A stretch of DNA of 42,685 bases from Candidatus Parabeggiatoa sp. nov. 2. GTDB lineage: Bacteria > Pseudomonadota > Gammaproteobacteria > Beggiatoales > Beggiatoaceae. Both the position numbers and the translations under genes were made by a program. Under the pieces are notes generated by a model. That model was not told the DNA's origin. It did no database searches and was given only the letters and a program-made list of their open reading frames with translations. Shown piece by piece: positions 1 to 42,685 of this stretch. Position 1 is the first letter of the stretch. Each line of letters begins with the position of its first letter. The stretch covers positions 1 to 42,685 of the forward strand of contig NBMI01000056.1 in NCBI GenBank assembly GCA_002085445.1, given 5' to 3'.

Positions 1-37
1 ATATCGTAACGAATAACTGACTTATTTTATTAAAGTA

Positions 38-142
38 GTACAACGGATACTCGAAATAAACGGATAAAAAAAGTCAAAAAATCATAAGGTAACAAAAATT
101 ATGACTTTCCCCAATCCGTTTCGGAAAGCGTATCCGTTGTAC
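38..142. repeat. MITE-like inverted repeat, GTACAACG family, copy 1
   Basis: The element begins GTACAACGGATA and ends with its reverse complement TATCCGTTGTAC. A second inner pair (AAACGGAT near 58-65, ATCCGTTT near 114-121) lengthens the stem. It is about 105 bp and has no coding capacity. Related copies with GTACAACG-type ends are at 4125-4287, 19827-19987, 40575-40660 and 40684-40771, so this is a dispersed non-autonomous element family. The source transposase is not in the window. Confidence 0.75.
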
Positions 143-211
143 TTGGATAGCTTAACTTAATGGCATTGAAGGCGCTGCCCTGGGCTTTAATAAAACGCCC
201 TTTCAGGGCTA

Positions 212-2305
212 CTATAAATCATTGGTTTCTAGTGATGGTGCGGATTCTTCTCTTGTTATTTGGGTACCCGTCAAGTCCAATTTTTTGGAGGACTTTTTTG
301 ATGGTTCATAAAACACCGGAAACATTGCACTACTTGTTCCACTCAATAATGCGAATAGACTCAAAAAAACAGTGCTGCCAAAACCAAACCCCAGTAAATA
401 GGCGCCTCCTATTCCAACAAAAGTGGGGGTGACTACCAAGGCAAGCGTGACATCCATATTGCGGTTATATGTTTTGGCAATATCGAATAGCATATTCAAG
501 TGTTGTAGCCCTTTATCCAGCAATATAATTTGGGCAGAATCGGTAGCAACAGTTGAGGCCCCACGCAGAGAAATAGAAACTTGAGATTGTTTCAACGCAA
601 TTGCATCATTAATCCCATCACCTATATAACAAATAAATTTACCTTTTTGTTGTAATTGTTCAATGATCTTTGCTTTATTTTCGGGAAGCGTTTCGGCAAA
701 GTAATGATCAATCCCCAGCGTTTTAGCGAGCCGACGAGTTGGCATTTCATGGTCACCGGAAATAATATAGGTGGCCTTAATTTGCGGAAGTTGACGCAAT
801 TGTTGAATTACCGCTTTGGCTTCGGGACGAATGGTTGGTAGTAATTCAATTGCACCGATTAATTGCTCGTTAATTGCTACCATTATCAATGAATGACCTT
901 CTTGATAGCAAACTTGTTCAACTTCCTGAAGCTTTGATGGAATTGGGATGTTGACCATTTCCATAAATCGTTTGCTACCAACACGCACGGTTTTATTTTC
1001 TACTTGAACAGTTAGACCATATCCAATTTGATACTCGGTTTCATCAATAGTTGGAATCCGTAAATTATGATTCTCTGCTTCTTGAATAATCGCTTTGGCA
1101 ATGGGATGAGTTTGTTTATATTCAGCGGCAACCGCATAGCGTAAAACATCATTCTCACTATAATCAGTACTGGAATGAATGATACCAACAGTGGGTTGAT
1201 CTTCAGTTAACGTGCCCGTTTTATCAAAAATAATCGTATCCACTTGTTCCAGCCATTCTAATGCGCGTCCGTCTTTGATAAGAATACCATTTTTAGAAGC
1301 AATATTGAGGTAATTTAAGATACTGAGTGACGCAATCATCCGCATTTTATTGGTAAAATGAGAACCCAAAACGGCCAAAGCCCCTGAGGTTCCCAAAACG
1401 GGGAATGCAATTCCTCCTGCTATTAATGTGGGAAGAGCGGTTTTATCAGCTAATCTTTCAGCCCGTAACTCCTTTGAGGATTTAAAGTCAACCATATTAT
1501 TTAAAACCTGCCCGACTTTAGCCACTGTTGTTGCTTCGCCGGCTTTTTCAACTCGAATAAAAATCTGTCCGGTTAGGACGGTGGTTGAGGCAAAGACTTC
1601 ATCTGCAACGCCTTTATCAACGGGTATGGCTTCACCAGTAAGAATCTGTTGATCAACACTTGCGATCCCGCTGGTAACAATACCATCCGCTGGGATAACC
1701 TCACCGGCATGAACAACCAAAATATCTCCAACCTTGATTTCTTGGAAAGGAATACGTATTTCAACGTCATCGACAATGATCCACACAGATTTTGGTATTT
1801 GTTGGAAAACATCAATTAAGTTGCTGTGAGAATCTTCGTGAATCTTGATTATTGCTCTTTGGGCTATGCTATATATAAATATTGCAAACAAGCCTAAAAA
1901 ATAAAAACCAAATAATATAGCGCCCAAAATGGTTATGAGATTCAGTATATCTGCCCCAATTATGCCTTGTTTAAATTTGTCTAATGATTTTTGCAATGCT
2001 GGTATTGATGCGTATAAAATGATCGGAATAGCCAAAAATTGGATTGGCGGAAAAAACGGAGAAACCGCAATCATCACGCCAAGAGAGACAGCTGTAAGAA
2101 TAAGATTACGAGTCAGGATTTGCTTCTTACGGTTATTCGTTTGTTGGGTTATATCAACTAATGTTTTGTTGTTATTTTTAGAAACCGGGAATTTAGAGGT
2201 GACGTTTTTCCATGCCACTAATTGTTTTATTTTGAAGCGTTGCTGGTAATTTTTTTTGCCACCATATAAAACGCCTCCCACTACAATCATTGTCGTTAAT
2301 AACAT
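212..2305 (-). CDS. P1B-like heavy-metal-type P-type ATPase lacking the CPx motif
   Basis: This 697-residue membrane ATPase has the P-type core. The actuator loop TGEA is at 223-226, the phosphorylation site DKTGTLT at 361-367, the P1B-type HP dipeptide (QTHPIAKAI) near 400 and the hinge GDGIND near 565. Hydrophobic segments lie at about 3-15, 66-100, 118-152, 290-315 and near the C-terminus (TLALVV... onwards). The region before GILIKDGRALE matches the P1B layout. However, the place where P1B pumps carry CPC, SPC or similar reads FTN (about 317-319), and there is no N-terminal CxxC metal-binding domain. The ion is therefore unclear: it may move another substrate or have become a regulatory or inactive paralogue. 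Start: the ATG at 2305 opens on a hydrophobic segment. It is followed downstream (minus strand) by no close gene. Confidence 0.88.
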   Translation of the reverse strand: MLLTTMIVVGGVLYGGKKNYQQRFKIKQLVAWKNVTSKFPVSKNNNKTLVDITQQTNNRKKQILTRNLILTAVSLGVMIAVSPFFPPIQFLAIPIILYASIPALQKSLDKFKQGIIGADILNLITILGAILFGFYFLGLFAIFIYSIAQRAIIKIHEDSHSNLIDVFQQIPKSVWIIVDDVEIRIPFQEIKVGDILVVHAGEVIPADGIVTSGIASVDQQILTGEAIPVDKGVADEVFASTTVLTGQIFIRVEKAGEATTVAKVGQVLNNMVDFKSSKELRAERLADKTALPTLIAGGIAFPVLGTSGALAVLGSHFTNKMRMIASLSILNYLNIASKNGILIKDGRALEWLEQVDTIIFDKTGTLTEDQPTVGIIHSSTDYSENDVLRYAVAAEYKQTHPIAKAIIQEAENHNLRIPTIDETEYQIGYGLTVQVENKTVRVGSKRFMEMVNIPIPSKLQEVEQVCYQEGHSLIMVAINEQLIGAIELLPTIRPEAKAVIQQLRQLPQIKATYIISGDHEMPTRRLAKTLGIDHYFAETLPENKAKIIEQLQQKGKFICYIGDGINDAIALKQSQVSISLRGASTVATDSAQIILLDKGLQHLNMLFDIAKTYNRNMDVTLALVVTPTFVGIGGAYLLGFGFGSTVFLSLFALLSGTSSAMFPVFYEPSKKSSKKLDLTGTQITREESAPSLETNDL

Positions 2306-2384
2306 TATGCTCTTCTCATTTGTTATGATCAGTAGCTCTAAAATATTTCGGCTATCAACTTAGGCGCGACACGTTTCAAACCAC

Positions 2385-2412
2385 GTAAAGACAAGGCATG
2401 CCTTGTCTCTAC
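2385..2412. repeat. Perfect palindrome in the ATPase/radical SAM intergenic region
   Basis: AGACAAGGCATGCCTTGTCT at 2389-2408 is a 20-base perfect palindrome, extended imperfectly to either side. It lies in the 212 bp between the radical SAM gene (ends 2518) and the P-type ATPase start (2305). A REP-like element or weak bidirectional transcription stop is possible. There is no T tract, so a classical rho-independent terminator is unlikely. Confidence 0.5.
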
Positions 2413-2517
2413 CGGCTATAAACGTAAATTGTCGCGGGTTAAGTTGGAAGCCAATATTTCATCTGTTTTCGATCTACTGATGATGGGTAATTGCCCACCA
2501 AAAATCATTTTAAAAAA

Positions 2518-4029
2518 TCAGTCATTCTGGGTTGAAGAGGGGAAAAATTGTTCTCGACATTCAGCAATGAGATTTTCCCAAATCTTGTCTCCATCTGGTG
2601 TTAATTGTTCAGCTAACTCAATTTCAGGCCATCTTTTCTCTTCTAAAAGCAAATAGGGTGCGAAACAACGTCGTACACCTTCAATCGCTTCCTTAGAAAA
2701 CTGTGGCATGTTAAGTATACTAAAGCCAATAATAGAACTTGCAATGGTATCAGAACCTATATATCCCATCTTTTCTGCTAACTGCCGTAATGGTGTGCCA
2801 TGAAAAGGGGAATATGTGTATACATTTCGAGTTACTGCAGGCAGTTGTCGATTCAAACGTATGGTATCAAATGCCAATTCGCGGGTTTCGGTAGGAAGTC
2901 CAATAATATTATTCACATAAAAATTGATGTTGTAATTGGCCAACAAGTGTATGGAATCAATAATAACTTTATTACTGACTTTCCGATCTAAAAGTTTTTC
3001 TCTGAATTGCGGGTTACCATGCTCAATACCCAAAGTAACTGAATGAATTCCCATTTTTTTAAGAATTTGTACTCGTTTTTCGGATAATGTTTCCGGTCGA
3101 GTTTGGCACCAAAAAGGTAAGCCAATTTCACTGGCATACATTTCCGCAAATTCTTCAAGATATTGATTTGATAAGGCGAGGAAAGTATCGGCCCAAAAAA
3201 ATAAGTATTCAGCTTGAATCTCATTTTTATAAAACAGCATTTCACGACGAACATTTTCTATTGATTTGAGCCTAGAAAACCGTAAATTTTCCTCTTTATA
3301 GAGCTTTTCTTGGGCTGGCGAATTACAATAAGCACAGCTATATGGGCAACCTCGGTGAGTTTCTACCGGAATAGTCCGGTAAATTTTGCCCGCCATAGGA
3401 CGATAATAACGCGATTCATCAAATATCTCTAAATCCAGTAAAGGTAAATGATCAATATCGGTTAGGCTGGTCATTTTGTTTTTAACAACAACGCCATCTT
3501 GTTTTACCCAAAGATTGGGTATGTCAGTATAACTTTGCCCCTTATCTATTCTTTTACAAAGTTCCTGTAAAGGATATTCGCCTTCCCCCAAACAAATTAT
3601 ATCAATTTCAGGAGGCTGAATCGCTTTATCCGGTGCAAAGGTGGCAAATACACCACCAAGAATGGTTTTAGCTTTGCCTTTAGTGCGTAAATTCCGCAAC
3701 AGCTTTATGGCATACGGAAACAAGTCTTCGGTTGCTGAACACGCGATCAAATCGGGTTCATAAGCGGCCACTTCTTTGTTAAATTCTTCATACACGTTAG
3801 TCGTATATAATGGCACTTGTTTCTTGGCTTTTTGATAAGGCTGAATTTGTAAAGTGGCAGCCTTATATTTGTCATGGTTAATTATCCCATCTTCTGGAAA
3901 TTCCCAATAAGTGGTATCAAAAAGCCTCACCTCATGGTTATCTTGTTTCAACAAGGCCGAAAATATGGCCACCGCCGTGGGCATGACATACATGCCCCTA
4001 AGATTTGGGTAGAGAAGTAATACTTTCAT
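2518..4029 (-). CDS. B12-binding-domain radical SAM protein
   Basis: This 503-residue protein has a Rossmann-like N-terminus (MKVLLLYPNLRG..., residues 1-150) typical of cobalamin-binding domains fused to radical SAM enzymes. The radical SAM cluster motif CPYSCAYC follows, with cysteines 228, 232 and 235 (CxxxCxxC) for the 4Fe-4S cluster. A downstream 'IGLPTET' stretch matches the SAM-contact region of the family. Such proteins do methylations or rearrangements on lipids, bacteriochlorins, hopanoids or peptides; the substrate cannot be read from sequence. A second enzyme of the same architecture lies upstream at 4295-5725, with a MITE in the 265 bp between them. The start at 4029 is supported by the standard N-terminal strand MKVLLLYP. 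Confidence 0.88.
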   Translation of the reverse strand: MKVLLLYPNLRGMYVMPTAVAIFSALLKQDNHEVRLFDTTYWEFPEDGIINHDKYKAATLQIQPYQKAKKQVPLYTTNVYEEFNKEVAAYEPDLIACSATEDLFPYAIKLLRNLRTKGKAKTILGGVFATFAPDKAIQPPEIDIICLGEGEYPLQELCKRIDKGQSYTDIPNLWVKQDGVVVKNKMTSLTDIDHLPLLDLEIFDESRYYRPMAGKIYRTIPVETHRGCPYSCAYCNSPAQEKLYKEENLRFSRLKSIENVRREMLFYKNEIQAEYLFFWADTFLALSNQYLEEFAEMYASEIGLPFWCQTRPETLSEKRVQILKKMGIHSVTLGIEHGNPQFREKLLDRKVSNKVIIDSIHLLANYNINFYVNNIIGLPTETRELAFDTIRLNRQLPAVTRNVYTYSPFHGTPLRQLAEKMGYIGSDTIASSIIGFSILNMPQFSKEAIEGVRRCFAPYLLLEEKRWPEIELAEQLTPDGDKIWENLIAECREQFFPSSTQND

Positions 4030-4124
4030 TATGCAATTTTACTTTAAATAATGGTTGCTATAAATTTGTCGGTGATGTGATTTGGAGTCCTATGCAAAGT
4101 GGAAAATTATTACAACATCGTTAA

Positions 4125-4287
4125 GTACAACGAATTACGTGGATAAACGAATAAGGTATAATGATTTTTTATTATTTTTCAAATACTTACAAAATATAAG
4201 TTCGCTTTTTGATGAGATATATCAATTAGTGATAAACACGCTGGATAAGCTGTATTTTAATTCGTTTATCCACGTCATTCGTTGTAC
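4125..4287. repeat. MITE-like inverted repeat, GTACAACG family, copy 2
   Basis: The left end GTACAACGAATTACGTGGAT (4125-4144) is matched by the reverse-complement right end ending GTTGTAC at 4287. The arms are about 28 bp and nearly perfect, around an AT-rich core. The right end stops 8 bp short of the stop codon of the gene at 4295. The element thus fills the gap between the two radical SAM genes and could add a hairpin to their transcript. Confidence 0.85.
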
Positions 4288-4294
4288 TCTCCTT

Positions 4295-5725
4295 TTATAG
4301 AACCCAATCTGGTTCCAAAGCACGGCGATAATAGTCACGTCGTCCGGCTTCGTTCCGCACCATTGGTAATTTATGTTTATCCAAAAAAGTTTTGATTATT
4401 TTTTCAGGACATTCAGAACGCTTGTCGTCTTGGCTGATGCTAATATAGCCATAAGGTTCTAAGCGTTGCACTAGCATTTCAGCAAATTGAACGATTTCTG
4501 CGGTAGAAATATTTTCATATTCGATAATATCGTCTAATAAATTAGGATCGCAATAATCTTTTTCCAATAATGTCTCCCAGTTTGAGGTTTTAAGCCGAAT
4601 GCCAAACTGTTGCGGATTGTTACCCATTTTGGAACCGGGATATGGAATACAGAGGCTGGCTACAATTTGACTCGGTTGAATAGCTTCCATTAAATCAATA
4701 CTTAATAGATGATCTTGATAGGTAGCCCCCGGTAAACCAATCATCAGGTTACATCGAATCCCTATTTTGGCCTCTCTAGCTTGGCTAATCACCTGCATAA
4801 TTTTGTTTATCATAAGACCTTTTCTGGCATTTTTTAAGGTTTTTTGATCCGCCGATTCGATTCCGAAAGCAACTATTTTACATCCGGCTTGAGACATCCA
4901 GTCGAACATAAGCCAGTGTTTTGGTGGCACATCACTTCTTGAATTAACTGACCAGTTGCAAACGAGTTTACGCGCCATTATTTCACGACAAAGTGCAATA
5001 ACCCAGTCCGGATCATAAGTGAAAATATCATCACCAAAATGAATGGCCTTATGTCCTTCAACTTTGACAATGTACTCAAGTTCATCTACAACCGCTTTAG
5101 GGGCTCGTGCCTTATAACCAGAGCCTGAAGAGGTACAAAAGACACAATTAAACAGGCAACCTTTTGAGCCTATCAAGAAACCATCTGAATAATGACGATG
5201 GTATTTTTGAGGTATCAAGTGACGTGCCAGAGCGTAACTATTAGCCTCTAACGAATTAGCTATGCCCGTATCTATATAATCTCCATTACTGTCTTTAAAA
5301 AAGTAGCCTAATGATTGTATCAGTTTTGGATTCACAAAAGGATATTTCAAACTAAGATTATCCAAGAAATCAGATAGAGTATCCTCAACGTTTCCTTGGA
5401 GTACGATATCAAACCCGGTTTCAATACATTCCTTTGGTTTAGAAGTTGGATATTTTCCAGCAGCAATCAGAATATATCCCTTATGCCTGAACTGATGGGC
5501 AATACGGTACGAGGCAGCTAAGCACCTCATAGTAAATAATACTCCAATCACATCAGGCACAAACTCGGATATCACAGTCTCTAACCGTTGTTCATCCACA
5601 TTCTGATCGTAGAGTTGAACTTGATGTTTTCCTTCTAAGGCAGCCGCAAGATGAAGGCATTCCATAGGTGCTTGAAGATAGAATGGGGCGGTATCCGGTT
5701 CTGGATAAACAAGTAATACTCGCAT
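4295..5725 (-). CDS. B12-binding-domain radical SAM protein (second paralogue)
   Basis: This 476-residue protein has an N-terminal cobalamin-binding-like domain (MRVLLVYPEPD..., about 1-150) and a radical SAM motif CLFNCVFC with cysteines 190, 194 and 197. The loop GIESADQKT (about 300) and IGLPGAT are typical of the Elp3/MiaB-like radical SAM fold. It shares architecture with the gene at 2518-4029 but is clearly divergent, so the two probably act on different substrates or in successive steps. It is upstream of that gene on the same strand. Start: ATG at 5725 with the conserved MRVLLVYPEP strand. The substrate is unknown. Confidence 0.88.
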   Translation of the reverse strand: MRVLLVYPEPDTAPFYLQAPMECLHLAAALEGKHQVQLYDQNVDEQRLETVISEFVPDVIGVLFTMRCLAASYRIAHQFRHKGYILIAAGKYPTSKPKECIETGFDIVLQGNVEDTLSDFLDNLSLKYPFVNPKLIQSLGYFFKDSNGDYIDTGIANSLEANSYALARHLIPQKYHRHYSDGFLIGSKGCLFNCVFCTSSGSGYKARAPKAVVDELEYIVKVEGHKAIHFGDDIFTYDPDWVIALCREIMARKLVCNWSVNSRSDVPPKHWLMFDWMSQAGCKIVAFGIESADQKTLKNARKGLMINKIMQVISQAREAKIGIRCNLMIGLPGATYQDHLLSIDLMEAIQPSQIVASLCIPYPGSKMGNNPQQFGIRLKTSNWETLLEKDYCDPNLLDDIIEYENISTAEIVQFAEMLVQRLEPYGYISISQDDKRSECPEKIIKTFLDKHKLPMVRNEAGRRDYYRRALEPDWVL

Positions 5726-5824
5726 TGTTTTGCCTCATTATTTTTCAATAGGCTCGGACAGTTTTATCCTACATTTCGCTGTTAAACAGAAAAAAAATGA
5801 AGAAAAGAATATTCAAAGTGAGAA

Positions 5825-6062
5825 TCAATGGGGTCAGAGTCGATGGATTTGACTTTGTTCACGATACTCGAATCAAGATAAAACAGGTAATCCTCATTAG
5901 CGATAAAAATCGGATCACGATTGTTACCACGAATAATCATAAGTTGCGGATGACCAACTAAAACAAAACGGGGAAGACGTGCCATGATAATATACCCAAA
6001 AAAATTATTTTTTCCGTGCAAAAAACTTAAATCACAAAATCAATCGAGTCTGGCCCCATTGA
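5825..6062. repeat. Inverted-repeat element bounded by GGGGTCAGA/TCTGGCCCC-type ends
   Basis: The left boundary TCAATGGGGTCAGAGTCGAT (5825-5844) is mirrored by ATCGAGTCTGGCCCCATTGA (6043-6062). Between them lies the N-terminal remnant of a REP-associated tyrosine transposase on the minus strand. The arrangement suggests an internally deleted REPtron-like element that kept its ends. Confidence 0.65.
5868..5985 (-). pseudogene. Truncated REP-associated tyrosine transposase (Y1_Tnp, RAYT) N-terminus
   Basis: Translation from the ATG at 5985 begins MARLPRFVLVGHPQLMIIRG, followed by NN and DPIFIANEDYLFYLD. This matches the characteristic opening of REP-associated Y1 transposases (MARPLR...HV..RGNNRE.IF...DDY..YL). 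After about 38 residues the similarity stops and the reading frame runs into the element border. The catalytic HUH motif and tyrosine are absent. It is therefore a fragment that cannot be catalytic. It lies inside the inverted repeat 5825-6062. Confidence 0.75.
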
Positions 6063-6097
6063 CACACGCAATAGAATCCCTACGGCTTTGGGATTCC

Positions 6098-6421
6098 CAG
6101 ACAAACCCTAGTAATTGTAATAACCCTTTGCTATTTACAACCCTAAACAAGATTGATACTCGCCGGTGACAACTAAACTGGATGACTCATTTTCGAGGTC
6201 GCCCCATGCGAGAGAAAAAATTATGACAGGAAAAAATGAAAAGGCAAGCTTTTTTGATTTTTTTTTAAGCCTCCTGGTTTTATCACGTTATTTCTACTTA
6301 TTTTTCAAGTAGTTATAAATAACTATTTAAATCAAGATGTTATGCTTAAGTAGCTTAATATAAAGCGATTTTCGTTTTTAAAACCGAACATTTATTATTG
6401 GTTGTGATGGCGTTTTCTATT
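6098..6421. repeat. Long dispersed repeat, copy A
   Basis: This stretch matches 18271-18624 with scattered substitutions and small indels. Shared landmarks are CCAGACAAACCCTAG, ACTGGATGACTC, TATGACAGGAAAAAATGAAA, AAGCCTCCTGGTTTTATCAC and ATTATTGGTTGTGATGGCG. No open frame is conserved between the copies. The part around 6238-6281 can fold (AGGC...GCCT around an A/T run). Copy A ends about 50 bp from a fragment of the DUF11 gene, and copy B is 1.5 kb past the 3' end of that gene, so the two may have been duplicated together. The function is unknown. Confidence 0.7.
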
Positions 6422-6426
6422 CCTTA

Positions 6427-7110
6427 AAAAATCAGATGTCTTTAAGACATCGGATTTTTAGTGCTCTCATTGAGTTGGAGGCCGCCGGTTGGGGTGTTGC
6501 CAATTTCTACGGTGTAGTCAATGATGCCGGTAAAGGCGTTGGCACCGCCTGTGACTGTGACGGTGCCGTTTAAGTCCAGTCGGACGGCCTCTACGCCCGG
6601 CGTTGAGTCAAAAAGTTTTGCAGTTTTTGCGGGTATTTGGCTGTTGAAAAGAAATCGGATTTCTTGAAGAAATCGGATTTCTAAATTTGCGTGTATTGGT
6701 GAGCGATATAGGGCCATACTTTAATTTGAAAGCTTCTAAAGTATTTTATGGCCCCCAAATAAGGCCGTTCAAATAGACTTCGCACGGGTAAAAATTTAAC
6801 TTTTCAAAAATCCGATGTCTCAAAGACATCGGATTTTTAGCCCAGAATGGAGTCTGATGCTAAAACCATACAGTATGTATTGGTGAGCGATATAGGGCCA
6901 GGCTTTAATTTGAAAGCATCTAAAGTATTTTATGGCCCCCAAATAAGGCGGTTCCAAATACACCAGTTTCAAACAAAAACGGTCAAAGAAATCCGATTGA
7001 TTTGTTGGAAAAATCGGATTTCTGGGTGGTATGTGAGCGATATAGGGCCATACTTTAATTTGAAAGCTTCTAAAGTCTTTTATGGCCCCCAAATAGCAGG
7101 CTATTGAAAA
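6427..7110. repeat. Cluster of short hairpins and three copies of a ~70 bp unit
   Basis: Three copies of a unit start with GTGAGCGATATAGGGCCA and end near TTTTATGGCCCCCAAATA, at about 6700-6760, 6882-6942 and 7032-7094. The ends GGGCCATA and TATGGCCC form an imperfect stem. Between them are hairpins built from CCGATGTCT/AGACATCGG (6434-6462 and 6809-6838) and runs of AAATCGGATTTC (around 6653-6681 and 7009-7022). The long open frames here in both directions are by-products of these repeats. A related GGGCCATAAAA...TTATGGCCCTC unit occurs at 19350 and 19530. Confidence 0.7.
6468..6643 (-). pseudogene. Fragment of the C-terminal end of the giant DUF11 gene
   Basis: The minus-strand translation contains TPGVEAVRLDLNG, TVTVTGGANAFTG and IIDYTVEIGNTPTGGLQLN. 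These are almost identical to the last part of the protein encoded at 20132-25555. At DNA level it parallels 20229-20404. A short indel near the 'TNTPG' position alters the frame. It has no start of its own and is flanked by repeats, so it is a duplicated and decayed piece, not a gene. Confidence 0.85.
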
Positions 7111-7140
7111 GGAAACTCATCCGTTTCTTCCCCAAATCCT

Positions 7141-7235
7141 AAGAGCGTGTTTTAAAACTCAACTTAATTCATTGTTTTATAATCAAGACACTATTTCATA
7201 AGTGATTGATTCTTGGACTTTTCAAACACGCTCTT
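7141..7235. repeat. MITE-like element with AAGAGCGTGTTT terminal inverted repeats
   Basis: The element opens AAGAGCGTGTTT (7141-7152) and closes AAACACGCTCTT (7224-7235), a perfect 12 bp terminal inverted repeat. The AT-rich interior has no open frame. It is a non-autonomous transposable element; the mobilising transposase is not in the window. Confidence 0.75.
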
Positions 7236-7244
7236 CGCAAAAAA

Positions 7245-7347
7245 GCGCCTACTACAAACTTAGGCGCTAAAGCGCCTACTACAAACTTAGGCGCTAAAGC
7301 GCCTACTATAAACTTAGGCGCTAAAGCGCCTACTACAAACTTAGGCG
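7245..7347. repeat. 27 bp tandem repeat, about four copies
   Basis: Four consecutive copies of a 27 bp unit read GCGCCTACTACAAACTTAGG plus CGCTAAA. Each unit also contains the inverted pair GCGCCTA/TAGGCGC, so the array can form repeated small stems. One copy carries ACTATAAAC instead of ACTACAAAC. No coding function is seen. Confidence 0.85.
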
Positions 7348-7348
7348 A

Positions 7349-7727
7349 TGTTCACCATCAGGACTCAGGGTGAGCGCGGTAGCGCCGCTTAAACCTTGTA
7401 GGCCATTGAGGCCGTTTTTTGGGCTTGAACAAAGGTGGAAGGGTTATTGACGCGGGTGTCGGCTTGCGCTTGGTTGTTGATTGGGATCAAACGCTTTTCC
7501 TTGGAGACTCGCCGTGAAGCTGAGGTTGCCAACGGTGGTGGGTTGTACGACTAGCGTGATGGTGGCCGTGCCTTCTTTAGGGAGGTGGAAAATGGTGCAA
7601 ATGATATCTCCTTCTGCTTGTTGAGAAGTGCCATCAGCAGCGCTGGCCCCATTTTGGGTGGTGCCATTAGCGGAACTGGCCCCATTTCGGGTGGCATCAG
7701 CGACGCTGGCCCCATTTTGAGTTGGTA
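7349..7727 (-). pseudogene. Fragment of the DUF11/beta-propeller gene (propeller-to-DUF11 junction)
   Basis: This block matches about 23930-24270 inside the giant DUF11 gene, including the GCGCTGGCCCCATTT repeats that encode the alanine/serine-rich NGASAADG linker. It has several indels relative to the functional copy: a shorter T run, loss of a short AAAACA segment and a changed AAC region. No frame is open across it. The GCTGGCCCCATTT linker has been expanded to at least three units. It is a decayed duplicate, 0.7 kb from the other fragment at 6468-6643. Confidence 0.85.
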
Positions 7728-7948
7728 AAAAGCGCGTCGGTTTCTGTTCGGAAAAACTCTTATGTTGGCGTTCGTCTCATAACGAACCTTCTCAAGTGCT
7801 GCTGTGAGTTCATGTTGGGTGGAATTTCGTTACACTCAAAGCCTGATAGGTTTGTTCAAACCACCATAAATTATCCGATTAGGAGGAATGGTGGGTTTAG
7901 CAAAGCACATTGAAGGGTAGCGAAGCTCCTACCCACCCGACGCTCAAG
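7727..7948. repeat. Cassette-border repeat, copy 1
   Basis: Shared landmarks with 10455-10746 and 12816-13092 are GCGCGTCGGTTTC, CATGTTGGGTGGAATTTCGT, TTACACTCAAAGCC, GATTAGGAGGAATGGTGGGT and a final GCGAAGC...ACCCACCC stem. It lies downstream of the first Septu-like cassette (minus strand). The three copies differ by indels, so they are old duplicates, not recent insertions. The remaining stretch to 8223 shows only short repeats (TAAATGTTCGCCC and TAAGTGTTCGCCC) and no gene. Confidence 0.8.
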
Positions 7949-8223
7949 TTTGGCCGCCGTGCAGCCAAAGTTTGGAGGATTTTATGGACTTTCCTAAATG
8001 TTCGCCCTTTTCTAAGTGTTCGCCCTAGCTTAACTAATGGCATTGAGCCTACGCTTGCTCCTTTGATAAATTATTAGTACGAGTAGGTTTTCGTTATGTA
8101 CGAAACTTCGTTCCGAGCGAAGCGAGATCACTCCAACATCAGTTTGAGTGAATCAGATCAATTTGTTGGACTTCCGCTCAAAAGTCCAACCGACACCGGC
8201 CAAGTGTACAGACTATTTGAACG

Positions 8224-8817
8224 TCACCCAAACAAAAATTTAATTGTCGTATAAAAAGGCTGGTATCTTCCATCAACTTTCTTGAGATACGCTGATACAA
8301 ATTCCATTAATTCATCTTCTGTCAATAAGCTATCTATGAATGGTTCTATTGCCTCTTTTCTCAGTGCATTGAGCTTAGTTATATCTAAACCCAGTTTTTT
8401 AATCGTTGTCCGTGCCTTTTCGTCAACGGGTTCAATATAACCATTTTATGTCTATTTAAAATATCTTTCACAATCTTCGTCTAATGGAGAGATTGGGAGT
8501 TCATTATCACCTTTCAAGTTACCGCAATGACGTGGTTCTCCTTTCTTGATTTGATCTTGACAAAGCAGATTAGAAAAATCAAGGGCTTTTTCAGGATAGC
8601 TATTCTGTGGCAGAAAATGTTCAATATGACTATCTGTTGCAATGAGTTCTTGTTCACAATAACAACAGATATAGCCTTGTTCTTCCATTAAAGCCGTCTT
8701 AACAAGAGATTTTTCTGGATTTCGTAAGTTGTTATACGAAGGTTGCCAATTGTCGTTAGCAAGCCCTTTCCATTCAGTCAATTCTTTAGGTTCTCTGCCC
8801 TTTTTAATAGACTTCAT
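8224..8817 (-). pseudogene. ptuB: PtuB-like HNH nuclease with two in-frame stop codons
   Basis: The frame from the ATG at 8817 encodes a Septu/retron-type HNH protein (TIGR02646-like). It has CCYC at 51-54, the HNH signature SHIEHFLP at 63-70 and RHCGN near 97. The open frame ends after CERYFK at a TAG (8452-8454), and a TAA follows two codons later (8446-8448). The same frame then continues without a stop for 73 codons. That tail (NGYIEPVDEKARTTIKKLG, then LDITKLNALRKEAIEPF and so on) is the expected C-terminal half of this family, ending at 8224. Total length would be 197 codons, typical of PtuB. The ATG overlaps the PtuA stop (ATGA at 8814-8817). Either the gene is freshly inactivated, or the 121-residue product is what is made. 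Readthrough is possible but unsupported. Confidence 0.85.
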
Positions 8818-10058
8818 TTGCCAATAATTTCCATCCGTTTGAGTAGAACCTTTGCTTTCACCAATTCAGAGTCCATACCAATCTCGGTTTGCAATTCCTC
8901 TATTAAATCTTTTGCCTCTGCTAATTTTTTAGCTTGAATTAATACGAACAGTTCATGTAGCCGTTGCTTCTCTTTTGGAGGACGTGCATCTGTGTCCATC
9001 AAATCCTCTAAAATACGATCGGTATTCTTTCCATAAGACTCTTCTGGATGCGAGAGACTATTTTCTCTAAGTATAAATAGACTTTCAGGTTTGACATGAC
9101 TAATAATTTGAGGTGAATGCGTAGTAATAATAAACTGACAATTTTGGAAAATATTCATCAAGTTAGGTACAATCGCTCTTTGCCAACTCGGATGAAGATG
9201 TAAATCAATTTCATCAATTAATACCACACCTTGTTGTTGCAAAGGATTATCACTGGTTGGATTAGCGATTATTAAACGGCGTGCTAAATCAGCAACCAAT
9301 ATCATCAACATTTTTTCACCGGCAGAAAGTTGATTAATCTTTAATAACGTACCGTTTTTTTGGAGACATAAATCCCCATTAGGGTTCTTTTGCCAAGTAA
9401 CATGTAAGTTATCGAAAGTATTTTGTTCATCACTTATCACTTTATAGATAGATTGACGAACAATTTCATATTTTTTGTTAGTTCCAACTTCCCTTTTAAT
9501 ATTTTCTTGCCACTTAAACCAAGCAAAAAAACGATCAAAATCAAAAACGCCTTCTTGACAAGCAGAACTATAAGCCGCAAGAATATTAGTCTCTAATTTT
9601 AACTCAGAAAATTCTATATTCCCAACCGGTGCATTATAGACAGGATAATAGATAAATAAAGGCAGAGATTGTTGATTGTTATATAAATCTTGTAATAGAC
9701 TATAAAAAGAACTGGTGCCGATATGATCAGATTTTAATGAGAAAGTTTTGCCTTCAATACATGAGCCAATACTTATATGAGAATCATTATTTTTGCCAAA
9801 TAAGATACGAGCTTCATGCTTTGATAATTTTTGGTGGGCAAACTTTTGCCGATTTTCCTGATTAGAAGAAGGATTATTGACGAATTCAAGAAGCGTCTCT
9901 AAAGCCATCTCAAATAATAAAGCAATGCTTCTTAATATTGTGGTTTTCCCGGTACCATTTCTACCAATTAAAACCGTTAAGTTTTCATGGAAATTTAACT
10001 CAAAATCCTTAAAACCACCAATGTTCTCAAGTTTGAGTTTAGTTAGTTTTGTAGTCAT
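8814..10058 (-). CDS. ptuA: PtuA-like AAA/ABC-type ATPase (Septu cassette 1)
   Basis: This is an SMC/OLD-type ATPase of 414 residues counted from the ATG at 10058 (MTTKLTKLKLENIGG). Walker A GRNGTGKTT lies at 32-40. The ABC signature is LSAGEKMLMIL, the Walker B region VVLIDEIDLHLHPSW and the H-loop FIITTHSPQ. An upstream ATG at 10106 would add 16 residues of non-family sequence, so the internal start is preferred. The gene overlaps the HNH gene by four bases. In Septu defence, PtuA and PtuB form a complex in which the ATPase controls the HNH nuclease against phage; that is family knowledge. Here the partner nuclease is interrupted, so the ATPase may be an orphan. Confidence 0.87.
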   Translation of the reverse strand: MTTKLTKLKLENIGGFKDFELNFHENLTVLIGRNGTGKTTILRSIALLFEMALETLLEFVNNPSSNQENRQKFAHQKLSKHEARILFGKNNDSHISIGSCIEGKTFSLKSDHIGTSSFYSLLQDLYNNQQSLPLFIYYPVYNAPVGNIEFSELKLETNILAAYSSACQEGVFDFDRFFAWFKWQENIKREVGTNKKYEIVRQSIYKVISDEQNTFDNLHVTWQKNPNGDLCLQKNGTLLKINQLSAGEKMLMILVADLARRLIIANPTSDNPLQQQGVVLIDEIDLHLHPSWQRAIVPNLMNIFQNCQFIITTHSPQIISHVKPESLFILRENSLSHPEESYGKNTDRILEDLMDTDARPPKEKQRLHELFVLIQAKKLAEAKDLIEELQTEIGMDSELVKAKVLLKRMEIIGK

Positions 10059-10080
10059 TATTATTACAAATAGTCTAAAT

Positions 10081-10466
10081 TTAAATAAACAAACGGAATT
10101 GTCCAAGATGTTTATCTAAACGTTTTTGAACTTCTTGTGTATCTAATTCCTTAGTTCCATTATTAGTGCTAGTAAAAAAATACGTTCTATCACTTCTCGT
10201 GTATCTAATTCTCTTGTCATTTGACTGTTACGGAAAAAATAGAGTTTAGCATCTTCTATGCGGATGGATTTAGTAACCTTAATTATACAGATATCTTTAT
10301 CATCCACCGTTTCAAAATAAATTCGGATAGATTTCTCCGTAAAAAATATTACTTCAATATGATCATTGAAGGCATTGATCGTTTCAATCAATAGCGAGCA
10401 TTGATAAATATTAGTTCGCGGAAAGCAAACCTGCTCCCGCCGGATAGAAAAGCCCGAAGCCAGCAA
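10081..10466 (-). pseudogene. Unknown small gene upstream of ptuA, frameshifted in an A7/T7 run
   Basis: An open frame runs 10466-10143 (107 residues, ends IMELRN). At the run of seven A on the plus strand (10174-10180), a one-base shift restores a frame. It continues FFTSTNNGTKELDTQEVQKR, then LDKHLGQFRLFI, to a stop at 10081, only 22 bp before the PtuA start. The restored tail repeats the ELDTREV/ELDTQEV pattern found just before the run, which supports it as genuine. The first ~10 codons overlap the border repeat (10455 onwards), so the true start may have been lost. The family is not recognised. It may be a third component of this cassette or a decayed neighbour. Confidence 0.5.
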
Positions 10467-10746
10467 CGATTACTGACGACAGCCTTGATAAACTTTGGTT
10501 TATTTAAAGCACGTCGGTTTCCATCACGATAGGAGGGAGCTTCTTCTGTTGGAATTCGTTCATAACGAAAACATACCGTGCTGTGAGTTTATGTTGGGTG
10601 GAATTTCGTTACACTCAAAACCCGATAGATTCGTTTAATCCACCATAAATGAGCCGCCGATTAGGAGGAATGGTGGGTTGGGCGTTCCATAACTTTCGTT
10701 GCGCTACAGCGATACGAAGTCAGCGAAGCTAAACCCACCCGACACG
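10455..10746. repeat. Cassette-border repeat, copy 2
   Basis: It begins CGAAGCCAGCAACGATTACT and ends ACCCACCCGACACG, matching copy 3 (12816-13092) over its whole length with indels and copy 1 (7727-7948) over the last two thirds. It separates cassette 1 (upstream border) from the end of cassette 2, whose HNH gene stops at 10771. It contains GCGATACGAAG/CTTCG-type small stems and no gene. Confidence 0.82.
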
Positions 10747-10770
10747 TAACATAAGACACGCGGCGATCTG

Positions 10771-11304
10771 TTAAAGGAATAGTTGTTTTAACATCGCGTA
10801 AAAGGCTGGCAACAAATCATAATGGGGATTTAAAAATTCTTCAATATCAAGCCCCTTTTCTTGCTGTTCAATGATTAATTGATACTGTTCTTTTCGTATA
10901 TCTGTTAATTTTGAATGGTTTAAATCCAAAATCGATATCATATATTCGGCTTTAGTTCTATCTTCTTGATTCTTGCTTGAGTTTGGGTGAATCTTACCTT
11001 CAATATCATAGACAAAATAATCCTCAATTTCATTGCATTCCACCGGATTTAAAAATTTATGGGCATATTGGGGGCGACTACGAGGGCGGATATGTTCAAT
11101 GTGAGAGCGAATCCTATATTCTGTCTCCTTTTTTTCAGGCACTTCTTGTTGACAGTAAATGCAAAGCCCTTGTTGGGAACAAAATAAGTGCTGATGTAGT
11201 TTGAGTTTGATGTCGGTTTTAAACTCATCCCAAACGGAAGGTGAATCATTGTTCACATACTCATCAAACTCGGCACAGCGATTAGATTTATCTATGTATC
11301 TCAT
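10771..11304 (-). CDS. ptuB: PtuB-like HNH protein with a shortened HNH core (Septu cassette 2)
   Basis: This 177-residue member of the Septu/retron HNH family has cysteines 48 and 51 (CIYC) and the HNH opening RSHIEHIRPRSRP at 66-78. It also has FLNPVECNEIEDYF, which corresponds to the ISPLDEDCERYF part of the first PtuB. Between HIEH and the conserved Cys it has only 18 residues, against 48 in the gene at 8224-8817. The missing stretch carries the NL...C and CGN/CGHxK elements that complete the HNH/zinc site in the family. The protein is thus probably an in-frame deletion form and may not cut DNA. The start ATG overlaps the ATPase stop (ATGA, 11301-11304), which shows translational coupling. 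Confidence 0.82.
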   Translation of the reverse strand: MRYIDKSNRCAEFDEYVNNDSPSVWDEFKTDIKLKLHQHLFCSQQGLCIYCQQEVPEKKETEYRIRSHIEHIRPRSRPQYAHKFLNPVECNEIEDYFVYDIEGKIHPNSSKNQEDRTKAEYMISILDLNHSKLTDIRKEQYQLIIEQQEKGLDIEEFLNPHYDLLPAFYAMLKQLFL

Positions 11305-12671
11305 TGAGTGAGTTGGTTTTGTTTTCTTCTTATCATCATTAACTGATGATTGAGTCTCATAATAAAAGGATCTTGTTTGCCTAAGTCTTCTATTAAGTCA
11401 TTGATAAGGGCTTGCATTTCTGGTTTATCACAGTCTTCAGGATCAGTGCGCAGACGTTCTGAGAGCGCGTCTATTCTTTTCTGCGTGTCAATATCCCTTA
11501 AAGGTGCCTCCATAATTTCTTTGATAATTCGGTTGGGTTCAAGCCCTTTAGTGTGTTTACTCGCTTTAGCCGCATTGATAATTTCACAAGTTTGCGTCTC
11601 CTTATTGAGAGCAAACAAAAACAGATTTTCGGGTTTCACAGAGGCAATCAGAAACGGTGAATGGGTTGCTACAATGACTTGGTTATTTTTGCCGGCATTT
11701 TGGTACAGTTTTAAAATAGCTTGTTGCCAGCTAGGATGTAAAGAAGTTTCTGGCTCATCTACCATGATAATGCTGTTTTGTAAATTGAGGTTGTTTAAAT
11801 AAATCGCTTGATAAAACAATTGCTTTTCACCATGAGACAAGTCATGAATAGAGACTTTTTTGCGATTGAAACTTTCAAAAATAGCCTCTTTTGCGGTAAT
11901 ATCGACTAATTTGCTAACGAGTTTGATGTCAGCAAGACAATTATTAATCAATTGCGTGGTTTCTTGAATCACCTCCTCCGCTTTTTTCTTCCTATCAGAT
12001 AGGAGTTTTTCGACGACGGAATTAACGATGTATTTTTCAACCGCGTATTTATGAACCGCAAAATCAATCACACGCACTAGTCCATTATCTTGTTGGGTGA
12101 TATATTTTTCTAGCGTTTCTAAATCGGAATTCTCTTTTGTAAAAGGTGTTGATGAGGTATTTAAATAAGTTTCGGAAGGAATATAGCACAGTTTAAAATC
12201 AAAACAGGCTTTACCCAGTATCTCAAAAAGCCTAAAGTCATCTTGTTTAATAACGGTTTGATTATCTCTTTTTTCGGCTTTATACCATAAGGTAAAAATC
12301 GGGTGACGACTTTTTAAAGTCTTGAGAAGCAAACTCATCATTTCCAATACCGCAGAATGTTCGGTGTTATATCTGGCTATTTTTGTATATTCTTCTTGGA
12401 TAACATTGATAATAAGAGACTTTTCGGTGTGAGAATGGATTTCCAGTTCTAGTTTTATTTGAGAGTCCTTCAACAAATCGGCACGATAATGCTCATTCTC
12501 AGGTTTCCTTGAGAAAACTTCCTTTAATAACTCTAATATAGATGTTTTCCCACTGCCATTGACACCCGCCAAGACAATGGTATCTAATGTCTGACCGTTT
12601 TCGTCGGTAAAATCTAGTTCTAAGTTATCAAAGAGTTTGTAATTTTTGAGGTTGATTTTTCTGAGTTTCAT
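11301..12671 (-). CDS. ptuA: PtuA-like AAA/ABC-type ATPase (Septu cassette 2)
   Basis: This 456-residue ATPase starts MKLRKINLKNYKLFDNLELD, typical of SMC/OLD-like N-termini. Walker A GVNGSGKTS is at 36-44, the ABC signature is LSHGEKQLFY, Walker B is IIMVDEPETSLHPSWQ and the H-loop is VIVATHSPF. The central region is helical and charged. It is not a close duplicate of the first PtuA: motif contexts differ (DEPETS against DEIDLH), so the two cassettes were acquired separately. It overlaps the HNH gene by four bases. It is predicted to act with the HNH protein as a Septu-type antiphage complex. No promoter is obvious; the 3' neighbour on the upstream side is a border repeat. Confidence 0.88.
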   Translation of the reverse strand: MKLRKINLKNYKLFDNLELDFTDENGQTLDTIVLAGVNGSGKTSILELLKEVFSRKPENEHYRADLLKDSQIKLELEIHSHTEKSLIINVIQEEYTKIARYNTEHSAVLEMMSLLLKTLKSRHPIFTLWYKAEKRDNQTVIKQDDFRLFEILGKACFDFKLCYIPSETYLNTSSTPFTKENSDLETLEKYITQQDNGLVRVIDFAVHKYAVEKYIVNSVVEKLLSDRKKKAEEVIQETTQLINNCLADIKLVSKLVDITAKEAIFESFNRKKVSIHDLSHGEKQLFYQAIYLNNLNLQNSIIMVDEPETSLHPSWQQAILKLYQNAGKNNQVIVATHSPFLIASVKPENLFLFALNKETQTCEIINAAKASKHTKGLEPNRIIKEIMEAPLRDIDTQKRIDALSERLRTDPEDCDKPEMQALINDLIEDLGKQDPFIMRLNHQLMMIRRKQNQLTQ

Positions 12672-12815
12672 TGTTTACCTACCTTTTGTGACAATATGAA
12701 AAAAGCCCTGAGGCGAAGGATAAAGGCTGAAATCTGATGAAAGTGGTGGTATCAGTTCGTGGTTAAATCCTTGATTTGGAAACCACTTATTTGTGTACTA
12801 CGAAATCGAACCGGG

Positions 12816-13092
12816 CGAAGCCAGCAACAACTACTGACGACAGCCTTGATAATCTTTGGTTAAAAGCGCGTCGGTTTCCTGACGATAGGAGAGAGCTTCT
12901 TATGTTAGCGTGATATCGCTTCGCTCGAAACGAAGTTTCGTTCATAACGATCCTTCTCATGTGCTGTGAGTTCATGTTGGGTGGAATTTCGTTACACTCA
13001 AAGCCTGATAGGTTCGTTCAACTCACCCTAAATTAGCCGCCGATTAGGAGGAATGGTGGGTTGCCGCGAAGCTTCTACCCACCCTACGCTCG
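12816..13092. repeat. Cassette-border repeat, copy 3
   Basis: It begins CGAAGCCAGCAACAACTACT and ends CTACCCACCCTACGCTCG, collinear with copy 2. It contains the inverted pair CGCTTCGCTCGAAACGAAG (12910-12930). It lies between cassette 2 and the HerA-NurA-methyltransferase operon. The remaining 13093-13217 holds two imperfect copies of CAAGAAATG..AAGCTTCGCT (13108 and 13171) and an ACACGGG-type stem. 12672-12815 shows no gene. Confidence 0.82.
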
Positions 13093-13217
13093 CTTTCACA
13101 CCCGGCAAGAAATGCTAAGCTTCGCTTGGCGCACCCATCCTACGCTTACCCGACAGGGACTTTCATCTGCAAGAAATGTCAAGCTTCGCTTGGCACACCC
13201 GTGCTGTGCTACACGGG

Positions 13218-14342
13218 CTACTTATATGTTAAAACAATATCAATCTCACCCGGTTTTTTAGACTTATCTCCAAAGAGTTCTGTCTGTGTTCTGCTTTTAA
13301 ATGGTTTCTTTTTAGTATTAATAATAGACTTAGGAAAACATTTTTTGAGAATTTCTACGGTAGATTTAAATGTAAATTCTCTTGCATCAGTCCTGACATA
13401 TACACTGCTATTTTTAGCCATTACTTTAGCGCAATTTGAAAATACGGTTTCCAAAAGATTGTAATAATCAATTTTGGAATTAAACCGCATTTTATGTTTT
13501 TCTCCAGTGGATTCAGGCTTATCTGTTCCACCTAATAACCATAACCTAAGCCATTGGTCAGTATAGTAATTTGTGACTCCCCAATAAGGGGGGGAAGTAA
13601 ATAGTAGAGAAAACTTTATCTTATTTTTTTTAGCCCTTTTTGCAATGGCATCAAATTCTATTGAACTGTCTCCCAAGAAAACATAACTGTCCGTAATATT
13701 GGGTACACCTTTTGCGTATCTCCATTTAATTTTCTTTAGAATAAACTCAAATGGATTGATTTCAGGTGCTGTAGTTAAATTATGTTTTTTCCACCAATTA
13801 ACAGAATAGGTGGGGCCCATTGACTTGGTTTGACGCATTTGGTTAGATAAACCTTCGCCAAGTTTTCCATGCAGATAGACTAAAATAATTGACATTAAAG
13901 TTGCATCAACTTCATTTTCTTCCCAATTCATATTTTTTCTTATGGCAAGAAGAAATGATAAAACCTCATTACAAAAACAGTACCTAAAAAATTCAGGCAG
14001 TTTTTTAATTTGGTTTTTATATTTTTTTCTAAGTGAATAAATATCTTTTAGCCGTTCAATGACCTCATTTTCATTGGCAGGTTTTAATTTTACCTTGCCA
14101 TACAACCAACCCACCGGATTAATTTCAATTCCCCAACTACGACGTCCTAGTACACCACCTGCGTAAATGCTTGAACATCTACCAGCAAATGGATCAAGAA
14201 TATAGTCTCCTTCCTTTGAATATTTATCCACAACCTCAAAAGCAAAATCCAGTGGAAACATCGCATAATAAGGACCAAATCTGGCCCATCTCGCCTCTGG
14301 ATTATTATAACCTTTGATGTTTATCTCGGTTAAATTTGACAT
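13218..14342 (-). CDS. DNA methyltransferase with DPFAG and TSPPY motifs
   Basis: This 374-residue amino-methyltransferase probably makes N4-methylcytosine or N6-methyladenine. The SAM-binding motif I DPFAGRCSS is at 50-58, followed by an acidic motif (GIEINPVGWLYGK). The catalytic motif IV TSPPYWG is at 249-255. Motif I comes before motif IV with about 200 residues between them, which is the alpha-like order, unlike the common IV-then-I order of SPPY enzymes. The central block may serve as the recognition domain. It is the last gene of a tight operon: 4 bp separate it from the NurA-like gene at 14347. Its likely job is to mark self DNA for the HerA/NurA pair. The 3' end abuts repeat-rich DNA, but the ending EIDIVLTYK looks natural. 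Confidence 0.85.
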   Translation of the reverse strand: MSNLTEINIKGYNNPEARWARFGPYYAMFPLDFAFEVVDKYSKEGDYILDPFAGRCSSIYAGGVLGRRSWGIEINPVGWLYGKVKLKPANENEVIERLKDIYSLRKKYKNQIKKLPEFFRYCFCNEVLSFLLAIRKNMNWEENEVDATLMSIILVYLHGKLGEGLSNQMRQTKSMGPTYSVNWWKKHNLTTAPEINPFEFILKKIKWRYAKGVPNITDSYVFLGDSSIEFDAIAKRAKKNKIKFSLLFTSPPYWGVTNYYTDQWLRLWLLGGTDKPESTGEKHKMRFNSKIDYYNLLETVFSNCAKVMAKNSSVYVRTDAREFTFKSTVEILKKCFPKSIINTKKKPFKSRTQTELFGDKSKKPGEIDIVLTYK

Positions 14343-14346
14343 AACA

Positions 14347-15705
14347 TTATGACTTTCCTCTTAATTCTCTGGCCATTTCTTCAAATATACTTCGTCCTAA
14401 ATTTAAAGGAATTGCCGCTTCTGCGTGTGCCGAAATTAAAGGAGAAACCGAGTTTTTATATCGGCTTGATACGACTTGATTTAGCAAATTCATAATATCT
14501 GCAAGTCTCGAAAATTGATTTGGAAAAGCAGTTTTCAAATCCTGTTGATATTCACTAAAAAATGCGATACTGGGTACAATTCTATAGCCTAAAGAAGTTT
14601 TATAGAAAAACTTTCTACCAAAATAAGTGTCTTGTCCATAAGGTTTTTCACTTTCTGAGAAAATAATGTTTTTCTTGATGTACTCGTCATCAAGCAACAA
14701 AGCAGACTGATTGGGGAAATGATCAGAAATTCCTTCTTTTGTGGTGTCAATATCTTCAAAATGATTAACAAAAGTACCAGATTTTTCAATTCCCAAAATC
14801 AATAATTCTTGGTGATTGACTTTTTTAGCCAATTCATTAAGCCGTCTTAATTCATCAATGATTGATTTTGTTAGCCAAGATGAAGTACTGAAAACTGCTA
14901 AAGGTCCATCCAGCATAAAAGCAATACGCCGTAAAGTTGGTAACAATTTTCTCTTTTCAAAGGCTCTAAGGATATGAATTAACCACAGTCGTTCAAATGT
15001 TGACATTATTTGTCCAAACATTTCGCCGCTAGAACCACCTTCTGGATTCATTAATTCATGTAATCTTAAAGCATCTGAGGAATATAAGGTTTTACCGCAA
15101 TGATTACACGAATATTCCCCTATTCCATATTCGTATTCTTTTTTCAAATCACACGGGCATTTTGGTGGATGTCCACCATGCTTTTCTCTCTTGATATTTG
15201 AGAGTACTTCGTAAGTATCTAATAAAGTTTCACCCTCTTCAAAAACATGATTATTTTTTAATTCTTCAAACAGTGCTTTTCTCATTGAAGATTTTGCAGA
15301 ATCTTCATCATCAATAATCACATTACAGCCCGGAAAAACGGTGTCAATCGTAGAAGCATCTTCTGTTTCTCTAAATTCTTTCGGATTTATAAATTCTTCG
15401 TTCTCCAATTCCCTAATTTTATTGAGAAAAATGATAACAGAGGCAACAGTGACATAGCCAAATTCTGCTCCCGGAAATCCATTTTCTGCTTTGACAAGAT
15501 GACAACTTCCATCAATAGCTATCACCATATATGGTTGCCAATCGCTTGGTTCTAGCTTATCTTTGTGTATAATAGGCAAGGAAAGTTCACCATCTTCATT
15601 GTCGCTTTGTCTAATTTTGAAGCGTTTTTTAATATTTTGAACCTTCTTACTGTCTAAAATCCGACGAAGTGGCTCATAACTTGCCAATTCATTTTCAAAA
15701 GGCAT
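14347..15705 (-). CDS. NurA-domain nuclease with inserted zinc ribbon
   Basis: This 452-residue protein carries NurA-type landmarks: the first catalytic aspartate in VIAIDGSCHLV (D65), the second in IAFMLDGPLAVF (D266), then GIEKSGTFVNH and a late ISAHAEAAIPLNLG (His near 427). NurA is an RNase-H-fold nuclease that works on DNA ends with the HerA translocase. Between the two aspartates is an insertion with CPC at 183-185 and CNHC at 200-203, followed by a His (DALRLHE), which reads as a zinc ribbon/finger. Plain archaeal NurA lacks such a unit as far as I know. The insertion could bind a specific DNA state. Spacing to HerA is 6 bp upstream and to the methyltransferase 4 bp downstream. Confidence 0.78.
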   Translation of the reverse strand: MPFENELASYEPLRRILDSKKVQNIKKRFKIRQSDNEDGELSLPIIHKDKLEPSDWQPYMVIAIDGSCHLVKAENGFPGAEFGYVTVASVIIFLNKIRELENEEFINPKEFRETEDASTIDTVFPGCNVIIDDEDSAKSSMRKALFEELKNNHVFEEGETLLDTYEVLSNIKREKHGGHPPKCPCDLKKEYEYGIGEYSCNHCGKTLYSSDALRLHELMNPEGGSSGEMFGQIMSTFERLWLIHILRAFEKRKLLPTLRRIAFMLDGPLAVFSTSSWLTKSIIDELRRLNELAKKVNHQELLILGIEKSGTFVNHFEDIDTTKEGISDHFPNQSALLLDDEYIKKNIIFSESEKPYGQDTYFGRKFFYKTSLGYRIVPSIAFFSEYQQDLKTAFPNQFSRLADIMNLLNQVVSSRYKNSVSPLISAHAEAAIPLNLGRSIFEEMARELRGKS

Positions 15706-15711
15706 AGTTGA

Positions 15712-17865
15712 TTAACTCCTTTCTTTGACATCAAATTTCTTGACTTGAACAGGTATTACGAAATAATTACTCAGCGTTTTAACTCGTAAAAAGCCCTTGT
15801 CTTGCGCCCGCCTAATGGAACGCTCAAAATCCTCGAAGTCGTAGTACTTACGAAGCTCTTTAGTTTCATCAGTATTATTTAAATGACCAATAAACCAATT
15901 GGCTGTGTTTTTGAGGATATTTTTTTGGATGCTACTGACTTCCTGCGTAGAGTAAACCATACCAATACGGTATTTTGCGCCTTCTTTGGCAGTTCGTACC
16001 CAAACATCTTTTAAATCTAAGTCACTTCCACTGGGTAATAAGTTATGGGCTTCTTCAATATAAACAAGAATATCGTAGGGTTCTTGGCTTTCTCTAAACC
16101 TTTTTTGGTTTTCTCTGAAAATATACCAGATGATCCGTTCAGCCGATGATTTATTAATCTCCGGTTCGCCACTTGATTGGTCAATAATGACCAACTTGCC
16201 CTTGATTAAATCATCGTAGATATCTTTGGCATAATCAGAACCGGTTGAAGGAGAGTGATTATCTCTCACTTTACCAATTTGCCTAGCACCGTTGGGCCGC
16301 CAAATCATTTCTAGAATTTTCTTAAAATCTTCATCAGCCCAATTATCACCTGAAGCCTTTGGTCTATCATTGACATACCACCTTTCAAACGCTTTATATT
16401 CAGCTGTTTTCATAAAGTCGTACAAGGTAGCAAATGCATCCGCAAGACTTTTTAAAGAAGGAAACTCGATTTGGAGGTTTTTTGCAGCAGCCCTGTATTT
16501 ATCAGCGTTGTCTGCATCACTTTTCACATCCAGCATTCCATTAAAACACTCTCCTTTTTTAGCATTTGGCCTACCTTTAAATAGTTCTTGATTAAACAGT
16601 CCTGAGGTTTCAATATTTGAATTATTAGGAACATTAAAACCGGCTTTCGCTAATAGAGAACGATAAGCAAGTACTCGTCTCTTGTAACGAGTAGTTGCAC
16701 TTCTATCGCTGGGTTCAGGCTTTTCAAAAACAACTTGCTGAAAGTTTCCGATAAATTTAGATTCATCCTTTCCAAAGGAAGCATCAATGATTTCTTTACC
16801 TATTTGTAAATTATGATCCAAATAGAAATTAATCAGCATTAATTTTCTGTCTGGATCCTTAGAGTGTTTCAATATGCCGTAAGTGACAACTTCCTCTTCC
16901 TTTTTGGCATTAAGATTAACTTCCCAAACATTCTTTAGTGCATTGGGGTTATCATTGCCATCTTTGTCTTGAATATTCTCATTCGCATATTCACCATTAG
17001 GATCAAAGATAATTTGACCTATTTCAAGTTTTTCGTCACCGGTATTTTTGGGATAACGAAGTTCATAGACAGATTTGGCAATAATTTTGGTGGTATTTGA
17101 TTTACCTGTTCTCGTCATACCAAATAGTGCCGTTTTTTGAGCCAATAAATCAGCTGGGTAAATACTAACAGGCACATCATTAACTTGTTGATATTTCCTA
17201 TGAGTTGAGGCGTATCTAACACAGCCTAATTGCACCCTGGCTTGGCTTTTTTGGTCAACCGCATGGCTTGAATCTAAGTAGTTGACGATTTTTTCCAAAG
17301 CTTCGGCATTGGGTTTATAAACATTTAACCCTCGGTTCGGATAGTAATTTGAAATATCGCTACCAAATTTAAGGATTAAAGGGACTTCCACATTATTTTC
17401 GTCTTCTTCTAAATAAAAAGTGCCTATGATTTTGCACTCAATACTTGCATACCCCAAATGAACCCTAGTTTTCGCGTCCATCGCATGTTTATCCCAATGT
17501 TCCGTTGTACCACTGACACGTTGAGCGGTTTCAACCCGAATTCTTTCGGCTTCTGCACTATTTGGCAATTGGGCTGCATCCATAACTCTAAGTAAAATGA
17601 TAGAGGAATCCTCGGCTTTAAAGTCAATTTTATCAACATCAAGGTCTATTCTTGTCGCAATGAGGAAACTCAAACTTGGGATACCGCCTACTTCATGTCT
17701 TTCATTATCATGGATTAGTACCTTTGCTTTTTCATAGGCGATAGAATACACATCACCAACCAATTGAGTAGGTTGGATAAGTTCTTGAAACCGAGTTTTG
17801 GTTTCGTGAACACGACGATCTTCATTAAATAATTCTAAACTTTTTTCAATACCTTTTTTGTTCAT
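15712..17865 (-). CDS. HerA-like DNA translocase ATPase (DUF87 family)
   Basis: This hexameric-type FtsK/HerA ATPase is about 717 residues. An N-terminal beta-barrel-like region (1-230) precedes Walker A GMTRTGKS at about 249-256. IIFDPNGEY follows. The C-terminal core has LVIIDQSSGEP, Walker B ILVYIEEAHNLLP near 630 and the sensor/arginine-finger region GMVYSTQEVSSIQ. The ATG at 17865 (MNKKGIEKSL) is preferred; an in-frame TTG at 17889 would add eight residues. It is the first gene of the operon with NurA and the methyltransferase. The expected role is to pump DNA into the NurA nuclease. The long internal stretch 340-520 is unusual for minimal HerA and may be a regulatory insertion. Confidence 0.85.
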   Translation of the reverse strand: MNKKGIEKSLELFNEDRRVHETKTRFQELIQPTQLVGDVYSIAYEKAKVLIHDNERHEVGGIPSLSFLIATRIDLDVDKIDFKAEDSSIILLRVMDAAQLPNSAEAERIRVETAQRVSGTTEHWDKHAMDAKTRVHLGYASIECKIIGTFYLEEDENNVEVPLILKFGSDISNYYPNRGLNVYKPNAEALEKIVNYLDSSHAVDQKSQARVQLGCVRYASTHRKYQQVNDVPVSIYPADLLAQKTALFGMTRTGKSNTTKIIAKSVYELRYPKNTGDEKLEIGQIIFDPNGEYANENIQDKDGNDNPNALKNVWEVNLNAKKEEEVVTYGILKHSKDPDRKLMLINFYLDHNLQIGKEIIDASFGKDESKFIGNFQQVVFEKPEPSDRSATTRYKRRVLAYRSLLAKAGFNVPNNSNIETSGLFNQELFKGRPNAKKGECFNGMLDVKSDADNADKYRAAAKNLQIEFPSLKSLADAFATLYDFMKTAEYKAFERWYVNDRPKASGDNWADEDFKKILEMIWRPNGARQIGKVRDNHSPSTGSDYAKDIYDDLIKGKLVIIDQSSGEPEINKSSAERIIWYIFRENQKRFRESQEPYDILVYIEEAHNLLPSGSDLDLKDVWVRTAKEGAKYRIGMVYSTQEVSSIQKNILKNTANWFIGHLNNTDETKELRKYYDFEDFERSIRRAQDKGFLRVKTLSNYFVIPVQVKKFDVKERS

Positions 17866-17944
17866 GGTTTTTAAATCGAATAATAGCAAGCGTAGGCTGT
17901 ATAAGCGATAGCGTCATACACCAAACCATAATAATCAAAATGCA

Positions 17945-17974
17945 AGGTGGATGAAGCTCCGCTCATCCACCCTA
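17945..17974. repeat. Perfect hairpin upstream of the herA operon
   Basis: GGTGGATGA and TCATCCACC flank AGCTCCGC and make a 9 bp perfect stem at 17946-17971, followed by CTACAATTCAACATT. It resembles the ACCCACC stem that closes the cassette-border repeats, so it may be a reduced fourth border copy on the far side of the HerA cassette. From here to 18270 no convincing gene is seen; a plus-strand open frame 17947-18216 has no recognisable content. Confidence 0.5.
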
Positions 17975-18270
17975 CAATTCAACATTTAACATCAAGGCAA
18001 AACAGCCAGTTACCCGAACTGCCCCCTCACGGTTCTCTTTGTTCTGAACTGATACCGAGGACTCTTCAAGATGACTCGCTTTCGCACATTGCACATTTTC
18101 AAAACCCGAGTCCAAGCGTAAAAATAGCAATACGTGGCGAAAGCCAAGTTGAAGTATTTCATCAAGTCATTGATGGCTTGCCATGTATAACTTTTCCTCT
18201 GATGACTAAAATGTAAGCCATTGAGATAAATTGACTTTCTAGAAAAAAAATCCGTCGTGCTTTTTTCTTT

Positions 18271-18624
18271 CCAGACAAACCCTAGAAATAGGCTTTACCC
18301 ACCGATTTTTGCAGAGCGAGTGTGAACGCAAGCGCGCACTTTAAAGCGATTAGTATAGCGTCAGCCGTGTATGTCACACAACTGGATGACTCCGAAACGA
18401 TGTCACCCCATGCGGAAATACGCAGTATGACAGGAAAAAATGAAAAGGCAAGCTTTTTTGAATTTTTTTTAAGCCTCCTGGTTTTATCACGTTATTTATA
18501 CTTATTTTTCAAGTAATTATAAATAGTTAGTAAAATCAATAGGTTATTATTATCTAGCTGATTATAAAGCGATTTTATTTTTTCAAACCGCACATTTATT
18601 ATTGGTTGTGATGGCGTTTTCTGT
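18271..18624. repeat. Long dispersed repeat, copy B
   Basis: It matches 6098-6421 (see copy A): CCAGACAAACCCTAG, ACTGGATGACTC, ATGACAGGAAAAAATGAAAA, AAGCCTCCTGGTTTTATCAC and TATTATTGGTTGTGATGGCG are shared. It is longer than copy A because of an insertion near 18290-18360. There is no common open frame. The following 18625-19246 contains AT-rich sequence and no gene I can support. Confidence 0.7.
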
Positions 18625-19246
18625 GTCATTTAGGCAAAGGCCGTGGCAGTCAAACCACAAGCGGTTTTTATAACTCATTAAAAATAAACAAGTTATTATA
18701 ACTGATTGATAAAACGGTCATTTGATAACTGATTGAGATTAAAGTCGAATTCACGTTTATAAGGAATTGCTTAATGTGGCATGATATGAGTATCGGTGTT
18801 GCGTAAGGCTGCGGCCGAGGCATTGGCAACGTTATGGCACACTTGCTACAAAGGATTCAATCATTGATGCTGCCGGGCGATGGCATGGCCCACAACATGG
18901 GGAGAGCATGGCGTCTTGTGAGGCACAACTTTCGTGGTGCAAAAGTTAATGAAAAGGTTAGAAAGTGTACAATCAAGCATCTTGTTCTGCTTTGTGATTG
19001 AAAATTTTGAGTGCTGTGAACGAATTTTTGTGGTTAAAAATCGGTTGCTATAGATTTTCATAAAAATAATTATCGAAGGCAGCCAACAGCTTTCACCACA
19101 GTTATCTCGCTCCGCGATGAACGAAAGTTGTCTGAAAGCTTTCGTCCCCTAAAGGGACTAAATAATTATCTGAATATCTATAACACAAGTAAGGGGGGTG
19201 GTATGAAAACTTACAAAATCCGGCACGAGTCCTGTCTAGTTTGGCA

Positions 19247-19586
19247 GCCGCCGCTGTCGTCCAAATGTAAGGGAGGCAGAGTAGTAATACGCGGGCACCT
19301 GTTATTGACCTAGATTTTGGCCGGTTTTTGGACTATCAATTTTGAGGGCCATAAAAGATTTTGGAGGTTTTCAATTTAGGTTATGGCCCTCTGTCGCGCT
19401 TACAGTTTGATACTTGGCTGTCGTCCAAGGCCGCCGCCGCTGTCGTCCAAACGAAGGCAGAGTAGTAATACGCGGGCACCTGTTATTGGCCTAGATTTTG
19501 GCCGGTTTTTGGACTATCGATTTTGAGGGCCATAAAAGATTTTGGAGGTTTTCAATTTAGGTTATGGCCCTCTGTCGCGCTTCATT
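19247..19586. repeat. 186 bp direct tandem duplication
   Basis: The segment starting GCCGCCGCTGTCGTCCAA at 19247 recurs at 19433 with the same order of blocks: GCAGAGTAGTAATACGCGGG, CACCTGTTATTG, TTTTGGCCGGTTTTTGGACT, GGGCCATAAAAGATTTTGGA and TTATGGCCCTCTGTCGCGCT. Only a few substitutions separate the copies, so the event is recent. The GGGCCATAA/TTATGGCCC pair is an inverted repeat of the type seen at 6.7-7.1 kb. No coding function is seen. Confidence 0.85.
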
Positions 19587-19739
19587 GTTAGGCTTTTTGT
19601 AGGTGTTTTGTTGTGTACTTTATGGCAGTGAAGCGTCGGGTGCGTCCCACGCTTGATACATTTCTCAAAAGCCTACTTTCCGAGGCGAGGCACTATACAA
19701 TTTCCTATTGACGAATGCAATACTAATGAAGAAAAAATG

Positions 19740-20131
19740 AAAAATGGGTAATGGCGAATGGGTAATGGCGAATGGGTAATCGGCTTACCACCTATCAGTT
19801 TGTCAAAAATCGCGTAACGTCTCATAGTACAACGACACAAGCGGGCCGATAAACGAATTTTTTCTTTCGTGTCGTTGAGTCAATCTGTTGTATTATTGAT
19901 TAGTTGTACACGATTGAATGAGCGGGTTGTACCTTAAAACCTAAATAACCTCTAAATCAATTCGTTTAGTAGCAATATTCGTTGTACTTAATATTCAATG
20001 AGTTATAGAAAACTGATAGGTGGTAAGGGGTAATCGGTAATGGGTAATGGCAAATTGCCCGTTATCGGTTATTAATTGTCAATTACTAATTGCCAATTGA
20101 TAATTACCTATTACCAATCACCCATTACCAA
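19740..20131. repeat. Low-complexity GGTAATGG/ATTACCAATT tract interrupted by a MITE
   Basis: Repeated GGTAATGGCGAAT units occur at 19745-19790, and GGTAATCGGTAATGGGTAAT with ATTACCAATT-type words at 20023-20131. The tract is split by the MITE at 19827-19987. The same word family (ATTACCAATTACC) is found at 41990-42015, before the last gene. It borders the 3' end of the DUF11 gene and codes for nothing. Confidence 0.7.
19827..19987. repeat. MITE-like inverted repeat, GTACAACG family, copy 3
   Basis: It is bounded by GTACAACGACAC (19827) and ATATTCGTTGTAC (ends 19987). Inner motifs CGATAAACGAATT (19847-19859) and AATTCGTTTAG (19959-19970) pair imperfectly. A further TTGTAC pair inside (19903, 19927) suggests a nested or composite copy. 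Confidence 0.65.
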
Positions 20132-23100
20132 TTATTCAGGTGGCGGAATTTGGTAGATGATTTGTTTTTCGCCGCTGCCGTACATGATGGCTAAGTCGTT
20201 TACGCCGTCGCCATTGGCGTCGGGGATGTCATTGAGTTGGAGGCCGCCGGTTGGGGTGTTGCCAATTTCTACGGTGTAGTCAATGATGCCGGTAAAGGCG
20301 TTGGCACCGCCGGTGACTGTGAGGGTGCCGTTTAAGTCTAGTCGGACGGCTTCTACGCCGGGCGTGTTCGTCAAAAAGTTTTGCAGTTTTTGCGGGTATT
20401 TGGCGGCCGGGTAGAGGTGTTGGAGGCGTTTGTGGCCTTCTTCGTTTATAAATACTAGGCCGATTGTTAATACGCTCGGTAGTGTGGTGGGGAAGTAGTG
20501 GAGGCCTAACGGCATTCCTAGGAACGCCGGCGTTGATTGTAAGTCTGGGCGGGCGCTGAAGCTGAGTGTGTCGTTGTAAGGGAGTGTGAGGTTGCCGTTG
20601 GTTTCAACCGCCACCGTGGGTAGTCCGAGTGGGCGCAGTTGGGCTTCTAGGGCCGGTATGTCTTGTACTTGTGGCTGGGTGGTGATTTTGAGGCCGGTTT
20701 CGGTGATGAAGTCGGTGCTGCCGTCGGGATGTATTGTCATACCCGGCGGTGTGTTTTCGGTTATCTGTGTCATGCTGGTGGTTTTCATCACGAGGCGCTT
20801 GTCTTCTTGAGTTAGTATATAGTCGCCGTCTTGGTTTTGGGAGACAACATAGCCGGCCGTTGCGACGGATTGAATGGCCTGAATTTCGGCCGCGACTTCT
20901 GGGAAGGGCTGCAGGTAGAGGATTTGTCTGTCGCCATTGGTGTAGGTTATCCATAAGTCTTCACTGTCGTCGCCATTTTCGTCGGGAACAATGAGCATTT
21001 GGGTGATGGTGTTGGAGGTGTCGTTACTCGGTTTGATCGTGTAGTCTGGGACGGCCGAGTAGGTGCGTGCGCCTATTTTGACGGAGATTTTGCCGTTTAA
21101 GTGAATCTCGACGGTGGTGGCTCCGGGTATGCCTTGTAAGAAGGAGTGCAACTCCTTTGGATGGGCCGGTGCTGGGTAGAACAGTTGTTCATGGCGCACA
21201 CCGGCGTCGTCTTCAAATCTAAATAGATATATCGTGAAGCCCTCAAGGAGGGGTGAAGGCTTGCCGAATATGCCTAAAGGCAAGGAGGGTTCCGCTAACC
21301 GTGTGTAGAGTTCGGGACGGATTTGGTATTGGTCAATCGTCGTCAACATCAGGTTGCCATTCGCGGATGCTTTTAGTTGAGTAATCCCGGCGTTTGCCAG
21401 TATGGCTTGCAAATCGGCCGGCTTTTGGGGCGCCGGTTGAGCGAGTATTTCTCGTCCGGTTTTTGTGAGAAAAGTCACGCTGCCATCAGTATGAATGGTC
21501 ATCGTTGCTGTGGTGTTAGCGGACGACGCTTGTTGCACTTTGATAGGCATCAAAACCAGGTTTTCGTCGCTGAGCGGCAGCAGTAAGTGGCCGGTGTCTG
21601 GGGCTTGCGAAAAGGCTAAGTTATTGTTTTTTAAGTCAGGTATCGCGTTAATCACGTCCAGTAGTGGGCCACCTGAGAGTAGAACGTCTTTGGATAAGTC
21701 TACCGCGGTGCTACCAGTAATAGGCCCTTGTATGGATGGTAAAGCCTTGGTTAAGTCAATGCCAGCAGGAATAAGGTGGTTGGCGGCAAAGGTGACGCCT
21801 TGTCCCAGAATGACGTTGGCATCGAGTTGGCTGTTGAGACCTATAATGACATGGCTGAGTTGTGTGTCGGCGGCAATGTGGGCGTTCAAGGTGGCTGGGG
21901 CCGTCGGAAAGCCAGTAATGTTGCCGCGCAACGTGCCGCCATTAATGACTGTGTCACTGAGGAGTTGCACATTTTCTATCAGGCCTTTGTTGGTGATGGT
22001 TTTGGAGAGCTTGCCACCGCTGACGGTGGTGTTGGCTAATATCTGCACTTCGGAGATAAGGCCTTGATTTTGAATGGTTCCTGACAGCGTTCCACCAATC
22101 ACGGCCCCCGTTGGTTTGACGATATAGTTGTGTAGATTGTTGCCGCTATTGTCATAAGTGTCTTCAACGGTGTTGAAAACGACTTGGGTGGTTTTGGTGG
22201 CCGTGTTGTTGGGTAGGTTGGTGTCAAACGCAGAGGCAGTGACAGTGGCGGTATTGGTGAGCGTGACGTCGGCGGTGTTGGGTGTGACAACGAGCGTGAT
22301 TAGGCTGTTGGTGCCGGCCGCGAGACGAGAAATGGTACAAGTGACTGTGCGCGTGTTTTCGTCAAAGAAGCAGGGCGTGGTGTCGGTGCTGACTTGGGCC
22401 GACACGTATTTGACCTTGTCAGGTATCTGGTTGGTGAAGGAGAGGTTTTTGGCGTCGTCGGGGCCGTTGTTGGTGATGGATATCTCATAAGTGAGCGCCG
22501 TCTCAATGCGGGCCGGTTCGGGGGTGGCATTGATGCTTAACCATAAGTCGGCCTCGGCAACCACTTGCGTGGTTTCGGTGGCGGTGCTGGGGCTGCTGGG
22601 ATCGTATTGATTAGCCCAGACGGTGACTTTGTTGGTAAGCTCGCCGATATCAATCGGTGACACGACTAAGTTGAGGGTGACACTGGCCCCATTGGCAAGG
22701 CTGCCCAGTGTGCAATTGATTTGGTCTTGAGTCGGCGTGGGAATACAAGTGCCTTGGCTCGGACTAAATGAAATCAGGGCGATCTTCTCTGGTAAACTGT
22801 CTTCAAGTGTCACACCCGTTGCTTGATGTGGGCCATTGTTGGTGACGGTGATGCTGTAAACGAGATTGTCGCCGACATTGATAGGCTCTTCGCTCTCGCT
22901 CAAGGTGACGTTTAAGTCGGCCGTGGCAATGCTGAGTACGGCAACCGCATTGTCCGATAAGCTGGTGACATAAACGTGTGCGCCACCGGGGCTGACAGCG
23001 ACGGCGCTTGCGCCAGCAAGCCCATCAACTTCGTCAATCCCATCGGTTCGCACATCAACAAAAGTGAGTTTGCCGGTGTCGGGGTGACGACGAAAGGCCG

Positions 23101-25555
23101 CCAGCGCGTTGTCATTGCGGCCGGCCACATAAACGTAGTCATCTTCGGGACTGATGGCTAACCCAGAAGCACCGTTGAGTCCGTCAACCGAGTCAACGCC
23201 ATCTCGATGGATTTCGACAAAGGTGAGTGTGCCGGTTTCAGGAGAACGGTTGAAGACGGCGATGGCGTTGTCGATGCCTCGGCCGACGGTGTAAACTGAT
23301 TGGCCGTCCGCACTGATAACGACATCAACGGCTTTGTCTAAGCCTTGTACGCCTTCGGTGTTGTTGGCGAGGGTTTGTTGTAGGGTTAGAATGCCGCTGC
23401 TGGTGTCTCGACTGAATACCGACAGACGATTGTTGTTGGTGCTGGTGGCAAGCAGGTGTAATCCGTCGGGCGAAATGGCGAGCGCACTAACTCCATCAAG
23501 TTGTGTGGCTTCGTCTTCAACGCGAAAGGCTTGTTTGAAGGTGAGTTTGCCAGTGGTGGTGTCACGAGTGAAGAGGGCGATGGCATCGGCAACCGCGCCA
23601 GCGATATAGACGTGGTTATCGGTGACGGTGAGGGCAAACGCACCGGCAAGCCCGGCAACGCCATTGATGCCTTCTTGGTGGACTTCGAGAAAGGTCAACG
23701 TGCCGCTAAGTGCGTCGCGCTTGAAGACGGCCACGGCGTTGTCACTGAAGCCAGTAGCATAGACAAACGCGCCGTCTGGACTGATACTCACGCCACTGGC
23801 AGCGGCTAAGCCTTCGACGTTGTTGGTACCATTAAGTAATACTTGGGCAAATTTGAGTTGGCCGTTGTTGGGGTTGCGCGTGAAAACAGCGAGGGCGTTG
23901 TCATTGAAGCCGGCGGCATAGAGATGTTCACCGTCAGGACTCAGGGTGAGCGCGGTAGCGCCACTTAAACCTTGTACGCCATTGAGGCCGTTTTTTTGGG
24001 CTTGAACAAAAAACAAGGTGGAAGGGTTATTGACGCGAGTGTCAGCTTGCGCTTGGTTGTTGTCAGTGTTGGGATCAAACTCTTTTCCTTGGAGACTCGC
24101 CGTGAAGCTGAGGTTGCCAACGGTGGTGGGTTGTACGATTAGCGTGATGGTGGCCGTGCCTTCTTTAGGGAGGTTGTCAATGGTGCAAATGATATCTCCT
24201 TGTTGAGAAGTGCCATCAGCTGCGCTGGCCCCATTTCGGGTGCTGCCATCGGCGGCACTGGCCCCATTTTGGGAGGCCGGTTGAGAAGGAGAAGTCTTGA
24301 GCTCAAGACAGGTGCCGTTGATTTCGGCTGGACTTATCGTGGCCGGCGATTTAAATTCGACGTTGTTGGGTAACTTGTTGATTAAGTTAATATTATTAGC
24401 TGCCTCTGGGCCGTTGTTGGTGAGGGTTATGGTGTAAGTCAGTGGGTTGTCTACGAGAACCGGATCCGGCGCGTCGGTTATGGTTAGGCCGATGTCGGCG
24501 GTAGATTGACTGACTTCGGTTTCAAGCTTGGCGGTGTTGTCGGATTGGCTCGGATCGAAGGTGTCGCTGCTGACGCTGGCGGTGCTGCTGAGTTTGCCAA
24601 CCGTTTGGGGCTTGACAACGATGATGACGGTGGCAGTGTCGTCTTTGTTGAGCGGCCCTAATGGACAAGTGACTGTCTTTTCAGATTGGCTGCAAGCTTC
24701 TCCTTGATCGCCGCCAGCGGAGATATAGGTGACAGTGGCTGGGAGTTCTTGGGTGACAATGACAGCGGTTGCTTGATGGGGGCCGCTGTTGGTGACGACG
24801 GAGGTGTAGATGAGATTGTTTTGTGTTAAGGCCGGACTTGGATCGGCCTTTAGCGCGATGTTGAGGTTGCTCTCTTTATTAGAAACGGCCGTTTGTTGGG
24901 TGGCGGTATTGGGTAAGGTTGGATCAAACACCTCACTGGTGACTTTGGCCGTTAGGGTTAAGTTGCCAAGCTCAGTGGGTGTGGCTTCAATGGTGACGGC
25001 CTTGTTGGCGCCGGCCGCGATGGCTTCTAGGGTGCAACTGAATTGGGTGCCGGTGCCACAGTTGTCGCCAGTGATGGTGCCAATTACGACGTTGTTGCCG
25101 GTTAGGGTTATATCGAGCTTGGCGCCGGCCCCCGCGGGGCCATTATTGGTGACGGTGACGGTGTAAGTGACTATATTTCCTAATAATATAGATTGGCCGC
25201 CGTCGTCGATGGTGACAACAAAGTCGGCCGCAGTGCCGGTGATGTTGTTGAGTTGGATGGATTTGCTGTTATTGCTTTCGTTGGTATCGGTGCCGTTGCC
25301 GGTGATGGCGAAGGTGGTGGCGATATCGGTGCCAGTTTGGAGGGCTTTGACGGTGAGGCCGATTTCTTTGGTGGCCGCTGGCGCAAGGGTGTTGATATTG
25401 CAGGTGAGTTTGGCTTGGGCAAAGGCGCAGTTGTCGTCGTCCGTATTAGAGACATAACTCAGTTGCGGCGGTATGGTGGCCGTTAGGGCGACACCGCTGG
25501 CGGTGTCTTTGCCTTGGTTGGCGACATTGAGGGTGTAGGTGATTTCGGTGCCCAC
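20132..25555 (-). CDS. Giant DUF11/beta-propeller surface protein, C-terminal part of a broken gene
   Basis: This 1807-codon frame is open at its 5' side beyond the GTG at 25555, up to about 25715. Order: four DUF11 units (about 1-510, with NNGPxxAxxV and VTC.L..L motifs), a linker with repeated NGASAADG, and a second YVTN-type beta-propeller (about 512-877; GLAGAxAVAVSPDGxHVYV repeats). Two more DUF11 units follow (to about 1130), then a C-terminal module of about 675 residues. The module starts with bactofilin-like turns (GTLSGTIQNQGLISEV) and contains two tandem ~210-residue copies, each beginning TIHxDGSxxF and ending in a DxNGD...D calcium-loop-like motif. It is probably exported and extracellular. 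The N-terminal part is in another frame at 25699-27357. The last residues are IIYQIPPPE. Confidence 0.82.
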   Translation of the reverse strand: MGTEITYTLNVANQGKDTASGVALTATIPPQLSYVSNTDDDNCAFAQAKLTCNINTLAPAATKEIGLTVKALQTGTDIATTFAITGNGTDTNESNNSKSIQLNNITGTAADFVVTIDDGGQSILLGNIVTYTVTVTNNGPAGAGAKLDITLTGNNVVIGTITGDNCGTGTQFSCTLEAIAAGANKAVTIEATPTELGNLTLTAKVTSEVFDPTLPNTATQQTAVSNKESNLNIALKADPSPALTQNNLIYTSVVTNSGPHQATAVIVTQELPATVTYISAGGDQGEACSQSEKTVTCPLGPLNKDDTATVIIVVKPQTVGKLSSTASVSSDTFDPSQSDNTAKLETEVSQSTADIGLTITDAPDPVLVDNPLTYTITLTNNGPEAANNINLINKLPNNVEFKSPATISPAEINGTCLELKTSPSQPASQNGASAADGSTRNGASAADGTSQQGDIICTIDNLPKEGTATITLIVQPTTVGNLSFTASLQGKEFDPNTDNNQAQADTRVNNPSTLFFVQAQKNGLNGVQGLSGATALTLSPDGEHLYAAGFNDNALAVFTRNPNNGQLKFAQVLLNGTNNVEGLAAASGVSISPDGAFVYATGFSDNAVAVFKRDALSGTLTFLEVHQEGINGVAGLAGAFALTVTDNHVYIAGAVADAIALFTRDTTTGKLTFKQAFRVEDEATQLDGVSALAISPDGLHLLATSTNNNRLSVFSRDTSSGILTLQQTLANNTEGVQGLDKAVDVVISADGQSVYTVGRGIDNAIAVFNRSPETGTLTFVEIHRDGVDSVDGLNGASGLAISPEDDYVYVAGRNDNALAAFRRHPDTGKLTFVDVRTDGIDEVDGLAGASAVAVSPGGAHVYVTSLSDNAVAVLSIATADLNVTLSESEEPINVGDNLVYSITVTNNGPHQATGVTLEDSLPEKIALISFSPSQGTCIPTPTQDQINCTLGSLANGASVTLNLVVSPIDIGELTNKVTVWANQYDPSSPSTATETTQVVAEADLWLSINATPEPARIETALTYEISITNNGPDDAKNLSFTNQIPDKVKYVSAQVSTDTTPCFFDENTRTVTCTISRLAAGTNSLITLVVTPNTADVTLTNTATVTASAFDTNLPNNTATKTTQVVFNTVEDTYDNSGNNLHNYIVKPTGAVIGGTLSGTIQNQGLISEVQILANTTVSGGKLSKTITNKGLIENVQLLSDTVINGGTLRGNITGFPTAPATLNAHIAADTQLSHVIIGLNSQLDANVILGQGVTFAANHLIPAGIDLTKALPSIQGPITGSTAVDLSKDVLLSGGPLLDVINAIPDLKNNNLAFSQAPDTGHLLLPLSDENLVLMPIKVQQASSANTTATMTIHTDGSVTFLTKTGREILAQPAPQKPADLQAILANAGITQLKASANGNLMLTTIDQYQIRPELYTRLAEPSLPLGIFGKPSPLLEGFTIYLFRFEDDAGVRHEQLFYPAPAHPKELHSFLQGIPGATTVEIHLNGKISVKIGARTYSAVPDYTIKPSNDTSNTITQMLIVPDENGDDSEDLWITYTNGDRQILYLQPFPEVAAEIQAIQSVATAGYVVSQNQDGDYILTQEDKRLVMKTTSMTQITENTPPGMTIHPDGSTDFITETGLKITTQPQVQDIPALEAQLRPLGLPTVAVETNGNLTLPYNDTLSFSARPDLQSTPAFLGMPLGLHYFPTTLPSVLTIGLVFINEEGHKRLQHLYPAAKYPQKLQNFLTNTPGVEAVRLDLNGTLTVTGGANAFTGIIDYTVEIGNTPTGGLQLNDIPDANGDGVNDLAIMYGSGEKQIIYQIPPPE

Positions 25556-25698
25556 CTCAACACCGGTGGTAGAGGGAGTCGCGACGGCATCAACAATCGC
25601 TAAATCGACTTCAAGGATGCTAACGGTGTTCTCTTTAGTGGCCGTGTTGTTGTCCGGGGTGGGATCAAATTCGGTGGCGCTGACGCTGGCGGTAAATG

Positions 25699-27357
25699 TC
25701 AGGGGGCCGGTGGTGCTTCGGCGTTATAGGTGACACCGGCGGGCAGGGTATTGGTTAAAACCACATTGTTGGCAATATCAGGCCCTAGATTGGTGACAGT
25801 CACGGTGTAAATCAGGGGCATGTTGACAGTGACGGTTTGGGGAGCGGTGGCTATCTCGACTTTTAAGTCGGCCGTGGGCACGGACTCGAGTAGTTGAGTG
25901 GTTTTGGAAACGGTGTTATTAGCGGTGTTGGTATCCGTTTGATTGGCTGCAACCTCAACTTTGTTAGTCAATGTGCCGCTGCCCACAGCAGCTGGTGTCG
26001 TTACTGTCACAGTCACGGTGGCGGCCTTTTCCTTTTCAAGTGTTCCTAAGGCGCAGGTGACGACGTTGTTACTGGCATTATGGCTGCAACCGGGGCTGGC
26101 GGTGTCAAACGTGACGCCAATGGGTAGCGTATCGGTTAGGGTAACACCTGTCGCGGTATCTGGCCCGTTATTGGTAACGATGATGCTATAGCCCATGTCC
26201 TTGTTGATCGCAACTTGGGTGGGGGCCGTCATGGTGACTTGAAGGTCTGTCGAAATCAAACTGAATGCTGTCACGGCGTTACTAAATAAGGCCGCGGTAT
26301 AAACCAAGGCACCATCCGGGCTCGTTGTCACAGCCGTCACGCCATCGAGCGTGGTAATGCCACTGCTGTTTGAAATCGCTTGTTTAAATTCGAGTAAGCC
26401 CGTTGCGGTATCGCGATTAAACACGGCTAAGGCGTCATCATTAACGCCAGCCACATAGACATTGCTACCGTCTGGGCGAATAGCAACGCCTCTGGCACCG
26501 CTTAAGCCATTAATATTATTAGTGCCTTCTTGATGAGTTTGTAAATAGGTGAGTTCACCGGTGCTGGCATTGCGGCTAAAGGCGACGAGGGCATTGTCGG
26601 TGTTACTGACGACATAAACGTGGTTGTTGTTGGGACTGACTGTAACGGCATAAGCGCCACTGAGGCCGGTAATGGTGGGCCCGTCGTCGGGTTGGACACC
26701 GTTTTTGTAGGCGGCCACAAAGGCGAGCTCGCCTTGTTGGGGATTGCGGCTAAAGACGGCGACGGCGTTGTCATTTTTGCCGGTGACGTAAATAAAAAGG
26801 TTGTCTTTGCTAACAGCGACGGCCGTTGCGCCGGCTAATCCATCGACATTATTGACACCATCTTGTTGTTTTTGCAGGAATGTTAGGGTGCCGGTATTGA
26901 CATCGCGCTCAAAAACGACTATGGCGTTATCTCGCGTGCCAGTGACGTAGAGGCGCTGATTGTCGGAACTGATGGCGATGGCGCTGGCGCCGGCTAAACC
27001 TTCGACACCATTCACGCCGTTTTGTTGGATTTCGGCCAGGGTTAATTGGCCGCTGCTTGGATCGCGAGTAAAGACGACTATGGCGTTGTCGGTGGTACTG
27101 GCGACGTAGACGTGTTTGTTGTCAGGACTCACGGCGATGGCATTAGGCCCTTGTAGGCCGTTGTTACCAATGTCGCTATTTTTGATCACCTGTTGGAAAG
27201 TGAGTACGCCGGTGTTAGTATCACGGCTAAAGACGGCGACGGCGTTATCAAAAAAGCCAGTAGCATAGAGGTGGTTGCCTTGGGCGCTGAGGGCGAGGGC
27301 GTTGGCACCGCCGAGGCCATCAACGCCGTCCACGCCGTCTATGACTGCAGTCAACAT
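25699..27357 (-). CDS. Giant DUF11/beta-propeller surface protein, N-terminal part of a broken gene
   Basis: This 552-codon frame has a first YVTN-type beta-propeller of eight or so 40-55-residue blades (about 1-360) with the signature DNAVAVFSRD.TG.LTF. DUF11 units follow from about 368 (ITVTNNGPDTATGVTL-like), and the frame ends abruptly in LPAGVTYNAEAPPAP. A complete DUF11 unit would continue for about 45 residues. Instead, the DNA jumps to GPLTFTASVS, the end of a unit, in the frame of the downstream half. This indicates a deletion of roughly 120-140 bp with a frameshift near 25705-25715. The protein has no signal peptide in this frame, although the partner giant protein at 34050 has one. 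It is either a pseudogene or an assembly error inside a repeat. Confidence 0.8.
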   Translation of the reverse strand: MLTAVIDGVDGVDGLGGANALALSAQGNHLYATGFFDNAVAVFSRDTNTGVLTFQQVIKNSDIGNNGLQGPNAIAVSPDNKHVYVASTTDNAIVVFTRDPSSGQLTLAEIQQNGVNGVEGLAGASAIAISSDNQRLYVTGTRDNAIVVFERDVNTGTLTFLQKQQDGVNNVDGLAGATAVAVSKDNLFIYVTGKNDNAVAVFSRNPQQGELAFVAAYKNGVQPDDGPTITGLSGAYAVTVSPNNNHVYVVSNTDNALVAFSRNASTGELTYLQTHQEGTNNINGLSGARGVAIRPDGSNVYVAGVNDDALAVFNRDTATGLLEFKQAISNSSGITTLDGVTAVTTSPDGALVYTAALFSNAVTAFSLISTDLQVTMTAPTQVAINKDMGYSIIVTNNGPDTATGVTLTDTLPIGVTFDTASPGCSHNASNNVVTCALGTLEKEKAATVTVTVTTPAAVGSGTLTNKVEVAANQTDTNTANNTVSKTTQLLESVPTADLKVEIATAPQTVTVNMPLIYTVTVTNLGPDIANNVVLTNTLPAGVTYNAEAPPAP

Positions 27358-27376
27358 TTTTAGGGTTTATAGATTT

Positions 27377-27395
27377 CATTAATGGGTCTCCTTTC
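27377..27395 (-). promoter_or_regulatory. Shine-Dalgarno plus ATG out of frame with the DUF11 gene
   Basis: On the minus strand GAAAGGAGA (27387-27395) sits about 7 bases before an ATG at 27379. That ATG (MKSINPKNV...) is in a different frame from the long propeller frame that starts 22 bases later at 27357. It looks like the original start of the gene, with the signal-peptide coding part lost by a frameshifting deletion just after it. Confidence 0.6.
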
Positions 27396-27479
27396 AATTT
27401 TTAATCGGTGATTGTGTTGAGTGCGATGTTGTTACTATAGTTATAAGGATTGCACATAAATGAGGATAATGCATGCGAA

Positions 27480-27805
27480 TTTACAGGGATTGTATATAAT
27501 AAAGGATTGGTTCGTGGCGAGTTCTAAAGCCTACAGGGATTGTATATAATAAAGGATTGGTTCGTGGCGAGTTCTACAGGGATTGCATATAATCAAGGAT
27601 TGGTTCGTGGCGAGTTTTTAAGCTCTACAGGGATTCGTTATAATAAAGGATTGGAGCGTGGCGAGTTTTTAAGCTCTACAGGGATTCGTTATAATAAAGG
27701 ATTGGTTCGTGGCGAGTTCTAAAGTCATCTACAGGGATTGTTCTACAGGGATTGTATATAATAAAGGATTGGAGCGTGGCGAGTTTTTAAGCAGAGAGGT
27801 TTTTA
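27480..27805. repeat. ~50 bp tandem repeats containing TATAAT
   Basis: About six units of the pattern CTACAGGGATTGTATATAAT, AAAGGATTGGTTCGTGGCGA, GTTCTAAAG lie in tandem with length variation. Some copies read ATTCGTTATAATAAAGG. Each carries a TATAAT-like hexamer. The inverse form of the same sequence (AACGAATCCTTGTAG) makes up the array at 27845-28262. Confidence 0.8.
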
Positions 27806-27844
27806 TCCGTTTTTCTAACGAACCCCTGTAGGCACGCTTTATCC

Positions 27845-28262
27845 TAGTTAGCTTTATCCTTTATTATAACGAATCCTTGTAGTTTGCTTTAATCCGTTAT
27901 TATAACGAATCCTTGTAGTTTGCTTTAATCCGTTATTATAACGAATCCTTGTAGTTTGCTTTTGTAGTTTGCTTTAATCCGTTATTATAACGAATCCTTG
28001 TAGTTTGCTTTAATCCGTTATTATAACGAATCCTTGTAATTTGCTTTAATCCGTTATTATAACGAATCCTTGTAGTTTGCTTTATTATAACGAATCCTTG
28101 TAGTTTGCTTTAATCCGTTATTATAACGAATCCTTGTAGTTTGCTTTAATCCGTTATTATAACGAATCCTTGTAGTTTGCTTTATCCTTGTAGTTTGCTG
28201 TCGTATCCGTTTTTATAACGAATCCTTGTAGTTTGCTGTCGTATCCGTTTTTATAATATAAC
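27845..28262. repeat. 36 bp tandem repeats, inverted relative to the previous array
   Basis: About ten units of 36 bp each read TTTGCTTTAATCCG, TTATTATAACGAATCC, TTGTAG. A few are truncated to TTTGCTTTATT or TTTGCTTTTG. The unit is the reverse complement of the CTACAGGGATTCGTTATAAT unit at 27480-27805, so the two arrays face each other and could form a very long cruciform or hairpin. The gap to 28412 has no gene; ATACAACGTG-like AT-rich DNA follows. Confidence 0.85.
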
Positions 28263-28412
28263 GAACCGAAGGTTCGCAAAGCTAATCCTTGTTGGCCTTG
28301 GCAAATAAAGCCGTTTCTGCTAAAATTATCGCTCACTCTCCATGGCTTAATCGCCATGCTTTTAAGCGAAGCGCAACCGCCCTTTACCTATACCACATTA
28401 ATAATACAACGT

Positions 28413-28585
28413 GTTGACCGGGTTATGGCAATGACGCCAATTGAAACAAAATTTTCCTAATGGCTTGTTGATAATTTTCAGGTTGACCGGATTATGGCAA
28501 TGACGCCAATTGAAACAAAATTTTCCTAATGGCTTGTTGATAATTTTCAGGTTGACCGGATTATGGCAATGACGCCAATTGAAAC
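28413..28585. CRISPR. CRISPR-like mini-array: three 35 bp repeats, two identical spacers
   Basis: Repeats lie at 28413-28447, 28482-28516 and 28551-28585, exactly 69 bp apart. They start GTTGACCGG and end GCCAATTGAAAC; ATTGAAAC is the classical 3' end of many CRISPR repeats. The first copy differs by one base. The two 34 bp spacers (AAAATTTTCCTAATGGCTTG...) are identical, which is odd for a real CRISPR array. The reverse complement (GTTTCAATTGGCGTCATTG...) aligns with the repeats at 30.2, 31.3 and 41 kb. No cas gene is in the window. Confidence 0.5.
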
Positions 28586-28769
28586 AAGAATTTCGCTCTA
28601 ATCAAAGATTAACTCATCATTGATAACCCAGAAATAATAGCCAAATCAGTCAGCATAACTTTTGAAAGACGAGTGGCTCAAGCCAAAATTAGAATTGCTG
28701 TGAAGGTTGGGTATTGGCACAATACTGAATATTAAGTTTGGCAATTGTTATACAACTAGGAGAAAACTG

Positions 28770-29711
28770 ATGAACGAAAATGGTTGGATTGACACACTGA
28801 GGCGAGCGACGTATCCACCGCTTGCGGCTTTATTGGCTGTTTTGGCTATTGTTGTTGTTGGGCCTAGAGTAGTCCAAGCGGACAATTGGGAGGAAGCGTG
28901 GCAGTGCGGCCCGATGGTGATGTCCCTGAGTTGCTATCGAGATACTGATGTCGGTGGCGCTCCGATTACCCTGGAGACTAGGGTTTGTCTGAAGGAAGAC
29001 TGTGTGCGATGGAAACTGCGAGTTGGCAAGGAGCTCCGTGTGTCGGGCTGTGAGGATGGTGATCTGGAGCAGCTAATCGAGCTATTGGCCTCGTCGGGCA
29101 TACAATATTGGAACGCACGGCCCGGAGGGGAAAGGGCGGTGGAATGCAAGAAGGCCAAGTCACAGGGGGTGATGGTTGCCCCGCCGACGCGCAGTGGAAG
29201 TTTCGTTTATAAAAACGATGCCGAGAATTTGCAAAGTTTGATTGAAACCATAAGAATTTCGGCCATCAAGAAGGACTATAAATTGGCCGCGACTTTGACA
29301 CAGGGCCTTTTCCCAAACGCTGATCGAATCCGGCGTGCCTTAAAAGATGACACACCACAGAAAATTGTGGATAGTCTTGGAAATATGTACAAAAAATGGA
29401 CTCCTTCACCTGATGATACCATCGCGTGGGCTACTTCCTTGGTAGCTGATCCAAAAAAATCAGAAATCACAGTATATGGTGCAACGACTGAACAGATTGC
29501 CGCTCAGGAAGGCGGTGCGGCCTACCACTTTCCTGGAGGGGCGATACGTCTCGCCAAGACCATCCTCAAGCCGGGTATGACATTTTATGAAGTTAAATTA
29601 GTTGAGCCCGGCAAGCGTTGGGGGGTGAGATATCAGATGTTTTTTTGGGATGGCGACCGCTGGTGTATGCTCGGGCCGGCGTGGCGAATCAAAAGGCGAA
29701 GCAACAGATAG
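28770..29711 (+). CDS. Secreted or membrane-anchored protein of unknown function
   Basis: This 313-residue protein starts at the ATG at 28770 (MNENGWIDTLRRATYPPL), chosen because an AGGAG lies 7 bases upstream. A start 63 bases earlier is less likely. A hydrophobic segment (ALLAVLAIVVVG, about 19-32) ending VVQADN reads as a signal peptide or an N-terminal anchor. The mature part has several cysteines (WQCGP, LSCYRD, VCLKEDC, VSGCE) in its first 120 residues. The second half ends YQMFFWDGDRWCMLGPAWR, compatible with a compact beta domain. The first ~430 bp are distinctly GC-richer than the rest, as if the gene were a fusion. It is isolated between two repeat arrays of the same family. No family is recognised. 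Confidence 0.75.
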   Translation: MNENGWIDTLRRATYPPLAALLAVLAIVVVGPRVVQADNWEEAWQCGPMVMSLSCYRDTDVGGAPITLETRVCLKEDCVRWKLRVGKELRVSGCEDGDLEQLIELLASSGIQYWNARPGGERAVECKKAKSQGVMVAPPTRSGSFVYKNDAENLQSLIETIRISAIKKDYKLAATLTQGLFPNADRIRRALKDDTPQKIVDSLGNMYKKWTPSPDDTIAWATSLVADPKKSEITVYGATTEQIAAQEGGAAYHFPGGAIRLAKTILKPGMTFYEVKLVEPGKRWGVRYQMFFWDGDRWCMLGPAWRIKRRSNR

Positions 29712-29741
29712 TCCGGTGGGTGGTCTGCTCCCGACGTTGAG

Positions 29742-30170
29742 ACCTACAGGGATTGTATATAATCTACAGGGATTGTATATAATAAAGGATTGGATCGTGG
29801 CGAGTTCTAAAGCAGAGAGGTTTTTATCCGTTTTTATAACGAATCCTTGTAGGCACGCTTTATCCTTGTAGTTTGACGAACAATAACTACAGGGATTGCA
29901 TATAATCTACAGGGATTGTATATAATAAAGGATTGGATCGTGGCGAGTTCTAAAGCAGAGAAGTTTTTATCCGTTTTTATAACGAATCCTTGTAGGCACG
30001 CTTTATCCGTTTTTATAACGAATCCTTGTAGGCACGCTTTATCCTGCTTTATCCGTTTTTATAACGAATCCTTGTAGTTTGCTGTATCCTTTATTATAAC
30101 GAATCCTTGTAATTTGCTTTATCCTTGTAGTTTGCTTTATCCTTGTAGTTTGCTTTATCCTTGTAGTTAT
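29742..30170. repeat. Mixed-orientation copies of the 36-50 bp repeats
   Basis: Units CTACAGGGATTGTATATAAT (29742, 29764, 29888, 29911) alternate with the inverse TTTTTATAACGAATCCTTGT (several, 29830-30080) and end in a run of TTGTAGTTTGCTTTATCC units (30107-30170). This is the same family as 27480-28262. The coding gene at 28770-29711 is therefore bracketed by the same repeats on both sides. Confidence 0.8.
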
Positions 30171-30477
30171 TTAGGCCAATATCGGCGATTGAGACACATT
30201 TATTAATCCTGGCGAGCCGCGCACACCCGTTCTAATATGAACGGGTACGCCAAGAAAGGCAATTTTCCTCAAACGCTTGAGCGGATAAAATAACCTGAAG
30301 GTTTAGGCAGTCCATACCGAGGTAGGCCATTGAGACGCTAAACAGAGATAATAGGCAACTAACCCGTGGGAATTGAGCGGGAATGCCAAAGTCGGCAATT
30401 GAGACACAAATATCCGATCTTGGAAGAAAAACAAATCGCACGAAGGCCGGGAATACCAAGGTAGGCCATTGAGACAC
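30168..30477 (-). CRISPR. Degenerate CRISPR-like array with distinct spacers
   Basis: Read on the plus strand, repeats end in CATTGAGACAC or AATTGAGACAC at 30197, 30337, 30407 and 30477. A worn copy is near 30267 (CGCCAAGAAAGGCAATT). The spacing is about 70 bp throughout. A well-kept copy reads GGGAATACCAAGGTAGGCCA and TTGAGACAC. The four ~35 bp intervals (ATTTATTAATCC..., AAACGCTTGAGC..., CTAAACAGAG..., AAATATCCGATC...) are all different, as in a real array. Repeats diverge at several positions, so the array is probably old and inactive. Reverse-complement orientation (GTGTCTCAATGGCC...) matches the 31.3 and 41 kb arrays. No leader or cas gene is seen. Confidence 0.5.
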
Positions 30478-30531
30478 TTGCGTTTTTTATACGACTGTTT
30501 GAGTCCGAGTTGCCAAAGCAGACAACATTAA

Positions 30532-30566
30532 AAAAACCTCCATAGTCAAAAAACTTTGGAGGTTTG
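30532..30566 (-). terminator. Rho-independent terminator-like hairpin downstream of rnpB
   Basis: AAACCTCCA (30534-30542) and TGGAGGTTT (30557-30565) form a 9 bp perfect stem with a 14 base loop. On the minus strand the stem is followed by a run of T (TTTTTT, 30531-30536), so it would stop transcripts coming from rnpB. Confidence 0.6.
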
Positions 30567-30600
30567 TTCATCAGTTAAAAAAAACAATCATTTCACTCTA

Positions 30601-30722
30601 TGGCCCACAATTTGTAGGTTTGACGTATTAATGTTAAGGGTTTAATCGTCAAAAAATTTTTTTTAATCAATTAATGGATTAAGCTAAATTTTATATAACT
30701 TATTGAAAAATTGAACTCACGT
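30601..30722. repeat. GGCCCACAATTT...AACTCACGT repeat, copy 1
   Basis: It starts TGGCCCACAATTTGTAGGTT, continues GACGTATTAATGTTAAGGG and ends ACTTATTGAAAAATTGAACT CACGT. Copies are inside 31786-31928 and, inverted, at 42528-42670. It is AT-rich with no open frame, a MITE or relic. Confidence 0.75.
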
Positions 30723-30748
30723 CTATAACAAACGAAAAAAACGAAAAA

Positions 30749-31120
<372 letters not shown>

Positions 31121-31300
31121 GCATTTAATATAGAACATTTACTCAAAAAAGTCACCCTTTATGATAATTGGGGCTGTTAGTTAAACCAAGGTTTTCAAAG
31201 CCTCGGAGGATTTTGCCACGGAAAAAACTTCTATGGATGACTATACATTAGTAGCCAAATCACCAAAATCACCATTCAAGCCCCAGGTATGCGCCCAGAT

Positions 31301-31647
31301 TACCACACCCGACTTGACACATTCTTGAACTTATGACAAGTACGATTGCGTCTCAATGGCCGACATTGGCACGCCCGGCTTGACACATTCTTGAAACTTA
31401 TGACAACTACGGTTGCGTCTCAATTGCCGGCATTGGCACGCCCGGCTTGACACATTCCTTAAACTTATGACAACTACGGTTGCGTCTCAATTGCCGGCAT
31501 TGGCACACCCGGCTTGACACATTTTCGACATCAAGTACGATTGCGTCTCAATGGCCGAATTGGCACACCCGGCTTGACACATTCCTTAAACTTATGACAA
31601 CTACGACTGCATCTCAATTGCCGATATTGGCACGCCCGGCTTGGCAC
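31301..31647 (+). CRISPR. CRISPR-like array with nearly identical spacers
   Basis: Repeats of 36-37 bp lie at 31350-31386, 31417-31453, 31484-31520, 31545-31580 and 31611-31647, with a partial one ending at 31320. They begin GTCTCAATTGCCGGCATTGG and end CCCGGCTTGACAC. Intervals are mostly 30 bp (one of 24 bp), and nearly all read ATTCTTGAAACTTATGACAA plus CTACGGTTGC. The period is therefore 67 bp, with both parts conserved. The repeat is homologous to the 30.2 kb, 28.4 kb and 41 kb loci. The array points away from rnpB and towards the TnpB-like gene 0.6 kb downstream. The identical intervals argue for tandem amplification instead of spacer acquisition. Confidence 0.5.
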
Positions 31648-31652
31648 ATTTT

Positions 31653-31928
31653 AACGTGAGTTCGACTTTAAATATCAGTGAGTTATATAATTATTAATTA
31701 TATCAACTCGTTATTTATAATGAGTTTTAAATCAATCAGTTAAAAACTTTCGCCAACAAGCAAAACTTGGCTCTAACACTCGAAGGCCCACAATTTTCGG
31801 GTTATTAACGTATTAATGTTAAGGGCTTCATTGTCAAAAAAATATTTTTTAATCAACTAATTATTTTCAACCAATTGATATCGATAAAATTTATATAACT
31901 TATTGAAAAATAAGTAGAACTCACGTTT
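31653..31928. repeat. Element with AACGTGAGTT / AACTCACGTT terminal inverted repeats
   Basis: It opens AACGTGAGTT (31653-31662) and closes AACTCACGTT (31919-31928). It includes a GGCCCACAATTTTCGGGTTA block (31785 onwards) shared with 30601 and 42528. A smaller element with the same ends is at 41879-41984. There are no open frames. From 31929 to 32183 nothing beyond a short ATTTCTTGG region is seen. Confidence 0.7.
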
Positions 31929-32183
31929 TTATGACAGTTACCCCGAAGGGTAAAATGTGAATAGGTGCAACCTGTGAGATTAAAGACGCACCACGTTGTT
32001 TGAATGTGCATAAGTGGGTAAATAAAAATCTAACGAGCGGCTTGTGAGTCGCTTTTGCTCCTACTACAAACAGTTCAAAACCTTGGCGGTGCAGCGTCTA
32101 GCACAAAATTTCTTGGTTACCTTTAACCATTCTTGCCTAGTTTGATCAATAAATTAGGTGATTGAAAAATTTCATCGATTCGC

Positions 32184-32212
32184 TTGACATTTTTTTTTAT
32201 TCAGTCTTAAAT
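32184..32212 (+). promoter_or_regulatory. Candidate sigma70 promoter for the TnpB-like gene
   Basis: TTGACA at 32184-32189 matches the -35 consensus exactly, with a 17 bp spacer to TTAAAT (32207-32212, 4 of 6 of the -10 consensus). It lies about 50 bp before the ATG at 32260. This is sequence match only. Confidence 0.45.
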
Positions 32213-32259
32213 ATTTATTTAAATAAATTTTCGATTAACCATTATGTCAAACTCTAAAA

Positions 32260-33549
32260 ATGAAAAAAGCCAAAAAAGTCACTCGAATTGTGTACAGCGA
32301 TGATCTAAACCAAGCTAAATACGATGCGCTAAATGAAATTGCTAAACGGTGCGGTTCTATTCGCACCGAAGTCTGGCGCAACTATGGCTCGATTGGTGGG
32401 CTTGGTGCCAGATTCCGTCCGGTGCGTGATGGCTGGATAGCTGATAAACATGTCAAAAATTTACCGCAACGGATATGGCGTGTGACGTTATCTGATTCGT
32501 TAGATGATATAAAAGCTAACCGCGAAGCGGCCAAAGAGATCGTTAAACGCCATATTTTTAGAAATATTGATGATAAGGATAAACGTAAAGAGTTATTTAA
32601 AAAGTTAAAAAATGATTCTGTTTGGGTTAATGATCCCTATTTGCGCCGCCTCATGCGGAAATATTGGAAACATGGAAAAAACAATACTTTTAATCAAATT
32701 GTTTTAGAACCAGGCAGTTATAAGTGTTTTTCGCATAATGGCAAAAATTATATTGAAGTCATTAGCTTAAAAAGAGGATCGCTCCTTGCTATTCCTGTAG
32801 GAACTAATTACTCCATAACGGGACAAATTAGGTTAATTCTGCGCGGTGGTCAAGTTGAAATTCATTACACGATAGACAATACTGATGAGCGTGCTTGTGG
32901 TTCAAAAAAAATTGGTATAGATAAAGGCTATACTGAGGCTTTTGTTGATTCTGATGGTAACTTTCATGGCAAGGGATTAGGCGAAGTCTTATCAAAAGAA
33001 TCTGATTATTTAAAGATAAAATACCAAAGACGCAATAAGATCAAAGCGGTTTTGGGAAAAATTGAACAAAAGAATCCCAAAAAAGCTAGAAGGATTATTG
33101 TTTTTACGGCAGTTAATCGTGTTGTTGATAAGGCAAAGACTGTTGTTTGTGAGGATTTAACAAAAACGTTCAAGTCAAGAAAGAATTATGGTAAAAATAC
33201 CAATCGTCGTTTAAGCGGTTGGGTGAAAGGTTTGATGGCTTCGGCCATTGATATAGTGGCTTCCCGAAGAGGTTCTAGGGTAGTTCAGGTCAACGCGGCG
33301 TACACTTCTCAAATTTGTTCACAGTGCGGATGCCTCGGCAAACGTACTGGAAATAAGTTTCACTGTGCCTGGGGGTGCGGGGCGGTTATGCAAACAGACT
33401 TGAACGCAGCGGTCAATATTCTGGCAAGATCAGACGATAAAGAGCTACATCGGTGGCTTAGACAGCCCATCCTGGACTCTAGTTGCAATTCATGGACGAA
33501 TTATCAACAGAGAGCGAATTATCAGGGAGATGTGATCAGGGATGACTAA
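32260..33549 (+). CDS. tnpB: TnpB-like RuvC nuclease (IS200/IS605-type OrfB or type V-U-like)
   Basis: This 429-residue RNA-guided-nuclease-type protein has a split RuvC domain: D221 in KIGIDKG, E298 in TVVCEDL and D380 in MQTDLNAAVNIL. The zinc-binding part lies between the last two acidic residues: CSQC at 353-356 and CAWGC at 369-373. The second pair is CxxxC, where common TnpB has CxxC. The N-terminal half is basic and helical (RIWRVTLSD, AKEIVKRHI), the usual recognition lobe. TnpB/Cas12 enzymes use a guide RNA to cut DNA; that is family knowledge. No tnpA is adjacent. The residues after 390 (SDDKELHRWLR...) form a C-terminal tail. CRISPR-like arrays lie upstream. There is no clear Shine-Dalgarno; the start follows the MKKAKKVTRIVYSDD reading. 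Confidence 0.82.
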   Translation: MKKAKKVTRIVYSDDLNQAKYDALNEIAKRCGSIRTEVWRNYGSIGGLGARFRPVRDGWIADKHVKNLPQRIWRVTLSDSLDDIKANREAAKEIVKRHIFRNIDDKDKRKELFKKLKNDSVWVNDPYLRRLMRKYWKHGKNNTFNQIVLEPGSYKCFSHNGKNYIEVISLKRGSLLAIPVGTNYSITGQIRLILRGGQVEIHYTIDNTDERACGSKKIGIDKGYTEAFVDSDGNFHGKGLGEVLSKESDYLKIKYQRRNKIKAVLGKIEQKNPKKARRIIVFTAVNRVVDKAKTVVCEDLTKTFKSRKNYGKNTNRRLSGWVKGLMASAIDIVASRRGSRVVQVNAAYTSQICSQCGCLGKRTGNKFHCAWGCGAVMQTDLNAAVNILARSDDKELHRWLRQPILDSSCNSWTNYQQRANYQGDVIRDD

Positions 33550-33735
33550 GAAAAAAGAAGCTGGTGCGGATATTTCTGCTTTCCCGCACTTGGGCGTTGC
33601 CCTTTTTTATAATCTCGCCCAGAGCCAGGTAGTTACACTGGCTATATTAATCTCGCACGCACCAAAGGGGCTGGCTGGAAGGGGCGTTGCCCTTGGCTAT
33701 ATTATACTGAACAAAACTGAGTCTTTTGTCATTTC
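33541..33735 (+). ncRNA. Candidate omegaRNA / structured 3' region of the TnpB-like gene
   Basis: Just after the stop codon are three small stems. GGGC-GTT-GCCC followed by TTTTTT is at 33592-33608, GCCAG...CTGGC at 33624-33642, and a second GGGC-GTT-GCCC near 33682-33692. The words TTGGCTATATTA and CTGGCTATATTAA recur. TnpB guide RNAs are encoded at this place, overlapping or following the tnpB 3' end. No covariance support was possible. The first stem with its T run could also be a terminator. Confidence 0.4.
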
Positions 33736-33743
33736 GAGTAGGC

Positions 33744-33941
33744 TAGGACTTACGCCTTGACAAACTCAATTTTTTGTTTTCATGATAAATATCATCGGGT
33801 TATAAAAATTTTACCAACGACTAAATCTGTCAAAATTGACCAAAAACTTGAAAAAAAACTTCAGCCTAGACACCCAAATTTGTAATGCTTTGTATTTAAA
33901 AGGGAGCATAAAAATTTTCATCTGTCAATGCGTAAGTCCTA
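33744..33941. repeat. MITE-like element with TAGGACTTACGC terminal inverted repeats
   Basis: TAGGACTTACGCCTTGACA (33744-33762) is mirrored by TGTCAATGCGTAAGTCCTA (33923-33941). The inner part is AT-rich and non-coding. The rest of the gap to 34049 has no gene; GCAATTCACAATTCACAATTCG (34010 onwards) is low complexity. Confidence 0.8.
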
Positions 33942-34049
33942 TAGACGATAAATCTTGATGCAATTGCCAGTATTGATGTTTCGCAAAACGGCTCTCGCCA
34001 AAAGCGCAATTCACAATTCACAATTCGTTTACGTCACAATTATATAAAT

Positions 34050-37000
34050 ATGTTATATCAAAAACCTTACCTCATTTCACTACTTGTCCTGTTATTAGGA
34101 CTACTCTCTCACGCCCACGCGGCCGACGTGAATCTCACCGTCGAAAAAAACGGTAACGGCACCGTTACCAGTGAACCCACCGGTATCAACTGCGGAACCA
34201 ATTGTACGGCCCCGTTCCTCAAAGACACCACCCTCAAAATCACCGCCAATCCCGATACCGGTTATGCGTTTACCAAATGGAGTGGCGATTGTACCGGTTC
34301 AAGCAATCCGACTTACGTGATTATGAATCAGAACAAAACCTGTACCGCCCACTTTGAACTACAGCCTACCCAGCACTATGATCTCAGCGTGGTTAAAACC
34401 GCGCACGGAAACGTCACCAGTGTGCCACAAGGAATTGACTGTGGCAGCGATTGCACTGAACAGTTCGAGCAAGGCACCCAAATCACCCTCATCGCACAAC
34501 CGACGGACGAATCAACCTTTCTCGGCTGGGGAGGCGATTGCAACCAAAGCACCGCCATGACTATCGTCGTGGCACTCAACGCGGCGATGACTTGTACCGC
34601 CAACTTTAAACGCAATCCGATCGAACTCACCGTCGCCAAAAGCGGCAACGGTAACGGCATTATCACCAGCAATCCAACCGGTATCAATTGCGGAACCGAC
34701 TGTAGCGCCTCCTTCGACGTAGACACCACAATCACCCTCACCGCAATACCCGATGCCGAGTCTGAATTGATCATATGGACTGGCGACTGCACCACCAATC
34801 AAAACACTCCCAACTCGGCCCAAGTCACCCTAACTGAAGCCAAAAGTTGCACCGCTGAGTTTAAACCCTTACCACACACCCTCACCGTCACAAAAACCGG
34901 TGGCGAAGGAATCATCAAAAGCAATATTGGCGATATTGACTGCGGCGCAAAATGTATCGCCTCTTATGAAGATGGCGTAGACGTAACACTCACCGCAACG
35001 CCAGCAGAAGATTACGAATTGGTTGGCTGGATTGGCGAATGCACCGGCACCGAAACCTCGGCCACCGTAACCATGAACGCCGACAAACTTTGCACGGCCA
35101 ATTTTGGGCGCCAGCCACAAGTCCTCACCGTAAGCTCTGAAAACGGCACCGTCAAAAGCGATCTGGCCGGGATCGACTGTGGAGAACAATGTATCACATC
35201 ATACCAATATGAAACACAAATCCTATTAACAGCAACCCCAGAAATCGGTTATCAATTCACCGGCTGGCATGGCGACTGTGTCGGCCTCACTCCGTCAACC
35301 ACGGTAACAATGAATGCCGCCAAAACGTGCACCGCGCACTATGCCCTAGAACCACCCGAAGGCTTTTCCAACCTCACCGTCGTCACGATGGGCGGCAATG
35401 GCATCATCGAAAGCGAACCAGAAGGCCTCAACTGCGACAGCCTTTGTACCGTTCCCTACGAAACGGATTTAGCCATCAGACTAACCGCTACACCACAAGC
35501 CGATTCCCTCTTTCAAGGCTGGAGCGAAGACTGCGCTGGCACTGACGAATCGACTCTCATCACCCTCGATAACCAATCCGTCACCTGCATCGCCCAGTTT
35601 GAACGACTACCGCCCGACTACACCCTCACCGTCACCAAAGCAGGAACCGGAGAAGGCACCATCATAAGCGACTTAGCCGGCATTGACTGCGGTAGCCAAT
35701 GCAAAGCGCCCTACCAGCAAAACGCCATCGTCACCTTAACCGCCACCCCCAATGACACCTCCACCTTCATCGGTTGGAGCCACCATTGCAGCGGTGCCGA
35801 AAGAACGGCCACTGTCACCCTTGACACGGCCAAAACCTGCACCGCCAACTTTGACAAACTACCCACCTATGATCTCACCCTCACCAACATCGGTAACGGT
35901 AATGGCACTGTCATCAGCAACCTCGAAGGCATCAACTGCGGAGAAGGCTGCACCAAATATGCCCAAAACGCCGAAGTCACCTTAACAGCCAATCCAGAAG
36001 CCGATTCTAGATTCCTTGGTTGGGGAAACGACTGCACTGGCGCTGGCAATCCTATTACGATTACTTTAGACAGAGACAAGACTTGCAAGGCCAACTTTGA
36101 ACGGCTACCAACTTACGAACTCACCGTCACCACAACCGGTAACGGCGACAGTACCGTTGAACGCCAACCTAACGGAACAACTAACTGTGGCGAAGACTGC
36201 GAAAGATACGCTCAAGCTGAACAAGTCACGCTCACCGCTACCCCGGCAACCGGCACCAAGTTCACCGGCTGGGCAGGTGACTGTAGTGGTACCCAAACTC
36301 CTCTCACTATCACCATGAATGCCGCCATGGTTTGCATGGCCAACTTTGAACCATTACCTATCTTCGGCCTTAGCCTCAAAATCGCCGGTGACGGCACTGG
36401 CAGCGTCAACGACTGTGAAACAAACTGCACCACCACCCACCACGAAAGCACCACGGTGACTCTAACCGCCACCCCAAAGGCCGACTCCAACTTCACTGGC
36501 TGGAGTGACGATTGCACCGGTACCCAGCCCGAAACCACCGTGACAATGGATAAACCAAAAACCTGCACGGCCACCTTTGGCAAACGCCCACCATCAAGCC
36601 TAACCATTACTAAAGAAGGCACCGGCACCGGTACTATTACGGCCCCGGCCGGCCTAGGTAACGGCCTAGACTGCGGCAACACCTGCACAGAAAGCTACCC
36701 TCCTAACAGCGACGTCACCTTAACGGCCGTTGCCAACAAAGACTCACTCTTCGCCGGTTGGAGTGGCGACTGTTCAGGAACAAACGCTGCCACCACGATA
36801 ACGCTAGACAAAAACCAAACCTGCCAGGCCCACTTTAACCCACTGGCACCGCCCGGCAACTACAACCTGACACTTACCAAACCCGAAAATGGCCTGATAA
36901 CCAGCAACCAGGCCGGCATCAACTGTGGCACCGAATGCAGCAGCCACTATCCCGAAGGCACTACCGTTATTTTGACGGCCACCCCCAATGCGGGCTTTAT

Positions 37001-40000
37001 TTTTACCAGTTGGAGTGGCGACTGCCACAGCACCAACCCTAAAACACCGGTGACAATGAATGCCACCCAAATTTGCACCGCCAACTTTTATCTCCAACCA
37101 CCGGTAGGACAATACCATCTCACCGTGATCAAAATAGGGAATGGAACCGTCACCAGTAACCTGACTGGTATCAACTGTGGGGCCACTTGCACGGCCGCCT
37201 ACCCCGAAGGCACCACAGTCACTTTGACAGCGACGGCCGATGCTTTCTCACGCTTCACCGTCTGGGAAGGCGACTGCGTCGTTAGCGCGGCTAATAATGC
37301 CGTCGCCACCGTAACGATCAACCAAAAGGCCATTTGTACGGCCAACTTTGAAGCCTTACCCAGTCGCATACAATTCACCATTCCCTACTACCAAATCAAC
37401 GAAATTCTCGGCAAAGCCATTCTCTCAGTGACACGCGCTGGCAGTCCTCAAGGTGCCATCTCGGTAGGCTACACCACCGCCGACGGCACGGCCCTCGCTG
37501 GAAGCGACTACACGGCCGCCACCGGCACACTCAAATGGGACGATGGCGACATGCGGCCTCAACCGATTGAAATCTTTATGCACACAGATGACATTGAAGA
37601 AGATGATGAAACCTTGAGCGTTACCTTATCCAATGTCACGGGCGGCGCACAATTAGGCACAAACACCCAAGCCACTCTCACCATTACCGACACCCCCCTG
37701 ACGGGGGCCGGCCTCCTGCAATTTTCCGCCTCCAACTACACCGTGGTTGAAGGAGAAAATAACGTCGCTACCCTCAGCGTCAACCGCCTTGGCGGAAAAA
37801 CGGGTACAGTATCAATCAGTTATGAAACCAACGACATCACCGCAGAAGCGAATAGCGACTACACTCACCGACAAGGCACCCTAAGCTGGACAAGCGGAGA
37901 GGCCCAAACCGAAACCATTGCTGTGCCGATTTTGGCCGATGACGCGCCCGAAGCCGAAGAAACATTCACGGTGAGCCTGTTTAATCCAAGCAGTAATGCG
38001 GACTTAGGCCCCAACCAGACGGCCACTATTAATATTATAGATAGTCTGGGTAGCCCCGGCACCTCATCGCCAGGCATCTTACAATTTACCCAATCCGACT
38101 ATTCCGTCGATGAAAAAAACGACAATGTCACCCTCACTGTCAGCCGCACTCATGGCACTCATGGAGAAGTCGCCGTCAGCTATACCACCCAAGACGGAGA
38201 TGCTAAAGCAGACAGCGACTATGTTGCCACTTCGGGAATCCTCAACTGGGGCGACGGCGAAGCCGACAACAAAAACATCACCGTTCCCATTCAAGCCGAT
38301 AGCGAAGCGGAACCAGAAGAAACCTTCACGGTTAACCTAACCAATCCAAGTGGCAAGGCCAGTTTGGGCGCATTGCCAACGGCAATGGTGAAGATTCTGG
38401 ACAGCATGGGCACCCCTGTTACGCCAGAACCGCCCTCCCCCGGCACCCTACAATTTGTGGCCGACAACTACCAGATGGCCGAAAACGAAGGCAACCTTAC
38501 CATAAGCATCAGTCGCACCGGTGGCGACAAAGGCGTGGTGGAAGTCACCTATACCACCTATACGGCCGACGACGACACCGCCAATTACCAAGACTACATT
38601 GCCACCCAAGGCACGTTTCGCTGGTTAGACGGAGACAGCGACAACAAAAGCTTCAAGATCAGCCTCTATGATGATGGCTTAGTTGAAGGCAATGAAACGC
38701 TTTCTCTTAAACTAGAACAACCCACTGGCGGCGCGAAGCTAGGCACTAACAACGAAGTCAAACTAACGATACTCGACAACGATGCCACGACGATCCAACT
38801 GGCTTCAAACACCTACTTAGTGGATGAAGACAGCAAAAACGTCACGCTCACCGTTACCCGCGAAGGCGGTCGATTTGGGCAAGTCTCGGTAGACTACGAA
38901 ATCGTGGCCGACTGTCAATCAAGCGCCGACAACTGTGCGACGGCTGGCGAAGACTACAGCCCTATCAACAAAAAAACCTTCACTTGGGTAAGTGGAGAAA
39001 GCGGTAACAGAACCATTACCATTCCGTTGCAAGACGACAGAGATGTCGAAGGCAACGAAATCCTGCTCGTCAGACTGCACAATCTCACCGGCAACGCCAA
39101 CTTTGGGGAAGCCATTGAAGCCACCGTGACAATCGTTGACAACGACACAGGCGAATGCAACCCAGCGCCCATCATGGATTGCTCTTGGAACAACCACGGC
39201 AACACCTTGCAAGACATTAAAATAGGCCCCTACGGCGCGATAATCGGCGGCCAACTGAGCGGCCAGATTCAAAACGAAGGCGTCGTACAAGATGTCACCT
39301 TACTGGCTGACACTCAACTCACTGGTGGCTTTGAAATGGGCAAAGTACGCGGCAACATCAGCGGCGATCCAGACAGCCCGGCTGTCCTCAATTACGTTGA
39401 AATCGCGGCCGATAGCACGCTCGCCCATGTCGTTATAGGCCGAAGCGCCATCGTCAACAGTGGCGTGGTTCTAAAAAAAGGTGTCCGCTTTGAAAGCAAT
39501 GGCACTATACCCTATATGGCTGATTTAAATGACGTTTTAGGAAAAATCGCCTCGCCAGGCCTACAGATAGAGGCCATCAAACTAACTGATGACGTACTAC
39601 TCAGCAAACGCCGAGATGGCATATTAGGCGCTATCAACGGCCTCTATGAACTAACGGCCAGCCGACTAGTCCTCAAACAAAACCCTGACAACGGCCACCT
39701 AACGCTTGACGTTGAGCCATTTCACTACACGGCCCTACCAACACAAGTGCAACAAGTCTGGGGAAGACAAACCATTAGCAACCAACCGCTTAAACCGACA
39801 AGCCTCACCCTCGATCCGAACGGAGAACTCACCTTCGTCACACACACTGGACGACAAGTGAAGGCAATACCGGTGGTACAAGACGCGCTGGCACTGCGAG
39901 AAACGTTAAGCGTTTTTGGGCTGAACGAGCTGATCATGCAGCCCAACGGCAACCTAAAGGTGCCGGCCGACAACGGTACCTACTACATGGCACGTCCCAA

Positions 40001-40460
40001 CCTCTTTTCCCAAGCGCATGAACAATGGATGCCGTCTGGGCTGAATGGTACAAATTCACAATGGTTAGACAACCTCGCTGACCTATTTTTAGTGTTTCAA
40101 GCCAGCGACAACAGTGAAACCCAAACAACTGGCCCCCAATTGCGCCAACAATTCATGTACCCGGCACCGGCCTATCCTGACGTGTTTTATGCCCTCTCTG
40201 AAACCAGCAACAGCCAACCGACGCTCTACAATGACGGACGAATACTGGCCTACATAGGCAGAGGCATAAACAACAAACCGTACAAAGGCCTATTTGACTA
40301 CCTAGTTACACCGGCACAACCGCCACAGGATGGCAAACCACAATTCCAGCAGATTGGAGACATCAACGGTGACGGCCTCAACGACTACCGCATCACCTAC
40401 CCCAATGGAGACACCCAAGTCGTGTACCAATGCCCAGCTTGCTTTGACAGTAATCAATGA
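34050..40460 (+). CDS. Giant secreted protein: 13 InlB-type repeats, 5 Calx-beta domains, shared C-terminal module
   Basis: This 2136-residue extracellular, probably adhesin-like protein has a signal peptide at 1-24 (LISLLVLLLGLLSHAHA, cut before ADVNLTV). Residues 25-1108 hold 13 InlB B-type repeats of about 80 residues. Their core is INCG..C...Y..GT.VTLTATP...F.GW.GDC.G....TVTM...KTCTANF, with four cysteines per repeat. Residues 1109-1700 hold five Calx-beta domains (GLLQF..SNY.V.E...., DDD.PE..E.F.V.L) that likely bind calcium. From about 1705 it has GAIIGGQLSGQIQNEG and the module shared with the DUF11 protein, ending DINGDGLNDYRITYPNGD and QVVYQCP. No Shine-Dalgarno is clear before the ATG. 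A type of surface anchoring is not evident. The gene is intact and in one frame. Confidence 0.9.
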   Translation: MLYQKPYLISLLVLLLGLLSHAHAADVNLTVEKNGNGTVTSEPTGINCGTNCTAPFLKDTTLKITANPDTGYAFTKWSGDCTGSSNPTYVIMNQNKTCTAHFELQPTQHYDLSVVKTAHGNVTSVPQGIDCGSDCTEQFEQGTQITLIAQPTDESTFLGWGGDCNQSTAMTIVVALNAAMTCTANFKRNPIELTVAKSGNGNGIITSNPTGINCGTDCSASFDVDTTITLTAIPDAESELIIWTGDCTTNQNTPNSAQVTLTEAKSCTAEFKPLPHTLTVTKTGGEGIIKSNIGDIDCGAKCIASYEDGVDVTLTATPAEDYELVGWIGECTGTETSATVTMNADKLCTANFGRQPQVLTVSSENGTVKSDLAGIDCGEQCITSYQYETQILLTATPEIGYQFTGWHGDCVGLTPSTTVTMNAAKTCTAHYALEPPEGFSNLTVVTMGGNGIIESEPEGLNCDSLCTVPYETDLAIRLTATPQADSLFQGWSEDCAGTDESTLITLDNQSVTCIAQFERLPPDYTLTVTKAGTGEGTIISDLAGIDCGSQCKAPYQQNAIVTLTATPNDTSTFIGWSHHCSGAERTATVTLDTAKTCTANFDKLPTYDLTLTNIGNGNGTVISNLEGINCGEGCTKYAQNAEVTLTANPEADSRFLGWGNDCTGAGNPITITLDRDKTCKANFERLPTYELTVTTTGNGDSTVERQPNGTTNCGEDCERYAQAEQVTLTATPATGTKFTGWAGDCSGTQTPLTITMNAAMVCMANFEPLPIFGLSLKIAGDGTGSVNDCETNCTTTHHESTTVTLTATPKADSNFTGWSDDCTGTQPETTVTMDKPKTCTATFGKRPPSSLTITKEGTGTGTITAPAGLGNGLDCGNTCTESYPPNSDVTLTAVANKDSLFAGWSGDCSGTNAATTITLDKNQTCQAHFNPLAPPGNYNLTLTKPENGLITSNQAGINCGTECSSHYPEGTTVILTATPNAGFIFTSWSGDCHSTNPKTPVTMNATQICTANFYLQPPVGQYHLTVIKIGNGTVTSNLTGINCGATCTAAYPEGTTVTLTATADAFSRFTVWEGDCVVSAANNAVATVTINQKAICTANFEALPSRIQFTIPYYQINEILGKAILSVTRAGSPQGAISVGYTTADGTALAGSDYTAATGTLKWDDGDMRPQPIEIFMHTDDIEEDDETLSVTLSNVTGGAQLGTNTQATLTITDTPLTGAGLLQFSASNYTVVEGENNVATLSVNRLGGKTGTVSISYETNDITAEANSDYTHRQGTLSWTSGEAQTETIAVPILADDAPEAEETFTVSLFNPSSNADLGPNQTATINIIDSLGSPGTSSPGILQFTQSDYSVDEKNDNVTLTVSRTHGTHGEVAVSYTTQDGDAKADSDYVATSGILNWGDGEADNKNITVPIQADSEAEPEETFTVNLTNPSGKASLGALPTAMVKILDSMGTPVTPEPPSPGTLQFVADNYQMAENEGNLTISISRTGGDKGVVEVTYTTYTADDDTANYQDYIATQGTFRWLDGDSDNKSFKISLYDDGLVEGNETLSLKLEQPTGGAKLGTNNEVKLTILDNDATTIQLASNTYLVDEDSKNVTLTVTREGGRFGQVSVDYEIVADCQSSADNCATAGEDYSPINKKTFTWVSGESGNRTITIPLQDDRDVEGNEILLVRLHNLTGNANFGEAIEATVTIVDNDTGECNPAPIMDCSWNNHGNTLQDIKIGPYGAIIGGQLSGQIQNEGVVQDVTLLADTQLTGGFEMGKVRGNISGDPDSPAVLNYVEIAADSTLAHVVIGRSAIVNSGVVLKKGVRFESNGTIPYMADLNDVLGKIASPGLQIEAIKLTDDVLLSKRRDGILGAINGLYELTASRLVLKQNPDNGHLTLDVEPFHYTALPTQVQQVWGRQTISNQPLKPTSLTLDPNGELTFVTHTGRQVKAIPVVQDALALRETLSVFGLNELIMQPNGNLKVPADNGTYYMARPNLFSQAHEQWMPSGLNGTNSQWLDNLADLFLVFQASDNSETQTTGPQLRQQFMYPAPAYPDVFYALSETSNSQPTLYNDGRILAYIGRGINNKPYKGLFDYLVTPAQPPQDGKPQFQQIGDINGDGLNDYRITYPNGDTQVVYQCPACFDSNQ

Positions 40461-40465
40461 TCAGT

Positions 40466-40547
40466 GGAGTCCAAACTTTAGTTTGGCAGGAGTCAGAGCA
40501 GGACTCCAAACTTGAGTTTAGCCGTTTGGATTCCTGCCGCCACACCA
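40466..40547. repeat. Palindromic CCAAACTTTAGTTTGG-type repeat after the giant gene
   Basis: GTCCAAACTTTAGTTTGG (40469-40486) is a palindrome. GACTCCAAACTTGAG (40502-40516) and GTTTGGATTCCTGCC (40525-40539) follow, as a worn second copy. Related words occur at 41088-41127 and 41370-41409. It is short and could stop transcription from the upstream gene, but it has no T run. Confidence 0.6.
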
Positions 40548-40574
40548 ACACTAAAGTATCCGCTTATTTATTTA

Positions 40575-40660
40575 GTACAACGGATTATCTTCATTTCAGG
40601 ATAACTCCAATCAAATCAATCCAATCAAATCAAACCGCTTATTGATAAAAAAAGTTGTAC
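40575..40660. repeat. MITE-like element, GTACAACG family, copy 4
   Basis: GTACAACGGATTATC opens at 40575 and AAAAAGTTGTAC closes at 40660. The interior has TCCAATCAAATCAAT repeats. The right end is less perfect than in copies 1 and 2. Confidence 0.6.
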
Positions 40661-40683
40661 TTACCACGCACGAAATGGGCATA

Positions 40684-40771
40684 GTACAACGAATGACGAA
40701 ATAAACGAATTAACTCCAATAAAATAAATAACTCCAATAAAATCATTCGATTATTTCACAACTGGTTGTAC
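40684..40771. repeat. MITE-like element, GTACAACG family, copy 5
   Basis: GTACAACGAATGACGAAATA opens at 40684 and CTGGTTGTAC closes at 40771, with inner ATTCGATTATTTC pairing with GACGAAATAAACGAAT. It is tandem with copy 4, 23 bp apart. The interior AACTCCAATAAAAT is itself repeated twice. Confidence 0.6.
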
Positions 40772-40833
40772 TTATCACGAAATACATTGGTAACCAAATT
40801 ACAAAAATCACAAAAATCACAGTTCAAGCCCGA

Positions 40834-41567
40834 AGGAAAATTGCCTACATCGGCAGCCTTAGCTCAAACTGACTATGTCAATACAAAACTCATAAATACT
40901 GTGTTTCAATCCCCAATATTGGCAACCCCGGTTCAAACTAAGTGGGAATTGTGTGCTGGAGAGTAACCGCGGGCTCAAACTGCCGAGCGCGTGCGTGGGG
41001 CCTCGTGATAAATGAATCTGTCTCAATCGCCTACATTGGCAACCAAGTACTCTGTCAACATTGTTTTGACTCGAAAATACTCGATAATCCGTCCAAACTT
41101 GGACGACTGCCAAACTAAAGTTTGGACGAGTGTCAAACTTGGACGACTGCCAAACTAAAGTGTTGGAGCAGCGCACAACTTATTATTTATTGGTTGCCGC
41201 CCAATAATATTTATCTCAAATAACAAAAGCGCAAAGTAATGTATACATTGGCAAACCAGGCTCAAACTACTTCTTCGTGGCGGTTCGTTCGGAATAAATC
41301 TGTCTCAATCGCCTACATTGGCAACCAAGTACTCTGTCAACATTGTTTTGACTCGAAAATACTTGATAATCCGTCCAAACTTGGACGACTGCCAAACTAA
41401 AGTTTGGACTCCTGTCAAACTTGTTCAAACCGCTTCTCCGGGGTGGTTCGTTCGGAATAAATCTATCTCAATCACCTACACTGGCAACCTAGACTCAAAC
41501 CTGCGTGGGGGGGGGCGTGATGAATGAATCTGTCTCAATTGCCTACATTGGCTACCCAGATTTAAAC
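40834..41567 (+). CRISPR. Degenerate CRISPR-like array with internal duplication
   Basis: Repeats of about 36 bp are at 40834-40869, 40903-40938, 41020-41056, 41238-41267 (partial), 41302-41338, 41465-41500 and 41532-41567. The best kept begins GTTTCAATCCCCAATATTGG and ends CAACCCCGGTTCAAAC. Others read GTCTCAATCGCCTACATTGG. Intervals of 31-33 bp separate adjacent units (for example 40870-40902 and 41501-41531), and they differ. Longer gaps result from later insertions, including a duplicated segment and the CCAAACTAAAG palindromes. The array resembles those at 30.2 and 31.3 kb. No cas gene is beside it. Confidence 0.45.
41015..41409. repeat. Direct duplication of a 113 bp segment (41015-41127 and 41297-41409)
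   Basis: Both copies run from AATCTGTCTCAATCGCCTAC through CAACCAAGTACTCTGTCAAC, CGAAAATACT(C/T)GATAATCCG and GGACGACTGCCAAACTAAAG to TTTGGAC, 282 bp apart, with a single clear difference. The copies include one CRISPR-like repeat each. The duplication is recent. Confidence 0.85.
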
Positions 41568-41878
41568 TCTAAACTCTCCTAACCACAAATTTAATGGCGC
41601 GTCAAAAAAAATGCGTATTATACACAACAACAAAGCAAAGGGCAAAATTGCTAATTGGTAATGGGTAACGGGTGGGCTGGTGAAAATCTATGCCCCACCG
41701 ATTTTTGAGTGTTGATTTTTGAGTAAATCTTATGTAATTAAAATACTTACTGATGAAAAAACCGGCAGAAAACGAAGTAACGAGCGAAGCGAGATCAACT
41801 TCGGAGTTTTTTAGCAACCCAAAAATTTCAATGTGGAATTTGACACTTGGATCGGAGTAAAATTTTTATCGCTATAAT

Positions 41879-41984
41879 AACGTGAGTTTTACTTTAAATA
41901 TCAAGGCATTATGAAATTATTAGTTATATCAATTATTTAATGATAATAACTTTTAAATCAATCAAATAAACTCGAACTCACGTT
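41879..41984. repeat. MITE-like element with AACGTGAGTT / AACTCACGTT ends
   Basis: AACGTGAGTT (41879-41888) and AACTCACGTT (41975-41984) are perfect inverted ends around AT-rich sequence (TTTAAATATCAAGGC...TTTTAAATCAATCAAATAAA). Related to 31653-31928. The region 41568-41878 holds no supported gene; the minus-strand frame at 41602-41817 is not convincing. Confidence 0.75.
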
Positions 41985-42061
41985 AATAAATTACCAATTA
42001 CCAATTACCAATTACCAAAAACACAAAAAAACCAAAAAAACCAAAACAAGGAACTACAAAT

Positions 42062-42517
42062 ATGCCAATGACATTTCGAGAAACCTTCTTTCGCCCCATA
42101 GAACTCAGCCGAGAAGACTGGACTATACCAGCCGCACCCTACAACAGCACCCGTCGGCTCCTCAAACAAACCAAGGAAAAATGCGTTTTTGTACCCATTC
42201 GCACCATGCAATTTATCGCCATTATCGACGAACAAGAAATTGTATTTATTGACGGCGCGAGCGGCTACATATACCGAGACAACCAAGGTGGGCGAATCAT
42301 ACAAATTTCTTGGCGAAACTTTCGCCCCCAAGATCGTCAATCCCTTTTTTCCCCGGTGCCCTGCCAAATCGTGTATTATTTACAGAATGCCAAACGCAGC
42401 ATGAAACGACTTGTGCGGGAATTTTCCGACGCACTGGTACAAATGGAACAACGCCAAGTCCAAACCAACGCGCCAGCAAAAACGGCACGAATTTTAGCTA
42501 TTCGCACCAACGATTGA
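42062..42517 (+). CDS. Small conserved-looking protein of unknown function
   Basis: This 151-residue soluble protein starts MPMTFRETFFRPIELSREDW. There is an AAGGAAC Shine-Dalgarno-like word 8-9 bases before the ATG. Composition is normal for a real gene: FVPIRTMQFIAIIDEQEIVF and IDGASGYIYRDNQGG suggest a compact beta-rich fold, followed by a basic tail (QNAKRSMKRLVREFSD). No signal peptide or transmembrane segment is seen. It is isolated: upstream are ATTACCAATT low-complexity repeats and a MITE, downstream another repeat. I do not recognise the family. It may be a late member of a repeat-associated set. Confidence 0.75.
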   Translation: MPMTFRETFFRPIELSREDWTIPAAPYNSTRRLLKQTKEKCVFVPIRTMQFIAIIDEQEIVFIDGASGYIYRDNQGGRIIQISWRNFRPQDRQSLFSPVPCQIVYYLQNAKRSMKRLVREFSDALVQMEQRQVQTNAPAKTARILAIRTND

Positions 42518-42527
42518 ATTGGTAATT

Positions 42528-42670
42528 ACGTGAGTTCTACGTTAATTTTCAATAAGTTATCTAAATTTTCGATTAATCAAGTGTTTGACAATAATTAATT
42601 GATAAAACAAACTTTTTTGACTATTAAACCCTTAATATTAATACGTCAATAACCGAAAATTGTGGGCCAT
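42528..42670. repeat. GGCCCACAATTT...AACTCACGT repeat, inverted copy 3
   Basis: It runs ACGTGAGTTCTACG, TTTTCAATAAGTTATCTAAA, CTTAATATTAATACGTC and ATTGTGGGCCA, the reverse complement of the pattern at 30601-30722 and 31786-31928. No coding potential is seen. The window ends 15 bp later. Confidence 0.75.
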
Positions 42671-42685
42671 AGAGTGAAATGAGCC

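Follow-up and report, generated by a model that had tools for sequence, protein, structure and literature searches.

The window, as we call the whole stretch of 42,685 nucleotides from Candidatus Parabeggiatoa sp. nov. 2 analysed here, carries a compact operon in which a HerA-type ATPase, a NurA-family nuclease and a DNA methyltransferase are encoded in this order (Table 1). The packing is as tight as had been proposed in an earlier note on this DNA (4–6 bp), with measured intergenic gaps of 6 bp between HerA and NurA and 4 bp between NurA and the methyltransferase. HerA could also start upstream, at a TTG (17889), and would then be 8 residues longer.

Table 1. Features of the operon and of its surroundings in the window.
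Feature	Position	Strand	Remarks
HerA-type translocase (predicted hexameric ring), operon gene 1	15712..17865	-	717 aa, ATG start
HerA Walker A GMTRTGKS, residues 249-256	17098..17121	-	translation
NurA-family nuclease, operon gene 2; four-Cys zinc-ribbon-like stretch	14347..15705	-	452 aa
NurA Asp65, predicted metal-binding residue	15511..15513	-	alignment invariance
DNA methyltransferase, operon gene 3	13218..14342	-	374 aa; Pfam N6_N4_Mtase
Methyltransferase AdoMet-binding motif DPFAGR, residues 50-55	14178..14195	-	invariant in alignment A2 (20 rows)
Methyltransferase catalytic motif TSPPY, residues 249-253	13584..13598	-	alignment
PtuA-like ATPase of Septu, neighbour, not core	11301..12671	-	PADLOC PtuA, E 4.3e-70
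PtuB-like HNH nuclease of Septu, neighbour, not core	10771..11304	-	PADLOC PtuB, E 1.9e-33
Second PtuA-like ATPase, neighbour, not core	8814..10106	-	PADLOC PtuA, E 8.9e-115

The three family assignments made in that note were borne out by the profile searches. HerA reaches 47.1 bits against the Pfam DUF87/HerA model (cut-off 23.2) and its Walker A motif is conserved, the pattern GMTR[TS]GKS being found in 60 of the 62 HerA ORFs of relatives examined. NurA scores 83.4 bits (cut-off 21), and Asp65, singled out before, is present and invariant together with a second aspartate, Asp266, in alignments A1 (20 rows), A4 (24 rows) and A7 (10 rows). The zinc ribbon ascribed to this nuclease holds for the window protein, with its cysteines arranged as C-x-C ... 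C-x-x-C, but not for the family, since four cysteines occur in just 15 of 64 NurA relatives, two in 1, one in 30 and none in 1, the anchor pattern not being found in 17. The methyltransferase scores 56.1 bits with N6_N4_Mtase (cut-off 26.7), its best stretch (residues 17–76) falling on the end of the profile. The order of its motifs is permuted, with the AdoMet motif ahead of the catalytic one (alignment A2), an arrangement of the alpha-like kind. The TSPPY motif, by which the enzyme had been recognised, is kept in 63 of the 64 core relatives and is by convention typical of N4-cytosine enzymes.

The association with defence genes that had been anticipated was found at the locus itself, where Septu genes adjoin the trio; Septu genes are also seen at the related locus L135. 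No match to Mre11 was obtained among the 9 + 8 window ORFs scanned, the genes next to the trio being PtuA/PtuB-like, and Rad50 models matched the PtuA-like ATPases of the window only far below the cut-off. In a genome of the same genus, 4.5 kb beside a radical-SAM gene, on the side of the trio, gave no blastn match to the window, and therefore synteny with the window breaks there. This contig was considered as a candidate empty site and rejected, its 6.5 kb being too short to show one and a second contig reaching just 163 bp on that side.

The recurrence of the three-gene order in other genomes, which the earlier note had put forward as a check, was confirmed with 64 related loci fetched by NurA alone. 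The methyltransferase lies directly downstream of NurA in all 64 and HerA upstream in 62, the full order being seen in the same number (62/64). Order is fixed and spacing tight throughout the core clade, and adjacent copies of the three genes occur in bacteria and archaea alike, over 22 named phyla. Cultured environmental organisms such as Mucilaginibacter sp. X5P1, Flavobacterium endophyticum and Sediminibacterium roseum are among the carriers. The pairwise divergences of HerA, NurA and methyltransferase are correlated (Spearman 0.86–0.89, with 0 of 500 permutations as high) over 53 rows, that is the window and the 52 of the 64 loci in which all three proteins have at least 85% length. A conserved fourth gene is missing, as no further gene is shared by more than 5 of the 64 loci; one shared upstream gene is present at four of them (L014, L018, L020, L021), and both copies scanned match PF09509. 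The scans of flanking ORFs covered 144 of 177 selected, and 132 of 145 in the controls. HerA or NurA is damaged in 7 of the 64 core loci and the methyltransferase in none, and loci L115, L140, L141 and L181 likewise hold damaged copies with the methyltransferase kept, for a total of eleven. At two distant methyltransferases (L070, L071) no HerA or NurA could be seen in the ORFs scanned, namely the five neighbouring ones and their own; L071 has a transposase-like neighbour.

When 981 genomes belonging to three phyla were surveyed with a NurA profile, 23 carriers were obtained (14/395, 6/294 and 3/292), a figure that includes the three chosen centres, all known carriers beforehand, and two further known carriers (G314, G325) that fell into the Bacteroides-phylum draw. 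A DNA methyltransferase gene, identified independently by Pfam, lies directly beside NurA or the HerA-NurA pair in 22 of the 23; in the remaining one, the distant locus L137, HerA-NurA is followed by HsdR and then HsdM. Random regions contained a methyltransferase in 1 of 40 stretches, five of them shorter than 7 kb, a comparison that favours the test set as the profiles were built from the test loci. The partner belongs to three families (permuted N6_N4, plain N6_N4 and Dam-like D12). With these, HsdM and none as labels, 5 changes are needed on the NurA tree (30 rows) and 4 on the HerA tree (29 rows, L115 HerA excluded as split), the D12 partner accounting for two changes on each by supported branches; these trees cover 11 core rows, including the window, and 19 distant ones, with L140, L141, L131 and L132 set aside. 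The trio is thus a conserved unit across phyla, persistently coupled to a DNA methyltransferase of changing family.

This persistence bears on the role of the third gene. A HerA-NurA pair on a cyanobacterial plasmid (L114), with no methyltransferase within 6 kb, would fit an orphan methyltransferase placed by chance beside a stand-alone nuclease; the retention of the enzyme in 22/23 survey and 64/64 core loci, through changes of its family, makes such an arrangement very improbable. A Type IV-like scheme, with methylated DNA as the target of HerA-NurA and the methyltransferase either tagging invaders or controlling the nuclease, could draw on the last position of the methyltransferase gene in the core clade, odd for a protective enzyme that has to act early. 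However, this gene comes first in several sublineages (L133-L136, L139, L149-L152, L156, L157) and the host DNA would be the chief methylated target, so that we regard the scheme as highly unlikely. Since the methyltransferase is kept while its family changes, restriction is indicated as the job of the HerA-NurA family.

Carriage of the trio is sporadic. Among relatives it was found in the host and in one of 56 others, with none of three genomes in the genus of the host carrying it, and the host is the sole carrier among 299 genomes of the phylum. On a NurA tree of 62 rows, including the window, 8 of the 9 phyla with several rows are split, 7 of these by supported branches. Cousins of the trio are plasmid-borne, and a Vibrio phage carries HerA and NurA together with a D12 methylase, with an integrase gene on one side and an excisionase gene on the other; two queries of viral contigs for NurA relatives returned pattern matches, none confirmed as relatives. 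The broken phyla, the plasmid and phage carriage and the eleven damaged copies with a retained methyltransferase would fit a selfish, addiction-type module, maintained mainly by the lethality of losing the methyltransferase and only secondarily by phage defence. We judge this reading unlikely, as the nearby defence genes fit a defence role and the L114 pair exists without a methyltransferase. The enzymology would be identical in both cases, which differ in selection and not in mechanism.

TdpABC is a phosphorothioate-based phage defence in which TdpA is the motor, TdpB the nuclease and TdpC the enzyme that makes the phosphorothioate; the moving TdpA motor itself senses the self-mark. The best match of HerA in the PDB is TdpA, by sequence and also by fold, and the best fold match of NurA is TdpB. 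The TdpA/TdpB fold matches (PDB 8wet, 8wfd, 8y1k) rank above the repair HerA-NurA; in VIA the Tdp chains reach 20.5 and 19.6, with the 8xau HerA (19.3) close behind. A sequence search of solved structures with NurA profiles gave nothing at 0.01 and, up to 10, chance zinc fingers only. In their predicted folds, HerA is akin to TdpA and NurA to TdpB.

These results can be set against a DNA-repair operon in which HerA-NurA would resect ends and the methyltransferase regulate or direct repair. Repair operons that include HerA-NurA are described for archaea and Deinococcus in PMC12977600, where the repair role has also been questioned. Of the 44 carrier genomes searched (L037 left out), moreover, 32 have no Pfam NurA match other than the NurA of the trio, which means that a separate repair copy is often missing. 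Against repair stand the narrow carriage described above, the cousins on phage and plasmids, the closer structural match to TdpA/TdpB, the changing family of the partner methylase and the family profile of the trio NurA, which matches none of 10 NurA loci of other type at E 1e-3. Repair is therefore improbable as the main function. The earlier note had named a trio found solely as a housekeeping repair operon as an outcome that would overturn its proposal; checked in this way, the proposal was not overturned.

As judged from the sequence, the trio is probably a restriction-modification system, with HerA-NurA as the restriction arm and the methyltransferase providing an exchangeable self-mark. 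The unnamed, methylation-protected HerA-NurA restriction system predicted at the outset gains support from the sporadic carriage, the broken phyla, the kept methyltransferase, the Septu genes, the phage cousin and the kinship with Tdp. In this system the predicted methyltransferase would mark the host DNA. From what is known of the families, the HerA hexameric ring would pump double-stranded DNA with NurA sitting on it and cutting both strands, and DNA without the mark would be degraded as the complex moves along it, methyl-marked DNA being spared. By analogy, the moving HerA ring may sense the mark itself, as TdpA does, an option that we slightly prefer, or HerA-NurA may be licensed by the methyltransferase bound to an unmarked site, in the manner of BREX and the Type I enzymes. 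On a wider scale, we lean slightly towards an entire, as yet undescribed class of restriction-modification across bacteria and archaea, in which HerA-NurA serves as the restriction arm. Its ring motor and nuclease would stay the same, with a plug-in, exchangeable self-mark provided by permuted N6/N4, plain N6/N4, Dam-like or Type I methyltransferases, or by phosphorothioate in Tdp.

HerA-NurA is usually classed as DNA repair, and a methyltransferase-coupled family points to restriction instead. With the trio one can test directly how self and non-self are told apart by a translocating ring that relies on a base mark. Should the mark prove to be exchangeable, its reading would be separable from its chemistry, a question common to Tdp, Dnd and BREX. 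In the broad sense of restriction-modification, a DNA methyltransferase is genetically coupled to a nuclease here, throughout the core loci (64/64) and in 22/23 survey loci. No description of the trio was found among the matches listed from the open-access literature, bioRxiv preprints aside, nor a relevant paper on Tdp among the open-access matches listed; the defence models were those of PADLOC 2023, so that the trio may already bear a name.

Several known systems share parts of this arrangement. The repair HerA-NurA of Sulfolobus, Deinococcus and Thermococcus kodakarensis has the same two protein families and the same gene pairing, and that of T. kodakarensis breaks down both strands of dsDNA (PMC12977600). 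Conservation in most relatives, as would be expected of repair HerA-NurA, is not seen for the trio (host + 1/56; sole among 299), nor is an operon with Mre11-Rad50 among the window ORFs scanned. HerA-DUF4297 and SIR2-HerA (Nezha) differ in their effector, which in the trio is NurA, accompanied by a modification enzyme; neither a SIR2 nor a DUF4297 domain was found by Pfam in the 9 window ORFs scanned. DndFGH and further HerA/FtsK capture systems (PMC10853773, PMC12839542) differ in that neither main text mentions NurA, and no Dnd gene was matched by PADLOC among 9 window ORFs. With respect to MADS, the window HerA matches mad8 weakly (E 4.8e-12) and less well than a HerA model (3.5e-17), with no full mad1-mad8 set among the 9 ORFs scanned. 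BREX and Type I restriction-modification share with the trio a methyltransferase-based self-marking and an ATP-driven restriction arm; PglZ, BrxC, HsdR and HsdS had no match among window ORFs (Pfam, 17 ORFs; PADLOC, 9 ORFs, best 25 rows), while HsdR and HsdM genes do occur after HerA-NurA at the distant locus L137. TdpABC differs in that the trio has a base methyltransferase in place of TdpC, no phosphorothioate-synthesis family being matched among 9 window ORFs by a scan with models other than TdpC, and in its motor, the trio HerA having 717 aa and TdpA 586 with an aligned identity of 19–20%. Both nevertheless combine a motor, a nuclease and a self-marking enzyme.

The three genes of the window trio lie on the minus strand, HerA first, NurA 6 bp after it and the methyltransferase 4 bp after NurA, and all three proteins exceed their own Pfam cut-offs in a scan of the window ORFs. 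Gene calls and Pfam thus bear out the tightly packed operon (gaps of 4-6 bp) described in the earlier note. PADLOC matched HerA and a type II methyltransferase, both weakly, the NCBIfam scores of HerA and the methylase were far under cut-off, and no model of either collection matched the window NurA. The host genome (8.45 Mb) contains a single Pfam NurA match. Among the named proteins in the best 120 matches, its RecA is nearest to that of Candidatus Parabeggiatoa (87%), with Thiomargarita and Marithrix next at 82-83%, which places the host among the large sulfur bacteria or their close kin.

The finding is larger than first claimed, since the operon belongs to a widespread HerA-NurA-methyltransferase family. 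A scan of two NurA peptide patterns over a species-genome collection (84,980 genomes) recovered 64 core loci with NurA identities of 41-72%. The methyltransferase is the gene immediately 3' of NurA in all 64, overlapping it by 4 bp in 36, and HerA lies 5' of NurA in 62, the exceptions being L065, which stops within NurA, and L064, a decayed copy. The trio order therefore recurs in other genomes, with HerA and the methyltransferase flanking NurA in 62 of the 64. Across 53 rows the three proteins diverge in step, with correlations of 0.86-0.89, a level reached in 0 of 500 permutations. No further gene recurs near the core trios in more than five of the 64 loci, which argues that the trio is the complete core.

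The wider-family NurA profile A7 was run on sets of 395, 294 and 292 genomes, each drawn from one of three phyla and centred on a known carrier. It found 14, 6 and 3 carriers, respectively (the centres counted), and all 23 were inspected. A DNA methyltransferase gene adjoins NurA or the HerA-NurA pair in 22, including L140, where it lies next to NurA and HerA was not found, and L141, where it is joined to what is left of NurA; in the remaining locus, L137, HsdR and then HsdM follow the pair, possibly a composite of two restriction arms with one common methylase. Motif IV reads TSPPY in 63/64 core loci and elsewhere DPPY (D12 forms), TSPPF (plain N6_N4 form) or NPPF (HsdM), variants that by convention presumably cover N4-cytosine and N6-adenine enzymes. 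When the partner was scored under five labels (three methyltransferase families, HsdM, none) on trees that include some rows on long branches, five changes were counted on the NurA tree and four on the HerA tree (minimum possible four), and supported branches give the D12 partner at least two origins on each. The methyltransferase partner is retained across these changes of family, and is predicted to be an exchangeable marking enzyme.

Broken genes in the core set affect HerA in 5 of 57 testable loci, NurA in 2/63 and the methyltransferase in 0/63. An ORF, IS630-like by its motif, is inserted within NurA of L181 (host's family), leaving HerA and the methyltransferase intact; a deletion in L141 has removed most of NurA, so that its N-terminal ~107 residues now run in frame into the methyltransferase from residue 17; NurA is short in L140, and HerA is split in L115. 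The methyltransferase is retained in all 11 loci whose motor or nuclease is damaged, and no locus showed a damaged methyltransferase beside an intact HerA-NurA pair; in L114 the pair is present and the methyltransferase is absent altogether. Gene length alone would give 0/11 with a chance of ~0.05, so the decay pattern is supportive, not decisive.

Carrier genomes hold 11 other NurA copies, ten of another type and one (L168) a wider-family member with a plain N6_N4 methyltransferase partner. Only one of the ten, L161, has a methyltransferase, possibly a second, independent coupling, in a genome that also carries L038. Methyltransferase profiles, themselves derived from the test loci, gave one weak match in 40 stretches of the same genomes. 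At 1e-10, PADLOC matched 263 families in 144 flank ORFs vs 77 in 132 control ORFs, a contrast that is only suggestive because the models are redundant; methyltransferases occur among the matches of both sets.

Downstream of the window trio PADLOC matched Septu genes, PtuA and PtuB followed by another PtuA-like gene, and L135 carries a PtuA-PtuB pair after NurA in the same gene run as HerA-NurA. Such neighbours fit the defence role raised in the earlier note. TmtA-like and SoFic-like genes follow NurA in L149 and L134, respectively. Six of ten genes near core trios matched PADLOC at 1e-8, and four (L028, L034, L036, L039) did not. The six are, in L034, an AAA ATPase assigned to candidate system PDC-M62 and no more than 3 bp from the methyltransferase; in L012 a dGTPase-like gene; in L030 a type II methyltransferase; in L026 an RtcR gene of CARF type; and, more weakly, ThsC-like (L031) and HNH (L011) genes.

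Among the other features of the window, the direct repeats upstream of HerA may be a small mobile repeat, and the two very large repeat proteins, one with DUF11 and a lactonase-like propeller at 20132-25555 and one with InlB-like B-repeats and Calx-beta at 34050-40460, are perhaps surface proteins. Synteny with L179, a 6.5 kb contig of a same-genus genome, is lost beside a radical-SAM gene at 5.74 kb of the window, on the side facing the trio.

Positions of features in the window and in related loci
Locus	Positions	Strand	Feature
Window	8814-12671		Septu-like cluster, one PtuB and two differing PtuA-like ATPases, adjoining trio
Window	13218-14342	minus	N6/N4 methyltransferase
Window	14347-15705	minus	NurA
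Window	15712-17865	minus	HerA
Window	19269-19582		Two 133-nt direct repeats, 97% identity, starts 181 nt apart
Window	20132-25555		Very large repeat protein
Window	27500-28620		Dense short-repeat arrays: 39-nt family, 12 copies, spacing often 36 nt; inverted 33-nt arms
Window	30746-31117	minus	Bacterial RNase P RNA class A (339 bits), housekeeping gene ~13 kb from trio
Window	32260-33549		TnpB-family RNA-guided endonuclease; NCBIfam guided_TnpB 97.3 bits vs cut-off 100
Window	34050-40460		Very large repeat protein
L137	2441-10060		HerA-NurA passing straight into HsdR and HsdM
L141	4547-5947		In-frame NurA-methyltransferase fusion left by a deletion
L161	5155-10960		541-aa N6_N4 methyltransferase between other-type NurA and HerA

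A role solely in housekeeping repair, the alternative to defence, is at odds with the sporadic carriage: of 57 genomes (the host and its relatives) the trio is present only in the host and in a single further member of its family, none of the three other genomes of its genus has it, and in a phylum-wide search with a narrower profile the host was the sole carrier among 299 genomes. This pattern fits an accessory gene set. On the NurA tree (62 rows, 22 named phyla) the phylum labels require 25 changes against a minimum of 21 and cluster more than shuffled labels (mean 33.2 changes). Eight of the nine phyla with at least two rows are split, and for seven of these supported branches make the split unavoidable. 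Pseudomonadota, with three rows, require three changes; the archaeal rows, also three, all fall inside one clade of seven, the rest of it bacterial. The tree supports transfer without proving it, as binned genomes may contain foreign contigs.

More distant relatives of NurA, 24-27% identical to the window protein, are found on plasmids and in a phage. The gene order is HerA-NurA-methyltransferase on a haloarchaeal plasmid and methyltransferase-HerA-NurA on a Deferribacter megaplasmid, whose HerA is interrupted by an IS200/IS605 element; of three cyanobacterial plasmids with NurA relatives, the one examined carries the pair without a methyltransferase. In Vibrio phage 10N.286.55.C4_PE001 (PQ189371.1), HerA-NurA and a D12 methyltransferase gene convergent with them sit between the genes for integrase and excisionase, likely a cargo site.

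The operon proposed earlier as a candidate defence system stands as part of a widespread family, of which no description was found in the open-access papers searched. The trio is probably a restriction-modification system of variant form, a prediction made slightly less confident by the reverse case of L114 and by phylum labels more clustered than shuffles. A scan of nine window ORFs against the phosphorothioate-synthesis families in the model collections gave no match, and on that account the trio is for now not classed in Tdp; among solved structures, Tdp, with its TdpA motor and TdpB nuclease, is the nearest system to the HerA-NurA-methyltransferase family.
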